Of a stretch of 56,426 nt of DNA, positions 1 through 56,426 are shown piece after piece. The stretch is from a virus. Position numbers and translations under genes: made by a program. The number at the start of each line of letters is the position of its first letter. Within the stretch, counting starts at the first letter, position 1. A model generated the notes under the pieces. The model did no database searches, was not told the DNA's origin, and worked only from the letters and a program-made list of their open reading frames with translations. The stretch is from the IMG/VR virus record IMGVR_UViG_3300045733_000287, positions 1 to 56,426 of that record. The stretch is one strand, 5' to 3'.

Positions 1-127
1 TGAAACCTTTTGTGGCTCTGGTATGCCTGTGAGGGCAATATTTTTAAGTATGTAACTTACATCTTTCATTTAGTCCCTGTTAATCCAACGCATCAAATTT
101 ATGAACAATAAATAACATATCCGAATA
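1..127. repeat. Exact 127-bp direct repeat, copy 1 (haplotype junction)
   Basis: These bases are identical to 54009-54135; the match starts at the first base of the window and ends where the two following sequences split (T at 128 versus A at 54136). It covers part of the structured leader of the early operon and its -7 promoter box (here 94-101). The exact length and position suggest a shared node between two assembly paths rather than a biological terminal repeat, because 127 is a common maximum k-mer of de Bruijn assemblers. No gene lies in 1-138. Confidence 0.95.
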
Positions 128-138
128 TTTTTAAACAT

Positions 139-2004
139 TTATTTCAAAAATAAACCCGCTTTATTGTAAAGTCTTTTATTTGCTATGTCACAATATTCTG
201 AAATCAATTCCGATAGAATGAAATTAAAGCCTTCATTCGTTGCTGAAAGCGCAGCAGGACCTGACCCGCCAAACGGATCATAAGTTAAGCCTCCTTTTGG
301 TGTTACAAGTCTCTGCAGGTATTGAATTAATTTTATAGGTTTAACTGTCGGGTGAAAATTTTGTGAAGACCTGTTTGTTCCATCGCCTTGAAACGATCCG
401 GGGTTTTGGGTACCACTTGACCAGATCATAGGTTTTGTCTGAAACTGATGTAACCCATCATTCCGTTCACCCCTGTCAGCTTTCGCAATGTAAAAGAACC
501 TCGAGGCCCCGCCTTTGTCGTCATAGAAAGTATCACCGTCATCGCCTCTTTGAGCATAGTCACCGTAGATGCCTTTTGATTTACCACTATGTCCTGATTT
601 GACTTTCGCAAACGCTCCGGCTTCGGGTACCTGTTTATCAAGTTCAACTGCAGTAAACTCATCGAGAATTATATTTGCAGGAAAACGACCAATAGTCATA
701 AAGTCAGTTGATTTCTTCATATTATTACCAAATCCGCTGTCACCACAATTCATTCCACTCCCCCCTTCTTTGTCATATTCTCTTGGTTCTGTTGTCCTAC
801 TTACTTCAACCCTGCACCCATCAATATTAATTCCACCTGTACCCCATTTTAAGACATTCTGAGCAACGGTCTTTTCGCTTAATGGCTTTCGTGCTACACA
901 AATATGATTATGATGTGATTTTCCGTCCTCTTCCTGGAAGTTTTGAAGATCCGTTGATATAGCATTGACGTGAGCAGAAAGCATTTGGATGTTCTTTAAT
1001 AACTCCATTGAGTCGAGTAAATATTTTACCACAGGAGGGACATTCGCATATTGTTCTTTTTGACAAATCTTTTCCTTTATGATGTAATTGAGAATGTCTT
1101 GCGACAAGTAACAATTCAAGGTTTTCGGGTCTATTATCTGATCTATTTGTGTTTTTGTGGTGGACATTTTCAGACGACAATAATTTTCTTCCGAGTATTT
1201 GCTCCATGATGATACGGTGTTCAAGTTGATACTCATTTCCGACTCGAATTGCGACATATCCATCTGATCTAATAAACCTGCCGACATACTGATGGCTTCT
1301 TCTGCAGTCCATTGAACAATACCTAACGCCTCGCTTAATTCTTTTGGGCTTAACTTGAAATTCTTTTCCGCAACATTCACATTTAACAGTAACCATAATT
1401 TAAGTTTTAATACATATAGGCTCATGCAAATACTATGCCAATATTGTATATCTGTAAGGGGTTTTTGCGCAACGGTTATTATTTCATGTGCGGGCTTTAA
1501 ACCGGTACCCCAGCCGGACCAATAAGTGGCCGGATAAGTGGCCGGATAAGTGGCCGGACGTTCTTTGCCTCCATCAAACATTGATTTTTTACCCTGCTTT
1601 TGAGAAGTCCAAGTCTGTTCTCCTTTGTCATTAAGAATATTTTCTCTTTTTACGCCTGCCTGTTTGTCAATAGCCTTGCTAATATCTAATGACTTCGGGA
1701 ATCCCGACCCGTAGAGCCACAGAATTGAATCTCTTATTTCAAATCCTGCATCTTCAATAGCGCAAACCATACGGTGTGATGTCCGGGTACCACCAAAAGC
1801 AAGTAAGTACCCGCCGGGCTTTAATACCCTTAAACACTCCTTCCAAAGATCTACATTATAAGCAATGCCGGAGTTATCCCATTTTTTACCCATAAATCCA
1901 AGTTCATACGGAGGATCTGTTACTATTGAATCAACAAAATTATCCGGCATTCGTTTCATGGTTTCCCTGCAATCTTCATTATATATTTTATTCAGTTCTA
2001 TCAT
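139..2004 (-). CDS. Beta-class DNA methyltransferase interrupted by an in-frame HNH insertion
   Basis: This is probably an N6-adenine or N4-cytosine DNA methyltransferase. The catalytic DPPY motif is at residues 30-33 and the AdoMet-binding DPFGGSG at 576-582, the permuted order of beta-class enzymes. Family-typical blocks WGTGGINIDGCR (387-398) and GRFPANIILDE (439-449) lie between them. At 621 residues it is longer than usual because about residues 184-367 are an insertion. Another frame of that insertion encodes an HNH protein (908-1396), yet this frame stays open through it. The flanks of the insertion are similar (ITVAQKPL at 176-183, ICVARKPL at 368-375). A PATY triplet at 150-161 comes from a 12-bp DNA repeat. 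Its start overlaps the end of the VRR-NUC gene by 4 bases. It is present only in haplotype A. Whether the read-through protein is active is unknown. Confidence 0.85.
   Translation of the reverse strand: MIELNKIYNEDCRETMKRMPDNFVDSIVTDPPYELGFMGKKWDNSGIAYNVDLWKECLRVLKPGGYLLAFGGTRTSHRMVCAIEDAGFEIRDSILWLYGSGFPKSLDISKAIDKQAGVKRENILNDKGEQTWTSQKQGKKSMFDGGKERPATYPATYPATYWSGWGTGLKPAHEIITVAQKPLTDIQYWHSICMSLYVLKLKLWLLLNVNVAEKNFKLSPKELSEALGIVQWTAEEAISMSAGLLDQMDMSQFESEMSINLNTVSSWSKYSEENYCRLKMSTTKTQIDQIIDPKTLNCYLSQDILNYIIKEKICQKEQYANVPPVVKYLLDSMELLKNIQMLSAHVNAISTDLQNFQEEDGKSHHNHICVARKPLSEKTVAQNVLKWGTGGINIDGCRVEVSRTTEPREYDKEGGSGMNCGDSGFGNNMKKSTDFMTIGRFPANIILDEFTAVELDKQVPEAGAFAKVKSGHSGKSKGIYGDYAQRGDDGDTFYDDKGGASRFFYIAKADRGERNDGLHQFQTKPMIWSSGTQNPGSFQGDGTNRSSQNFHPTVKPIKLIQYLQRLVTPKGGLTYDPFGGSGPAALSATNEGFNFILSELISEYCDIANKRLYNKAGLFLK
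908..1396 (-). CDS. HNH endonuclease nested inside the methyltransferase gene
   Basis: A 162-residue HNH-family endonuclease, probably a selfish homing-type enzyme. An N-terminal zinc-binding segment has cysteines at 6, 8, 9, 27 and 31. The HNH core runs over about 58-95 with HH at 79-80 and the conserved NRPENLEL at 88-95. A second cysteine cluster lies at 117-122 and 141-145. It is read from the same strand as the methyltransferase but in a different frame (offset two bases) and lies wholly inside it. The insertion has only about 90 bp outside this ORF, too little for a group I intron core. I see no clear ribosome binding site, so its expression route is uncertain. Confidence 0.8.
   Translation of the reverse strand: MVTVKCECCGKEFQVKPKRIKRGVRYCSMDCRRSHQYVGRFIRSDGYVAIRVGNEYQLEHRIIMEQILGRKLLSSENVHHKNTNRSDNRPENLELLLVARHSQLHHKGKDLSKRTICECPSCGKIFTRLNGVIKEHPNAFCSRQCYINGSSKLPGRGRKITS
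1522..1557. repeat. Three tandem copies of a 12-bp unit in the methyltransferase gene
   Basis: The unit ATAAGTGGCCGG occurs three times in a row. On the minus strand it encodes the PATY triplet of the methyltransferase. Copy-number change would add or remove four residues without shifting the frame. Confidence 0.9.
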
Positions 2005-2378
2005 TTCAAGTATTCGTCAATGATTTTCCGGCATTCGTCAAACCCGACACCGAATTCCGCCCTATAACCTTTCTCCCGGAGTGCCTGTATCATCTCAAAC
2101 TGCTCGGTTAAATGTGGTGTCGCCGGTTGTAATGACTTATTGAGTAGTTTCGTCCCTTCGACTTTGATCTCAATGAACAGACCGTGCCAGAAGCTTCTTG
2201 GTGAAGCAATAAACAGATCAGGATATCCTTTATTTCCCTGTATCGCTTTCATTTTGCCTGACTGAGCTTTTGATAAATTCAGCCCGGCATAATCGAAATG
2301 ATAGATTACCTTCGGAAATTGATATCTCAAATACATGGCTATTGCCTGACAGATTTGATATTCACGGTCGTTTCTCAT
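2001..2378 (-). CDS. VRR-NUC family nuclease (haplotype A)
   Basis: A 125-residue stand-alone VRR-NUC protein of the PD-(D/E)XK superfamily; phage members act on branched or flap DNA during replication and recombination. The core is visible: GYPDLFI gives Asp54, and FIEIK gives Glu70 and Lys72, followed by a helix with EQFEMIQALREKGY typical of the family C-terminus. It overlaps the ART-like gene upstream by 4 bases and the methyltransferase downstream by 4 bases, so the three are probably translationally coupled. Haplotype B carries a homologue at 54147-54548 with extra residues between the Asp and the Glu-x-Lys. Confidence 0.85.
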   Translation of the reverse strand: MRNDREYQICQAIAMYLRYQFPKVIYHFDYAGLNLSKAQSGKMKAIQGNKGYPDLFIASPRSFWHGLFIEIKVEGTKLLNKSLQPATPHLTEQFEMIQALREKGYRAEFGVGFDECRKIIDEYLK

Positions 2379-2896
2379 AGTATAATTATTTCTTCCTCAT
2401 TATTTCTATTTATATAGGCAAATACCTGATCTTTTTTGACTTGCTTACTTATTACAACATCTTTAGAATAACTGGCTTTGTACCATTCAGCATAGCTTTT
2501 TGATAATGTATATGATAATCCATTATCCTTTTCACTGTTTGTAGCACGATAAACAATAAGGTTTTCTGGTAATTCTCTGATTTTATTATGTTCTTCAGGA
2601 GTTGAAAAATAATATTGTTCTTTCCTATTTGACTTCATTAATAGTCTGAATAAGTCATTATACTCAATAGACCCGCAAAGAACCCAGGCAGTACGGAGAA
2701 GTTCCCAGTATCTTTCATCTGATAAATTCTTTTTATTTTTTACAAATATCTCAAGAACCTCTGTCTGGCTGTGATTTACATCCCAAGCATGAATTAACTT
2801 CTTTGAAATTTTAGAATCCTTTATTAACACCTTTTGTTTTAATTTAGGATACCGCCGTGTCATTGGTATATGAACATTATTACCTTCAGTCGTCAT
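2375..2896 (-). CDS. ADP-ribosyltransferase-like protein
   Basis: A 173-residue protein of unproven function. The C-terminal half has features of the R-S-E class of ADP-ribosyltransferases: VYRA with Arg117 after a strand, GLSYTLSKSYAEWY (127-139) as an S-T-S-like segment followed by a helix, and NEEEIII with Glu167-x-Glu169 near the end. The N-terminal half is helical and charged, with no motif I recognise. If active it could modify a host protein, as T4 Alt and ModA do. It is found only in haplotype A, where it takes the place that a PAPS-reductase-like gene holds in haplotype B. The fold assignment rests on motif order only. Confidence 0.45.
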   Translation of the reverse strand: MTTEGNNVHIPMTRRYPKLKQKVLIKDSKISKKLIHAWDVNHSQTEVLEIFVKNKKNLSDERYWELLRTAWVLCGSIEYNDLFRLLMKSNRKEQYYFSTPEEHNKIRELPENLIVYRATNSEKDNGLSYTLSKSYAEWYKASYSKDVVISKQVKKDQVFAYINRNNEEEIIIL

Positions 2897-2917
2897 CTTA
2901 TTAGTTTTGAATTAACT

Positions 2918-3058
2918 CTATCTAAAATAATCAATGACCTGCTCGGTTTCCTCCGCTTCAGCTTCATGCGGATCAGGAATATTATCGCTCTGATCGGTTC
3001 GGAAAATACTTTCAACTGAAAATTCATCTTCATCTGTTTCGGGATAATGTTTGTTCAC
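2918..3058 (-). CDS. Small acidic protein (haplotype A)
   Basis: About 46 residues, rich in Asp and Glu, ending EETEQVIDYFR. I chose the GTG at 3058 because the homologous haplotype B gene (55387-55530) begins with an ATG at nearly the same place, and similarity starts at the KHYPETDEDEF block. An ATG at 3085 is the alternative and would deepen the overlap with the upstream gene. No recognised domain; conservation in both haplotypes supports it as real. Confidence 0.6.
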   Translation of the reverse strand: MNKHYPETDEDEFSVESIFRTDQSDNIPDPHEAEAEETEQVIDYFR

Positions 3059-3560
3059 GGTTAAGGCACTTTTGCATAAGCTCATACATTCCAATTTTCT
3101 CATGATTCTTCCAGTTAGTACGTTTATTTTCCTCATACATTTCAGTTAATTTATCCCAGTTTTCAACCAAATTAGACCATTCAGGACAAAGTTTTTTCAA
3201 TCGGAATAATGATGTTTTCCATTCCGGAACTGCCTGTAAGAGTTTATAACACCTGCTAAAATCATCAGGATCGTAAGGATAATTAATCGGGAATTTTTCT
3301 GTACCCACTAAACAATTCCACATAGTTTTTGAACTCATACCATGTTCCCCGTTTGCCATCCACCACATTGCTTTTTCTTTTACCCCTTGCGATTGGTCAA
3401 CTTCTGGCTCTTTCCATGTCGGTGGACAGTCTTCGTGTAGTTTATCAAAAGCCTTTATCTTTTTTCCTAACTCATCAACAGGAATAGGATATTGTATTTT
3501 ATGCGATTCCCCACAATTCAAACAGAATAATTTTTCATTTCTTATTGTTGTGTTTTTCAT
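3030..3560 (-). CDS. Conserved phage protein of unknown function
   Basis: This 176-residue protein begins with a CxxC pair (FCLNCGES), possibly metal binding. Its central block reads WWMANGEHGMSSKTMWNCL followed by YPYDPDDFSRCYKLL and a Trp-rich LTEMYEE segment. That pattern belongs to a widespread family in phages and prophages (WxxNGExGxSSxT ... HPxDPxDFxRC) whose job is not known. The gene is absent from haplotype B, where the small acidic gene follows the 129-residue gene directly. Its 3' end overlaps the acidic gene. Confidence 0.7.
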   Translation of the reverse strand: MKNTTIRNEKLFCLNCGESHKIQYPIPVDELGKKIKAFDKLHEDCPPTWKEPEVDQSQGVKEKAMWWMANGEHGMSSKTMWNCLVGTEKFPINYPYDPDDFSRCYKLLQAVPEWKTSLFRLKKLCPEWSNLVENWDKLTEMYEENKRTNWKNHEKIGMYELMQKCLNREQTLSRNR

Positions 3561-3587
3561 CTCATTATAGTTTTGATAGGAATTTTA

Positions 3588-3977
3588 TTAATACCCCGTT
3601 TTTGTTAGTCTCAACTCTTCTTTCTCATAGGAAAGCAATGACCGTAAACCGTCAATCTGATGCACGCAACCTCTGTTAATCCTTTCAATCCAGTCAACTA
3701 TGAAGGATTCTTCCTCACAGATCGAATCTAACAGGGCATTTTGGACAGTTGCAGACAGATGTGATGCTTTGGCTATCTTAATTATTGTCCTGTTTATTTC
3801 AAGGGTCTTTTTGCCTCTCAGGTCTTTCTTGGCTTGTGCCAACATTTGCCCGGAACGTGACATGTAACTCATCAGAGTAGATATTCTTTCCGTCATTTCT
3901 TCAGGATCGTTTGAAACAACAATATCTAAATATGACTGAATTGTTTCAGCCTCTTTTTTAATCTCATCTATATTCAT
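3588..3977 (-). CDS. Hypothetical helical protein (haplotype A)
   Basis: A 129-residue, mostly helical charged protein with no domain I recognise. A near-identical copy is in haplotype B (55532-55921) with only a few substitutions, so the protein is conserved while its DNA drifts. It starts 3 bases after the FtsK-like stop in both haplotypes, which suggests a shared role with the translocase. Confidence 0.75.
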   Translation of the reverse strand: MNIDEIKKEAETIQSYLDIVVSNDPEEMTERISTLMSYMSRSGQMLAQAKKDLRGKKTLEINRTIIKIAKASHLSATVQNALLDSICEEESFIVDWIERINRGCVHQIDGLRSLLSYEKEELRLTKTGY

Positions 3978-3979
3978 GG

Positions 3980-6058
3980 CTATTCTTTATAGAATCCCTG
4001 AAAACGAATGACATTCATATACTCCGGTGACTTAATAAGTCCATCACCACGTCCGTTAAGCGATTCTGCTCCCGGCTCATCAATCACAACCATTGAATCA
4101 ATATCTTTAGGGACCCTGAAACATACCTGCACTGGCAGGTTTACTTTTGCATCTCCCGTGATAACCTTTGTTGAAGCTCTCTGAGTAGCTGACATGATTC
4201 TAAAGCCACAGGAACGCCCCTTTTGCAGTAATACCCGCAGGTTTTCTTCCAGTGACTTATCGACACTCTTGACAACTCTCTTTGTCTTGGTGGCTCCATT
4301 GGCATATCTCCCAACAACCTCTTCACCGTAATTCTTCAGATCATTGCCCTTTCTGCTATTTGCAACAGCATCCGCGAACTCATCAAATACAACAAGGGTT
4401 TTTTTGTTGATGCCGTTCTTAACCCTGCTTTCCATTTCCTCTACAAGCATCATGATCTGAAGCTCAATTTCTTCTATTTCACAAACTACCTTAACCCCGG
4501 AGACTTTTGAATAGCCTTTAAATTCATGTTTAGGGTCGAAAATATAGACCTCATGCACTCCTGTTAATAAGGCATATTCAATTGTTGACCTCAGGAATAC
4601 CGATTTACCGGATCCGGTTGCACCACAAACTAAAATGTGCGGAGTTGAATGATTGTCGAGATCCCAAAAGATTGTTTGTCCGAAGTTATCAACACCGATA
4701 GGCAGCCCGTGACCATTAAGTTTTGAACCGTCCCAGACAAGTGTCGATGTGTTTTTCTTCCCTGACTCAATTACCAGGTAAGACTTCCCTTCATATACAA
4801 ACAAATCTTTGTTTATCCTGACATTTGAGACATTCAGGGCGTTTGCGATGTCAAGTTTATATCTCTGGATGGATGAGATTTGCACCCCTGCATTTATCTC
4901 AAGCAAATATGATGCACTGGAATAGCCGTCAAATATGTGTTGAACCTTTGCAATTATGCCAAAGGATCTGAGTATGTGTTCTATTTTTTCCTGGTTTGTC
5001 ATGTTTTTATTTGTGAAATCGTACGGTATAAATTCTTCTGTGAACTTTTTAAAGTTTCGAATGGTTGTCGGGGTTACGGAAGCCAGTGAGGAATCTCTGA
5101 TTTTCCTCATGCGCTCCCTGAGTAATGGCTTTTTATTCTCAGGTATGTTGAAATCTTCAACCTCTGCAATCATTGTTCTTGCCCAGAAATCATATAATTC
5201 AGCTTTATCTGAGAGGTTATCATTATCATTAATCATGTAAACATAATCCGGGTTCCCGACCGCCTCAATCATTCTCTTAAGTGGTTCATACAGCAATGCT
5301 TCATAAAGTCTCCTGGTGTCGGCATTCATCACAATCTTTGTTCTGATCATTTGCGGTGAACCATCTTTATTCTTTGATGATTTATTTTCGATTAACCAAA
5401 CCTCGTCAATCTTTTCGCCATATTTTTCTTCATACCCCAAAACATAGGTAATGGCTTGTTTTCCGCTTGTGAATTTTAGTTCTTTGTCATCGGTGAAAAT
5501 ACCTTTCGACTTATGATCTGTAATAACCCGTTTGCCATCGTTCGTTGTGAAAACAAGGTCCAGAACTAAATGGCAGGGCATTGGAATATCGACCCCGTTA
5601 ATTGTCAACCATGAGGTTATTGACTCTTCAACACTGATAACTTCTTTTATCTCATCGGTGTAAATATGAATCTGAGTTAAGAAATTATTAAGCAGTTTTG
5701 TAACTGTTTCCGTTGCTGCAATTTTGCACTCCTCAATTGTCGGAGTTGTTTTCATGATCTTCCAATAGTCTGCCCGGACATTATCAATATAAGCGTATGC
5801 AACTGTTTCAAGAGCGACCAAATCAGTTACGACACCCTCTTTAAGGTTTGAGAAATATAAACGAAGCGCAGCATGATAAGCCTGTCCGGCTATCGTTGTG
5901 GCAGAACTTTTGCCATAGCAATGATAAATATATTGCATCTCGAATGCTTTTTCATTGCCGGCAAAGGTTCTTGTTTTGGAATAAGACCAGGAGTCAATCA
6001 GATAGTTTGATAATAACTCCTCTTTTTGCTCCTGGCTTAAATCTTTGTACTTATTCAT
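3980..6058 (-). CDS. RecB-like nuclease fused to an FtsK/SpoIIIE-type DNA translocase
   Basis: A 692-residue two-part protein. The N-terminal half resembles the PD-(D/E)XK nucleases of the RecB/Cas4 group: His62 in AYHAAL, Asp167 in LVLDLVF, Asp181-x-Lys183 in ITDHKSK, then a Q-x-x-x-Y-like helix. The C-terminal half is an FtsK-like motor with Walker A GATGSGKS (479-486), Walker B LVVFDE (555-560), an FtsK-beta-like domain before it and the ATQR segment near the end. I start at the ATG at 6058 because the longer frame to 6211 would overlap the upstream gene by about 145 bases and adds a basic, unconserved stretch. It follows a candidate annealing protein, so it may act in phage recombination or in moving circular genomes. 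Confidence 0.85.
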   Translation of the reverse strand: MNKYKDLSQEQKEELLSNYLIDSWSYSKTRTFAGNEKAFEMQYIYHCYGKSSATTIAGQAYHAALRLYFSNLKEGVVTDLVALETVAYAYIDNVRADYWKIMKTTPTIEECKIAATETVTKLLNNFLTQIHIYTDEIKEVISVEESITSWLTINGVDIPMPCHLVLDLVFTTNDGKRVITDHKSKGIFTDDKELKFTSGKQAITYVLGYEEKYGEKIDEVWLIENKSSKNKDGSPQMIRTKIVMNADTRRLYEALLYEPLKRMIEAVGNPDYVYMINDNDNLSDKAELYDFWARTMIAEVEDFNIPENKKPLLRERMRKIRDSSLASVTPTTIRNFKKFTEEFIPYDFTNKNMTNQEKIEHILRSFGIIAKVQHIFDGYSSASYLLEINAGVQISSIQRYKLDIANALNVSNVRINKDLFVYEGKSYLVIESGKKNTSTLVWDGSKLNGHGLPIGVDNFGQTIFWDLDNHSTPHILVCGATGSGKSVFLRSTIEYALLTGVHEVYIFDPKHEFKGYSKVSGVKVVCEIEEIELQIMMLVEEMESRVKNGINKKTLVVFDEFADAVANSRKGNDLKNYGEEVVGRYANGATKTKRVVKSVDKSLEENLRVLLQKGRSCGFRIMSATQRASTKVITGDAKVNLPVQVCFRVPKDIDSMVVIDEPGAESLNGRGDGLIKSPEYMNVIRFQGFYKE

Positions 6059-6065
6059 TTCTGAA

Positions 6066-6944
6066 TTACAATAAAGTTGGTGATGTGGTTTTTGAATCTC
6101 CGGCCTGTTTGGTTTCGGATTTCTTTTCTTTGATATCTTTCTTTTTGTCACCAAGCTTCTCGTCATTTGTTTTAAGGGCTTCTTTTCTGGCTGCCTCAGT
6201 ATGTGCTGCAAAGGATTCTTTAACCGTTGTGGTGCCTTCCTTAATAGCAGTGGCGAGGGCTTTTAACTCAAAGCACTTCTCTTTATCCATTTCCTGAATA
6301 TTTTCAATTGCCAGGTAACTTAATAACTGATCTGTGGGAACAGCTAGTTTTGCATAATATTCAATCAATCTCTGTCTGACTTTTTCAAGATCCATACTCT
6401 TCCCCATTGCAACTGCCTTGACTTTTTCAATGACATTCTTTGTTACTGCTTTTGGGACCACTTTCAAAACAGCGTTCCTGAATGCAATTGCGCTGGCTGC
6501 ATTGCCGGTGACAACCTGCATATCTTCGCTGAATGTCTTCCCGAATCGGTCTGTAATTCTGCGTTTCACTTCAACGGAAACAGCGAGATTTGTTTCAAGG
6601 TCATGGCAAATACCCATTGCTGTGATAGTTTTGCCATCATTGCCAATGATCCTGGTTTGCACCCGCATGTTTCCCCATGCACCTGCAATAATTTCAGTCA
6701 TACGGACTGACAGACCTTCAATGATTGTATCCTCTTCGCCCGGTCTCCCTTTTCTCCGGAGTGCATAAAAGCAGTCTTCAGCGGTCTCTGTGTCCATTGT
6801 GGCGTATGTCTCAATCTGATTCAGTACATGCGACAAAACACGGGGATACTGTTTTGCAGTTGCGACCTGAATGTCTACTTCAGAGCGATTAAGTGCAGAT
6901 ACCATTTCCACACTTGAAACATTTGTTACTTCTTGGTTTTCCAT
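6066..6944 (-). CDS. Candidate single-strand annealing protein
   Basis: A 292-residue protein with a compact N-terminal two-thirds and a Lys/Glu-rich low-complexity tail (about 235-292). The block EGLSVRMTEIIAGAWGNMRV, then ATNLAVSVEVKR-like strands and GNAASAIAFRNAVLKVVPKA resemble phage proteins found beside RecB-like exonucleases, often proposed to be RecT- or Rad52-type annealing proteins. The position just before a RecB-like nuclease gene, 7 bases away, fits an exonuclease/annealing pair. I see no single decisive motif, so the role is an inference. Confidence 0.5.
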   Translation of the reverse strand: MENQEVTNVSSVEMVSALNRSEVDIQVATAKQYPRVLSHVLNQIETYATMDTETAEDCFYALRRKGRPGEEDTIIEGLSVRMTEIIAGAWGNMRVQTRIIGNDGKTITAMGICHDLETNLAVSVEVKRRITDRFGKTFSEDMQVVTGNAASAIAFRNAVLKVVPKAVTKNVIEKVKAVAMGKSMDLEKVRQRLIEYYAKLAVPTDQLLSYLAIENIQEMDKEKCFELKALATAIKEGTTTVKESFAAHTEAARKEALKTNDEKLGDKKKDIKEKKSETKQAGDSKTTSPTLL

Positions 6945-6985
6945 TTTGTTTGGTAGTTAATTTATGAATGAGAATTTTATTTAAA

Positions 6986-7171
6986 TTATATTCTATATTT
7001 TGCCATGAATGTTTTAAAGTCCTGCACAAAGTTTTCAAGGTCGGCAAATGTTATCCAGCAAAAAGGCGTCCCGTTTATAGTTACCTGTGTATCTAAATAT
7101 TCACCTTCACATTGTTCGCAAGTGAAACAAAGTGTATTGTTATCTATTATTCTTGTAACGCCTCTTTTCAT
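6986..7171 (-). CDS. Small protein with a CxxC pair
   Basis: 61 residues with CFTCEQCEGEY, which could bind zinc or iron, followed by a Trp and aromatic-rich C-terminus. Not recognised. It lies in a run of closely packed small genes read toward the annealing protein. Confidence 0.6.
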   Translation of the reverse strand: MKRGVTRIIDNNTLCFTCEQCEGEYLDTQVTINGTPFCWITFADLENFVQDFKTFMAKYRI

Positions 7172-7179
7172 GGTTATAG

Positions 7180-7452
7180 TTATTTATTTGAATTGATCAG
7201 TAGTTCCGCAGCCTGTATGATTGTGTCCTCTGAAATCGCTCCGTCCGTGACATGGCCAAGCAGTTCAAAGGCAGCGGGTGATTGTTCCATAACATCATCT
7301 TTAATCATCTCTGCCAACACATCAACCTCACCCCCTGAGTTCATGAGCAGGTATTTATGATATGCGAGCAGATTGATTGTTTTAGGCTCATTAAGATCTT
7401 CGGGGACGTTCTCCGGTGGAAGTAATTCGTGTGTAACTAATGTATCTATCAT
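7180..7452 (-). CDS. Small acidic helical protein
   Basis: 90 residues, acidic, predicted helical, no domain recognised. Its start overlaps the stop of the preceding small gene in an ATGA arrangement (7449-7452), which indicates translational coupling. Confidence 0.6.
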   Translation of the reverse strand: MIDTLVTHELLPPENVPEDLNEPKTINLLAYHKYLLMNSGGEVDVLAEMIKDDVMEQSPAAFELLGHVTDGAISEDTIIQAAELLINSNK

Positions 7453-7607
7453 GATTTTTGGTATTCATTTATCGGGATTAACTTTCTTTTCTCCTGTTCT
7501 AATATTTTAAGATCCAAATCGAAACATAATTGAGCCATAGCCAGAGAGTCGTGCCGCCTTGAACAATGCCTGCAGTAATAATATTTATGATTAGTCCGGG
7601 ATTTCAT
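7449..7607 (-). CDS. Small basic protein with a CRHC motif
   Basis: A 52-residue ORF beginning MKSRTNHKYYYCRHC. The closely spaced cysteines and histidines could bind a metal. Start at 7607; the stop TGA overlaps the ATG of the next gene. Supported by the perfect ATGA coupling and by filling the gap between neighbours. Confidence 0.6.
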   Translation of the reverse strand: MKSRTNHKYYYCRHCSRRHDSLAMAQLCFDLDLKILEQEKRKLIPINEYQKS

Positions 7608-7611
7608 AAAC

Positions 7612-7713
7612 TTAATTTAAGCAATATAGTTTTATCAGTTCCAGATTCAGGATATAGTTACCCGCTAAAAACGGATCGAACGGGTCGGGTTGCAAACAGA
7701 ATACTTCTTTCAT
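7612..7713 (-). CDS. Very small protein, 33 residues
   Basis: Begins MKEVFCLQPDPFDPF. Its ATG overlaps the stop of the upstream gene (ATGA at 7710-7713) and its stop lies 4 bases before the next start. Support is the gene packing only. Confidence 0.45.
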   Translation of the reverse strand: MKEVFCLQPDPFDPFLAGNYILNLELIKLYCLN

Positions 7714-7898
7714 CTTTCTTTAGATAACATTTCAAATTCATTACGGAGCCCAATACTGAATAGATCAGAGGCGACCTCAGTCGGGTTTTTCTCTACACCT
7801 GCTTCTTCAAGTGCAATAAGATACTTTTTAAAGAGTATATTATCCGCTTTGGATATTTCAATTACCCGACCTGTTTTTTCTTTGATTTTCTTTGCCAT
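7710..7898 (-). CDS. Small basic protein, possibly DNA binding
   Basis: 62 residues: a basic start (MAKKIKEKTG), a short strand-like RVIEIS, then two helices. That order resembles ribbon-helix-helix regulators, but the match is weak. It is preceded by a hairpin-forming leader (7926-7956). Confidence 0.55.
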   Translation of the reverse strand: MAKKIKEKTGRVIEISKADNILFKKYLIALEEAGVEKNPTEVASDLFSIGLRNEFEMLSKER

Positions 7899-7925
7899 AA
7901 TTTTAGTATTAATTAGCGGTAACGA

Positions 7926-7956
7926 GTGCGGGAGGAGTAACTCCAGTAATCCGCAC
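7926..7956 (-). promoter_or_regulatory. Hairpin in the leader of a small gene
   Basis: Outer arms GTGCGG and CCGCAC (6 bp) enclose a second inverted repeat GGAG-TAA-CTCC. It sits between the stop at 7976 and the ATG at 7898 and is not followed by a U-run, so a role in RNA stability or translation is more likely than termination. Confidence 0.45.
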
Positions 7957-7975
7957 CCGACCGACTAAGGTTAGT

Positions 7976-8143
7976 TTATGCCATCATTCCAGTAGGCATA
8001 TAATAATATTCATTGTTTGGGAAAAAACGCTTATAACGTTCAACCATTTCCTTAGCGTCTGCTAACTTTAACCCTTTTGTGTGAGGTGTGCCGTTTTCAT
8101 AAAAATCGTACCTTTTCATCTTAGTCGGTTTTAAATCTGTCAT
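7976..8143 (-). CDS. First gene of the recombination operon, 55 residues
   Basis: A basic small protein starting MTDLKPTKMKRYDFYENG and ending in an aromatic-rich tail (NNEYYYMPTGMMA). Its ATG lies 10 bases from the -7 box of a good promoter, so the message is nearly leaderless. Not recognised. Confidence 0.65.
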   Translation of the reverse strand: MTDLKPTKMKRYDFYENGTPHTKGLKLADAKEMVERYKRFFPNNEYYYMPTGMMA

Positions 8144-8152
8144 ATTGACGAA

Positions 8153-8183
8153 GTAAAGATAATACTATATTTGATATAAACAA
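8153..8183 (-). promoter_or_regulatory. Bacteroidetes-type promoter of the recombination operon
   Basis: On the minus strand TTG (8181-8183) is followed after 19 bases by TATCTTTAC (8153-8161). Bacteroidetes promoters carry TTG near -33 and TAnnTTTG near -7 with this spacing; one base of the -7 box differs. The surrounding 8160-8250 is very AT-rich and holds no gene. Confidence 0.65.
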
Positions 8184-8263
8184 TACTATTAATATAATAA
8201 TTAACATTATTTAACTATTTTTAACATTTAGTGACAATTCGGAATAGCTTCAATTACTGAATG

Positions 8264-8296
8264 AAAAAAGCCGGAAGGAAACTACCCCCTCCAGCC
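8264..8296 (-). terminator. Rho-independent terminator of the late operon
   Basis: On the minus strand a GC-rich hairpin (arms GCTGGAGG and CCTTCCGGC with one bulge and a G-T pair) is followed directly by six U. It lies about 30 bases past the last late gene (8327) and before the recombination promoter. Confidence 0.8.
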
Positions 8297-8326
8297 AAAC
8301 CTAACTAACCCTAATATGAAAAAACC

Positions 8327-9058
8327 CTATTTTATCAGTAATTGATGCCCGGCCTCAAATATGACAGCTCCTGCGAGCATGTGAAACCAGGTCTTATTAT
8401 AAAAATGTTTGTCTTCTTTAACAATCAGGATATCCATTGAATTAATCTTTAGGTAAGGATTCTGACTGGTAAATATTCCAACCGGTTTAGTTTTTAAAAA
8501 CCCTGCCTTAACATAGCCTATTGACATTTCACCCGACACCGGGACCTGAAGATCAAACCATGCCGTTCTATTCTGATTCATCCCGGCATTAAGAGAAAGG
8601 AATTTCTCATTGATTTTAAGCAACTGAAAAGGAATCCGCACATAATCCCGTGCAACGCCCGAAGTGTCCTTAATCGTTATAAAAACCGTATTAGGCGGCA
8701 ATTTTAACAATGAGTCCTGTCGGTGAACAACCCCGGTTAATTCTGCATTCGTTACAAGCTCTTTAATATGCAATGCTTTCAGCCTTTCGTTTTCAAGAAT
8801 CTGGACTTTTAATGCATCTTCTTTACTCAGAATGATAGCATCTTTTGTCGTCACGGTGTAATTCAATCCTTCAATAGTTACAAATGACTGCTTAACACTG
8901 TCTCTGGCTGCAATTAAATTGCCTAATATAGTATCCCTTTCTTCCCGAGTGCTGCACTTACCCAGAAGAAAAGAGATCGTTAAGCAGGCCAATATTAAGC
9001 CTGCAATGATTACGCCCTTTTTGATCTTCAACCAGAATGCCAATAGTTTTGTTTTCAT
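8327..9058 (-). CDS. Membrane-anchored coiled-coil protein, spanin-like
   Basis: A 243-residue protein with one N-terminal membrane segment (about 14-33, ending LLGKCS), a coiled-coil stretch (about 38-115) and a beta-rich C-terminal part. Proteins of this shape at the end of the lysis block of Bacteroidetes phages are usually unnamed; a role in linking inner and outer membranes during lysis is possible. It overlaps the holin-like gene by 4 bases and is the last late gene before the terminator. Confidence 0.55.
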   Translation of the reverse strand: MKTKLLAFWLKIKKGVIIAGLILACLTISFLLGKCSTREERDTILGNLIAARDSVKQSFVTIEGLNYTVTTKDAIILSKEDALKVQILENERLKALHIKELVTNAELTGVVHRQDSLLKLPPNTVFITIKDTSGVARDYVRIPFQLLKINEKFLSLNAGMNQNRTAWFDLQVPVSGEMSIGYVKAGFLKTKPVGIFTSQNPYLKINSMDILIVKEDKHFYNKTWFHMLAGAVIFEAGHQLLIK

Positions 9059-9327
9059 GCCTGGGTTTCTTTCTTAACCGTTTCTTCAGTAGTTTTTGTG
9101 CTGGTAGTTTTCATACCACTAAAAAACTCAGCCGTTACCGCACCAATACAGAATAATATCACTCCGATTGTTGCGTAAAGAATCTGAGGATCAATTTCTG
9201 AACCTGCAATGTCCGCTTTTACTTGCATGTAAAAGATGAAAGTAAAAATGTATAATACAAGTCTTTTACTACTTGCTGAGCCTGCCTGATCTTCAAGCAA
9301 ACCGCCAAACCATTTGATTAATTTCAT
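9055..9327 (-). CDS. Holin-like protein
   Basis: 90 residues with two hydrophobic segments (about 24-40 and 48-68) and a Thr/Lys/Glu-rich tail. Size, topology and position between the M15 peptidase and the spanin-like gene suggest a holin. Class cannot be set from sequence alone. Confidence 0.6.
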   Translation of the reverse strand: MKLIKWFGGLLEDQAGSASSKRLVLYIFTFIFYMQVKADIAGSEIDPQILYATIGVILFCIGAVTAEFFSGMKTTSTKTTEETVKKETQA

Positions 9328-9339
9328 AATTTTAAATAT

Positions 9340-9864
9340 TTAAGGATTTACTAATGTTACTTTTTGTCCTGTGTCGCGGCTATCAATATGAAGCCATGCT
9401 ACATTCCTCTCAAGTCTGAATGGATGTGGCACTTGTACTTGGTTCTTAACAAGCCATAATCGTACTTCTTCAGGTGTGCGGCCCTGAATACCACCGTCTG
9501 TTCCCTGCCCTGTAAAGTGAGGAGAAACATATATTATGCCCGCCTGTGTCTTTGATAGGTTTAGGTTGCAGAAATTACATCTTAATCCACGCTCGTCTAA
9601 TAACCCATGTGGCTCAGGCGGCAATAAATCAAGCTTTATTGACTTACCTGATTCAATCATTTCCTTTAATGCAAGAATATAATCAGATTCCCGGTGATCT
9701 TCATACCAGTTATTCACGAACATTGGGCCCATCTTTGTCCTCACCCAATCAATATTAATAAGTTGTTTCTGATCAAAGAACTGCCATGCAATTTCTCCAT
9801 ACTTGTAATAAATATGTGGACAGACAATCTCTTCGAGATTAAAATAAATAGGTTTATTTATCAT
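9340..9864 (-). CDS. Peptidase M15-like endolysin
   Basis: A 174-residue protein with the zinc-ligand pattern of M15 D,D-peptidases: SPHFTGQGTDGG (SxHxxGxxxD) and a later WLHID histidine. M15 enzymes cut peptide cross-links in peptidoglycan. Two CxxC-like cysteines (LRCNFCN) lie before the core. It sits in the lysis block with holin- and spanin-like genes, so it is probably the phage lysin that frees progeny. The window also has a transglycosylase at 48021-48440. Confidence 0.7.
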   Translation of the reverse strand: MINKPIYFNLEEIVCPHIYYKYGEIAWQFFDQKQLINIDWVRTKMGPMFVNNWYEDHRESDYILALKEMIESGKSIKLDLLPPEPHGLLDERGLRCNFCNLNLSKTQAGIIYVSPHFTGQGTDGGIQGRTPEEVRLWLVKNQVQVPHPFRLERNVAWLHIDSRDTGQKVTLVNP

Positions 9865-10181
9865 TGTGCGCTTCCTTTCATTCGTATCCCAACTATATGC
9901 TGATCAAACTTACCCTCAATTCTATCTAATGAATTATAAATTCTTTCCATATCTATTTTATCAGCTTTTGTCTCTTTTATTTCCTTTATTTCCTTATCCT
10001 TCTCTTTTATAGCAGTTTTATTTTCAACCGCTATCGTTTGAAGTGTTTCGATCTGTTGGACCCGTTTCCCTGCTGAAAATGAACCCGAAGCAATGCCTCC
10101 AATTGCACCACCAAGTAATGGGACTATGAAAAGTATAACCCATTTCGGCATACTGATTTTTTCACTCTTATCTATTGTCAT
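9861..10181 (-). CDS. Small membrane protein with coiled coil
   Basis: 106 residues: one Gly-rich membrane segment (about 13-33) then a charged coiled coil (about 45-85). Its stop overlaps the M15 start by 4 bases. Could be a lysis accessory or a second holin-like protein. Confidence 0.55.
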   Translation of the reverse strand: MTIDKSEKISMPKWVILFIVPLLGGAIGGIASGSFSAGKRVQQIETLQTIAVENKTAIKEKDKEIKEIKETKADKIDMERIYNSLDRIEGKFDQHIVGIRMKGSAQ

Positions 10182-10206
10182 ATCGTTATTTATAAATCAT
10201 CACAAA

Positions 10207-11490
10207 TTAATATTCAATACAAGCCTTTGCAGCACTATTGGTATGTTCATACTGACTAACAATCATTACTGTATTTTGCCAGCCGAACCCGATATTTGAT
10301 GAAGTAAGGCCTATTTCTGCAGATGCCTTATTACTCCAAACGACATCAACATTCGTATCCGTAGGAGCTGCTTCGTAATACGTATAAGACCCTCCACCAT
10401 TATCAGTGATATTGAATATTAATCCTCCCATTGGCCCCGTATCTCTTAAGGCATATTGCCCAACTGATCCGTTAAATTTCCTTGCAGGTCTTACACTATA
10501 TGCAGTATTTTTTGTTTGTACTGACGGATAAAGTCCGATATGAAATTTTAGACAAGTTGCTGTCGTTGCGGATGCCTCTGTTGAACTCCAATAATACCAA
10601 TCAGCTTGGAAGTCTCCCACGCCATACCAAAATAGTTCTGTAAACATTGCGAATAATTCACTAGAGGAAGGCAGGAACCAACCCCCCGCTGGTATTTCTT
10701 CCGTAGCAGCATACCCTGTTACAAAATCTGAATAACATGATGCGGCGTAAGTTCTTATTTTATAATAATAAGTCGTCCCGGGTGCCAAACCCCCATCAAT
10801 GTATCTTATCGCATTTGGAGTAGTCGTTTTAATTAATTCCCAGTCATTAACACCATCAGGCGAGCGATATATTTCAAATCCAATTTCATCCCAAGAATTA
10901 TCAAACCACGTCCATTCCATTTGAAAATATCGCTGGTCATTAACACCAAAACCCTCAGGAGGACGACAAGTTGATCCATAATTTCTAAAGTTTAAAAGGC
11001 TATTGCTAACATTACTGCCATCTATAAAATGATATTGCGGATAATATAAATAATCGAACTTATCTCCAACCTCAAAACATCTCGCCAAGTCCATTGTATA
11101 TGATGCCTGAGTAATTGTTGTGGCTGTACTGCCTGTTCCGTCTATTGTAGCCGGACTAAAAGACACGCCCGGAGTATTGCCGGTGAACGTACAAACGCCA
11201 CCTCCACTGTTCGCTAAAGTGACACCCGGGTAACTTGTTGAATATGATGTAACGAAATTGGCTACCGTTGTGGCTGCATTGGTATTCCAGATCATTGCAT
11301 GAGAACCGCCGTTACAAGTGACCGTGCAGTTAGCAGGATAGCCGCTCTTTGTTACCTGATCAACTTGAGCAACCGCATCCGGCCTGACAGTATTGGCAAC
11401 ATTAAAGAGGGAAAACGTCTCAGTATTTGGCACCTGAGCAAATGAGCTCAGGCAAAATAAAAGTGATAATATTAGTAGCTTACTTCTCAT
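10207..11490 (-). CDS. Exported adhesin with FN3 and C-type-lectin-like domain
   Basis: A 427-residue protein with a Sec signal peptide (ending FCLSSFAQ). Next come a beta-rich region, a fibronectin-type-III-like domain (WTWFDNSWDEIGFEIYRS ... PGTTYYYKIRTY) and a C-terminal WFLPSSSEL ... YWSSTE ... SVRPAR block of the DUF1566/C-type-lectin-like kind, ending in GWQNT and AAKAC. Such modules bind ligands or surfaces, so this is probably a receptor-binding or accessory tail adhesin. It overlaps the S74 fibre gene by 11 bases. I find no reverse transcriptase or template repeat, so there is no sign of a diversity-generating retroelement. Confidence 0.65.
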   Translation of the reverse strand: MRSKLLILSLLFCLSSFAQVPNTETFSLFNVANTVRPDAVAQVDQVTKSGYPANCTVTCNGGSHAMIWNTNAATTVANFVTSYSTSYPGVTLANSGGGVCTFTGNTPGVSFSPATIDGTGSTATTITQASYTMDLARCFEVGDKFDYLYYPQYHFIDGSNVSNSLLNFRNYGSTCRPPEGFGVNDQRYFQMEWTWFDNSWDEIGFEIYRSPDGVNDWELIKTTTPNAIRYIDGGLAPGTTYYYKIRTYAASCYSDFVTGYAATEEIPAGGWFLPSSSELFAMFTELFWYGVGDFQADWYYWSSTEASATTATCLKFHIGLYPSVQTKNTAYSVRPARKFNGSVGQYALRDTGPMGGLIFNITDNGGGSYTYYEAAPTDTNVDVVWSNKASAEIGLTSSNIGFGWQNTVMIVSQYEHTNSAAKACIEY

Positions 11491-14400
11491 GTCTCTTTCC
11501 TTTTTTGTAAAAATACCAGTCCCTTTTTACCTGCCTGTCATTTGCCTTTTCAAGTTCTGATACTCTGTTTTCAAGTTCTGCTATTTTGATAACAAGCAAT
11601 TCTATATAATTAACTGACTTTATCCCTGCTCTATCTGTTCTGACTAATTCCGGTGCGATTAATTCCAAGTCCTGAGCGATGACCCCATAATGAACAGTCT
11701 TTAGATCTGATTTCATATTGAATTGAATAAAATCAATCTTGTCAAAATGTGGCAAGTCATTAATTGACCTAATATTTGTTTTGAGCCGTCTGTCTGATAA
11801 TTGAAAGTTTGTTGCTGTGACAATATGAGCCCCCATGTTCAAATCAGTCGTTGCCCCGGTATAAGGAACCAACCCGCTCAGACTTTGATCTCCTGAGTTT
11901 GTGCCTGTCAATCCTAAATCAGTTTTCAGAGTTGCCAGTGAATTGACTTCAGGAGCACCCGCCCCGGCTGTTTTCCTGTATATAAGTGAAGCAGTTGCCA
12001 TGTTGGCCATTTTAGCAAGCGTGACAGAGGCATTGGCAATTGTAAGGGCTGTTGATCCGGTAACGTCCCCCGTGTGTGTGGCATTACCCGTTACACTTGC
12101 AGAGCTCACCCATGCCGTACCGTTAGAAGTAAGAACATAACCGGACGTGCCGGGCGTTATTGTGCTATACGTTCCTGATCCTGTTCTGACCATTGCACCG
12201 TTTGCAGCAAAATCAGCATCGACAAGAGCCGTTCCAAGTGATGTTAGATAAGTGCTATTATCATAACTTACTGTCGTCCCGCTTACCTTAACAAAACCGG
12301 TGCCATTCAATGTTGCCTGAACAGGCGTCCATGATCTGGCTCCTATACTTGTTGATGTTAAGACATAACCTGTGACGGCAGGATTACCAAGAGCATCTTC
12401 TTTTGAGTCCCAATATGCTTTATCTCCTGCTGTTACATGCTTAACAGCATCGCTTATATGTGTATATGCTGCATCCCAATTAGCGTTAGTGCAGTTAGTT
12501 AATGTTCCGCTTGTCGGGGTTCCTAAAATTGGAGTCACTAGAGTTGGTGAGGTTGCCCGCACAGGTGCGCCCGACCCTGTTGCTGTCGTCCAAACCGGAG
12601 CAGCGGCACCGCCTCCGACAAGAACAGTAGTAGTTGCCCCGGCGGCCAATGCTGCATAAGCGTTATCAGCCGTGCCATATATAAGAGTGCCAGCCGCTTC
12701 TATTAATCCTGAGATACTTGTTAATGAAGCATGTAACGGCTGAATTCCTGCCTCGACAAGTGTGTTATTTACCCATGCTGAGCCGTTCCATTTAAGCAAT
12801 TCACCGCTTGAATTAGTTGTAATAGTTACATTTGAATGACCGTCTAATGTGTGATTTGCACCCATTCCGGCACTTGTCCAAGAAGTACCATTTGAAAGTA
12901 ATACATTTCCTGTCGTACCGGGTGCAACAAATGAAGGAGATCCCGACCCCTGACCAATTATAACACTTTCATCTGTTAAGGTTGTTAGCCCCGTGCCTCC
13001 CTGCGGAGTAGTCACCGGGTCATGATCAGTAAGCACGTTTGCCGAAGCATGCGGAAATGTCATGGTCGTGCCGTCCGTTCCGTCTAAAGTTAATGTATGT
13101 AAAGATGTAAATGTTTTCCCGGCTGTTATAGTTAAGGTATTTGTTCCATTATTAGTAATTGCTAACCCATTAAATAACGGAGAAATTAATGAAGTACCAA
13201 AATAACCCGTCCGCGGACGTGTTGCCCCACTTGCTCCAATATCATAGGTATTGTCTGTAAATGTTATATTACCATTGACAACTTGATTGCCGGTGAATGT
13301 TTGACCGGCATCTGTCCGGGCCAGAGTGGCATTCGCATTTGGTAATGTGAACGTTTTTTCAGCCGTTGTCGGGCCGGAAAACTTTGTAAAGCCATTTCCT
13401 GTGCCTCCGTATGTTGATGCGATTATCTGAGTAAGAGCCGCCGAACCGTTAAAGTTATTGCCGTAAATTGCACGTGTAGTGGTTAATGTAGCTGCACTAC
13501 CAGTTGTGTTTTGATTCCAAGTCGGAACGGCGATGGACTGCCAAATAGTACCATTGCTAACCATTAAGTTATTCGCATTGCCGGGGGCGACAACTTCCGC
13601 TTTTGAGTTCCATGCCGTTCTTTCAGCAGCAGAAATATGAACATCTGTACCGCCTGCAATACAAGCATGTGTATAAGCGGCATCCCAAAATCCATTTTCT
13701 GCAACTGAAACATGGACAGAATTTCCGCCGGCAATTTGACTATGAGTATAAGCGGCGTTCCATTGCGTTGATGTACCGTCAGTTGCTGTTATTACTCCAT
13801 TAACATCTAACTTTGTCCCGGGATTATTAGTCCCGATGCCAAAATTACCTGATTTAAAACGGGCGATTTCAGTAGTATAATTTACAAACCGAAGATCAAA
13901 ACTTCCACCTGATGAGTAATCTGTTTTTATAAATGAACCTGTTGCATCAGCACCGAGATAAAGAGAATTTTTTCTTGTGACATCATCCGTGCTTTCCATA
14001 GCTTTAATACCGCCATCCGAATGAACCTGCAGTTTACTTGTTGGGCTTGCAGTACCGATACCAACATTTCCGCCATTAAAATAACTACCTCCTGATGCAT
14101 TTATTAAAACATTTAACGCATTTGAAACGTCATACATGAAAAATTGAGAGTTGCCGCTGACATTTTCCCTGAACTTGAATAAATAATTAGTATTGGCGCT
14201 ATTGATCCCAGCGTATAAATCATTTGAAACGCCAGCCGATTTAACGGTAGGTAGTCCGGTAAATGCAGGACTTGCCGACATTGCAAAAGTTGATCCTGTT
14301 CCAGTCTGTGAGGCTATTGAAGTGGCATTACCGACGGAGGTTATCGGGCCCGTTAGATTAACGGATATTGAAACAGGGATTTTATCCCATGTAGCACCGT

Positions 14401-15142
14401 TATACATCATTTGATCACCTACCGCAAGAGTGACATTTCCGGAATGAGTATCAACTGTTCCGGCGACTGTGCAAGTATAATAATCACCCAGAGTGCCAGT
14501 ACCGTCTGTCAGTGCCGGTGAGCCATGACCGCCACCGCTTGCATCATAAGCCCCTTTGTATTGTGCCGAAGAAGTAACGGAAGTCCATTCACCCGCTCCT
14601 GTGGTGGCATTGGTGCATTTCCAAAAATAACCAACCGTAGCGCTTGTGGGTATATTAATTGCCGGAGTTGTAATTTTAGTCGTGAATGTCGGATTATCAA
14701 CCGGAGCCTTTAAAGCCAACTGATCATATGTTAATTTTGCAGATGGATATTCCGTATCTGTGGAACTGCCTGAAATTGAAGTAACTTTATTTGACTTATC
14801 TTCTTTTAGTGTTCCTTTATAAACAGAAAAATAGCCTTTATTAACAATTGAATCCGTCTTTAATTTATAAATAGAAACATTGACAGTATCTCTGTTATCA
14901 ACCCTTGCAAAAGTAGTATCAGAACCAACTATGTCAGTTATAAGTGTCCACCATATCTGACCTCTTGGTAATTTTGACCACCCATAAGTAGTGCCTTTAT
15001 ACATCCAAATTGTACTATCAGGAGTATAGAATTTAAACGAGTAAGTCGGTAGTGACTTAAAATTAACCCCTGTCGGGGGGACGTCCTGAGATTTTGTCAG
15101 AATGGATATAAAAAGAAATAAGATTATTAAAAGTTTTTTCAT
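11480..15142 (-). CDS. Tail fibre with C-terminal S74 chaperone domain
   Basis: At 1220 residues this is the largest gene. It starts with a signal-peptide-like MKKLLIILFLFISILTKSQ, has long repetitive Gly/Thr/Ser/Asn-rich beta segments typical of trimeric fibres (GNVGIGTASPTSKLQV-type, GTSGYVLTSNGTAW and TWNQNTTGSA-type motifs), and ends with an intramolecular chaperone/protease domain. The self-cleavage site SDRRLKTNI is followed by VHYGVIAQDLE and a C-terminal coiled coil (IAELENRVSELEKA). S74 domains guide trimer folding and are then cut off. Probably the main host-recognition fibre. Confidence 0.85.
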   Translation of the reverse strand: MKKLLIILFLFISILTKSQDVPPTGVNFKSLPTYSFKFYTPDSTIWMYKGTTYGWSKLPRGQIWWTLITDIVGSDTTFARVDNRDTVNVSIYKLKTDSIVNKGYFSVYKGTLKEDKSNKVTSISGSSTDTEYPSAKLTYDQLALKAPVDNPTFTTKITTPAINIPTSATVGYFWKCTNATTGAGEWTSVTSSAQYKGAYDASGGGHGSPALTDGTGTLGDYYTCTVAGTVDTHSGNVTLAVGDQMMYNGATWDKIPVSISVNLTGPITSVGNATSIASQTGTGSTFAMSASPAFTGLPTVKSAGVSNDLYAGINSANTNYLFKFRENVSGNSQFFMYDVSNALNVLINASGGSYFNGGNVGIGTASPTSKLQVHSDGGIKAMESTDDVTRKNSLYLGADATGSFIKTDYSSGGSFDLRFVNYTTEIARFKSGNFGIGTNNPGTKLDVNGVITATDGTSTQWNAAYTHSQIAGGNSVHVSVAENGFWDAAYTHACIAGGTDVHISAAERTAWNSKAEVVAPGNANNLMVSNGTIWQSIAVPTWNQNTTGSAATLTTTRAIYGNNFNGSAALTQIIASTYGGTGNGFTKFSGPTTAEKTFTLPNANATLARTDAGQTFTGNQVVNGNITFTDNTYDIGASGATRPRTGYFGTSLISPLFNGLAITNNGTNTLTITAGKTFTSLHTLTLDGTDGTTMTFPHASANVLTDHDPVTTPQGGTGLTTLTDESVIIGQGSGSPSFVAPGTTGNVLLSNGTSWTSAGMGANHTLDGHSNVTITTNSSGELLKWNGSAWVNNTLVEAGIQPLHASLTSISGLIEAAGTLIYGTADNAYAALAAGATTTVLVGGGAAAPVWTTATGSGAPVRATSPTLVTPILGTPTSGTLTNCTNANWDAAYTHISDAVKHVTAGDKAYWDSKEDALGNPAVTGYVLTSTSIGARSWTPVQATLNGTGFVKVSGTTVSYDNSTYLTSLGTALVDADFAANGAMVRTGSGTYSTITPGTSGYVLTSNGTAWVSSASVTGNATHTGDVTGSTALTIANASVTLAKMANMATASLIYRKTAGAGAPEVNSLATLKTDLGLTGTNSGDQSLSGLVPYTGATTDLNMGAHIVTATNFQLSDRRLKTNIRSINDLPHFDKIDFIQFNMKSDLKTVHYGVIAQDLELIAPELVRTDRAGIKSVNYIELLVIKIAELENRVSELEKANDRQVKRDWYFYKKGKRHEK

Positions 15143-15825
15143 GATTTCGATATTAAAATATACCCGGTTAGTTCTTCCTGTAAATCAAAAAATATAGTGT
15201 CAATCAACCCGTCAACTTTAGTAAATTGTGGCATTTGTTGGAGTTGGTATTCGGTATTTGCATCAACTGTAATTATACACCTGACACCTGGATTTTCTCC
15301 GAAGTCTTCCGCATAATTCAGAGTTTTAGCAGCATCTTCAGGGTCAACTTGTTCAACCTGATAGTCTTCTATAATTGGTTGTAATAAAGCTGTAAATGGT
15401 ACCTTTTTTACATTCGCATCATTTCCCCAAAGAAGTGCCATTTCGTATTTATGAAGATTTGCAAGAGCCAAGACAGGGTGAAGATTCTGAAGATTGTCGG
15501 GAGCCAGATAAAGACCCCTGCCTTTAAATACTGATTTATAGATTATTGCTGTCTGCCCGGCTGTCGGACATTTACCAGTGCGGAAATCATCAGATACATC
15601 AACCGTATTAGTATCAACTGCAATGATCGAATAAGGAACCCCAACGTAATCAATAAGATAATAACCTATTTCCTTTTGATTTGCTCCGGGGTTATTTGTG
15701 TCAATTGCTTTTACGGTTAGTCGATAAGTAGCTGCATCCTGTACCGTTTCTCTTGTAAGTTGGAAAACATTTAAAGCAAGGGTGCGCCAGGCAACAACGG
15801 GATTATATTTCGAGGCTATACTCAT
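15139..15825 (-). CDS. Tail-tip or baseplate protein
   Basis: 228 residues, mixed alpha/beta, no named domain recognised. It overlaps the S74 fibre start and the methyltransferase stop by 4 bases each, within the tail block. A structural or assembly role is inferred from position. Confidence 0.5.
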   Translation of the reverse strand: MSIASKYNPVVAWRTLALNVFQLTRETVQDAATYRLTVKAIDTNNPGANQKEIGYYLIDYVGVPYSIIAVDTNTVDVSDDFRTGKCPTAGQTAIIYKSVFKGRGLYLAPDNLQNLHPVLALANLHKYEMALLWGNDANVKKVPFTALLQPIIEDYQVEQVDPEDAAKTLNYAEDFGENPGVRCIITVDANTEYQLQQMPQFTKVDGLIDTIFFDLQEELTGYILISKS

Positions 15826-16592
15826 TTAAACGTTAAGTTTTGCTGTGCCAAATGATTCTTAATTCTCTTTTCTGCAATATCAAAATACTTTTCATCTTTT
15901 TCCATACAAATATAATTCCGGTTTGTATTTATACAAGCTATTGCAGTAGTGCCACTTCCGGCACAATTATCTAAAACTAAATTCCCTTCATTGGTATAGG
16001 TTTTGATAAGATATTCAAATAAGAGTACGGGTTTTTGAGTGGGGTGGAATCGTTGTTTTTTGAATTGATTATTAACCTCTAATGGAAACTCTAAAATTGA
16101 TTTTGGCATTCTAAGTTCAGTCATATTTATTCTTTGTCGTGATTTTATATTTCCATATACTTCACCCGGCAAAGTCTCAAAATCATAAGAGCGATTAAAC
16201 CTATTAGATTTACGGTTAATTTTAATAGGGTTGTAAATTGGTATGTTTTTATAGAATACTAATATATTTTCATGCTCCTTTATTGGTTGCGTTTTCGCTG
16301 TCATAAAATTACCTCCTCTTTTTTTATCCCAAATCCATTCATATTTAAACATTTTAATATTTGACATTACCAAGGCACTTGTAAAGGGCTGTGAGGCTGT
16401 TAAAACTATTGCACCATTATCTTTAATAACTCGCTTGTATTGTTCCCAAAGAGGCTCAAAAGGTATTATAACATCCCATTTACAGGCAGTAGTTCCATAA
16501 GGCAAATCACAAAGAATCATATCAATACTCTTATCAGGAATTAGTGGCATTAACTCCAAGCAGTCACCAATATATGTTTTATTCAACTTCAT
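15822..16592 (-). CDS. DNA methyltransferase (DLPY type) inside the tail module
   Basis: A 256-residue beta-class enzyme, probably adenine-specific: DLPY at 29-32, HPTQKP before the end and AdoMet motif DNCAGSGTT near 207-215. The length is normal for a stand-alone enzyme and no key residue is missing. No restriction endonuclease is adjacent, so it is an orphan that could protect phage DNA from host restriction. It lies among tail genes with 1-4-base overlaps on each side, as a cargo gene within the structural operon, and would be made late. Confidence 0.9.
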   Translation of the reverse strand: MKLNKTYIGDCLELMPLIPDKSIDMILCDLPYGTTACKWDVIIPFEPLWEQYKRVIKDNGAIVLTASQPFTSALVMSNIKMFKYEWIWDKKRGGNFMTAKTQPIKEHENILVFYKNIPIYNPIKINRKSNRFNRSYDFETLPGEVYGNIKSRQRINMTELRMPKSILEFPLEVNNQFKKQRFHPTQKPVLLFEYLIKTYTNEGNLVLDNCAGSGTTAIACINTNRNYICMEKDEKYFDIAEKRIKNHLAQQNLTFK

Positions 16593-17266
16593 TATTTAAA
16601 TATCAGTTCAATTCTTATTGCAAGTAATGTCGGAGCAAGTCCTTCAATCAGGACCGTTAATCCGTTTCCAAGTATCCCGGAATATGAGGAGTTGAACGGT
16701 ACTAATAATCTTTCATTTGAGCCGTCAATCTCATATACCTTCACATCAACTATTTTCTTTCCGGTAAGAGTATGGGTAACGAGCAGATTAGTAGTGCTAT
16801 TTGCAGCAATTGTCCATCCAGTTGGATAATCATCGCCTTCAGTAGCAGCTGCCACTCTTGCGGCAACGGTTGTCTGTGCGGTCAGGTCAATTGAATAGAT
16901 ATTAATCGCTCCGGAAGTATTTATAGCGTCTACTGCAGCATCCAGTACATTAACAGCGGCCATAGCTTCAGCCAGTGCATCTTCTACATTAGCGGCATCA
17001 TAAAGATTACCTGTATCATCTATTAAGACCTGTTCTGCATCTTGCAGGCTTCCGGCAGCCAATGCTGTAAGGCTTGCCATATCTTCAGAAAACATGTAAA
17101 TAACCCCGTCAATATTTACCAGTAATCCCGGGCAGCGTGAACCGATTGGAATACCGGCCAGCACTTCGGCTTCATCGGTCCATGGAGCACCTTCATTCAA
17201 ATATCTCTCATCAACCGGGCTTTGAGTGGCTGGAAAAAATCCTATTACAATAGTTCCTGTTGGCAT
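16592..17266 (-). CDS. Probable tail protein
   Basis: 224 residues, Ala-rich middle (about 70-115, helical) and beta-rich ends. No domain recognised. Position within the tail block suggests a structural role. Confidence 0.5.
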   Translation of the reverse strand: MPTGTIVIGFFPATQSPVDERYLNEGAPWTDEAEVLAGIPIGSRCPGLLVNIDGVIYMFSEDMASLTALAAGSLQDAEQVLIDDTGNLYDAANVEDALAEAMAAVNVLDAAVDAINTSGAINIYSIDLTAQTTVAARVAAATEGDDYPTGWTIAANSTTNLLVTHTLTGKKIVDVKVYEIDGSNERLLVPFNSSYSGILGNGLTVLIEGLAPTLLAIRIELIFK

Positions 17267-17268
17267 GG

Positions 17269-18450
17269 CTAAAACTTATAAATTACTGTAAATGCTGTTA
17301 CTGAAGCTAATCGCTTCAAAGTGTATATCGTATAACTAACCGGGCTGCCTTCAACTGTAAAAACATAAGTTGATTTTGCAAATCCTGAGATTATTTCAAA
17401 CCCAGAAGGATCCAGAATACTCGTTAAGTCTCCGAATGTAGCCGGGTAAGCAAAGCAGAACCGGGCATCGGTCATTGTGTATTCTAATGTCTGATCTTCT
17501 TTGACCGCATCAATCGGAGTGATTAACTTAACTTCAGTGTCATTTGGTGCGGCACTTGTGACTATTCCGACATACATCGGCGTTCCGGCAATTGGTGGAG
17601 CGGTAACGCCTTCGGATATTCCTATACTATCAACATTTATTCCGATTGCATTTTTCTGAGTTAATTTCATAGAAATCTGATATAATGTGCTGCCGCCAAA
17701 TCGATCCTGCGATATTTCTCCTGATTTGATATACTGAACACCATTGACCATAAATATGTCAAGGCTTGAAGCCATTCCGAGACGTGCTGCCATGTAATCA
17801 GGAATTCCGCCAGTCTTTAGTACCCTTCCGGAATAAAATACTGCAGATAGTATTGTTTTGCTTTGAGATCCTTCAAGTACTTCGCTTTCGTCCGTATCAT
17901 TCGGATCAATATCAATTGCATCAATAAAGAAGTCAAGGTATTTGCCGGTACTTGTAAGAATTGACCAGTCTATAAACCTGTCATCAAGATCTGATTCGAT
18001 CCTGTCAAGGTTGGTATATTTGATATATTTTACGGTCCCTTTTGCAAGTTCCGCTGTAAGATCATAAACATAAACTGGCTCGCTTGTTAAAACATCTGAT
18101 CCCTGAGTTGCTTTGAAATATACTTTCTTATCATAATATGCAGAATCTAAGTTAATTACAAAATTGGTGTAATACCTGATATCAGAACTGCCATAACTTT
18201 TATCGTATGATTCTGTAATTGATTCAATTTCAGTAGTTCCGCAATATGATTTCAGAACAATATCAGTTGCCGCATCGGATTCAAACTGAAGGTATAAGAC
18301 ATGATCTTTGTTAAACTTCTGATAATAAGGCATTACTTTATTATTTCCCTGATACCTATTAGCATGAAGCGTGTTCCACATGTTCGGGTAAGTGTTCGAC
18401 GTTGGAACATTTTTAAAAGTGATGCTATTTAAAATCGAACTGGCTATCAT
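17269..18450 (-). CDS. Probable tail-tip protein
   Basis: 393 residues, beta-rich, with an FDP-free structural-type composition and no catalytic motif that I can see. It follows the large 727-residue tail protein with a 4-base overlap. Distal tail or baseplate role by position. Confidence 0.5.
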   Translation of the reverse strand: MIASSILNSITFKNVPTSNTYPNMWNTLHANRYQGNNKVMPYYQKFNKDHVLYLQFESDAATDIVLKSYCGTTEIESITESYDKSYGSSDIRYYTNFVINLDSAYYDKKVYFKATQGSDVLTSEPVYVYDLTAELAKGTVKYIKYTNLDRIESDLDDRFIDWSILTSTGKYLDFFIDAIDIDPNDTDESEVLEGSQSKTILSAVFYSGRVLKTGGIPDYMAARLGMASSLDIFMVNGVQYIKSGEISQDRFGGSTLYQISMKLTQKNAIGINVDSIGISEGVTAPPIAGTPMYVGIVTSAAPNDTEVKLITPIDAVKEDQTLEYTMTDARFCFAYPATFGDLTSILDPSGFEIISGFAKSTYVFTVEGSPVSYTIYTLKRLASVTAFTVIYKF

Positions 18451-20630
18451 GATACTGGTGGTATATATTTTTCTATAATCGTCAACTCTGCTTTGTCTTC
18501 ATTATTCTTTTTCTTCAGGCTTAATAAATACCCTGAAATTGTGTCGCTGAATGTCAAATATCCCAAAGGATTTGCTGATAATAATTCCAAGTCAGTCTGG
18601 GTAAATAGACATTCAATTGTATGTTTCATCGGTTTAAAGATCGGATCAGCCATGGACGAAACAAGGATATCATCACTCTCAATGATTGTATAATCATCAA
18701 TCCCTGCCGTTCCTGTCGTCTCAAGTGAACTATCCTTATCAGTCTTTTGAAACCTTAATACACTCGCAGCGTCAAGCTTTGTCATTCCGGATTTAATCCT
18801 GTTACCCTGCCTGATCAGCATCCGGGACGGCGTGAAATACCTGTTTAAGAGATCATCTTTAAAAAGACTCGAGCCGTTATCAACTGATATATTCTCAGCT
18901 TTTTCAGGCTTCCAATCGTATGTTGCATCAACCTGAGTTTTGATAATGAAAATATCGCTATCTCCTTTTATATCTCTTGTCTCATCTTCTGTTATAGGGG
19001 TTGACAGGTTATCCAGAATTCCTTTCGTGTCGCCCCTCAGAGGAGAAATGTTCTCAAACTTAGTAGCGGTATTCATTATTGAAGTGCGCCTGTTTGTTGT
19101 GTTCGGTTCGGCCCTCCCGTTTGCGCTCAGGTATTCAAAGCTATCAAAGCCTGACTTCAAATCATTCGGGACCAGTTCCGGCATCACTGCTGACTGGATA
19201 TCGTATTTATTGATTCGTGATGACAGGTCCAGAACTTCAACATCCTGAAAGAAATGAGCGTACTCCTCAATCCTTACCCTCTGATAGTTTTCTCCGGATA
19301 ATGTCTCAATAGAATATCCGATATTCCAGATAGCTTTGAGTGACTTGAATAGATCTTTAAAGTTCAATACAAGTGAGCTACCTTCTGATTCTGGCAATGC
19401 GGGATCATATAAATTTAATCCTCTTTGATTGAGTCCTGATTGAATATGAGCGAACCTTAATTGGTTCTCTGCTATATAAGCACCTGCAGATGAGTTGTAA
19501 ATTATGCCAGTCCTGCCAAAGAAATCTGAATAAAATGGATATTGAACATCCAGAACATGCTGCAGGATCCTTTCAGTTGCTTCATACAGCGGGAATCCTT
19601 CAGTGAGTGTAGACGGAGAAGAAGCAACTTTTTGAGTAACTTCCAATCGCTGAAATACAAAATATGCTGAATATGTTGCATTTATGCCGGGGGAATATAT
19701 GACAAATTTTAAACTATTCCCTTTATCACATTTAACCGTTTTAGTTCCTTCTAAGTAATATATCTGATTGAGCCCTCCAAAACCACCAAGGTCATAGGTT
19801 TCTATTATAGTGCCTGCGGGGTCTGTCTCAAGTAAATGTATAAACCACGGGAATGATCCAACATATCTATCAGTTACATTGACTTCAACCGCCCACCTGA
19901 TTACTAACTCATCATAATTATATAAAGCATCTTTAAAAAACGAGGGGACTGATAATAAATTAGTCTGCTTTGTGACATATTCAACTGTCTGTATTTCCAG
20001 AAATTGGCTCGATACTTTATTTAAAGGTATTGAAGTATAACTAATCGTGCCGTTTATATGGTTCAACTGAAAGCCACTAAGGGAACGCAACATTTTTGCA
20101 TAATAAAATATGTCCGTTGCATCATAGTGTAACCCTTTTAAAAGACCGTTGTAATCTGTAATATTGAAATTACCTATTGACTTTAACTTGGTAATGTCAA
20201 TGTCAATATCCTGCCTGTTATCTAACTTAGTTTGGACTGAGCTGTTGATAGCCTTAACCCTTACACCAAAATTGAACTTACCGACCTTTACCGTCTCATA
20301 AAAGTTGAAATTAACATCAAATGAGTTCGGGAATTCCACATACGCACGTGTAGCGGATTTCCACCAGTAAATTCTGAGTGTGCATTTTGCATTGAGTTCA
20401 TAAGCCTCAAACAAATCTTTAAGCATCTTAGCACCATTCCCGACAAAGGTCAAGGAATCGCATAAAAAAGAAGTAAACACTCCTCCAACTTCCAAGTCCC
20501 TCTTGACTTCAAGTGAGCCTGACTTCCATTCTAATGGCTCCGGGTTGCATGTAACAATATCCGTGGCACTTACTAGCCTGAATAAGTACTTTGCCGGGGT
20601 GTTCGATAATATGTCGTCCGGGAATGCCAT
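18447..20630 (-). CDS. Large tail protein after the tape measure
   Basis: 727 residues. In siphoviruses the genes just after the tape measure encode distal-tail and tail-tip hub proteins, and size and position fit here. The N-terminus (about 1-140) resembles a distal-tail-like beta domain, but I see no signature to name it. Its ATG overlaps the tape-measure stop by one base. Confidence 0.55.
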   Translation of the reverse strand: MAFPDDILSNTPAKYLFRLVSATDIVTCNPEPLEWKSGSLEVKRDLEVGGVFTSFLCDSLTFVGNGAKMLKDLFEAYELNAKCTLRIYWWKSATRAYVEFPNSFDVNFNFYETVKVGKFNFGVRVKAINSSVQTKLDNRQDIDIDITKLKSIGNFNITDYNGLLKGLHYDATDIFYYAKMLRSLSGFQLNHINGTISYTSIPLNKVSSQFLEIQTVEYVTKQTNLLSVPSFFKDALYNYDELVIRWAVEVNVTDRYVGSFPWFIHLLETDPAGTIIETYDLGGFGGLNQIYYLEGTKTVKCDKGNSLKFVIYSPGINATYSAYFVFQRLEVTQKVASSPSTLTEGFPLYEATERILQHVLDVQYPFYSDFFGRTGIIYNSSAGAYIAENQLRFAHIQSGLNQRGLNLYDPALPESEGSSLVLNFKDLFKSLKAIWNIGYSIETLSGENYQRVRIEEYAHFFQDVEVLDLSSRINKYDIQSAVMPELVPNDLKSGFDSFEYLSANGRAEPNTTNRRTSIMNTATKFENISPLRGDTKGILDNLSTPITEDETRDIKGDSDIFIIKTQVDATYDWKPEKAENISVDNGSSLFKDDLLNRYFTPSRMLIRQGNRIKSGMTKLDAASVLRFQKTDKDSSLETTGTAGIDDYTIIESDDILVSSMADPIFKPMKHTIECLFTQTDLELLSANPLGYLTFSDTISGYLLSLKKKNNEDKAELTIIEKYIPPVS

Positions 20631-22984
20631 TAATTTCTCATTAGCCTGTTTAAGTAGATTGTTTGTGAATGACTTGAAGCCTGACCTATCATTCTATTCT
20701 CTTTGTCGAAAATCGCAACCGGTTTGTTTTGAATTGCTTTTCTGACAGATATCATCTCATTCAAAAGCCGTTCATCCGTTATCTGATAGCCGCCTACTTT
20801 CCTGTCTGCCATTCCTATCATCTTTTCCGTTTCCGGATTAGAGAATATCTGAGCTCCTTTGAATTTTGAACCTTCGAAGTATGTAGGCTTTTCAGCTAGT
20901 GCGATATCACCGGAACGCATGAACATTAACTCAGGGCCCGCCTCTCCAAATATACCCCTCTGATCTGCTGACTGAGTACCTTTTGCATATTTCGGAATAG
21001 GCTGAGCTGCAACTAATCCGGCTTGTAATAACCCCATTGCAAGAATCCAGGGAATCATCGGGTTTGCTGCAAACAAAGGAGGCATTGCTGCGGCTGACAT
21101 AACCCCTTTAAATGTGTCAAGAGCTATATTAAATTCAGCCTGTAATTTATCAGCCTTTGCCTGTTTGGTTTTTATTGCATTAGATTTCTTTTCATATTCC
21201 GCTTCGATCTTTTCCTTTTGCGACTCAGTAAGTTTTTTATTGGAGAGTTTCGCCTCTTTTTCTTTGTCGAGATTATTTAATTCCTGATCAAATTTTGCAG
21301 CATTGAGATTGAAAATACCGTTAATAGCTTCGGATGCAAGTTGAAATTCATTATTTCTTAGATCTTCTGCAATTTGTCTTCTTTCCTCAGCCGCATTTCT
21401 TTCATATTCCGTTATTGCATCAGTTTTTTTCTTAGTGTCCTCTGTGATTTGTTTGTTTTGCTGAAGACCGGTCTGTACCTTTTTCATTCCGGATATCTCA
21501 GCTATCTTATTAAATAACTCAAGATCCGTTATCTCTTTATTTTTTTCTTTCTCAACCGACTTATTCCATTTATCCGTCAATGTCTTTTTTAATTTATCTT
21601 CAGCCTCTAAATTATGTTCTTTAAGTTCGGCAACCGCTGTTATAGCAGCTAGTTCCTCTTTATAAAGTTCTTTTTTAGCGGCTGCAATAGTTTTTGCAAC
21701 TCTTATCTGCCGTCCTGCGCTCTCGGTCTCTAATTCAATACTTCTTGCAAGAGCTTGCTGCATTTTTAAATCATCTTCATCTCTAAATTGTCCTGCTTTT
21801 TTCTTTTCATCATTTGCGATAGCGAGTAAAAGTATTTTTCTGTTCTGATTTTTTATTTCATCATCAGTAACTTTATTTTCCAGATCCAATGCTGTTTGTA
21901 ATGCGGCAATCCTTACTTCATGTGATTTAGTTTCGTCAGCATATAATAACCGGGCTTCTTTGATTTGAAGGTTTGCCTCAGCTCTTGGAACTATCATTCC
22001 CCTTTCAAGGTCTTCAAGTTGCTGCATCCCTAAAGTATATTTCTCCATTGCAAATGAAGCCATATCCATCATGGTTCCTACCTCTGTCCATGCAGGACTG
22101 ATCATAGTTGCTAATACAGTCCAAAACTTACCGGCTTTCTTTTCTGGCTTATCAAAAGCGTCAGCCATTTTCTCACCGCCGGAAATAAGTTCACCAGTAA
22201 GGACGCTAAATGCGGCCTTTAATCCCGCAACTTTTCTTTCAAGTAATTCAGCACCTTTTTCAGATTTTGTAAAGAATGCAACTAATGGAGCTGATATTGC
22301 CAAAACGCCCGCAGCGACTAAGGCTCCTGTTGGTCCTATTGCTGCTAATTTAGTTGTGAATCCTTTTACAGAACTAGCGGCACTACCAAGCGGACCCGGT
22401 AAGCTTTCTACTGCATCCGCAATATTTTTAAATGCCCCCGGATAATTACCAACATTCATTTTTAGTTTTACAAGCTCGCTGGAATTAGCCCTTATGGTAT
22501 TGGTATTCTTGTTTATTGTATTATTTATTTCATTATTTCTTTTACTACCCTGCTCAGTTTCAAGGTTTAATTTACGCTGTTCGGCATAGAGTTTTTTGTT
22601 CTCAGCGGTTAGTTTTTCGATACTTCCTATAGCTGCCTTTTCCAGTGTTACCTGATCTTTAAGAGCTTTTGTAGCCTCCTGAGTAGCTATTCTATTTTGA
22701 ATGATAGTCTTTAGCCTTTCATCTTCTGTCTGTTTTAATTTCGCTTCACTAGCCGCCAACTGCTTACCGAGTGCATCCAATTTCTTACCCTCATCGGTTG
22801 TTTGTTTTTGTGCCTTTCCTAAATTGTCAAATGAAATAACATTATCTTTTATCTCTTTACTACTGTCGGAAATAGTCTTAACGAGCGTTAAATATCTCTC
22901 TGATGTTGTATTTAATGTATCATTTAACGAGGTAAGCCCCTTGTTAATCTCATCTATTTGCGCTATCTCCTGACTTTTTGCCAT
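20630..22984 (-). CDS. Tape measure protein
   Basis: 784 residues, mostly helical: a long N-terminal coiled coil, a hydrophobic Gly/Ala segment (about 205-235, GALVAAGVLAISAPLVAF), more charged coiled coil (about 400-620) and a hydrophobic segment around 640-665. The end shows GIFGEAGPELMFMRSGDIAL, typical of tape-measure C-termini. The protein sets tail length and helps DNA entry. At this length the tail is expected to be moderately short, on the usual rise of about 1.5 angstrom per residue. Confidence 0.85.
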   Translation of the reverse strand: MAKSQEIAQIDEINKGLTSLNDTLNTTSERYLTLVKTISDSSKEIKDNVISFDNLGKAQKQTTDEGKKLDALGKQLAASEAKLKQTEDERLKTIIQNRIATQEATKALKDQVTLEKAAIGSIEKLTAENKKLYAEQRKLNLETEQGSKRNNEINNTINKNTNTIRANSSELVKLKMNVGNYPGAFKNIADAVESLPGPLGSAASSVKGFTTKLAAIGPTGALVAAGVLAISAPLVAFFTKSEKGAELLERKVAGLKAAFSVLTGELISGGEKMADAFDKPEKKAGKFWTVLATMISPAWTEVGTMMDMASFAMEKYTLGMQQLEDLERGMIVPRAEANLQIKEARLLYADETKSHEVRIAALQTALDLENKVTDDEIKNQNRKILLLAIANDEKKKAGQFRDEDDLKMQQALARSIELETESAGRQIRVAKTIAAAKKELYKEELAAITAVAELKEHNLEAEDKLKKTLTDKWNKSVEKEKNKEITDLELFNKIAEISGMKKVQTGLQQNKQITEDTKKKTDAITEYERNAAEERRQIAEDLRNNEFQLASEAINGIFNLNAAKFDQELNNLDKEKEAKLSNKKLTESQKEKIEAEYEKKSNAIKTKQAKADKLQAEFNIALDTFKGVMSAAAMPPLFAANPMIPWILAMGLLQAGLVAAQPIPKYAKGTQSADQRGIFGEAGPELMFMRSGDIALAEKPTYFEGSKFKGAQIFSNPETEKMIGMADRKVGGYQITDERLLNEMISVRKAIQNKPVAIFDKENRMIGQASSHSQTIYLNRLMRN

Positions 22985-23595
22985 TAGTTTTCCTCCTCTT
23001 GTGGTTTACTTTGCTTAACCCGATCTTCGGCCATTGCCTTTAATTCGACAAATGTTATCAGTCTCATTGATTCGTTATAAGGCTCCGACATATAATTAAA
23101 GACTGAATAAATGACTTTCGTTAATTTAACCTCCGTTTTTTCCTGTTCCGGGTACATCTCCGCATGCTTATCTATTTTATGCTGGATATAGTCTCTAAGT
23201 TCTTTGACGTTCTCAGGAGCCTTTATTTCAATCCCTGTGTGCTTTTTTACCTCATCTAAGACTTTCTTTAACTGTTCCGATTCTTTATAGTCCTTTTCGA
23301 GTATTATTTTCCATGCGTTGATCCTGGCTTTTATGCCTAATTCAATGTCAACTGCCTTATAAAGTGCCTCAAGTAGTTGTAACCTGCGATATGACATTAA
23401 CTTATCCCATTCGTCCTGAATATTATCTATTGTCTTACCTCCTATTGAATCAAATATCTGCTTAGTTAAGTTTTCAAGTTGCTTGTGAAATAAAAATAAA
23501 GGGACAAACCAGTACTTTTTGAGACAATTGGCATTCTTTGTCGCATCGAGCAGGATGATATCCTTTAATAAAATCTCATGCAATTTTTTGATCAT
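22984..23595 (-). CDS. Tail assembly chaperone-like protein
   Basis: 203 residues, helical and charged, directly before the tape measure with a one-base overlap. That is where tail assembly chaperones lie in siphoviruses. I see no slippery sequence that proves a programmed frameshift. A short reading frame of 11 codons just upstream ends in an ATGA overlap with this start. Confidence 0.5.
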   Translation of the reverse strand: MIKKLHEILLKDIILLDATKNANCLKKYWFVPLFLFHKQLENLTKQIFDSIGGKTIDNIQDEWDKLMSYRRLQLLEALYKAVDIELGIKARINAWKIILEKDYKESEQLKKVLDEVKKHTGIEIKAPENVKELRDYIQHKIDKHAEMYPEQEKTEVKLTKVIYSVFNYMSEPYNESMRLITFVELKAMAEDRVKQSKPQEEEN

Positions 23596-23645
23596 TTCTC
23601 AACTATTGTTTTATCATTTTCTGACATATTAACTGTTTTTAAAAA

Positions 23646-25031
23646 TTATACTGCTATCCTCATTAATCCAAGACTTGACAAAACAATAAGATAAGGAAAT
23701 TCGGCAGGTATCCTGTGTCTATAATCAGATGCGGGTAAATAAAAATTCCACATAACATTATCAATTACTTTAATAGTATTCCACGTAACACCACCATCGG
23801 TTGACTTAGTTAATAAAGCACTATTTGATGTACTAATCCCATTAATATACATAGCAAACAATGTGGAAGTTCCTTCAATAGAAGCAATTTCTGCCCAAGC
23901 CACATTATATTCTTCTGGTGCTATAAATAATCTTGTAAGAGTTGTGTCATTGGTTGATTTCCATATACGATTTGATCCTGCAACATCATCATCACCAAAA
24001 TATCTTACCCCCGGAATACTTGTCATGCTTATAAAACCTGCTGTATATGCTCCTAATGTTGTAGTCCAACTTGCTCCCTCATTATCAGAATAACGACAAA
24101 CTTTTGTTTCACCTGTGGTTACATAAAGTCTTTGTGTTTCAGGATCAATAAATACCTGATGAATATGATGATATGCAGCGAATGTGTCAATTCTTGTCCA
24201 ATTTTCCCCATTATCAGTAGATTTCCATAAATAGGCTGTATCTCCTGCGGTTTCATTATACTCTCCTATGAACATTGTACCATTTGATGCTTGTGCAAAG
24301 TTCCATGGAACTCTAATAAAACCTGAATTTGTTGTCATTACTTTAGACCAATTTGCTCCTCCATCAACAGACCTCCATACATCTGTTCCATCCCCATCCG
24401 TACCACAATTGACAAATAATATTCCATCTTTTGAAACAAAACATGAAAACAAAGTACCAGTAAAAACCTTATCAAAGGTTATCCAGGTATCTCCAAAGTC
24501 TAAGGATTTTTCGACATGATTATTTTTACATCCATACATAACGGCACCCAATAAACAACAACTTGTATGTGCAGACAATACCGTATAAGGAGTAGGGTAT
24601 ATTTTTTCTTTAACAGAAAACGAAGTAAGGCTAAATGAACCGGCTGCATTATCTCCAATAATATAAAGATTATCACTACTTTGAATACAAGGTGCATCAA
24701 AGGTATATGCGGCAACCGGATAGTTTGCATAATCATTAAATGCACCAGAAAATACTGAAGAACCATCTGATGCAGCTAACTTAAATCGTGGTGTTGCTCC
24801 ATCTGTTACTTCAAAAGTAATTCTGTAAATTGTACCTACTCTAATAGGAATGGGTCTGTATAATGCCTTATCATTGCCTGTTGCACCTGAGAACGTAGCC
24901 TTTCCTCCTGATATTGCCCAATTATTTGCAGACAAGCCAAGCCACCCTGTTGTTGCAGAAAATAACCCATTTACAACAATCTCATTCCAAAATATGGATG
25001 CTATACTTGTATATGCAGAGAAATTTATCAT
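23646..25031 (-). CDS. Sialidase-fold (Asp-box) beta-propeller protein
   Basis: 461 residues. The N-terminal 165 residues look like a jelly-roll carbohydrate-binding domain. The rest carries repeated Asp-box motifs (SLDFGDTW, SVDGGANW, STDNGENW, STDGGVTW), which mark sialidase-like beta-propellers. These often bind or cut glycans. I cannot see the arginine triad that true sialidases need, so binding is as likely as catalysis. It lies in the tail block and overlaps the next adhesin by 4 bases, so it probably contributes to glycan recognition on the host surface. Confidence 0.65.
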   Translation of the reverse strand: MINFSAYTSIASIFWNEIVVNGLFSATTGWLGLSANNWAISGGKATFSGATGNDKALYRPIPIRVGTIYRITFEVTDGATPRFKLAASDGSSVFSGAFNDYANYPVAAYTFDAPCIQSSDNLYIIGDNAAGSFSLTSFSVKEKIYPTPYTVLSAHTSCCLLGAVMYGCKNNHVEKSLDFGDTWITFDKVFTGTLFSCFVSKDGILFVNCGTDGDGTDVWRSVDGGANWSKVMTTNSGFIRVPWNFAQASNGTMFIGEYNETAGDTAYLWKSTDNGENWTRIDTFAAYHHIHQVFIDPETQRLYVTTGETKVCRYSDNEGASWTTTLGAYTAGFISMTSIPGVRYFGDDDVAGSNRIWKSTNDTTLTRLFIAPEEYNVAWAEIASIEGTSTLFAMYINGISTSNSALLTKSTDGGVTWNTIKVIDNVMWNFYLPASDYRHRIPAEFPYLIVLSSLGLMRIAV

Positions 25032-26293
25032 AGCGGAACAGAATATTTAGTTTTAAGATAGTTCATTAAGGAATCACTTGTTATAACACTATCAGCAGTT
25101 TTTCTAAGTATTAATTCTTGAAATTCTACATGACCATAAGCACTGCCAGATGTTCCTGCTCTCGCGAGAGTAACGCCCCTCATATTATTTATACCTAAAT
25201 TTTGATTTTCTGCAATTGCATGATCGTTAACCTGTAAAGATGAAGTTGTGTTTCTAAATAATATTCTTATTATAACTCTTTGATCTGCGGCTACAACATT
25301 TATCCATTTTTCAGTACCAGCCGAAACACCTATTGTAGCAACTCCTGTAGTTGAATTTTTAAAAGTTGCCCATCCTGTCGTAAGTCCATCAAAAACTATA
25401 TCATTAATTGTAAAAGATTTAAAATTAATAACCGCATAAAGGAATGTGGGTTGTTGTAATATTACTCCAAAATCTGCCGATTTCATAAAGTCATTAGACC
25501 CATCAAATAATATTCCTGTTTCTGACCAGACTGGTTTAATAGCATCTGCTCCAGCTTGAAGAATAGCCTTTGTTGCGTCACCTAACTTATCCCCCCAACT
25601 TGAAACCCTATTACTACCATCTTTTGTTATGGTTGTTAAATCTGTTGAATCATACCATGCAACGGTATTGCCATCTTCTGCAATATTGTTTGTAATTACT
25701 TGATTAATTAATGCGGCAGCATTACCACCATTCATTATCCTGAGTTTATTATTTGCAGGAACTACATAAGATACTTTAAGTATATCAAAATAAATTACAG
25801 GAGTACTCAATGTTAAGGTAACAGTATATCCTGCTATAACAACTGAACTAATAGTATGATCTATAACTGTAAAATCAGTTGTAGTTGGTACTGAAGCATA
25901 ATCTAAAATATTATTATAAACCAATCTTAATTTAGTAGGTGTTAAATTTTCTACTATTGCAGAAACAAGTGCAGGAATATCAGATGATGCTGAAACATTT
26001 ACATAACGAACTCTATAATAATATGTAGTTGTATATGCTGTTACATCTGTATCTGTATAAGTAGATACACCTGGTGCAACTGCCGCTTTTTCAAACCAAG
26101 TATAACTATTAAATGATTTTTCAATAATTATATATGAAAATGAAGATGAGCCATGATTAACCCACGATAAATCAATTTGTGAATCAGAAACAATATCTAT
26201 TGTTAAATCAGAGGGAAAGTGTGAAGTCCAGTAACTCTGCTGACTCGTGCCTATTGTAGATACATGTGTCCCTATATTGGCAATAGTACTCAT
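25028..26293 (-). CDS. Adhesin-like protein with FN3 and LamG-like domains
   Basis: 421 residues. A fibronectin-type-III-like domain (about 28-115; IDLSWVNHGSSSFSYIIIEK ... TTTYYYRVRYV) is followed by a SwmB/Ig-like stretch and a C-terminal concanavalin/LamG-like domain (WYDSTDLTTIT ... LFDGSNDFMKSADF). These are typical carbohydrate- or surface-binding modules. Part of a four-gene cluster of putative surface-binding tail proteins. Confidence 0.6.
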   Translation of the reverse strand: MSTIANIGTHVSTIGTSQQSYWTSHFPSDLTIDIVSDSQIDLSWVNHGSSSFSYIIIEKSFNSYTWFEKAAVAPGVSTYTDTDVTAYTTTYYYRVRYVNVSASSDIPALVSAIVENLTPTKLRLVYNNILDYASVPTTTDFTVIDHTISSVVIAGYTVTLTLSTPVIYFDILKVSYVVPANNKLRIMNGGNAAALINQVITNNIAEDGNTVAWYDSTDLTTITKDGSNRVSSWGDKLGDATKAILQAGADAIKPVWSETGILFDGSNDFMKSADFGVILQQPTFLYAVINFKSFTINDIVFDGLTTGWATFKNSTTGVATIGVSAGTEKWINVVAADQRVIIRILFRNTTSSLQVNDHAIAENQNLGINNMRGVTLARAGTSGSAYGHVEFQELILRKTADSVITSDSLMNYLKTKYSVPL

Positions 26294-26634
26294 TCGCTTA
26301 TCTGATCTTTCGTTTTATAACCATGCAAGCTTCCTGAAGTCAGATCTACACTTGTTATAATATAACCATCTGCACGGTAAATAACCCCGGCAAATAGTCC
26401 CTGAGTAATGTCATTGCTGATTATTGCGGATATATCAACCTCAACGGCTCTTATCTCTGCCAATGTTGTTACCTCTGCCTTTAAAGCAACGCCTTTTATG
26501 GCATTAATAACCGCACCGTCCGAAGCATTGAAACCCCAGAATTGTTTGTCAATGACCGCATCCGTGCCGGAAATATCAAAACTTCCTCCCCTTGCGAGTG
26601 CTTCATCTAATGAGCCGTCATACTTTAGTATCAT
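26290..26634 (-). CDS. Small tail-associated protein
   Basis: 114 residues, mixed alpha/beta, no domain recognised; overlaps the adhesin start by 4 bases. Confidence 0.5.
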   Translation of the reverse strand: MILKYDGSLDEALARGGSFDISGTDAVIDKQFWGFNASDGAVINAIKGVALKAEVTTLAEIRAVEVDISAIISNDITQGLFAGVIYRADGYIITSVDLTSGSLHGYKTKDQISE

Positions 26635-26684
26635 GATCTTTGTTTTTAAGTGAATATTTTATATATCTTTTTAATCATTTCATC

Positions 26685-28121
26685 CTATCTTATTTCCTCA
26701 ATTGTCGCAACTTGTGCTGTAAAGGTTCCGCTTGAACAAACAACTGTCATATTAATATACCATTGATTTGCTATTGCTATTGCAGGAGTGGCCGGAGCTG
26801 CTATTGTTGTCGGTAATTGAACTGCACCCGCATAACCAACTCCGTCAACTGCAATCGTTGTTGCACTTCTTATTGTTATTAAACACTCAAATCCTGCTCG
26901 TGCATTTGCCGCCTGTGCAGCACTCGTTACGCTCTTCCAATCTTCTGTATCTGAAATAGAGCCATTTGCACCGCATTTAATTCTAAAGATCAAAGTACCT
27001 GTACTTGAGGAGTTACCAACTACCCACGCCCTGAATGTCGAACCAACGACCGCACGGCCGGCAGGTATTGTTAATCGTAATAATACTTTCTCAGTAGTAC
27101 CGGAAGAAGCAACCGGAGCAGCCAGATTAGTAAATAACCTAACAGGATTGTATATCCCGTCAAAATAGGTTTTTAAAGTTGCTTTGATATTTGCCCATGT
27201 GACCTTTGAAAGTATTGTTCCAACTATCTTATAAAATGGGAATTCATCAGCATCTAATGGGGTTGTCTGCGCTCCTGCTCCTGTTATGATAGTCGCTATC
27301 CGTGCAGCCGTTTCGTCGCCTGTATTTGACCCTGATATTGTAGGCTTGTTAAGCAATACACCTAATCCAGCAGAGGCATCCCAGTCTGTTTGAACCTGTG
27401 CGGCAGGGATTGAAGGCTTATTTAATATTTGAGCATCACCAGACGAGGCGTTCCAGTCAGCATTAACATTTACCTCTGCTCCTGCAGGTGCGTGTGAACT
27501 ACCTGCATGAGTAACCGCCCCGTCGTAACTTGTTTTTAAAGCAGATGTAAGATCATTTGCTGAAAGTGATTTGCCTGTTTGTTTCGGCTCTAATCCTGAT
27601 AAATCCTGATTATCACTACCGGCCGCATGATCTAATGAGTTTGAATGATCCAGACTATTACTATGCTTTAACGATACGGCGCTTGCAAGGTTTGTTTCAG
27701 ATTGTGTATAATTATCTAATGTTGATTTATTAGAATGACTATGATCCTGTGAATTACTATGATCTAAATTATTCGAGTGATCGAGCGAATTACTGTGAAT
27801 CTTTACTATCTCTGTATCAGGTACTAATGATTTACCAGACTCTTTTACAACTAAATTAGACAAATCCTGATTATCTGAGCCCCTCACATGATCATTGCTA
27901 TTGCTATGCTTCAATGAAATAACAGAAGCAATATCAGAATCAGCTTTTACAGATTGTAAGGTTACCCCGCCGGGTGTCCCACTTTGGTTACGGATTTTTA
28001 ATAGATCAGCAGCACTAATAAGAGAATAGCCGGGCATTTTATCAACCTTACCGGTTAATAACCTGGTGATTCTATTAATTATATTGCGTTCTATAATATT
28101 TTCTGATAACCTATCACCCAT
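26685..28121 (-). CDS. Tail fibre-like protein with His-rich repeats
   Basis: 478 residues. Between about 70 and 180 a near-repeat of SNSLDH occurs many times, mixed with SDNQDLS. The remainder has ADWNASSGDAQILNKPSI-type phrases common in phage fibres and a beta-rich C-terminal domain. Regularly spaced His residues could bind metal in a fibre shaft, as HxH motifs do in T4 short fibres. Its stop is followed by a 50-base gap before the small gene at 26634. Confidence 0.65.
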   Translation of the reverse strand: MGDRLSENIIERNIINRITRLLTGKVDKMPGYSLISAADLLKIRNQSGTPGGVTLQSVKADSDIASVISLKHSNSNDHVRGSDNQDLSNLVVKESGKSLVPDTEIVKIHSNSLDHSNNLDHSNSQDHSHSNKSTLDNYTQSETNLASAVSLKHSNSLDHSNSLDHAAGSDNQDLSGLEPKQTGKSLSANDLTSALKTSYDGAVTHAGSSHAPAGAEVNVNADWNASSGDAQILNKPSIPAAQVQTDWDASAGLGVLLNKPTISGSNTGDETAARIATIITGAGAQTTPLDADEFPFYKIVGTILSKVTWANIKATLKTYFDGIYNPVRLFTNLAAPVASSGTTEKVLLRLTIPAGRAVVGSTFRAWVVGNSSSTGTLIFRIKCGANGSISDTEDWKSVTSAAQAANARAGFECLITIRSATTIAVDGVGYAGAVQLPTTIAAPATPAIAIANQWYINMTVVCSSGTFTAQVATIEEIR

Positions 28122-28561
28122 TACTGAAATACCTCTTTTAAATAGTCATTGATAATGTTAGCATCATTAATGCTTTTTGCTTTATCCTGATTATCCGGAG
28201 CAACCCCGAATATCTTTTGTCCGTAGTTCTTTGCCAGCCATTTGACTTTATAGTCTTTTGACCCAATGAAATATTGTTTTTGATCCGGCATAAAAAGGAA
28301 CATAGCATTTTGGAATTCGCCTGTTACAAATAAGTCCGGTTTTTTCTTCCCTGTTCTTCTTGCATATGCCTTACTAAGAAGTTCTGAGCCTGTATTTTTA
28401 TGAATCAATGGTTTATTATTAGCATCCTTGCTATTAAACATCTGTGATCTGTTCAGGTCAACTGTCTTTTGCTGATCAGATTCTATGATACGGATGACAT
28501 TAGCTTCAAAGTTTGCCAGCCATTCATTTGATCTTTTCTGCATGTCAAGTATCAGTGCCAT
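28121..28561 (-). CDS. Tail completion or head-tail joining protein
   Basis: 146 residues with a helical N-terminus, then a basic segment SKAYARRTGKKKPDLFVTGEF. That resembles HK97 gp10-like neck or tail-completion proteins, and the position near the tail tube fits. No firm domain match. Confidence 0.45.
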   Translation of the reverse strand: MALILDMQKRSNEWLANFEANVIRIIESDQQKTVDLNRSQMFNSKDANNKPLIHKNTGSELLSKAYARRTGKKKPDLFVTGEFQNAMFLFMPDQKQYFIGSKDYKVKWLAKNYGQKIFGVAPDNQDKAKSINDANIINDYLKEVFQ

Positions 28562-28573
28562 AAACAGGGTATT

Positions 28574-28604
28574 AAAAAAGGGGTCATTTTATCATTCGAC
28601 CCCT
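28574..28604 (-). terminator. Rho-independent terminator after the tail-tube module
   Basis: On the minus strand the hairpin AGGGGTC / GACCCCT (7 bp, 12-base loop) is followed by a run of T. It lies just past the stop at 28614, so it would cut back transcription into the distal tail genes after the abundant tube protein. Confidence 0.7.
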
Positions 28605-28613
28605 CTATTTAAA

Positions 28614-28799
28614 CTAAGCGTCTCCGCCCTTTTTAGCTTTCGGAACCTTGACCCCCAAAGCCTTTGCGATTTCTTCAGGTGTCTCAGTTGCATGACCCTT
28701 AACAGAGTGTTCATAGAAATTAAGAAACTCTTTCCATGTCCAGTCTTTCCAGTTAACTGAAGGATCTGTCGTGTTGATATCAACTTCCCCGAATTTCAT
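28614..28799 (-). CDS. Small protein after the major tail protein
   Basis: 61 residues, Trp-rich middle (NWKDWTWKEFLNFYEHS) and a basic tail. It overlaps the major tail gene by one base. Not recognised; the position may reflect a tail assembly role. Confidence 0.6.
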   Translation of the reverse strand: MKFGEVDINTTDPSVNWKDWTWKEFLNFYEHSVKGHATETPEEIAKALGVKVPKAKKGGDA

Positions 28800-29689
28800 T
28801 ATACGGGAATATTAAGAACGTTTGACAGGTAGGTTACATGAGGTGCAGCAATTGTCTCAGCCTGTATCTCAAAGTCACCGGTCATCTTAGCTGCTCCATT
28901 GAGGAAGGTCAGTGTATAAAGCCCTAAAGCTGCCGATGTTGCTGTTATAGCTGTGGCTGCTCCTGCGGCATCAGTACTAACTGATCTGACAGCCCATTGA
29001 GCGTAAGCCGTGAGCCCGGCATAAGGAAGCCCGGAAACCCTGTGAGTGGCTTTCAAAACAACAGTACCGCCTGAACTTTCGTAATCGGTTATGATCTCAA
29101 TGTTGATACCGACCGGTACAGATTCAGATAATTCCCTGCGATCAAAAGCAGTTCTGATGATCTGGTAATTTTTGATCTGTTCAACATCGCTGAACATGAT
29201 ATCGAACGGACAGGCTTTCTGTTTACCGTCCCCTCCTGCTTTCGGGAAGTTGTAAGACACGAACATACGGCCATTAAAACCGACCACAAGCCCGGCAGAA
29301 TTAAGCGGAGCCATGAGATTACCGTCAGCAAGGACCATTATAAAGTCATATTCTTTTGCATCGGCCCCAAACCATGTGCGATAGTCTTCCCAGCTCATAA
29401 AAGCATAACCGGTGAACTCAGGCTCAAAATCCCTGGTCTTTTCTTTCAGGCCGGTATTGGCAGTTGTGAACTCCGGGGCTGTGGTCTTTTCCTCAAAGCC
29501 CCTTGCGAGGTCAATGTAAGTGCCAACAATTGCCGCTGATGTGGCAGGATTGATGTGTGTCTGCCACCCTGCTAAAGTCTTAGCGAGCGCAACCGTTGTA
29601 GTAGTTCCCTTGTCAAGAACAATCATGCCTTTGACATCAGGAAGAAAGTCTTTACTGGCTCCATTACCAGCATATTTCAGTGTTCCCAT
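28799..29689 (-). CDS. Major tail tube protein
   Basis: 296 residues. The first 200 form a beta-rich domain consistent with a tube subunit; about 205-296 looks like an added Ig-like domain (GTVVLKATHRVSGLPYAGLTAY ... LYTLTF), common on siphovirus tube proteins. It is followed by a terminator hairpin and sits between the connectors and the tail-tip genes. Confidence 0.65.
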   Translation of the reverse strand: MGTLKYAGNGASKDFLPDVKGMIVLDKGTTTTVALAKTLAGWQTHINPATSAAIVGTYIDLARGFEEKTTAPEFTTANTGLKEKTRDFEPEFTGYAFMSWEDYRTWFGADAKEYDFIMVLADGNLMAPLNSAGLVVGFNGRMFVSYNFPKAGGDGKQKACPFDIMFSDVEQIKNYQIIRTAFDRRELSESVPVGINIEIITDYESSGGTVVLKATHRVSGLPYAGLTAYAQWAVRSVSTDAAGAATAITATSAALGLYTLTFLNGAAKMTGDFEIQAETIAAPHVTYLSNVLNIPV

Positions 29690-29693
29690 TTTT

Positions 29694-30197
29694 TTAGTTT
29701 TTTATCATTAATAGATTTTCAAATTTTATTTCAATAGCTGATAATATATCTAACTGACCAGCATCATTATTTAACCAGAAAGGATGATCATTGACCGGGT
29801 ACCGGAAATCTGATAAGAGCGAAAAGTTTTTATGATAACCCATTTCGCTCAGTAACAGCTCGAAGATCGGATATAAGACAGCCTTCAGCGTGTTGGTATA
29901 ATGCTGTTCGGTTGTGAAATCCCTGTTTGTCAAAGTGCAGATAAACACCCTCGGAGAGATGTTATAAAGACATTCTTCAATCCATCGCTGTGTGTTTTCG
30001 GCGTTATCCCAGACAAGCCAGACCAAAGGGTATTTTTCAATCTGGTTATTGTCTTTCGTCTTACACAGTTCAAGTAATTCTAAATAAGTCCCATAGCAGT
30101 AATAAGGATGCAGATTATTAGTCAGATCATTTCTGAGTCTGGACGCCTCGACAACCTCTTTAAAGAGATCAGGAAAATATTTAAACTCTGCACTCAT
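29694..30197 (-). CDS. Head-tail joining / tail terminator-like protein
   Basis: 167 residues, one domain, between the connector and the tail-tube genes, the usual place for a tail terminator. Overlaps the connector gene by 4 bases. No specific motif seen. Confidence 0.5.
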   Translation of the reverse strand: MSAEFKYFPDLFKEVVEASRLRNDLTNNLHPYYCYGTYLELLELCKTKDNNQIEKYPLVWLVWDNAENTQRWIEECLYNISPRVFICTLTNRDFTTEQHYTNTLKAVLYPIFELLLSEMGYHKNFSLLSDFRYPVNDHPFWLNNDAGQLDILSAIEIKFENLLMIKN

Positions 30198-30820
30198 ATA
30201 CCGAAGGCATTAATATTCCATTGTGGAGTGAAGATCCAGTCCGGGTAATCTTCCTTATTGGCATAAAGAAAGTTATAAGCAGAAGCATCACAGTTGAAAA
30301 CATACGATAGATTTGTCCCTTTTATTGGTCCTGAATAAAACTGTTTGTAATCAGGCGGCATCTTTCCGTATAGTTCTCTCATGCGTTCCCATGCAGCAAT
30401 CATTTTAGGCAGTGAAGAAGCTCTTATCCCTTTCATGGTATCTGTCAATACGATACCGAGTTGAGATAAATGAGTGACTTCACGCTCAACATACTTGAAG
30501 TAAGTATAGTAAGCTATCAGTGACTGTTTTGCAGTGTTTTTTAATCCCTCCCATTTCAGAGTAATCTCCTCACCGCCAAACTCATGCGTAAATTCAGCAC
30601 CGTTAACCAGGTCGATATAGATCTGAGTTACCGGGACACCTCCTTCACCTGTGAGGTCAGCAATAAGAAGCGAATACAACTTATAACCAAGTAACTGAAT
30701 CAGTATTTCTTTTTCGTACTGAGTAATTGCCTGAGCTATTGCAGTCGCATTCGAATTCACTCCTGATAAGTTCGGGATGTTTATTTCACCTACAAAATAT
30801 GTGCTGTCAATCAGTGACAT
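30194..30820 (-). CDS. Head-tail connector protein
   Basis: 208 residues, largely helical, beginning MSLIDSTYFVGEINIPNLSG with a YEKEILIQLLGYKLY helix. This pattern is familiar in Bacteroidetes phages as a neck protein of the DUF6712-like kind. Position after the capsid module supports a connector role. Confidence 0.6.
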   Translation of the reverse strand: MSLIDSTYFVGEINIPNLSGVNSNATAIAQAITQYEKEILIQLLGYKLYSLLIADLTGEGGVPVTQIYIDLVNGAEFTHEFGGEEITLKWEGLKNTAKQSLIAYYTYFKYVEREVTHLSQLGIVLTDTMKGIRASSLPKMIAAWERMRELYGKMPPDYKQFYSGPIKGTNLSYVFNCDASAYNFLYANKEDYPDWIFTPQWNINAFGI

Positions 30821-30823
30821 ATA

Positions 30824-31225
30824 TTACTTTTTAACTCTCTTTACTGCTGCCTTTTTGGTGGCTTTTGGTTTTCTGGAAGCTTTTGCCCTTTTTGGTTTTT
30901 CGGCGACCTTCATCTTTTCGGCTGGTTTTACCTTAACTTCTTCAGCTTTCTTAATTTCCTCAGTAGCAAGTTTTTCAGCCTCAATCTTTTCTTCCTCCTG
31001 TTTTTTCAGAAGGTCGGCTTCTTCCTGATCCTTTAACTTCTTTTCTTCAGCAGCCTTTAAATCGGCCTCCTCTTGTTCTTTTAAGAGACGGGCTTCTTCC
31101 TCCTGCTGTTCTTTTAAAGCTAGTTCATCAGTATCTTCAATAGGGCTTGCGGAGCCTTTTCTTGCAAGAATCTCCGCAATCTTACCGTGAAGTTTCCTTC
31201 CTGTTCTATTGGATATTGCTTCCAT
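30824..31225 (-). CDS. Charged coiled-coil protein
   Basis: 133 residues. Positions about 45-100 are an almost pure Lys/Glu/Gln/Ala coiled coil; the C-terminal 35 residues are strongly basic (KPKATKKAAVKRVKK). A basic tail could contact DNA or the capsid interior. No domain recognised. Confidence 0.6.
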   Translation of the reverse strand: MEAISNRTGRKLHGKIAEILARKGSASPIEDTDELALKEQQEEEARLLKEQEEADLKAAEEKKLKDQEEADLLKKQEEEKIEAEKLATEEIKKAEEVKVKPAEKMKVAEKPKRAKASRKPKATKKAAVKRVKK

Positions 31226-31228
31226 AAT

Positions 31229-31516
31229 TTATTTTTTAATCAGTTCTTTTCGTTTTTCAATTCCATAAACTACTTTCAAGGAGTCCAACTGCTCAATAGT
31301 GACTACCTTTTTTAAATCTTCACCCACTTTTTTGATTATGGCATTAAGATTGTCGTTTTGTTTTTCCAGTTCCTGGCAATAAATAACCGAATTCACAAGT
31401 GCATCTTTAACCTTTTGTAAGTCATTGACTTTCTGTAAATCATTGGCATTCTGTTGCGCCATAGCCATAAATGGCAGGAAAACTAAAAAAATAATTAACA
31501 GCTGGATCCTTTTCAT
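31229..31516 (-). CDS. Small exported protein with signal peptide
   Basis: 95 residues: a clear Sec signal peptide (MKRIQLLIIFLVFLPFMAMA then QQ) and a helical, coiled-coil-like remainder with a NDLQKVNDLQKVKD repeat. Its presence in the capsid-connector block is unexpected. Confidence 0.65.
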   Translation of the reverse strand: MKRIQLLIIFLVFLPFMAMAQQNANDLQKVNDLQKVKDALVNSVIYCQELEKQNDNLNAIIKKVGEDLKKVVTIEQLDSLKVVYGIEKRKELIKK

Positions 31517-31545
31517 AGTAGTTTACTTTATTAAATTACTCTCTT

Positions 31546-33408
31546 TTATGGCTCATCCTGAGTTGCAAGCATAATCCAATAAGCAGTACCATTAATGTAG
31601 ATCTTAAGACCCGCAGCAACTGCCCCTGTCGCACCTGTCACAACCATGGTTGCATCAGATGTAACCATATTAGCAGGGACACTGATAGACATTGCACCCA
31701 TGTTAGATAATTGAGCTGCTGCTGTTGCGGCAGTTCCGCTAACAACAATCCCTAGTGGTGCTATCTGAGTGTATGCCCGTGTATCTGTTGCGGCACCTCC
31801 GAGAAATACTTCAGCCATAGTGCCATAATAAGTACCTGCATTTGTCAATACTCCATCCGGTAATACAAGATTACCACGCATGCCCGCTGTTAAGCCAGTG
31901 TTTGATGCTGTCGAGGCTTCAAGTTCAACTGAAAATGCACCTCCTGTTAATGCGGTGGTACCCGAAGCATCTCCCATTAGATAAGCACGGCCACGTATTA
32001 CGTCACCACTTGGAGCAGCTCCCGCCCCTCCTGTTGCACCGTAATTCATGTTCAAATAATAGCCTGTCAATTCATGCGATGCTGTTGAAGAAGTCGAACT
32101 CAGATAGTACGAGAAAGCCTTACCTCCTGCCGATCCTAGTGTCTGGGTTGCACTTGTAGCTGTCCCCGCGCCTCCAAGTAGTCCGGCACTTACAACAACA
32201 GTCCCTCCGGCAATAGCTTGATTAATTGCACCGGCGACACTAATACTTCCATCAGTGGCATTACTAATGGTCTCCCCATTTTGTAACCTTAAATCAGCCG
32301 TGTAAGCCTTATGACCTCCTGAAGTACCTCCGTTTGCACTGAAAGCATAAGAGGCTGTTTGTGTCGCACTTGAATTATTGAAAGCTTCAAAAGCCACTGC
32401 TTCCGTAGAGGTTCCTCCTGCTCCGCCGTCAAGTGATGCCTCAAAGGCTCGCATCGTGGTAGCTGTCTTATTTTTCGCATCAACAGAAGCATAAACCCCC
32501 GTAAGCCTACCTATAGTATTACCGGCATTGGAAGCATCGGCAGCTCTTGCTTTCGCTTCAATACCGTAAATAACTCCACCAGTAGCCGCGGACGTTCCAT
32601 TTGTCGCCACAATTCCGGCTCCAATAAGATTACCTGTAAGTGCGGTTCCTGCAACCTGAGTAATGGCTTCATTTAAACCCTTATCGCCTGCTGCCACTGA
32701 ATTAGTAACTACATTATCAATTGTTCCTGTAGATGCTAAATTACCAACTAGAGTTACAGTCCCATTTGATGTAATGGCAGTAGTTCCGTCAGTTGATCCA
32801 AATACCACCGGGCCAGTTGAACCAGCTCGATAAACAGTACTTGTAGGGTGTGCAGAATTGTCCTTTGTAGTAATTGTAACCGTCCCTGCATTTGATCTTG
32901 AAACTGTCAATGTTCCAGAATTCGCCGGAATATCAAAAGCATTAGCCGTTCTGACCTCGAATGCTGTTACTTGAGTACATTGAGTTGTACCACTAGCGAC
33001 ATAAGAAACTTTCAGATAATTGTAATTAATAGGAGTGGTCGCCGTAATTGTGACCGGGTTATTCGCCACCGTCTCCCATGTTACAGCCGTTCCTATCGGG
33101 TGCCAGTTATCAGTAGAAGTTGCTCGACCTCTTAAAGTAACCACAACAGATGGAGTGCCTGAGTGCGCGACAAGCGATGTCGTGACCGTCTGATTTTGCA
33201 TGTACTTCTGAATGTTGGTAATAGCAATCACCAGCGAGTCACCTTGTGGAATAAACGAACCCCCTTTACCTGCGAGAGAATCAGCAGCAGTAAAGGTGAA
33301 TGGCCACGCAAGCGAATTTGCCCCGTTTCTTATATTACCGGTTTTATCCTGTGCTATACTGAAAGCAGTTATGCTTATCAGCGCTAGAATTATAAGTATT
33401 TTCTTCAT
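31546..33408 (-). CDS. Exported beta-rich protein next to the major capsid gene
   Basis: 620 residues with a Sec signal peptide (MKKILIILALISITAFSIA, then QD). The rest is low-charge, rich in Ala, Gly, Thr and Ser, with strand-type repeats as in fibre, decoration or beta-helix proteins. It lies directly after the major capsid gene. It may be a decoration or surface protein, but a signal peptide would take it to the periplasm unless it is not used. No domain recognised. Confidence 0.6.
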   Translation of the reverse strand: MKKILIILALISITAFSIAQDKTGNIRNGANSLAWPFTFTAADSLAGKGGSFIPQGDSLVIAITNIQKYMQNQTVTTSLVAHSGTPSVVVTLRGRATSTDNWHPIGTAVTWETVANNPVTITATTPINYNYLKVSYVASGTTQCTQVTAFEVRTANAFDIPANSGTLTVSRSNAGTVTITTKDNSAHPTSTVYRAGSTGPVVFGSTDGTTAITSNGTVTLVGNLASTGTIDNVVTNSVAAGDKGLNEAITQVAGTALTGNLIGAGIVATNGTSAATGGVIYGIEAKARAADASNAGNTIGRLTGVYASVDAKNKTATTMRAFEASLDGGAGGTSTEAVAFEAFNNSSATQTASYAFSANGGTSGGHKAYTADLRLQNGETISNATDGSISVAGAINQAIAGGTVVVSAGLLGGAGTATSATQTLGSAGGKAFSYYLSSTSSTASHELTGYYLNMNYGATGGAGAAPSGDVIRGRAYLMGDASGTTALTGGAFSVELEASTASNTGLTAGMRGNLVLPDGVLTNAGTYYGTMAEVFLGGAATDTRAYTQIAPLGIVVSGTAATAAAQLSNMGAMSISVPANMVTSDATMVVTGATGAVAAGLKIYINGTAYWIMLATQDEP

Positions 33409-33444
33409 TGTTTTTTCCTTTCTATATTTTAATTTTTATGAATG

Positions 33445-33472
33445 AAGTCCCGATAAGTAAATACCGGGACTT
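33445..33472 (-). promoter_or_regulatory. Intercistronic hairpin after the capsid gene
   Basis: Perfect 8-bp inverted repeat AAGTCCCG / CGGGACTT with a 12-base loop, 8 bases past the capsid stop. No strong U-run follows, so it may stabilise the capsid message or act as a partial terminator. Confidence 0.6.
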
Positions 33473-33479
33473 GCAATCT

Positions 33480-34838
33480 CTATGCACTTATTGAAGAAAT
33501 ATCTGTTTCAGGATCACTTGAAAGGAATATTGCAGCCGGTTTGCTTACACCAAATGCAGCGCGCATCCAGAATACAATCGTTCTCATGCCTTCTGTGAGG
33601 TCGTTTCCATTGGTGCCAATCTCAAAAGAGATATCTTCAAGAATACCAATTTCAGCAGCCTCGTTCCACATAACAGTTACACGATTAACGGTCTGTTGTT
33701 TATTCAGAACAACAGTAAGCCCCCATATTGAGACTACTTTCCCGTCCGGTCCAAAAACCACATTTCTGTCAGATATTGAATTTCCAAGTTCATCTTTCTC
33801 CTGGCGTATGCCATTAAGAAGCGATGGGTGAAGGATTACAACATTGACATCCTCGTCTGCCAGCTGTGCCTGGAGAACCATCTTACCAACAAGGTTGATA
33901 ACATTTGCATCTGCAACAGTTCCAAGTCCTGTAGCGGAAAAGGCAACATAATTTCCTGCATAATACATACCGTATGCGGTTAACGTATTGTCTCCTGTTG
34001 TGGAGAATATTGCAGCATCCAAAGTCGAAAGGATCTTGTCAGGAGCGATCCTGTTCAGTCTGCTTTCAAGTCTTGGCAGGTCTGATAACATTTCTTTTGA
34101 TACCCTGAAATATGTTGCATACTCAATAGCCTTGAATTCAATTGACTTGAATTTGATACTTGATTTACCGGCTGCGCTTCCCTCATCTTTTACAGCTGCA
34201 CCGTCATAATATTCATACTCCACCAAAACACCCATGTATTTATTTACAATAGGATCAGTAGGAAGGAACTGAGTACAGTGGGTATCTTTTGTAAGACTGA
34301 TCTGTACGTCCTTCATCTTGTAGTCGGTCAGATAGCCGATCTGAGTGCTGGTTCCCGGAGCAACTGACAAGGCAGTGGTCATATCGACCAGGGTCTTAAC
34401 GGTCAGTTTCATTTCTTTGCGATCCCATCCTTTTACGGTTAGTGCTTTCTTTCCGGTCAGAGAGTCAATTGTAACTTCTTCGGTCAGTCCTTCTTTTTCA
34501 AGAGCCTTGCGAAGTATAGTCCCGAATCCTGATTTTTCTTTCGGGTCCACTTTTGGAACTTCTTTCATTGCTTTCAGGTCAGCACGGGCGGAGAGTATTT
34601 CTTCTTTCACTTTTCCAAGTTCATCACTGACAGCTTTTAACTGCAAGTTTGTGAACTCCTGTGATTTTGTCTCGAGAGCTGCAAGAGATTCTTTAACCTC
34701 TTTGATATCCATTTTGCCTTCAGCTGCTTTAGTGGCAATCTCTTTGTACTCAGCGGTGAATGCATTTATCTTTGCTTCAGCTGCTTTTGTAGCTTCCTGA
34801 TTTACTTTATCAAGTAATTCTTGTTCTTCTTTTGTCAT
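33480..34838 (-). CDS. Major capsid protein (HK97 fold)
   Basis: 452 residues. The N-terminal 110 residues are a coiled-coil delta-type scaffold domain, expected to be removed by the protease. The rest has features of HK97-like capsids: an E-loop-like region, FRVSKEMLSDLPRLES, VNVVILHPSLLNGIRQEKDELG and a C-terminal MRTIVFWMRAAFGVSKPAA block. It follows the prohead protease by one base and precedes an intercistronic hairpin, as for a highly expressed gene. Confidence 0.85.
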   Translation of the reverse strand: MTKEEQELLDKVNQEATKAAEAKINAFTAEYKEIATKAAEGKMDIKEVKESLAALETKSQEFTNLQLKAVSDELGKVKEEILSARADLKAMKEVPKVDPKEKSGFGTILRKALEKEGLTEEVTIDSLTGKKALTVKGWDRKEMKLTVKTLVDMTTALSVAPGTSTQIGYLTDYKMKDVQISLTKDTHCTQFLPTDPIVNKYMGVLVEYEYYDGAAVKDEGSAAGKSSIKFKSIEFKAIEYATYFRVSKEMLSDLPRLESRLNRIAPDKILSTLDAAIFSTTGDNTLTAYGMYYAGNYVAFSATGLGTVADANVINLVGKMVLQAQLADEDVNVVILHPSLLNGIRQEKDELGNSISDRNVVFGPDGKVVSIWGLTVVLNKQQTVNRVTVMWNEAAEIGILEDISFEIGTNGNDLTEGMRTIVFWMRAAFGVSKPAAIFLSSDPETDISSISA

Positions 34839-34839
34839 T

Positions 34840-35688
34840 TTATTGAAGTTTAAAATTGTTTGTTAATACTTTAAAATCTATTTTTTTCAGAGTGGACTGG
34901 TCCGGCTCTAAAGTATTATGAGTGCCATTCGACGGCTCATTTTTCGTTGTTTCATTGTTAAGTGTTGGTGTTGCTGTATTGCTTCCTATCGGCACGGAAG
35001 ACCCTTCAATACATTTTGCTTCCAGAACATACCAGAAGTAATCTCTTTCGTCTGCAACTTCCTTATTAGCAATCTGTGGATAGTATTTATTCCATGCCTC
35101 AAATTCATTCGGGAAATCTTCATCATTAATTGCAAAGTCTGTCTTGACATAATACATACCGACAGAATGATTCCTTACCCATCCGTTAGCATATTGGTTC
35201 AGCATGTATTCATTCCGTTTCCGAAGTATCTCTGATTCAAATATCAATGCTTCTGTTTCTCCGGAATAAGAATAACCGAGCTCTGACCATTTGAAGCGTT
35301 TTGTATATGCTTTAAGGTTATCAGCATCTGCAATGATCTTATCAAACTTCATACTATGCTCCTGAATGTGCATGATCATTTTATTGTCCTGCAAACTTTT
35401 ATTCCAGAGCCCGGGCAAATGAAGATCTAAATGAGAATCCAAAAAGTTAGTTGTATTGATTACACAAACGACTTTAAGCGAATTCATATTAACAGGATCA
35501 ATAATGTCGCCCTCCGCCTTATTGGCTGCAAGTTTTGGATCAAACACAAGAGTAGGCTTAACGATTACGGCACAATCAACCTCTTTCTTAACTGCCTTCT
35601 TTTGAGCAATAAGCTTATCACGGTTTTCCGATAAGAACTTAAATAGTTCTTTTTTTGTCGTAAATTCTATCTCGCCATAATGTTCCAT
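34840..35688 (-). CDS. Prohead protease
   Basis: 282 residues. The order fits HK97-type (S78-like) prohead proteases: a strand VNTTNFLDSHLDLHLPGLW-type segment (here VINTTNFLDSHLD), a His in MHIQEHS, a Ser in VRNHSVGMYY and an EGSSVPIGSNT segment near the catalytic-domain end. These enzymes trim the scaffold part of the capsid protein. The C-terminal tail (240-282) is Asn/Thr-rich and may be cleaved. Located between portal and capsid, as usual. Confidence 0.75.
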   Translation of the reverse strand: MEHYGEIEFTTKKELFKFLSENRDKLIAQKKAVKKEVDCAVIVKPTLVFDPKLAANKAEGDIIDPVNMNSLKVVCVINTTNFLDSHLDLHLPGLWNKSLQDNKMIMHIQEHSMKFDKIIADADNLKAYTKRFKWSELGYSYSGETEALIFESEILRKRNEYMLNQYANGWVRNHSVGMYYVKTDFAINDEDFPNEFEAWNKYYPQIANKEVADERDYFWYVLEAKCIEGSSVPIGSNTATPTLNNETTKNEPSNGTHNTLEPDQSTLKKIDFKVLTNNFKLQ

Positions 35689-35692
35689 TACC

Positions 35693-35800
35693 TTATTTTT
35701 TTATAAGTTCCTTGTCATCAATCTGTTTTTGCTTCAATTCCCTGAGCTTTCTGATCTGCTCTTTCGTGAGCTTCTTCTTGTCTTTCTCTTTATAGCTCAT
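35693..35800 (-). CDS. Very small, highly charged protein, 35 residues
   Basis: Lys-rich single helix beginning MSYKEKDKKKLTKE. Its ATG overlaps the portal stop (ATGA at 35797-35800), which supports coupled translation. Could bind nucleic acid or the capsid; not recognised. Confidence 0.5.
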   Translation of the reverse strand: MSYKEKDKKKLTKEQIRKLRELKQKQIDDKELIKK

Positions 35801-37152
35801 ATTGTTACATTTTGAGTTGTTTCAACCGGTTTGTTTTTTTTATCCCAATCATATTTACGAACATCACCACCTTCAATTGGTTCCAATTCAAGAAATTCAA
35901 GATACTGGTTAACCGTTAACACGTTGTTATTATAGGCCGCTTCAGCCGTACGGGCGTTCATACTCATCGCCGTTGCCTTTTCTTTCTTCGCTTCTTGTAA
36001 TGCCTGGATATGTGAAAAGTCAGTCCTTAACTCTAGATCATACTTTCTGAAGTTGAGTCTTTCGGTATAATAAGCATCATCATTTTCAACATCAGGAATA
36101 ACAGAATCCTGATATAGCCTTCTTACTGATTGAATCTGATTCTCAAATGTCGACCCCTGTTCATAGAGTTTATACAGTTCATGCGGAACTTTCAGGTTAT
36201 TGCAGATCATCATAGCATTACGGGTAAAATCCTTCGGAATACCCAACTCTTCAGGACTCATGACTGTTTTTATGAAGTCAATATCTGAGTAGCTTATGAA
36301 GTATTGTTTTTGATCTCTCTTTAACCCATATTCTGATTTGAAAGTATCATCAATTTCTTTTTTGGAAGCAGAGGACATTGGTATCTGTGTGCCGGTTGCA
36401 TCTTTGTTATTGGCCTTAATAATACCGATCATCCCCCGTGAATTAAGAAGCACGTTCATTGCTTCAAAGGCTAACTGCACGTTGGTAATAGGATTCTTTA
36501 AAGGAATGAGTTTTGAACTTCCAATAATTGAATTACCTACATCGGTTATATTGATGTCGTTAAAATGAATTACCCGAGAAGGAGGAATCGGCTTGAATCC
36601 CGGACGGTTAGTAACAATATATTCACTTATTATGCCCTCAATATCAACCTGATCATATATTTTGCCCGTCTGTTTTACTTCAGTATATTCGCTCGGTAAG
36701 TTATACATTGTCCGAACTGTAAGTAGATCAGTCTTAAATGTCTCTGAGGGGTTATTAAGATAAATATAATTATTCCCGAATGTCTCACGCATGTATTTAC
36801 GTTCATAGTTGAACTCCTTAGCCATCTGTAATGGGTTAGGACGATCAACAAAAAGCCTTCTTGCTGCCTGCACGGCCACGTCCTTTTCATTCCATGATAC
36901 TATTGCGCCGGTATTGTCAACCAGGTATTTCTTACCGTTAGATGATGCGGTTGCGAGTATATCAATACAGGCATAAAGAACGGGGTTATCCGCAACGGAC
37001 TGGCGTAGCTCGCTTGCATTTGACAACTTAAGCCATGCGGGCTTGTCAATTAGGTACTGATAATTAAAGGAGTTGATATTAGAGCGGTTAATGCCATACC
37101 GCTTGCCGGATATTAGTGATCGGAAGGTGTTCCAGAATGTTCCTTCGGGCAT
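35797..37152 (-). CDS. Portal protein
   Basis: 451 residues, HK97/lambda-like portal: ELRQSVADNPVLYACIDILATAS near the N-terminus, VIHFNDINITDVGNSIIGSSKLIPL in the middle and the QNQ-like helix (TFENQIQSVRRLYQDSVIP) near 335-355. The dodecameric portal is the vertex for DNA packaging. It has its own promoter box upstream (37171-37178) because the neighbouring regulatory genes are in the opposite orientation. Confidence 0.85.
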   Translation of the reverse strand: MPEGTFWNTFRSLISGKRYGINRSNINSFNYQYLIDKPAWLKLSNASELRQSVADNPVLYACIDILATASSNGKKYLVDNTGAIVSWNEKDVAVQAARRLFVDRPNPLQMAKEFNYERKYMRETFGNNYIYLNNPSETFKTDLLTVRTMYNLPSEYTEVKQTGKIYDQVDIEGIISEYIVTNRPGFKPIPPSRVIHFNDINITDVGNSIIGSSKLIPLKNPITNVQLAFEAMNVLLNSRGMIGIIKANNKDATGTQIPMSSASKKEIDDTFKSEYGLKRDQKQYFISYSDIDFIKTVMSPEELGIPKDFTRNAMMICNNLKVPHELYKLYEQGSTFENQIQSVRRLYQDSVIPDVENDDAYYTERLNFRKYDLELRTDFSHIQALQEAKKEKATAMSMNARTAEAAYNNNVLTVNQYLEFLELEPIEGGDVRKYDWDKKNKPVETTQNVTI

Positions 37153-37170
37153 TTATGTAATTTTGTTTAC

Positions 37171-37178
37171 AAATCTAC
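37171..37178 (-). promoter_or_regulatory. Promoter -7 box for the portal-capsid-tail operon
   Basis: TAGATTTG on the minus strand, a perfect TAnnTTTG, 18 bases before the portal ATG. I see no clear TTG at the -33 position, so phage-specific activation is possible. Confidence 0.55.
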
Positions 37179-37211
37179 GAAGATGTTAATTATTATTCGG
37201 GGTGAATTGTT

Positions 37212-37219
37212 TAGTTTTG
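37212..37219 (+). promoter_or_regulatory. Promoter -7 box for the plus-strand regulatory genes
   Basis: TAGTTTTG, a perfect TAnnTTTG, 21 bases before the ATG at 37241. It is back to back with the portal promoter, only 33 bases away. No clear -33 box. Confidence 0.5.
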
Positions 37220-37240
37220 TTCAGATTTAAACTTAATCCT

Positions 37241-37723
37241 ATGAAAGTATCTCTAAAATTAAAACTTCTCTTATTTCTTCAGACCCAGATAGAGAACATC
37301 CCGGAAGGTCAAAAAGCTCCAAAATGGCTGATATACTCTTGTTTTATGGTAACATGGTTTACTAACCTGTCAAAAAATATAAGACAATTTTCCAGAAAGG
37401 TTAAATATAAGTTCCTGTCATCACTGATTGTGATGTATTTCAGTAATCTGTATTTCGTTTTTTGCACCGATAAGTCGGAAGCCCGAATATTTTCCGGATG
37501 GGGTTATCGCTGGTTTGCTGTCAGGTACGCAGACAAGCGATCTGATATAAGCCGGGTTAATAAGTTATGCGGAGGTAAACGACATTATGCAATTGAGTAT
37601 GATAAGAAATCCCTGCTCGTTATAAATAGACTAGAAGTAAACCGACTTAAACAAAAGAATATGCTGCGGAAAAGTTATAATGTCATTAATGTGTTTGAGA
37701 ACGCTTATTATGTGACGAAATGA
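37241..37723 (+). CDS. Basic protein of unknown function
   Basis: 160 residues, basic and aromatic-rich, with hydrophobic patches but no clean membrane segment. I use the ATG at 37241 because it follows the -7 box at 37212-37219; an upstream start at 37202 would precede it. It is the first of three plus-strand genes, and its stop overlaps the next ATG. The end (RVNKLCGGKRHYAIEYDKKS) is strongly basic. Not recognised. Confidence 0.65.
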   Translation: MKVSLKLKLLLFLQTQIENIPEGQKAPKWLIYSCFMVTWFTNLSKNIRQFSRKVKYKFLSSLIVMYFSNLYFVFCTDKSEARIFSGWGYRWFAVRYADKRSDISRVNKLCGGKRHYAIEYDKKSLLVINRLEVNRLKQKNMLRKSYNVINVFENAYYVTK

Positions 37724-37896
37724 TCTACACCCCAGCAGAATATTCAAAGAAGTTCCTGTTCAGAAATAAAAAAGTGTCTCCGATGACTGTTAAACGGAGA
37801 TGTAGGTACGGGATGTTACCCGCCGGACACATTGCAATAAAGAAATCATTTGGCTGGGTAATTAATGTAATTGAGAATGAACTAGTAAAAACTTAA
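37720..37896 (+). CDS. Excisionase/MerR-like small DNA-binding protein
   Basis: 58 residues: MIYTPAEYSKKF, then KVSPMTVKRRCRYGMLPAGH and a strand-like GWVINV. The order of helix, recognition helix with R-rich stretch, and GMLPA wing fits excisionase or MerR-type winged helices. Start overlaps the previous stop (ATGA). Probably a transcriptional regulator, as no integrase is present. Confidence 0.55.
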   Translation: MIYTPAEYSKKFLFRNKKVSPMTVKRRCRYGMLPAGHIAIKKSFGWVINVIENELVKT

Positions 37897-37912
37897 CTTA
37901 ATAATCAAAAAT

Positions 37913-38383
37913 ATGCGTGAAGACATTTTAAAATTCAGAAAGGTTTGTGTAGTCCTGAAATCAGAAAAAGAATATACAAACGAAAAACTTTGTAAAGAGC
38001 TTGGTATTTCTGATCCGACCCTTTACAAATTAATCAATGCTGATATTGATGAACTGAAAGGAATCAGGGCCAGCACTCTTGGAGTAATTCAGGACTTCAT
38101 GAAACGGCATTGTAATGATCTGAATTATGCCGGGATTAAACCGGCGCCGGATAATATTGTTGAACAGGCTGCAGATAATCTAAGGAAAAACCTGAGTAAT
38201 TATCATGTTCCTGATCAGCTTAAGGTTATTCCGGAAGAGATAAAATCAGAACCAGCAGAAGAAATCCCGGCTGCCATTCTTGAACAGACAATGAACCCTT
38301 TTACCCTTTTTATTGAGGCATTAAAACAGATCCCGGATAATGTGACAATCCATATCAGCGTGAATGAAAGTAAGGCGCAATAA
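37913..38383 (+). CDS. Helix-turn-helix regulator
   Basis: 156 residues. Positions about 20-50 (YTNEKLCKELGISDPTLYKL) match a helix-turn-helix; the C-terminal half is acidic with a FIEALKQIPDNVTIHISV end. It closes a three-gene plus-strand group and is followed by a strong terminator. A likely switch between early and late expression, but the target is unknown. Confidence 0.6.
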   Translation: MREDILKFRKVCVVLKSEKEYTNEKLCKELGISDPTLYKLINADIDELKGIRASTLGVIQDFMKRHCNDLNYAGIKPAPDNIVEQAADNLRKNLSNYHVPDQLKVIPEEIKSEPAEEIPAAILEQTMNPFTLFIEALKQIPDNVTIHISVNESKAQ

Positions 38384-38404
38384 ATTACTGAAACTTTATA
38401 AAAC

Positions 38405-38432
38405 CAAAGAGCCCTTTTGAGGCTCTTTTTTA
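38405..38432 (+). terminator. Rho-independent terminator between convergent genes
   Basis: Hairpin AAGAGCC / GGCTCTT (7 bp, 7-base loop) followed by a T-run, just past the HTH gene. The reverse complement also has a weak T-run, so it may work on the terminase transcript that ends at 38501 too. Confidence 0.85.
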
Positions 38433-38500
38433 TTTGTCTTCAGTAGGGCGTAAGAATGAGACTAAAGATATGTTAATAAGAATATTACAAAATAGCCTTT

Positions 38501-39958
38501 TTACTCCTCATTCTTAAACATTTGATGATAATGTTCCAGATATGCAGCAAGTCCGCAAAGACTATCCGCCGCATCATCTTCATTTTTTGAAGTCTTCAAA
38601 AGCTTACAGGCCTGAGCCATGAATCTTTGCAGATCAGGATTTGGATTCTCAGGAAAGTAAAAGAACAGCTTCACCAGTCCGGCATTAGCAAGTATCCGGG
38701 CCATCTTATTCTTTTTAGACTTCAATCCGAACACTTCAAGAGCTGGCATGAGCTCTCTGCAATGTTGTGCAAACCACGCCCCGAAACTATTCGTTTCAAT
38801 GGCTAAATGGCTTATATGATGAACCTTTACTTTATCCTGAGTCATCGGAAGGTATGCCGACAGTCCGAGTGTGCTGTCAAATATTGCATCAAATACATAA
38901 ACCCTGTTCATATTTGCATATACTCTCGCTATCGGACAGGCAAAGGCGTCAGTGCCCTCATCAGCAGGATCGACAAAGCCAATAGTGAAATACTCAACAT
39001 CGTCAGGAGGGAATTCTTTGTAGTAATGCAGACTGCTTACCGGAAATACCTTTGTTTCATCATCAGAAAGAGCAACGCAATGATAGTTTGCCTGAAAGAT
39101 CATCTTTGTCCGGCTGTCAACCTCCATTCTTTTTTTTAGCTTCAGATATGATTCTTTGCTTAATATGTCAGGACAAAGCATCTGATCCGTTTCAGCATTA
39201 TACACTGGCATTGATAATATATACCATTCTCCCGGTTCTGTTGTCTCAAGAATAACCTGCGGATCCTGCTCACCCCAAATGGTAGCACAGAATATCTCCT
39301 TTACATCGCCTCCGATAGCTGCGTTACGACTTGAAAACGTCCCGGACAGCCATACCCATACCTTTGACAGTGCGTTGTCAGAAAGTGCCATTTCCGCATC
39401 CTTGATAAGGTCATCCATTATCCTGATCGTTGCACCCTTACCGGTAACACCGCCACCAACACCTACACCGAGATAATTGAAATGTTGACCTTCTAAGGCC
39501 CACTTCTGAAAGCTCGCATTACCTTGTTTTATCTTTGTCGACGGGAATACATCGGAATAGACTGTTTGTGATTCGAGATTCTTAACCTCACTGATCCCAT
39601 CCCTGGTGTATCTGGAAAAGTCTGAAGCCTGAGCATCAGAGTGACTTGCTGTAATTATTCGCTCCTCGTTATTTTTGCCAAGTACCCATTTAGTGAAGTT
39701 TACAAGAGTCCTGCTTTTTCCGTGCTGTGGGGCCATGCGAATCATTAACTTATGATAAGGCATCCCGTCAGCCTTTAAAAGCTTATTGTAATAAAATGAC
39801 TCAAGGGTATTGCAGAGTATTCTAAGATGATCCCGGTCCTGTTTGTAGAATTCCGGTTCTAATAATTGACAGAAATCCCAGAAGTGATCCCGGGATTTAT
39901 CAATAGATTCCTCTTTAAGTAAGGTTTCAAGTTCAATTATTTCAACATCAGTCAGCAT
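38501..39958 (-). CDS. terL: Terminase large subunit
   Basis: 485 residues. ATPase motor: MAPQHGKSRTLV (Walker A type) near 73-84 and IRIMDDLI (Walker B) near 178-185. RNase-H-like nuclease: GFVDPADEGTDAFACP near 325-340, later ETNSFG and DDAADS (acidic residues). It packages DNA into the prohead by headful or site-specific cutting. Overlaps the small subunit by 11 bases. Placement far from the portal (separated by the plus-strand regulators) is unusual. Confidence 0.9.
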   Translation of the reverse strand: MLTDVEIIELETLLKEESIDKSRDHFWDFCQLLEPEFYKQDRDHLRILCNTLESFYYNKLLKADGMPYHKLMIRMAPQHGKSRTLVNFTKWVLGKNNEERIITASHSDAQASDFSRYTRDGISEVKNLESQTVYSDVFPSTKIKQGNASFQKWALEGQHFNYLGVGVGGGVTGKGATIRIMDDLIKDAEMALSDNALSKVWVWLSGTFSSRNAAIGGDVKEIFCATIWGEQDPQVILETTEPGEWYILSMPVYNAETDQMLCPDILSKESYLKLKKRMEVDSRTKMIFQANYHCVALSDDETKVFPVSSLHYYKEFPPDDVEYFTIGFVDPADEGTDAFACPIARVYANMNRVYVFDAIFDSTLGLSAYLPMTQDKVKVHHISHLAIETNSFGAWFAQHCRELMPALEVFGLKSKKNKMARILANAGLVKLFFYFPENPNPDLQRFMAQACKLLKTSKNEDDAADSLCGLAAYLEHYHQMFKNEE

Positions 39959-40646
39959 TCAGTTTTCTCTTTAACTGCTCTATGCGTAATTTCCGTTCTT
40001 CTGGGGTAGGTTGATATGTAGCTACCTCCCCTGAATGTTCTATTTTCTGAGGAGCATCATAACCTTGCATCTTTGAAATTGAGTCAAGGGCTTTCTGCTT
40101 GTCGTAAAGTTTAATCTTTACATACTTGACATCGTAAGGCGTTTTTACGAAATCTTCCTTATCGGGATCGTATTCAGAGAAGTATTTCCTTTCTGTCTTT
40201 GTGTCTATCTCTGCGATGCATTCTTTTTGTTCAGGGGTAAGGAGCTCAAATTGTTTTAACTCAATCCATGTATTATGCAAATGAGCTATTGAGGAAAAGG
40301 CTAATTTCAGATGTTCATTAAGAACTTTTGCCTTTGATATACCGCAAAGTTTTTCCAGATCCTTTTGAATATCAGCGCAATATTTCTGAATGTTATCTTT
40401 TGTTATCATTCTGGCGGAGTTTGCACGGGCTGAATTATCCGTTGATTTTGGATAAGCAAGCTTGTAAGCTCTTGTTGCGTTCCAATCAATCACATACTCT
40501 CTGCAAAATGCTTTCTGTTTCCCTGTTAATGGTTTGTTTTTTAGTAGTTTATCAGCCCTTTTGATAATCTTTTTCTTAGCCGATTTTGTTGAAGATAATG
40601 GCCTTGCTCTCTTAACAGATTTTATATTTATTTTTTTAACTGCCAT
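39948..40646 (-). CDS. terS: Terminase small subunit
   Basis: 232 residues from the ATG at 40646, which overlaps the upstream stop as TAATG; longer frames add an unlikely extension. The N-terminal 45 residues are strongly basic. Then LTGKQKAFCREYVIDWNATRAYKLAYPKS matches the Terminase_2-type DNA-binding helix-turn-helix, followed by a coiled coil and a charged end. It recognises the packaging site. Confidence 0.85.
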   Translation of the reverse strand: MAVKKINIKSVKRARPLSSTKSAKKKIIKRADKLLKNKPLTGKQKAFCREYVIDWNATRAYKLAYPKSTDNSARANSARMITKDNIQKYCADIQKDLEKLCGISKAKVLNEHLKLAFSSIAHLHNTWIELKQFELLTPEQKECIAEIDTKTERKYFSEYDPDKEDFVKTPYDVKYVKIKLYDKQKALDSISKMQGYDAPQKIEHSGEVATYQPTPEERKLRIEQLKRKLNAD

Positions 40647-41077
40647 TATGCTGCAATAAGTTTTGAATATAATTCTGGCTGGTCGGCAAAAAACCATTGA
40701 TAACCCCCTGCTTTTCTCCTCACATAATACCGCCCGTTTCTGTTATTTTTCTGTAACTTACAATGAATCACACAACAAATATTCCGACTACAAACCTTAA
40801 CCCCTTTCGATTTTAATATTCTGGCAGCAGTTACAGCACTATCAAAGGGATATAATTTACCATCCTTAATACCAACTATCGGAATACGATTTGCACCGGG
40901 TAAATGTTTATTACCTAAATGCCTGCCTAATTCCAGATACTTCTTAACCTTCCTTATTTTTCTTCCATCCATCCAGTCAATCATTGGAACGCCTTTATTG
41001 AATGGCTTGTGACCTTTTGGGAACCAGTTATGAAAACGCTTTGGCGGTGCTTCAATATTTAATTCATAATTCTCCAT
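40646..41077 (-). CDS. Putative NUMOD-like DNA-binding protein
   Basis: 143 residues. FPKGHKPFNKG is followed by VGIKDGKLYPFDSAVTAARI and KAGGYQWFF, the look of a NUMOD1-type helix-turn-helix module found in homing endonucleases and as stand-alone proteins upstream of terminases in Bacteroidetes phages. No HNH or GIY-YIG nuclease domain is visible. Starts in a TAATG overlap. Confidence 0.55.
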   Translation of the reverse strand: MENYELNIEAPPKRFHNWFPKGHKPFNKGVPMIDWMDGRKIRKVKKYLELGRHLGNKHLPGANRIPIVGIKDGKLYPFDSAVTAARILKSKGVKVCSRNICCVIHCKLQKNNRNGRYYVRRKAGGYQWFFADQPELYSKLIAA

Positions 41078-41166
41078 TATGCTTTGCTTTTCTTATTTGG
41101 CCAGAATGCAACCAGAATAATGATTATGATTATTATTGCGAGCTCGATATATACCTTGTGTTCCAT
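41077..41166 (-). CDS. Single-pass membrane peptide, 29 residues
   Basis: MEHKVYIELAIIIIIII then LVAFWPNKKSKA: one hydrophobic helix with a basic end. Both its start and stop are TAATG overlaps with neighbours. Could be a small membrane regulator or antiholin-like peptide; not recognised. Confidence 0.5.
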   Translation of the reverse strand: MEHKVYIELAIIIIIIILVAFWPNKKSKA

Positions 41167-41348
41167 TAGTTCATTAATTCAGATTTTGTAACAAAGAAAC
41201 ATAACCTGCCTTTTATGACTTTCATTACCGGCTGGCGGTTTAATATTCTCCGGTGATCTCTGGTTTTAATCATCAATACATCGAAACGCAAAAACCAGTC
41301 GGAGTTTTTCGGCTGATCATAGAAGTATATTTGTTTTGTTGCGTTCAT
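41166..41348 (-). CDS. Small basic protein at the head of the terminase operon
   Basis: 60 residues, basic, with a RVFDVLMIKTRDHRRIL-like middle (here FLRFDVLMIKTRDHRRIL). Its start lies 13 bases past the terminator at 41361-41400, so read-through would be needed for expression. Confidence 0.55.
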   Translation of the reverse strand: MNATKQIYFYDQPKNSDWFLRFDVLMIKTRDHRRILNRQPVMKVIKGRLCFFVTKSELMN

Positions 41349-41360
41349 TGTTACTGTTTT

Positions 41361-41400
41361 AAAAAAGCCCCGGACTTTTCGCTCTCTGGTAATCCGGGGC
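41361..41400 (-). terminator. Terminator hairpin between leader peptide and terminase operon
   Basis: Arms GCCCCGGA / TCCGGGGC (8 bp, perfect) with an 18-base loop, then a run of T on the minus strand. It lies upstream of the terminase genes on the same transcript, so it may act as an attenuator. Confidence 0.75.
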
Positions 41401-41424
41401 GGACTTTTCTCTCTGTGCCGGTTT

Positions 41425-41481
41425 CTATTGCTTTAACTTATGTTCCGGAAGCAATTGTATATCGTTTAAAATAATATTCAT
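41425..41481 (-). CDS. Leader peptide candidate, 18 residues
   Basis: MNIILNDIQLLPEHKLKQ, preceded at 4 bases by AGGAGG, one of the strongest ribosome binding sites in the window and rare here. Its stop is 25 bases before the terminator hairpin at 41361-41400. The layout resembles a transcription attenuator leader; the peptide has no run of one amino acid to reveal a signal. Confidence 0.5.
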   Translation of the reverse strand: MNIILNDIQLLPEHKLKQ

Positions 41482-41599
41482 CGGGCCTCCTATTTCCTGT
41501 CAGAGAAAAATAAATCAACAAATCTTCTTGCATAAGCACTGACATGCTGCCAGAATATCCATTGCCTTACTTTCAGAGGCCCCTCTCTTTGGTTGTTTG

Positions 41600-41672
41600 T
41601 TGCATCGAAGGGATTCGAACCCCTAACCTTCAGATTATGGGTCTGACGAGCTGGCCGCTGCTCTACGATGCG
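41600..41672 (-). tRNA. tRNA with anticodon CAU, atypical loop
   Basis: A 73-nt cloverleaf: acceptor CGCATCG / CGATGCA with a C1-A72 mismatch, D-arm GAGC / GCTC, anticodon stem TCAGA / TCTGA, loop CCCATAA (anticodon CAU), T-arm AGGGG-TTCGAAT-CCCTT. CCA is not encoded. C1-A72 is a mark of bacterial initiator tRNA, but the three G-C pairs of initiator anticodon stems are missing. Position 33 is C, not the near-universal U. It could be Met or, if lysidine-modified, Ile. Confidence 0.85.
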
Positions 41673-41688
41673 ATATTCAATGAACTCT

Positions 41689-41737
41689 TAAAAAACTGGG
41701 TCAGTTTATCGTCAGTATGTTTCGGAATAACCGACCC
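41689..41737 (-). terminator. Terminator at the end of the early operon
   Basis: On the minus strand GGGTCGGTT / AACTGACCC pair (one G-T wobble, 9 bp) and are followed by AGTTTTTTAAG. It lies between the last early gene (41855) and the tRNA. Confidence 0.65.
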
Positions 41738-41849
41738 GGTAAACCCTAAAATGAAAAACTCATTAAACCAGTGTAAAATTACGAATACTAATTGAATTTG
41801 AGTGAATAAATATAAACAATTTGGAAGTTATATCAACAAATCACTTTCG

Positions 41850-41857
41850 CAAATCTA
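41850..41857 (-). promoter_or_regulatory. Promoter -7 box before tRNA, leader peptide and terminase
   Basis: TAGATTTG (with following C) on the minus strand, a perfect TAnnTTTG that overlaps the stop codon of the 41855 gene. No clear -33 TTG. The 41738-41849 stretch holds no gene. Confidence 0.45.
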
Positions 41858-42088
41858 TTTTTTAACCTCATTCTTCCAGTACTGATAAAGATCTTCAAGT
41901 GTGTTAAATGTTAGATCAATATCACATACACCATACCATCCAGAATCATACATTTTGTAACAATTTATAATTAGCCACTCAATAAACTCAAATACATGAG
42001 CTGTGATTTCTTTGGCAGATTTTTCATAGTGCTTGCCGCCTGATCCGCAAAAGTTTCTAAATATGATTTCAATTATACATTCTTCCAT
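41855..42088 (-). CDS. Small protein at the end of the early operon
   Basis: 77 residues, helical, acidic, Cys- and Trp-containing; not recognised. The last minus-strand early gene before the terminator at 41689-41737. Confidence 0.55.
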   Translation of the reverse strand: MEECIIEIIFRNFCGSGGKHYEKSAKEITAHVFEFIEWLIINCYKMYDSGWYGVCDIDLTFNTLEDLYQYWKNEVKK

Positions 42089-42098
42089 GTTCTTTTAT

Positions 42099-42476
42099 TT
42101 AATTGATTTTCATTAGTGTCTCAAAACGAGTTATATCAAGTAGTCCGGTTTTGTCGGGATGAGGGTCATGTACTATACCGTTATTCCAAACAACGGCATG
42201 AGTAATCCTCTTTCTTTTGCTTCGTGGACTTTTACCAATTGCAACACAATAACCATTCTCATGGAATAATGATACAGGAATTGAATCATATTTATACCCC
42301 ATTTTTTCAATAGTTACAAGTGTTTCTGTATATAATGTCGGCCAATCTGTTATTATATTTGGATCAGGGAACATATCTATATCACATTCAAGAATAGATG
42401 CTAAACATGCTCTCCAGCAATCACCCTTCTGATTCTTTTTGGGGGAGTGAAGATATTTTTGCATTACTTTAATCAT
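42099..42476 (-). CDS. Papain-fold cysteine peptidase-like protein
   Basis: 125 residues. GDCWRACLASIL places a Cys at a helix start, HAVVWNN gives a His, and GIVHDPHPD an Asp, the usual order Cys-His-Asp of papain-like/C39-like folds. Phages carry such single-domain proteins without a known role. Peptidase activity is not certain. Confidence 0.5.
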   Translation of the reverse strand: MIKVMQKYLHSPKKNQKGDCWRACLASILECDIDMFPDPNIITDWPTLYTETLVTIEKMGYKYDSIPVSLFHENGYCVAIGKSPRSKRKRITHAVVWNNGIVHDPHPDKTGLLDITRFETLMKIN

Positions 42477-42513
42477 TCTTATTTTAGTTTATTACTCGAT
42501 TTTATTGACTATA

Positions 42514-42747
42514 CTAATCTGTTGTGTCAAACTGAATTGCAATAAAGTTTTTCATTTCAGGAAATTCACATTGCAGTGATGTAAGTTCTCCTTTATCATA
42601 CATTTCATAAACTGATATCTTAGGATAAACCCCCTCACTGCTTGGTTCTTCACTTGCATGTTCTTCATTAAGTTCAATGTCAAAAATACATACTTCCATG
42701 TCTAATGGAAATTCCTGTAACTTTTTAATTAAGTCTGCGTTTTTCAT
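42514..42747 (-). CDS. MKN-LIKKL family small protein, copy 1
   Basis: 77 residues, acidic. The start MKNADLIKKLQEFPLDMEV matches MKNKELIKKLSKYPQDALV of 45676-45876, so the two are distant paralogues. Not otherwise recognised. Confidence 0.55.
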   Translation of the reverse strand: MKNADLIKKLQEFPLDMEVCIFDIELNEEHASEEPSSEGVYPKISVYEMYDKGELTSLQCEFPEMKNFIAIQFDTTD

Positions 42748-42791
42748 TTTCTCTTTATTACTGTTATTTACCTTTATCTTGGTTCATTTTA

Positions 42792-42899
42792 TCAAGGTTT
42801 AAGAAAAACAATTAAGGCGATACTTTCAATAATAACAAGAGTAAAAAATATTATCATATATTTTTGTCTTTCCCATACCTCATTCCAATATGTTCTCAT
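42792..42899 (-). CDS. Single-pass membrane peptide, 35 residues
   Basis: MRTYWNEVWERQKYM followed by one hydrophobic helix (IIFFTLVIIESIALIVFL). Fills the gap between its neighbours; function unknown. Confidence 0.45.
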   Translation of the reverse strand: MRTYWNEVWERQKYMIIFFTLVIIESIALIVFLKP

Positions 42900-42919
42900 C
42901 TTCTTTATAGTTTAGTCTG

Positions 42920-43210
42920 TTATTTACCTTTCTCTTTGAGATACTCGTCAACTCCATTTACCTGTTCTTCTACCCATTTATCAAAGTCAGAAGTAACTTT
43001 AACAGGAGTATTAAAACTATAAGCATAATACAACGCATTTGTTATATATTGCTTTAAATCCTCTCTCAGTCCCTCTGTCGGCTCTTCCTGTGAGGAGTCA
43101 AGAAGTGCAATTATATCATTCACTACCTTTCTTTTTGCCTTTACAGGTTTTGGCATATCTAACTGTAATTCTCGACTTAAAATCTGAAATATTTTATCTT
43201 CTATTCTCAT
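42920..43210 (-). CDS. Small helical protein
   Basis: 96 residues, charged, no domain recognised. Within the run of small accessory early genes. Confidence 0.55.
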   Translation of the reverse strand: MRIEDKIFQILSRELQLDMPKPVKAKRKVVNDIIALLDSSQEEPTEGLREDLKQYITNALYYAYSFNTPVKVTSDFDKWVEEQVNGVDEYLKEKGK

Positions 43211-43222
43211 ATCATTGTCCTG

Positions 43223-43555
43223 TTAATTATTAAATTTAACTGCGTGCTTTTCACATACATAGTTTAATTGACCGTAAAAATCAGGTATGTCATAATCTTC
43301 TTTTGTTTGTAAGTTACGAAACTCTTCCGTTATTATCTCATAAAAATCTTCATTCGTAACACCTTCATCGCTATTACTAAACATATCGAGTTTATTACAT
43401 ATTTCAATACATCTTAGATGAGATTTCCATATATAAAATCCATCTCCTTTTATTGCCTGACATTGATACGTTTCACCAATTTTTATTTCACCACTACAAA
43501 AATTACATTTATGTGATTTTCTGGCTATGTGATTTTTATAACTAAGTACGTCCAT
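43223..43555 (-). CDS. Small zinc-ribbon-like protein
   Basis: 110 residues with CNFCSGEIKIGETY near the N-terminus and later HLRCIEICN; the cysteines could bind zinc. This pattern is seen in phage proteins of unknown role. Confidence 0.55.
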   Translation of the reverse strand: MDVLSYKNHIARKSHKCNFCSGEIKIGETYQCQAIKGDGFYIWKSHLRCIEICNKLDMFSNSDEGVTNEDFYEIITEEFRNLQTKEDYDIPDFYGQLNYVCEKHAVKFNN

Positions 43556-43556
43556 A

Positions 43557-43853
43557 TTATTTACCTGTTAGTTGTTTACGCATAAATTCTCTAAATGACT
43601 TAATCATTGCATAATCATCCATTCCATCCAAATCAGTCAATAAATCAATTATCTCAGCATCCGATACAGATACCTCTGGAAGTGGAAGAAGATAATATGT
43701 AACATTTAAAATATCATCTGATCTCATTTCTCTCCATTTACCATTTGAAAGATATGCAAATGTATTATATCCATATTTTGTGCAGACAAAAAACCCTGTA
43801 TCTTCTTTTGGCAAATCATCTTTGCTTTTTACTATCACTTGTCTGTAATCCAT
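43557..43853 (-). CDS. Hypothetical protein
   Basis: 98 residues, alpha/beta, no domain recognised. Starts one base after the preceding gene ends. Confidence 0.55.
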   Translation of the reverse strand: MDYRQVIVKSKDDLPKEDTGFFVCTKYGYNTFAYLSNGKWREMRSDDILNVTYYLLPLPEVSVSDAEIIDLLTDLDGMDDYAMIKSFREFMRKQLTGK

Positions 43854-43854
43854 T

Positions 43855-44055
43855 TTATTTGGGAGTATTTCTGAAGTTTAAATAAATAATTTTCTTGTTA
43901 AAAAGAATCAATTCAAAATACTTGTATTTAAAGCAATTTCGCCACCAGAATAATAAATAATCTTTGTGATAAATTAATATGTCGAAAGAAGTGTCCGTTT
44001 TTTCAACCTGTAATAATAACCACCTATTTTCAATATATTTACAAAAGTCTTTCAT
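43855..44055 (-). CDS. Small aromatic-rich protein
   Basis: 66 residues, rich in Tyr, Phe, Trp and Lys. Not recognised. Confidence 0.45.
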   Translation of the reverse strand: MKDFCKYIENRWLLLQVEKTDTSFDILIYHKDYLLFWWRNCFKYKYFELILFNKKIIYLNFRNTPK

Positions 44056-44088
44056 CTTCTTCTGTTATTGGTTATTATTTTAATGTTT

Positions 44089-44259
44089 TTATGATCTTAT
44101 ATCCCTTATCTTCAAGAGATTTCCTCCATATTCTTTTTCCAATTCAAGAGAACAATTTAAGAGAGATGAATCTTGCCATAAAAACTCCTGAACTTTTCTT
44201 GCTCCAATAATAGCCTCGGAAATTATTTGTTCTTCTTTTGTATAGTCAATTGTTTTCAT
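44089..44259 (-). CDS. Small protein with the AACCGAATAAC leader
   Basis: 56 residues, begins MKTIDYTKEEQIISEAII. Its start is preceded by the AAAACCGAATAAC leader shared by two other genes, which supports the start choice. No domain recognised. Confidence 0.5.
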   Translation of the reverse strand: MKTIDYTKEEQIISEAIIGARKVQEFLWQDSSLLNCSLELEKEYGGNLLKIRDIRS

Positions 44260-44272
44260 GTTATTCGGTTTT
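44260..44272 (-). promoter_or_regulatory. Shared start-leader motif, copy 1
   Basis: AAAACCGAATAAC immediately before the ATG at 44259. The same block precedes the starts at 46896 and 50308. Confidence 0.6.
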
Positions 44273-44558
44273 AAATTTCATCAGGAACGTCACCTACAAA
44301 GAATCGTATTACCCTCTCAACTTCTTCAAGGTTTTTGATATAAATACGTCCTTTGATAGTTTGTTCTTTATCAACCCTGATCATCTGAACTAAATGTGTT
44401 TCACAATCCCAATCCAGATATATTCTCTTTGTAAGGTTTCGGGTTACTAAAAACCAATCAAAACCGTTCTGTTTGAAAAATATATTATCTGATTCATCAC
44501 TTCTTTTGAATCCCAAATCAATGACATCCTGATAATTAATCTTTTCTTGTACTTCCAT
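44271..44558 (-). CDS. Small protein next to the PAPS-reductase-like gene
   Basis: 95 residues, mixed alpha/beta, with a DLGFKRSDESDNIFFK segment. It overlaps the end of the PAPS-reductase-like gene by 23 bases. Not recognised. Confidence 0.55.
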   Translation of the reverse strand: MEVQEKINYQDVIDLGFKRSDESDNIFFKQNGFDWFLVTRNLTKRIYLDWDCETHLVQMIRVDKEQTIKGRIYIKNLEEVERVIRFFVGDVPDEI

Positions 44559-45435
44559 TTGTCAAAATATTATAAGGGTTTATAACATCAAAAGGAAACA
44601 TTTTTTTAATAACCGTTTCGTAATCAATTTGAAATAACTTCTGACTTTTATGGTTTGCAATTGATAATTCACTGATCCACCAATAAAATGCCTCATAAGG
44701 ATTATTGAAATGTTTGCCAATACTCCCCCCCCCAGTTTTTCCTGCAATAATATTTTTATCTATTGCCTTAATGGTCGTGTAAACGAATCGTGGATACATT
44801 TTATATTCCTTAATTCTTTGTGCTTGTCTGCCTAAAGGACATCCAATACAACCTAACCGATGGAAACCTTTATCATAAAAATCTGGATAAATCAGTTTGT
44901 TTTTATGAATGTACGCCCAAATATCTTTAGTCGTCCAGTTCATTATTGGATAAGCATGAATTTTATCTTTAATCCTTGTGTCGCATGCCTCGGGTTCTTT
45001 TAATGCAAGCAACCGCCTCCCTCTGGCAGATATTCTATTGGATTTGCCTCGTCTAGAATATCGTATTTCTTCTTCTTTGCTTTCATCTATTCGGAGTCCT
45101 TCAAATGTTTTTGCACCTTTTCCGACATATTCTTTAAGATGCTGACAACAAAATCTATGTTGACGTGTTGGTAGTCCATATTTTTCAATCAACTCCCAAA
45201 ATGAATATATTGGTTGCATTATAGTTACTTCTGGAAAATTATTCCTGATAAATCCTATATGTCCGGGTGGATCAATAGTTGTGTTTTGATATGAATAGGA
45301 AAAATCAAGTCCTGACCTTTTGGCTAAATGCAATAGAACAATACTATCTTTCCCGCCAGAAAACTGAACAATATTTTCACGCCTATCATCATACAGACTG
45401 ATCATTGTTTTCAAACTTTGTTTTTCCAAATCCAT
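44536..45435 (-). CDS. PAPS-reductase-family (PP-loop) protein
   Basis: 299 residues with the PP-loop SGGKDS (26-31) and Cys pairs CC (96-97) and CxxC (196-199), as in the Fe-S group of the PAPS reductase / DndC-like family. Members act on sulfur or nucleotide activation; the phage versions lack a proven substrate. A second, different member occurs in haplotype B (54532-55365). A run of nine G (44725-44733) lies in the coding sequence. An enzymatic role in nucleotide or DNA modification is possible. Confidence 0.75.
   Translation of the reverse strand: MDLEKQSLKTMISLYDDRRENIVQFSGGKDSIVLLHLAKRSGLDFSYSYQNTTIDPPGHIGFIRNNFPEVTIMQPIYSFWELIEKYGLPTRQHRFCCQHLKEYVGKGAKTFEGLRIDESKEEEIRYSRRGKSNRISARGRRLLALKEPEACDTRIKDKIHAYPIMNWTTKDIWAYIHKNKLIYPDFYDKGFHRLGCIGCPLGRQAQRIKEYKMYPRFVYTTIKAIDKNIIAGKTGGGSIGKHFNNPYEAFYWWISELSIANHKSQKLFQIDYETVIKKMFPFDVINPYNILTNGSTRKD
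44725..44733. repeat. Nine-base G homopolymer in the PAPS-reductase-like gene
   Basis: Nine C on the plus strand (G on the coding strand) encode Gly residues near 233-237. Such tracts slip during replication and could switch the gene on and off by frameshift. Confidence 0.9.
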
Positions 45436-45437
45436 AC

Positions 45438-45626
45438 CTATTGCCTATTAAATATATCTTCAAGTTTGCATCTGTCAACTTCAATCCCATTCTCCACGCT
45501 CACAACTTCTGAAGTACCGGGATACCATGATAATATCTCATGCTTCACCTTATTGAACTTCTTAAAGTCTTTTGGTAACTTCCATTCATCAGTGCCGGAG
45601 TCGGTATGTATGTGTAAAATAATCAC
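45438..45626 (-). CDS. Small protein with probable GTG start
   Basis: 62 residues beginning (M)IILHIHTDSGTDEW. No ATG is available near the front; GTG is used. Not recognised. It starts before the PAPS-reductase-like gene by a few bases. Confidence 0.45.
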   Translation of the reverse strand: MIILHIHTDSGTDEWKLPKDFKKFNKVKHEILSWYPGTSEVVSVENGIEVDRCKLEDIFNRQ

Positions 45627-45675
45627 GGTTGTAATTTCTACAATGTTTTTCTATTAAATTATGACATTTATCATA

Positions 45676-45876
45676 TTATCTATATTCCAAAAATATAACA
45701 GTCCCATTATGCAATATCCTTTCTTTACCCTTTTTAGTTACATGTGTTTTAGTCACACGTCCATCAGATAAAGATATTATATCATCATAGCCAAATACGC
45801 TATTTAAACTACTCACCTGAACCAAAGCATCCTGAGGATACTTCGATAATTTCTTAATTAATTCTTTATTTTTCAT
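45676..45876 (-). CDS. MKN-LIKKL family small protein, copy 2
   Basis: 66 residues; MKNKELIKKLSKYPQDALV matches the start of the 42514-42747 protein. Its ATG overlaps the stop of the upstream gene (ATGA). Not otherwise recognised. Confidence 0.55.
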   Translation of the reverse strand: MKNKELIKKLSKYPQDALVQVSSLNSVFGYDDIISLSDGRVTKTHVTKKGKERILHNGTVIFLEYR

Positions 45877-46052
45877 ATCTTACTTTCATAAAAAGCGAAT
45901 ACCTCATCTATCGTATATTCCCGGTCGTACTTTTCGCCCTTGATATAACTGATCTTTGGCTTTGTCTTATCAGTCCCGTTGTACTTAGTTTGAAACGGAC
46001 ATTTCGGATCGTCAGTCCACTCAATAAAGGCTTTTGTCTGGGGGTCAATCAT
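45873..46052 (-). CDS. Small basic protein, 59 residues
   Basis: Begins MIDPQTKAFIEWTDD. It overlaps the methyltransferase stop by 8 bases and the next gene by ATGA. Not recognised. Confidence 0.5.
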   Translation of the reverse strand: MIDPQTKAFIEWTDDPKCPFQTKYNGTDKTKPKISYIKGEKYDREYTIDEVFAFYESKI

Positions 46053-46575
46053 TTGTAAATAGTGTTTTTATTTTCTTTTCAACCGTAACAATCGTATCGT
46101 TATGACTTCCGCCGTGAGCTACTAATAATATTTCTATTATCTCAAAACCTCTGACTTTGCCAATTCCTGAACTATTCCAGCCAAATGACATAACAATACC
46201 GTCCGGTTTTACAACCCGGGATATTTCATTTATCTGTTTTGTTCTCCAACTTGATTGAGTAGTTTCCATTACAACCGGAATGCCTACATTTTTATAACAC
46301 TCCGATACCTGACGAAGCGAGTAAGGCGGATCGTAAAAAACAAAATCAATTGATTCAGTTTTAAATTGCTTTAGAAATTCGACCGCATCCATTGAATAAT
46401 CGCATTTCATTTCAGGATTAAGATCGTTAGTAATTTTTGCAAGTCTGGATTTGTTCGCAAATGGATCTATACTTTCAAGTTTGGAGTTGAAATATTTATG
46501 AATTAATTTAGCAATACATTTTATCTCAAATGTATTTGAATTAGGCATTTCCCAAACTCTGTTAAATATTATCAT
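46045..46575 (-). CDS. DNA methyltransferase-like protein (DPPY)
   Basis: 176 residues from the ATG at 46575, which overlaps the stop of the small gene upstream; a longer frame begins at 46617. The YDPPYS motif is at 81-86, and IDPFANKSRLA near 36-46 resembles a weak AdoMet motif I. Order I then IV fits a gamma/alpha-type fold shortened at the N-terminus. Many phages encode such proteins next to primase modules. Activity is unproven. Confidence 0.65.
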   Translation of the reverse strand: MIIFNRVWEMPNSNTFEIKCIAKLIHKYFNSKLESIDPFANKSRLAKITNDLNPEMKCDYSMDAVEFLKQFKTESIDFVFYDPPYSLRQVSECYKNVGIPVVMETTQSSWRTKQINEISRVVKPDGIVMSFGWNSSGIGKVRGFEIIEILLVAHGGSHNDTIVTVEKKIKTLFTND

Positions 46576-46678
46576 AAAATTGATATTGTTCTTTTGGAAA
46601 TGCACTATGTACTCCATTAATATAATTAGTGCATTCTCTAATTGTCTCCGTTTGCTTATTTCTGATCTTGTCGCTCAT
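46562..46678 (-). CDS. Very small protein, 38 residues
   Basis: Begins MSDKIRNKQTETIREC; its start overlaps the preceding gene's stop (ATGA at 46675-46678) and its stop overlaps the methyltransferase start. Support is the packing only. Confidence 0.45.
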   Translation of the reverse strand: MSDKIRNKQTETIRECTNYINGVHSAFPKEQYQFYDNI

Positions 46679-46896
46679 GGCTTTACTACATTTCGTTTTA
46701 TTTCTGTTGGTTTAATTCTCCCCATCATTTGTTCAATGATTTCCAGTCTGCAAAATTCACAAATGCCAAGTAAGTCAGGAAGTGTAAATCCTTCATTAGT
46801 GCGGTTCATTGATGATGTTAAATCAGTATAGGTAATGACTTCAATAGTCCATTTCTTTTTACTGAAAACTTTTTTATCTTCTGTTTTTCTTTTCAT
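46675..46896 (-). CDS. Small basic protein
   Basis: 73 residues from the ATG at 46896, chosen because the AAAACCGAATAAC leader lies directly before it. It has a CEFC pair. Not recognised. Confidence 0.55.
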   Translation of the reverse strand: MKRKTEDKKVFSKKKWTIEVITYTDLTSSMNRTNEGFTLPDLLGICEFCRLEIIEQMMGRIKPTEIKRNVVKP

Positions 46897-46909
46897 GTTA
46901 TTCGGTTTT
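46897..46909 (-). promoter_or_regulatory. Shared start-leader motif, copy 2
   Basis: AAAACCGAATAAC before the ATG at 46896, identical to the motif at 44260-44272. Confidence 0.6.
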
Positions 46910-46920
46910 AAGTAATTCAA

Positions 46921-47076
46921 TTATTTTTCAATAAATGGTTTAACATCTGGCTTAAAATCAGAGCAAGCCTTCGTACAAACACATGCAATTCGTCTGGGAT
47001 GATTGCAAGTAATAAAAGGATCATAAGCATCAAACCATTTACAGTCTTCTTTTTCTCTCCTTTTAGCCTTTTTCAT
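46921..47076 (-). CDS. Small Cys-rich protein, 51 residues
   Basis: Begins MKKAKRREKEDCKWFD and has cysteines at 12, 24, 32, 34 and 38; could bind a metal. Not recognised. Confidence 0.5.
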   Translation of the reverse strand: MKKAKRREKEDCKWFDAYDPFITCNHPRRIACVCTKACSDFKPDVKPFIEK

Positions 47077-47095
47077 ATCTCATGTATTAAATAAC

Positions 47096-47836
47096 TCATT
47101 CAACCTGATGTATTTTGTATCCACTATACGGCTGATTTGTGCAGCTCATAACATCCTCAAAGGGTGAGTTTAATCTCTTTGCAAAAGGCAATTTGACCGG
47201 CTCTTTGCCTATCAATAGCGACTTTGTTTCCTTTGTGATCTTCTCAGGCTTACTGATATTTATACTGAATAGCTTATTATACTCCGCTTTTACTTCATGG
47301 ACATTATCAACAACATAAAGCCCGTGCATGACAGTCGCATGATCTTTGCCTACTAAATTACCGATCTCCTGTAGTGATGCTTTGGTGAATAGCTTTGCAC
47401 GTTTGAAATAAAAGAATCGTGCCGTGACGATCTCGCGCTTGCGTGTTTTCATCTTTAAAACATCAATAGGAATTCCGGTTATGCCCGAAACCTCTTCCAG
47501 AACACTCTGCGGGTCGGCATATTTAGACCTGCTGATTGTTTCGATCCTGATCTCTTTTATGAACTGGAACCCGTTCTCATCCCTTACGTAAAACTCATTA
47601 ACAAAGTCATACATGAGTTGCGTTACGCCGAAATCAACAAACAGGTATAAGACATCAACGCATTTGATTACCTTGTCTGAGAACTTCTGCAGATCAATAT
47701 CCTGGTAGTCCTGCCATGCTGTTGAGTGAATACAGGTGTAGCCATTTGACTTAACCCTGTTGGCGCAAAGTGAAAAATAAACCGAAGGGTTAATATTCCT
47801 GTCAATCGGTGCGATTAGTATTAAGGCTGTTTTCAT
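47096..47836 (-). CDS. Nucleotide-binding-fold protein fused to a DnaA domain IV
   Basis: 246 residues. The first 85 residues resemble the nucleoside-deoxyribosyltransferase-like DUF4406 fold (ALILIAPIDRNINPSVYF ... CVDVLYLFVDFGVTQ). Residues about 112-190 match the DNA-binding domain IV of DnaA: VLEEVSGITGIPIDVLKMKTRKREIVTARFF-type helices and KDHATVMHGLYVV in the place of the DnaA signature. Domain III ATPase is absent. It may bind DnaA-box-like sites in the phage or host origin. It overlaps the upstream gene by 4 bases. Confidence 0.65.
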   Translation of the reverse strand: MKTALILIAPIDRNINPSVYFSLCANRVKSNGYTCIHSTAWQDYQDIDLQKFSDKVIKCVDVLYLFVDFGVTQLMYDFVNEFYVRDENGFQFIKEIRIETISRSKYADPQSVLEEVSGITGIPIDVLKMKTRKREIVTARFFYFKRAKLFTKASLQEIGNLVGKDHATVMHGLYVVDNVHEVKAEYNKLFSINISKPEKITKETKSLLIGKEPVKLPFAKRLNSPFEDVMSCTNQPYSGYKIHQVE

Positions 47837-48024
47837 AATAATCTTTTTAACAGTTCAATCTGTTTGATGATATCGTTTTTACGGACAATACATTTACACA
47901 TCTCCGGTGCGTTCTTATATGTCGTATATAACAACTTCTCTGCTTCAGTTTTATCTAAGTCGGCTTTTAACAGGATTATTGCTATCTCAATCCTTTTGCG
48001 GAGTGCTGATTTGAATAGTCTCAT
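47833..48024 (-). CDS. Small helical protein
   Basis: 63 residues, basic, three predicted helices. Overlaps both neighbours by ATGA. Not recognised. Confidence 0.5.
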   Translation of the reverse strand: MRLFKSALRKRIEIAIILLKADLDKTEAEKLLYTTYKNAPEMCKCIVRKNDIIKQIELLKRLL

Positions 48025-48440
48025 AAAATTGCTTTTACTTTTTGCCAGTAGTGATTATGCTTACTTTTACCATTCCAAACGATTGCGCCTGTTTTAAGAT
48101 CATTTGCCGGGTTATAGAAGTTCATGACAATCCAATACATCTGAATGCTTTTCGTTGAATCTAAGGCATCCGTTAACGTAAACGATTTGATTATTCCCTG
48201 TAACTTCAATATCCTGTTCACTTCGTTCAACATTACCGGCCTGATCTGAAGTAACCCCATAGCCTGTTCACCGAAATTCACCCGTAAAGGGTTGCCGCCT
48301 GATTCAACCTGGATTATCGCATTGAGTAGCCTTTGATCTTTTAACGGTTCTCTGTCCGCAATATAGATCACCGGGTTGGGTGGAGCTGTTAAACATTGGA
48401 AGTACAGGGTTAGAATTATAATTGTTATCATTTTCTTCAT
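48021..48440 (-). CDS. Lytic transglycosylase-like protein
   Basis: 139 residues. A signal-peptide or membrane-like N-terminus (MKKMITIIILTLYFQCL) is followed by AIIQVESGGNP and GEQAMGLLQIRP, the E-S-G and GLLQI pattern of SLT-type transglycosylases (catalytic Glu in VES). These cut glycan strands of peptidoglycan. Its place in the replication operon, far from the lysis block, suggests a role in entry or an early cell-wall step rather than final lysis. Confidence 0.75.
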   Translation of the reverse strand: MKKMITIIILTLYFQCLTAPPNPVIYIADREPLKDQRLLNAIIQVESGGNPLRVNFGEQAMGLLQIRPVMLNEVNRILKLQGIIKSFTLTDALDSTKSIQMYWIVMNFYNPANDLKTGAIVWNGKSKHNHYWQKVKAIL

Positions 48441-48468
48441 TACGGTTGTTTAAGTGAATAAATTCAAA

Positions 48469-48840
48469 TTAACTATTTGCATATTTTAGCAATATATCAG
48501 CATGGCACGGCTTATTTAAAGGACACCAGCAGGATAGATTCGCACCTTTTAAATCTTTTATATCGAGTTTGGCAAAATGATCTGACCAATACTGAAGATC
48601 CTTATTGTAAAATTGAGTTCCGATAAGTATCTTTTCAAATAAATAAATAACATCATCCAAATCACCAACATTATAGAAAACCCACGGACTTAATATTTTC
48701 CTGCGGTAGCTTGCATCAATATAAATGCAATCCCCATTTAATCTTATAGGATTCCCCCATTTTGTCGGACGGCCTACATAAATAGTTCCAAGTGGCTGGG
48801 TGTAATCCTTTGTCCGTTTTCGCTGAATTCTTTTTGCCAT
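48469..48840 (-). CDS. DUF4326-family protein
   Basis: 123 residues with YVGRPTKWGNP near the start and LKGANLSCWCPLNKPCHADIL at the end, the DUF4326 pattern (conserved CWC and CHAD). The family is common in phages; its biochemical role is not known. Confidence 0.75.
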   Translation of the reverse strand: MAKRIQRKRTKDYTQPLGTIYVGRPTKWGNPIRLNGDCIYIDASYRRKILSPWVFYNVGDLDDVIYLFEKILIGTQFYNKDLQYWSDHFAKLDIKDLKGANLSCWCPLNKPCHADILLKYANS

Positions 48841-48865
48841 TATTTCATTTTAGATTTGGTAAATA

Positions 48866-49051
48866 CTAATCTAACCAGGTATCTAAAACCTGTATTGTTT
48901 GTTTATACTGAAATATCTTTGGTTCCAGATTTCCTTTATGTGTTTCATGTAATTCTTTTGTGATTTGTCCTACTTTAAATGACTCAAAAGATTTATGTAG
49001 AGCTTTCTCATACCTTCGGAGTTGTTCGTTTAAAAGTTCTTTCGGAGTCAT
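48866..49051 (-). CDS. Small helical protein
   Basis: 61 residues, two charged helices. Its start overlaps the preceding stop (ATGA). Not recognised. Confidence 0.5.
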   Translation of the reverse strand: MTPKELLNEQLRRYEKALHKSFESFKVGQITKELHETHKGNLEPKIFQYKQTIQVLDTWLD

Positions 49052-49215
49052 TTCGCATATATTAAGTAAACAACTAAAATCAGGAGAGGAATTAATACCA
49101 CAAACCCCGCTTTTAACACGACTTTAATCTCGTTTTTCGTTTCAGTGTTATTGATGATATTTTCATCTTCATAAATGCCACAACACAAATCCGGTGTTCT
49201 TTCTTCTGTTTTCAT
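49048..49215 (-). CDS. Small membrane protein, 55 residues
   Basis: N-terminal 30 residues polar (MKTEERTPDLCCGIYEDEN), then one membrane helix (AGFVVLIPLLILVVYLIY). ATGA overlaps on both sides. Confidence 0.55.
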   Translation of the reverse strand: MKTEERTPDLCCGIYEDENIINNTETKNEIKVVLKAGFVVLIPLLILVVYLIYAK

Positions 49216-49364
49216 TTTACTATCAGATTAATCAAATTCATAAAAAAACTTGTCAGTCCCCATGTAACCAGTCCGAGAACAATCGTTATTAAAATCATTA
49301 AGGCAATCGGTTTGCCGGTGTATTGATTCGTCTCCATGTCGAGGGGTTCGTTAGTGAGTTGCAT
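49212..49364 (-). CDS. Small membrane protein, 50 residues
   Basis: One or two hydrophobic stretches (ALMILITIVLGLVTWGL, FFMNLINLIV). Stop overlaps the next ATG. With 49048-49215 it forms a pair of short membrane proteins after the repeat-protein gene. Confidence 0.55.
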   Translation of the reverse strand: MQLTNEPLDMETNQYTGKPIALMILITIVLGLVTWGLTSFFMNLINLIVK

Positions 49365-49369
49365 ATTGT

Positions 49370-50308
49370 TTATTTTGACTTGTTGAAAAACTCACTAAAA
49401 GACTTATTTCCATATTCCCCTTTTGTTACTTTTATCATTTCAACAATAGTGTATTTCTTCTGCTTATTCTTAAGTCTGTTTGATACGAAGTCTTTTGTAC
49501 CGAATGAACAGGCTCCGGTAATTACTCTGTAACACATTATCGCATCCTCGAAAGAAAGAGAGTCAGTAAGTTTTAAGTGCTTATAATCATCTTTTGTCCT
49601 GTTGCTGATCTTGAACATCAAATCGGACTTTGCTTCTTTTAATGTCTCTCCGTGCGACCACTTGCCATTACCATCAGTAACTAAATAAAAAATCTCTTTT
49701 TCTCCGATTTTGCGCACATGGTAAACATTGCCTCTGTGACTTATTACTTCTGTGAAAATTCCGTCAGCCAATAAGTATTTCCCGTCCTGCCATGATAATA
49801 AATATCCGCTTGGTAATTTTTTGTAAGTGGCTTTCAATTGGCTACTCAGGTAAAGAGAGCCGCCAACGGTAGGGTTGAATCCTTCAGGGATGCTTGTCAG
49901 TCTCCTCAGGTAAAGAGAGCCGCCAACGGTAGGGTTGAATCCTTCAGGGATGCTTGTCAGGCTACTCAGGTCAAGAGAGCCGCCAACGGTAGGGTTGAAT
50001 CCTTCAGGGATGCTTGTCAGGCTACTCAGGTCAAGAGAGCCGCCAACGGTAGGGTTGAATCCTTCAGGGATGCTTGTCAGGCTCCTCAGGTAAAGAGAGC
50101 CGCCAACGGTAGGGTTGAATCCTTCAGGGATGCTTGTCAGTCTCCTCAGGTAAAGAGAGCCGCCAACGGTAGGGTTGAAGCCCTCAGGGATTGATGTCAG
50201 TCTCCTCAGGTAAAGAGAGCCGCCAACTTTTTCTTTGCCGTAAAATTGAGCGATTGTGATATTTGCTCTACTGCAAAAATCTTTAATTAATTGTGTTGCT
50301 TTTTTCAT
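49370..50308 (-). CDS. Repeat protein with seven GGSLYLRxLTSIPEGFNPTV units
   Basis: 312 residues. The N-terminus (1-30) is followed by about seven 20-residue leucine-rich-like repeats and a globular C-terminal domain with ADGIFTEVISHRGNVYHVRK and ITGACSFGTKDF, a form seen in phage proteins of unknown role. The repeats are almost identical in DNA, so the array is recent. Leader motif AAAACCGAATAAT precedes the ATG. Repeat surfaces of this type usually bind proteins. Confidence 0.7.
   Translation of the reverse strand: MKKATQLIKDFCSRANITIAQFYGKEKVGGSLYLRRLTSIPEGFNPTVGGSLYLRRLTSIPEGFNPTVGGSLYLRSLTSIPEGFNPTVGGSLDLSSLTSIPEGFNPTVGGSLDLSSLTSIPEGFNPTVGGSLYLRRLTSIPEGFNPTVGGSLYLSSQLKATYKKLPSGYLLSWQDGKYLLADGIFTEVISHRGNVYHVRKIGEKEIFYLVTDGNGKWSHGETLKEAKSDLMFKISNRTKDDYKHLKLTDSLSFEDAIMCYRVITGACSFGTKDFVSNRLKNKQKKYTIVEMIKVTKGEYGNKSFSEFFNKSK
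49845..50227. repeat. 60-bp tandem repeat array
   Basis: Six full 60-bp units plus a partial one, each differing by a few bases. The unit encodes the 20-residue repeat of the 49370-50308 protein. Length variation by slippage or recombination is expected. Confidence 0.95.
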
Positions 50309-50322
50309 ATTATTCGGTTTTT
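50309..50322 (-). promoter_or_regulatory. Shared start-leader motif, copy 3
   Basis: AAAAACCGAATAAT before the ATG at 50308; the last base differs from the other two copies. Confidence 0.55.
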
Positions 50323-50325
50323 AGA

Positions 50326-51009
50326 TTATTTTAAAAGTCGTGAAAGGTTAGTTTTACGGTCTATAACTGTGAATTTTTGAAGTTCATTAATCAGTGCCAG
50401 AAGTTTCTCTTTTGAGGGTTCGGGTAAATGATGACCTTTCGAGTCGGCTCCGATGTTAACACTAACGGGATTAGCCATTTTTATCAGTGTTACTAATTCG
50501 CTCAAATCGAAGTCCATGATCGGTTCCAGCGTAACTTGCTTGGAAAATTCAGAGATACAATTCATGGCATAAGACCTCTGGTCAGGACGGGGTGTATTTC
50601 CCATTTGTGGATATATACGATTAGTTTCAATAGTCGTGCAGAGAATTGATTTTGCCGGAAACTCTTTTATAACCGGGATGAACCGTTCGGGATTCTTTGT
50701 CTGGAATAAGTAAGTATTATCAAACTTTTTGCAGTGGTTAAAAACCTCATGAATCCAATGTTCCGGAATGCAGTGTTGAAACAAATCATTCTGAGCGACT
50801 ACAAAATAAGTATTTCCCTTACCTAGATTCTTTGATAATGCGTTGTAATCTAATCTCAATGGCCCGGAATACTTCACCCTTATTGTTTCCATTCTTTTCT
50901 TCCAGCTATGAGTCGAACAGTAAGTGCATTTATGAGAACACTCTCCCCCTAATGGGTTCCATGTTTTGAATCCCGGGTACATATTGCCGTTTGAATTATT
51001 TTGTTTCAT
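50326..51009 (-). CDS. Radical SAM family protein
   Basis: 227 residues with CSHKCTYC (Cx3Cx2C) after TWNPLGGE, the iron-sulfur cluster ligand set of radical SAM enzymes and the start of the phage Gp37/Gp68-like (DUF5131) family. The fold continues with a LFQTKNPERF block. The substrate is unknown. It lies between the primase module and the repeat protein. Confidence 0.75.
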   Translation of the reverse strand: MKQNNSNGNMYPGFKTWNPLGGECSHKCTYCSTHSWKKRMETIRVKYSGPLRLDYNALSKNLGKGNTYFVVAQNDLFQHCIPEHWIHEVFNHCKKFDNTYLFQTKNPERFIPVIKEFPAKSILCTTIETNRIYPQMGNTPRPDQRSYAMNCISEFSKQVTLEPIMDFDLSELVTLIKMANPVSVNIGADSKGHHLPEPSKEKLLALINELQKFTVIDRKTNLSRLLK

Positions 51010-51239
51010 AATATCACGTATATTGATTTTGCTTTATCCACACTCTTAAATTTTACTTTCCCTTCACTGCGAAGCTCCCGGCATTTACGGAGTACCGTAT
51101 CAGGAAACACTTGCGGACGGTTAATTACTCTTGCTACCGTTGCAGTTAATCCTAATGTTGAGAAGCGATGACCCGGATACATTTCTACAAGCAACTCCTC
51201 AACGGCAGATCTTACTGATTGTTTCCCTTTTGGCTTCAT
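51006..51239 (-). CDS. Winged-helix small DNA-binding protein
   Basis: 77 residues, with TATVARVINRPQVFPDTVLRKCREL as a helix-turn-helix and GKVKFKSVDKAKSIYVIL as a wing. Overlaps both neighbours by 4 bases. Confidence 0.55.
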   Translation of the reverse strand: MKPKGKQSVRSAVEELLVEMYPGHRFSTLGLTATVARVINRPQVFPDTVLRKCRELRSEGKVKFKSVDKAKSIYVIL

Positions 51240-51619
51240 GATATTGATTTGATTAAATTTTCTTCTTCATATTCAAATAGGCTGACAACATAACATTCCA
51301 TAGTTTCAATTCTTTCGGGTTTACAGGTTTGGCTGAGAATAAAGTCAGCGGAGATTTCAAATACAGTCAGGTCCGTATAATTTCGATAACACCACTCCTG
51401 AATTCTTCCGTATTTTTCACCCGTCAAAGGATGTGCATGAACCACTTCATAAATGCACTCTATCACTCCATTTTTATAACAAGCAACATCAGGGACAAAT
51501 ATCATTTTGCCCTCAAAACAAAACGGCTTTTCAACCTCGCCATTAACCCATGATGCGAGTATCTTTACTGCGCTCTCATGATAGCCTGATTCGTTTTTCT
51601 TAAAACGGGGCTTCATCAT
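51236..51619 (-). CDS. PD-(D/E)XK-like (CoiA-like) nuclease candidate
   Basis: About 127 residues from the ATG at 51619 (51637 and 51616 are alternatives). The order His (HESAVKILASW), Asp (VPDVACYKNG) and Glu (IYEVVHAHPLTGEK) fits a CoiA-like restriction-type nuclease fold, a weak but reasonable match. It overlaps the primase-helicase stop by about 20 bases. Confidence 0.5.
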   Translation of the reverse strand: MMKPRFKKNESGYHESAVKILASWVNGEVEKPFCFEGKMIFVPDVACYKNGVIECIYEVVHAHPLTGEKYGRIQEWCYRNYTDLTVFEISADFILSQTCKPERIETMECYVVSLFEYEEENLIKSIS

Positions 51620-53336
51620 CACTTTTACCTGATTCATAAAAATCTATTGTTTGTGGAATTGAAATTTCTTTTTGATTTAATGCCAGCCAGTTGCTTGAAT
51701 CATTTCCGGCCTGATTAAACCTGCCGGTCTCGTAATCATAATTCAATGATATAATTCCCTGCTTCCCTAGATGTTTATATTTAATTTTCTGGAAATAAAC
51801 ATTGACTTCATTTAACATTACATTTTCGTCTGTTGTCTTTCTGTGAACCGTAATGCCATAATCAGTCTTATTATAGAAATTTGCAGATCCGGAAATATCA
51901 TAAAGGCTCGGTACTTCAATTTTGCCGTCAACCTTATTCATTTTTTTCGGGTGTGCCACTAAGAAAATTAGCACATTATTGAATTTTGCAAATTGGATGA
52001 TCTGATCTAAGAACCTGCTTATATATTGAGTTTCAGAATCAGTGTATTTGTGTTCTAATTTGTTATAAGGATCTATAACCAAAACCTTAACCCCTCTTGT
52101 TTTTACCAATATCCGGGCAGAATCCAATATGCTTTTAACTGTGAAATCTTCTTCATTAAGTATATAAAAGAAGTTATTCCGGATATAATCATAAGCCATA
52201 TCCCATTCTAATTCATTGGTTTTGCTCTGGCTGAATTTTTTACCTATCAGTTTTTCAAACAGTTTGGCATAATGAAATTTCAAAGGATAGTTTTCCGGAG
52301 TAAAAAATGCAGCTTTCCACCCATGTTTAATATTTAGTTTAGTAACTATATAATCAACAAACTCCGACTTACCTGATGCGGGTATTCCTGTGACTATTGC
52401 CAGTCGTGAAGTCTCCCAACTTATCTGTTCATCTATAATTTTTTGATCTATTTTACTCCCTTCCTGGATTCCCTGTTCATAAAGATTCCGGATATCAGCA
52501 TATAAACTGTTTGTTTCAATTATTCCCTTTACCGGAACCGGAATAGCATTTGTAATAACATCTTTTATCCCGTCCCCGTATTTCTGAAGATATTCATTTG
52601 CATCCTTACAATCTTTGAATGATACAACATAACAGCGTTCCGGTCCAAGTCTCCGGATTAATTCCCCTTTTAACTCAATACCTTTTGTGTCCTGATCTGT
52701 TGCAATGAAAATCTTTTTGATTCCGGAAAACATTTCAATACATGAATCCAGGTATTCAAGATTCTTGTTTGCCCCATTTGGAACTGACATAGTATTATCA
52801 AACCCTGCTTGTATTAAGGTAAGTGCATCTATTTCACCCTCTACAATTATAACTTCATCAAACTTTGTAAGGCAATTAATATTCCAGAAAATAAGTTCAG
52901 CTCCGGAAACTAATTTAAAAGACTTTTGCGGACCCCTGAATTTTATATTGATTAGTTTGTCATTAAAGAAATAAGGGAAACAAATTACTGGAACATTTTT
53001 ACTAAATTGAGGCATAAATTCAACATCAGAATAAACCCGCATTTTAACAAGTGTACTCTGATTAATCATTCTACCTTCAAAATATTTAACTGCTTTATCT
53101 GTAAGTTCTGTTTTATTGGACCATTCAGGGTAAATATATTCTTTTGCTTCATGTGGACGGTATTCAAAAAAGGCTGCCATACAATTATGGCAATAACCCC
53201 GGTTATTCTGTTTATCCCATGACAGACATTTATCTGTTTTCTTTTTTCTTAAATGTGAACATTCCGGACAAAGGCTGGTTGATTTGTCGGGTTCATAATT
53301 ATATATTTGCTTTGTGACTGATGATTGAATTTTCAT
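51600..53336 (-). CDS. Primase-helicase
   Basis: 578 residues in the T7 gp4/Twinkle arrangement. A zinc-binding N-terminus has Cys 23, 26, 49 and 52. A TOPRIM domain shows VEGEID (165-170) and ATDQD (212-216). The C-terminal RecA-like helicase has Walker A GIPASGKS (317-324) and Walker B VLVIDPYN, with VAHPKK as a sensor. It primes and unwinds DNA at the replication fork. It overlaps the winged-helix gene upstream by ATGA and is the central replication protein of the operon. Confidence 0.9.
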   Translation of the reverse strand: MKIQSSVTKQIYNYEPDKSTSLCPECSHLRKKKTDKCLSWDKQNNRGYCHNCMAAFFEYRPHEAKEYIYPEWSNKTELTDKAVKYFEGRMINQSTLVKMRVYSDVEFMPQFSKNVPVICFPYFFNDKLINIKFRGPQKSFKLVSGAELIFWNINCLTKFDEVIIVEGEIDALTLIQAGFDNTMSVPNGANKNLEYLDSCIEMFSGIKKIFIATDQDTKGIELKGELIRRLGPERCYVVSFKDCKDANEYLQKYGDGIKDVITNAIPVPVKGIIETNSLYADIRNLYEQGIQEGSKIDQKIIDEQISWETSRLAIVTGIPASGKSEFVDYIVTKLNIKHGWKAAFFTPENYPLKFHYAKLFEKLIGKKFSQSKTNELEWDMAYDYIRNNFFYILNEEDFTVKSILDSARILVKTRGVKVLVIDPYNKLEHKYTDSETQYISRFLDQIIQFAKFNNVLIFLVAHPKKMNKVDGKIEVPSLYDISGSANFYNKTDYGITVHRKTTDENVMLNEVNVYFQKIKYKHLGKQGIISLNYDYETGRFNQAGNDSSNWLALNQKEISIPQTIDFYESGKSDDEAPF

Positions 53337-53953
53337 GGCATCATAAGTTTTTCAGGTTTTTTCTTATTCCGCTGTTCCCATGTTCTTATTGCTGATTGCC
53401 AGTCTTTCATTTTATCCTTACCTACCTTCCACCCCCTTGTTTGATACCAGTCATAGAAATAATTTGCATCTATTCCGTTATTTCTTTCTTTACAATATTT
53501 TGTAATCAAATAAATTGGAGGAGGTATAATATTCTTTTCATTCTTAATCATTCTTAATCCTTCTTGTTTGGGGGTAGTGTCCGTTTCCTCTCCGTTTACT
53601 TTGCGTTTACCTTTTGTTTCTTTTGCGTTTACCTCTATTTGGTAATTATCGTAATTACATACCGTTATCCGTGTACTAATTTGAATACTTTCGTATAGTA
53701 ACATGGAGTCTTTTTGTAATAACTCAAAAAACTCCTTAACTGTTTTCTTTGTTACATTCCAATCCCTTGCCCATGTTTCTAATGACCGCACGCTTTGCCC
53801 TCTTTTACACTCAATAAGATTGCCTTTAATTAATACTTTTGTATCAGCATGATTAACGGATAATAAAATATCTATCCACCACTGAAATCTATTCTGTGAC
53901 TTCCAAATCCAATGATCTTTGATTTTACGGTGTATCTTAATCCAGCCTTCCAT
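53333..53953 (-). CDS. Winged-helix replication protein, initiator-like
   Basis: 206 residues from the ATG at 53953 (a start at 53980 would run into the structured leader). MEGWIKIHRKIKDHWIWKS and RGQSVRSLETWARDWN are typical of phage replication initiator or DnaD-like proteins with a winged-helix N-domain; the C-terminal part (DWYQTRGWKVGKDKMKDWQSAIRTWE) fits DnaD-like helices. It is the first gene of the early operon and probably recruits the primase-helicase. Confidence 0.65.
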   Translation of the reverse strand: MEGWIKIHRKIKDHWIWKSQNRFQWWIDILLSVNHADTKVLIKGNLIECKRGQSVRSLETWARDWNVTKKTVKEFFELLQKDSMLLYESIQISTRITVCNYDNYQIEVNAKETKGKRKVNGEETDTTPKQEGLRMIKNEKNIIPPPIYLITKYCKERNNGIDANYFYDWYQTRGWKVGKDKMKDWQSAIRTWEQRNKKKPEKLMMP

Positions 53954-53992
53954 GTTAAATAAGAATGCCCCCACAAGCAAAAGCCACTAAGG

Positions 53993-54089
53993 AACAGGGA
54001 CTAGCTGTTGAAACCTTTTGTGGCTCTGGTATGCCTGTGAGGGCAATATTTTTAAGTATGTAACTTACATCTTTCATTTAGTCCCTGTT
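53993..54089 (-). ncRNA. Structured leader RNA of the early operon
   Basis: On the minus strand AACAGGGACTA (54079-54089) and TAGTCCCTGTT (53993-54003) form a perfect 11-bp closing stem. Inside, ATGTA-AGT-TACAT and TGCC-CTCACA-GGCA can form hairpins, giving a multi-branch shape. It starts next to the likely transcription start and ends 40 bases before the initiator ATG. It could be a riboswitch or thermosensor-like leader, or part of an origin. I do not recognise a named family. The 53954-54146 gap holds only this element and its promoter. Confidence 0.5.
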
Positions 54090-54135
54090 AATCCAACGCA
54101 TCAAATTTATGAACAATAAATAACATATCCGAATA
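54009..54135. repeat. Exact 127-bp direct repeat, copy 2 (haplotype junction)
   Basis: Identical to bases 1-127. To its right, haplotype B begins; following copy 1, haplotype A begins. It includes most of the leader RNA and the early promoter box. Confidence 0.95.
54102..54109 (-). promoter_or_regulatory. Promoter -7 box of the early operon
   Basis: TAAATTTG on the minus strand, a perfect TAnnTTTG, with a start expected near 54095, just before the closing stem of the leader RNA. No clear -33 TTG. It also lies at 94-101 in copy 1 of the repeat. Confidence 0.5.
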
Positions 54136-54146
54136 ATATTAAACTT

Positions 54147-54548
54147 TTATTTCAAATATTCGCCAATGATTTTCTTACATTCGTCAAACCCGACACCGAA
54201 TTCCGCCTTATAACCTTTCTCCCTGAGTGCCTGGATCATCTGAAACTGCTCCGTTAGGTGATCTGTGGCCGGTTGTAATGACTTATTAAGTAGTTTCGTC
54301 CCTTCGACTTTGATCTCAATGAATAGACCGTGCCAGAATCTATTTGGAATGCCTTTATAATAACCACCGGGTTCCGCAATGAACAGATCAGGATAGCCTT
54401 TATTGCCTTGTATCGCTTTCATTTTCCCTGCCTGAGTTTTGGTATGATGAAGCCCGGCATAATCAAAATGAAAAATGACATTCGGAAATTGATATCTCAA
54501 ATACATGGATATTGCCTGACAAATCTGATATTCACGGTCGATTTTCAT
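54147..54548 (-). CDS. VRR-NUC family nuclease (haplotype B)
   Basis: 133 residues. Homologous to the gene at 2001-2378, with the same Asp, Glu-x-Lys core (GYPDLFI, FIEIK) and an insert PGGYYKGIPN between them. It overlaps the PAPS-reductase-like gene upstream by 17 bases, whereas in haplotype A it is next to the ART-like and methyltransferase genes. Confidence 0.85.
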   Translation of the reverse strand: MKIDREYQICQAISMYLRYQFPNVIFHFDYAGLHHTKTQAGKMKAIQGNKGYPDLFIAEPGGYYKGIPNRFWHGLFIEIKVEGTKLLNKSLQPATDHLTEQFQMIQALREKGYKAEFGVGFDECKKIIGEYLK

Positions 54549-55365
54549 AATCTATTATATAATTTAATTTCATCCCTTTATATTTTTCCTGACTGACATT
54601 TGAAATCCACCAATCAAAAACATCATCAGCACTAACAAAATCAGCATATTTTCCCTTGTTCATTAATTCGGTAATAGACTTTTTAATTAACGCCTCAACT
54701 CTTGGATAATTCCTTCTATCCCTTTGTTTTGATTTTACAGTACAATTAGGACAAAACATACATCCAATTCTTGTATAGCCTTGATCATATAATTCGCAGT
54801 ATTCCATTTTACGGTTCCTGATGAAATTCCAAACGTCTGAATTTGTCCAGTTAATTATCGGAGAAAGTAATATCTTATCTTTGCCGTTTATACATAATAT
54901 CTGATCTTTGTTGTCGATATTAAACTGATCTAAACTATTTGAATATTTATGACCGGATATTTCCAGTTCGTTACGCTTTGCCCTTTTATTACTTTCTGCT
55001 TTTCTTATCCCTATAATAGTTACTGTATTTCCTCCTGATTGTTCTTTTAATTCCTTACAACAAAACCTCCGCATCATTGTAGGTAATGACTGATATTTTA
55101 TGATTAATTTATAAAAGTTCAAATCCGGTCTTTCAAAAATAACTTCGGGATATTTATTTCTGACAAATCGCATTAATTCAGGAGGGTCGATTGTCGTTAC
55201 TTGCATAACCGGACGAAATTTTACCTCTGCCATTTTACACAACTCATAAATAACTTGTGAATCCTTCCCGCCTGAAAAAGCCAAATGGAAACCATAATCC
55301 TGATATTTTAAAGCCAATGATTCTGCTTTTTGGATAGTCTGTATTGCAGTATCTATCTTATTCAT
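54532..55365 (-). CDS. PAPS-reductase-family (PP-loop) protein, haplotype B
   Basis: 277 residues with SGGKDS (31-36), FCC before a Lys/Glu stretch and GCMFCPNC. It is related to, but clearly different from, the 44536-45435 protein, so haplotype B has two members. It holds the place of the ART-like, methyltransferase/HNH and 176-residue genes of haplotype A. Probably a Fe-S enzyme of nucleotide or sulfur chemistry; substrate unknown. Confidence 0.75.
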   Translation of the reverse strand: MNKIDTAIQTIQKAESLALKYQDYGFHLAFSGGKDSQVIYELCKMAEVKFRPVMQVTTIDPPELMRFVRNKYPEVIFERPDLNFYKLIIKYQSLPTMMRRFCCKELKEQSGGNTVTIIGIRKAESNKRAKRNELEISGHKYSNSLDQFNIDNKDQILCINGKDKILLSPIINWTNSDVWNFIRNRKMEYCELYDQGYTRIGCMFCPNCTVKSKQRDRRNYPRVEALIKKSITELMNKGKYADFVSADDVFDWWISNVSQEKYKGMKLNYIIDYENRP

Positions 55366-55386
55366 CTTTTCAGTTTTGAATTAACC

Positions 55387-55530
55387 CTATCTAAAATAAT
55401 CAATGACCTGCTCGGTTTTCTCCGCTTCAGCTTCATGCGGATCAGGAATAATATCGCTTTGATCGGTTCGGAAAATACTTTCAATAGAAAATTCATCTTC
55501 ATCTGTTTCGGGATAATGTTTGTGAGTCAT
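55387..55530 (-). CDS. Small acidic protein (haplotype B)
   Basis: 47 residues beginning MTHKHYPETDEDEF and ending TEQVIDYFR. Homologue of 2918-3058. Starts one base after the stop of the 129-residue gene, a clean operon junction. Confidence 0.65.
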   Translation of the reverse strand: MTHKHYPETDEDEFSIESIFRTDQSDIIPDPHEAEAEKTEQVIDYFR

Positions 55531-55531
55531 T

Positions 55532-55921
55532 TTAATAGCCTGTTTTAGTCAGTCGCAATTCTTCTTTTTCAAAGGAAAGCAGCGACCGGAGGCCGTCAAT
55601 CTGATGAACACAACCCCTGTTAATTCTTTCAATCCAGTCAACTATGAAGGATTCTTCCTCACAGATCGAATCTAATAGGGCATTCTGTACCGTTGCAGAC
55701 AGATGGGAGGCTTTGGCTATCTTAATTATTGTCCTGCTTATTTCAGCAGTCTTTTTGCCTCTCAGGTCTTTCTTGGCTTGTGCCAGCATTTGCCCGGAAC
55801 GTGACATGTAACTCATCAGATTAGAAATTCTTTCTACCATTTCTTCAGGATCGCCTGAAACAACAATATCTAAATACGACTGAATTGTTTCGGCCTCTTT
55901 TTTAATGTCGTCTATATTCAT
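55532..55921 (-). CDS. Hypothetical helical protein (haplotype B)
   Basis: 129 residues, nearly identical to the haplotype A protein at 3588-3977 (few substitutions, mainly in the first 40 and near residue 115). It starts 3 bases past the FtsK-like stop. Function unknown. Confidence 0.75.
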   Translation of the reverse strand: MNIDDIKKEAETIQSYLDIVVSGDPEEMVERISNLMSYMSRSGQMLAQAKKDLRGKKTAEISRTIIKIAKASHLSATVQNALLDSICEEESFIVDWIERINRGCVHQIDGLRSLLSFEKEELRLTKTGY

Positions 55922-55924
55922 AAT

Positions 55925-56426
55925 TTACTCTTTATAGAATCCCTGGAACCGGATGACATTCATGTATTCAGGTGACTTAATTAAACCATCTCCACGTCCA
56001 TTAAGTGATTCAGCTCCCGGCTCGTCAATCACAACCATTGAGTCAATATCTTTAGGGACCCTGAAACATACCTGCACCGGCAGGTTTACTTTTGCATCTC
56101 CGGTAATAACTTTCGTTGAAGCTCTCTGAGTAGCAGACATGATTCTGAAACCACAAGAGCGGCCTTTCTGAAGTAATACTCTGAGGTTTTCTTCCAGGGA
56201 CTTATCGACACTTTTAACTACTCTCTTTGTTTTTGTAGCTCCATTAGCATACTTCCCTACAACTTCTTCACCGTAATTCTTCAGGTCATTGCCCTTTCTG
56301 GAATTAGCAACGGCATCCGCGAACTCATCGAATACAACAAGAGTCTTTTTGTTGATACCATTCTTAACCCTGCTTTCCATTTCAACAACCATCATCATTA
56401 TATGAAGCTCTATTTCTTCTATATCA
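55925..56426 (-). CDS. FtsK/SpoIIIE-type translocase, C-terminal part (haplotype B, cut by window end)
   Basis: Only the last 166 codons are in the window; the gene continues past the right edge. The visible part is almost the same protein as the end of 3980-6058 (LVVFDEFADAV Walker B, ATQRAST), while the DNA differs at many third positions. Whether the RecB-like half is also present cannot be seen. Confidence 0.8.
   Translation of the reverse strand, partial: DIEEIELHIMMMVVEMESRVKNGINKKTLVVFDEFADAVANSRKGNDLKNYGEEVVGKYANGATKTKRVVKSVDKSLEENLRVLLQKGRSCGFRIMSATQRASTKVITGDAKVNLPVQVCFRVPKDIDSMVVIDEPGAESLNGRGDGLIKSPEYMNVIRFQGFYKE

Follow-up and report, generated by a model that had tools for sequence, protein, structure and literature searches.

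Annealing-type recombination drives the mosaicism of phages and underlies recombineering, a technology for which, to our knowledge, few tools exist in Bacteroidota. The phage exonucleases known to us from pairs with annealing proteins (SSAPs), namely lambda Exo, RecE and YqaJ, work without a motor. Rings of FtsK alpha-beta subunits travel on dsDNA; nuclease domains of the RecB type act at a DNA end, where they cut one of the two strands. Within the lambda Red pair, the C-terminus of Red-beta is required both for interaction with Red-alpha and for dsDNA recombination (PMC5052646), and in the HerA-NurA system the HAS barrels at the N-terminus of the HerA motor are the docking site of the nuclease NurA (PMC9960219). 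The fusion of a nuclease to a HerA/FtsK motor is not, as such, categorically new, since DndH provides a precedent (PMC10853773). The literature searched yielded no description of a phage SSAP pair with a motorised exonuclease, of YqaJ replacement by a nuclease-FtsK fusion, or of a tail common to its SSAPs; Iyer 2004, on FtsK-HerA, may mention such a fusion.

Architecture and distribution of the fused nuclease-translocase

The window analysed here covers positions 1 to 56,426 of the IMG/VR record IMGVR_UViG_3300045733_000287, from a phage of the Bacteroidota group. One of its genes had been described in a sequence-only reading as a RecB/Cas4-type nuclease joined to an FtsK motor, and this description was borne out by the open frame and by Pfam, PHROG and Foldseek comparisons (Table 1). 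The frame of 692 codons runs on the minus strand from 6058 to 3980 with no stop in the ORF check, and this single gene encodes a RecB/Cas4-like PD-(D/E)XK nuclease and, C-terminal to it, the alpha and beta domains of an FtsK motor. Residues 351-601 are spanned by two Pfam models, FtsK_SpoIIIE with 43.1 bits against a cutoff of 24 and FtsK_alpha with 37.2 bits against one of 22.9, and the motor aligns with solved FtsK motors (E 3e-24). PHROG places the motor in phrog_1358, which it lists in the category 'moron, auxiliary metabolic gene and host takeover'. In the nuclease half, residues 24-222 match the PHROG exonuclease families 1218 (E 8e-9) and 69 (E 5e-8). Moreover, the homologue L071 gives an above-cutoff match to Pfam PDDEXK_1 at residues 23-241, with FtsK_alpha on the same chain.

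Structure prediction, which had been proposed as a check, was run with AF2 on a seven-sequence alignment and gave a model that is weak overall (mean pLDDT 64), with a nuclease core (residues ~51-150 and 171-250) mostly above 70. In Foldseek searches the motor half of this model matched FtsK on a dsDNA end (6t8o), and the nuclease half matched Cas4-family ACE1, MGME1, AdnAB and, weakly, RecE. The protein stops after the beta domain, with no gamma (KOPS-reading) domain detected by Pfam, and has no membrane segment (maximum 19-residue hydropathy 1.22). Its score against the NCBIfam FtsK equivalog is 87 bits versus a cutoff of 1566, and NCBIfam yielded no equivalog. The four-Cys Fe-S set of the Cas4/AddB type is absent; residues 1-345 contain three Cys, which are conserved in 4, 69 and 71 of 94 homologues. 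As to the YqaJ/lambda-exo/RecE family, Pfam YqaJ gave no match on the fusion and an iterated YqaJ profile hit none of the fusion ORFs, alongside the weak structural match to RecE noted above.

A domain search for the same fusion in other phages had been suggested, together with a check that two genes had not been joined by a frameshift or a misassembly. A single-protein scan recovered six IMG/VR contigs with a full-length fusion (58-75% identity), and alignment scans found the fusion at 79 viral loci and at 18 loci on genome contigs, approximately 97 in all. Nearly all of these encode the protein as a single ORF of 666-735 aa, and this number of fused homologous loci rules out an assembly or frameshift artefact. 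The exceptions are L070, which is split, L071, which reaches 967 aa with an intein, and L073 and L080, which are cut by contig ends. The L071 intein (gene at 3784-6687) contains an HNH domain and interrupts Walker A of the FtsK motor (GATG^SGKS).

The genome contigs include those of Dysgonomonas, Prevotella, Chitinophaga, Tenacibaculum, Chryseobacterium and Pedobacter; single matches titled Sedimentibacter MAG and Gracilibacteria MAG may be binning errors. When the phylum of L090 was sampled, the fusion was present in one of 296 whole genomes, that of L090 itself, and it is therefore not a chromosomal housekeeping gene. At the thresholds used, the nuclease half was unmatched among 50,697 phage records and among plasmid records, and no record of a cultured phage or plasmid contained a fusion that aligned over 80% of the query. 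Matches to the motor were found in FtsK/SpoIIIE-like proteins of mycobacteriophage and Bacillus phage (phrog_1358), at 24-36% identity.

Conservation was assessed on 94 aligned fusion proteins, with a minimum pairwise identity of 34% and a median of 57%. Nuclease residues G58, Y61, H62, D167, D181, K183 and Q201 are present in all 94, and H182 and Y205 in 93. In the motor, G479, G484, K485 and E560 are invariant, G482 is nearly so, and D559 is kept in 92 of the 94. The two halves coevolve, with a correlation between their pairwise distances of 0.86 (0.76 when the three deepest sequences are left out).

Table 1. Coordinates of the fusion gene, its domains and motifs, and associated features of the window.
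Feature	Position	Strand	Basis or remark
Fused nuclease-FtsK translocase, 692 aa	3980..6058	-	Open frame; Pfam/PHROG domains; ~97 fused homologous loci
PD-(D/E)XK (RecB/Cas4-like) nuclease domain, residues ~24-241	5336..5989	-	PHROG 1218/69; PDDEXK_1 on L071; Foldseek
Nuclease motifs G58..Y61-H62, D167, D181-H182-K183, Q201..Y205			
FtsK alpha domain, residues 351-431	4766..5008	-	Pfam PF17854
FtsK beta (RecA-like) motor, residues ~445-690	3989..4726	-	Pfam PF01580; FtsK structures 2ius and 6t8o
Walker A GATGSGKS, residues 479-486	4601-4624	-	
Walker B of motor, ending at D559-E560			
Partner SSAP (phrog_3657), predicted RAD52 fold	6066..6944	-	PHROG 3657 E 3e-57; AF2 mean pLDDT 82
C-terminal tail of window partner, ...SPTLL-COOH, variant of ...[LM]P	6069..6083	-	
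VRR-NUC/Holliday-junction-resolvase-like protein, same module	2001..2378	-	PHROG 5702 E 2e-8; Pfam VRR_NUC sub-threshold
Toprim + DnaB-like primase-helicase	51600..53336	-	Pfam DnaB_C and Toprim_2; downstream of fusion if genome circular
DnaD-like helicase loader	53333..53980	-	PHROG 2514 E 1e-30
Partial second fusion copy, residues 527-692, 97% identical	55925..56426	-	In diverged wrap-around copy of window start

Elsewhere in the window, the VRR-NUC, DnaD-type loader and Toprim-DnaB genes fit recombination-dependent replication. Positions 54009-56426 repeat positions 1-4481 in diverged form (83-98% DNA identity), which suggests a circular genome of ~54 kb that was closed by a co-occurring relative. 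The second copy is without the methyltransferase gene at 139-2004, and in it a PAPS-reductase-like gene (54532-55365) replaces 2375-2896; a further PAPS-reductase-like gene lies at 44536-45435. Inside the methyltransferase frame, in another reading frame, is a 162-aa HNH-like frame (908-1396), and methylase matches are found at both ends of 139-2004, as if an insertion had interrupted the gene. Tandem 60-bp repeats, 93-96% alike, occupy 49840-50227 within a 312-aa ORF (49370-50308) that has no PHROG or Pfam match.

The partner SSAPs and their C-terminal tail

Directly upstream of the fusion in the window sits a gene of phrog_3657, a family whose function is not annotated in PHROG. With Foldseek alone the phrog_3657 model gave no significant match. 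Re-scoring with VIA-align placed RAD52 (Z 7.7) and Mgm101 best, at Z values of 6-7.7 that chance could also produce, but human RAD52 fills eight of the top nine rows and yeast Mgm101 the ninth; 80alpha Sak and Red-beta rank lower. The comparison of models is thus suggestive of a RAD52 fold.

Across the loci, the upstream slot is occupied by at least nine SSAP-like groups of mutually non-aligning proteins. The phrog_3657 group fills it 25 times (window included), RecT 18, Sak4-like proteins 17, ERF 7, Bet-like and Rad52-like proteins 5 each, and a second RecT group 2; groups without a database family account for 11 and 3, plus one singleton, and phrog_561 RecT is also among the partner types. 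No database family assignment was found for the SSAP groups clusters 3, 7 and L022. The slot proteins of L021, L039 and L022 share the tail described below, belong to no known family and are candidate new SSAP families. The partner gene usually overlaps the start of the fusion gene, by ATGA or TAATG. In L027, the SSAP gene is separated from the fusion and lies 1.6 kb upstream, and in L031 a NUMOD4/HNH homing-endonuclease-like gene (5477-6004) stands between a RecT-type SSAP and the fusion. When SSAP types were placed on the fusion tree, 36 changes were counted among 90 rows (the least possible being 9 and the shuffled mean 57). Loci L024 and L036 have near-identical fusions and different SSAPs. 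Such swaps are the pattern expected of an exchangeable functional partner.

As a converse check, members related to three SSAP families were collected whether or not the fusion lay nearby. The fusion was found downstream of the SSAP at 19 of these loci and a YqaJ-like nuclease at 132, and no locus of this set contained both; thus the fusion stands in for the lambda-exo-type nuclease. At the other 77 loci neither nuclease was recognised nearby by the profiles used, which is a caveat to this reading of the slot. Pfam YqaJ (PF09588) scored above cutoff in L107, L108 and L117. The fusion therefore occupies the slot of a YqaJ/lambda-exo-type exonuclease, and the two are mutually exclusive.

The non-homologous SSAPs that lie beside the fusion converge on the C-terminus ...[LM]P-COOH, with variants [LM][LMKA], and a (D/E)KK..(L/M)(K/R) stretch often precedes it. 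Among Sak4-like proteins, [LM]P ends 14 of 16 sequences with the fusion versus 0 of 54 without; the corresponding figures are 10/18 versus 0/72 for RecT and 6/6 versus 0/64 for ERF, so that none of the 190 fusion-less relatives of these families ends in this way. Since relatives are not independent of one another, tree-independent pairs were also counted, on a tree that excluded the tail residues; the tail goes with the fusion in ~9 of these pairs and the opposite in 0. Among 925 further ORFs of these loci, [LM]P is the ending of just 7, two of which are the separated SSAPs of L027 and L031.

There are exceptions: the deep-branching fusions L074, L077 and L079 have SSAPs without the tail, and the window's own partner ends in the variant TLL. 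A search for a tail receptor, based on positions conserved in the main clade and changed in these three fusions, returned 28 scattered positions and no convincing patch. The RecT of L107, which has YqaJ downstream and is 78% identical to a fusion-linked RecT, still ends in LL. In L038 (5829-5989) the RecT frame is broken early by a TAG stop, shortly before the tail region, and the same frame beyond it ends in EEMP.

Taken together, the protein sequences suggest that the shared tail may be a docking peptide for the fusion. It is rather unlikely that the tail is instead left over from recombination breakpoints or from overlap between the two genes. The ATGA overlap does constrain the last codon in most pairs, and in the recent swap between L024 and L036 the shared DNA starts near the last two codons. 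However, the tail occurs at gene gaps of -1, +1, +2 and +3 and is written with seven Leu/Met codons and four Pro codons, and this variety of codons and spacings argues against a by-product of gene overlap. Moreover, the non-adjacent SSAPs of L027 and L031 carry it, and of 71 other ORFs that overlap a neighbour in this way, just 1 ends in [LM]P.

Proposed function of the fusion and its alternatives

The adjacency to SSAP genes and the occupation of the YqaJ/lambda-exo slot therefore indicate a role in DNA-end resection for annealing-type recombination. The guess in the sequence-only reading that the protein may process replicating phage DNA holds up. We consider it likely that the fusion is the exonuclease half of a phage SSAP plus exonuclease recombination system, with an FtsK-type dsDNA motor attached; in support of this, the nuclease and the motor have both kept their catalytic residues in the 94 proteins. 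The best reading is that it resects DNA ends with the help of ATP, in the manner of HerA-NurA or AddAB, taking over the role of lambda Exo/RecE and cooperating with a wide range of annealing proteins.

In the proposed mechanism the FtsK alpha and beta part would form a ring, presumably a hexamer, that threads onto a dsDNA end and travels inward on the duplex, powered by ATP. DNA leaving the N-terminal face of the ring would enter the nuclease domains, which would degrade one of the two strands (probably the 5' one) so that a 3' single strand is left. An annealing protein, putatively docked through its C-terminal [LM]P-type tail, would then be loaded on the 3' strand and would pair it with homologous DNA for repair or concatemer formation. 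Given the chemistry of the nuclease and FtsK families, and a nuclease placed N-terminally as NurA is on HerA, end-threading resection is the most economical model. The fuller version, a plug-and-socket system in which an FtsK ring bears a nuclease on every subunit and receives exchangeable SSAPs through a common [LM]P-COOH plug, has in our judgement about an even chance of being correct. If true, a motor-driven exonuclease of this kind would be the equivalent of HerA-NurA or AddAB in one compact polypeptide, the common tail would offer a directly testable rule pairing annealing proteins with nucleases, and the system may give a new recombineering tool for Bacteroidota.

The sequence-only reading had also raised the degradation of host DNA and the resolution of circular multimers; neither gained support, given an SSAP directly upstream in nearly every locus and the YqaJ/lambda-exo slot. 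A motor and a nuclease could in principle destroy host DNA, the one tracking along the host chromosome and the other degrading it for nucleotides or takeover, and the PHROG category of the motor does mention host takeover. This role is nevertheless very improbable, because the fusion is constantly coupled to changing SSAPs, replaces the YqaJ exonuclease in its slot and lies, in temperate-type phages and genome-resident loci, within a block of replication and recombination genes. Just as improbable is a defence effector of the DndH-like 'HerA/FtsK capture' type, in which the motor would intercept rival DNA for the nuclease to cut. DndH does combine a REase with a HerA/FtsK domain, in some versions with FtsK-alpha (PMC10853773), and the PADLOC models SspH and mad8 match the fusion. 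These matches are confined to the motor, however, with SspH spanning residues 453-688 only, and a defence system was set aside on this ground; the constant neighbour is an SSAP and not a dnd or ssp gene, and the nuclease half matches phage exonucleases.

The least probable of these roles is the resolution of dimers or concatemers, segregation or packaging, whereby FtsK-like pumping of phage DNA would be combined with trimming. FtsK acts in chromosome-dimer resolution, and some viral packaging ATPases belong to the FtsK-HerA superfamily, but the fusion has neither a gamma domain nor a membrane anchor and swaps with YqaJ exonucleases. The genome moreover encodes its own terminase subunits (38501-39958 and 39948-40697), and a packaging motor was set aside for that reason.

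Comparison with known systems

The resection machine proposed here shares its motor family with the FtsK/SpoIIIE-like proteins of mycobacteriophage and Bacillus phage (phrog_1358), from which it differs in its nuclease half, unmatched in the 50,697 phage records. In DndH and the 'HerA/FtsK capture' proteins, a nuclease and HerA/FtsK are similarly found in one chain, in some cases with FtsK-alpha (PMC10853773); unlike the fusion, these proteins belong to defence operons, contain a REase and an inactive DAM domain, and have no SSAP partner. AddAB, AdnAB and RecBCD resemble it in coupling a RecB-family nuclease to a motor and in resecting DNA ends, AdnAB being in addition a structural match, but their motors are SF1 ssDNA helicases, whereas that of the fusion would be a dsDNA FtsK ring.

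HerA-NurA is alike in combining a ring ATPase of the FtsK-HerA superfamily with a nuclease on the N-terminal side, for end resection in recombination (PMC9960219). In contrast to HerA, with its HAS barrel, the phage-encoded fusion has FtsK alpha and beta domains with FtsK_alpha on the N-terminal side, and its nuclease is of the PD-(D/E)XK type rather than NurA. The link is also covalent, hence one nuclease per motor subunit.

Finally, lambda Red (Exo-Beta) and RecE-RecT present the same gene arrangement, an exonuclease gene beside an SSAP in the same slot, with the families RecT, Bet and ERF in common, and there too it is the C-terminus of the SSAP that serves the nuclease partner (PMC5052646). 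The fusion differs in that it has an FtsK motor and 692 aa, compared with ~220-250, in that its nuclease is by profile RecB/Cas4-like and not of the YqaJ/lambda-exo type, and in that its SSAPs swap freely and share a short tail instead of a folded C-terminal domain.
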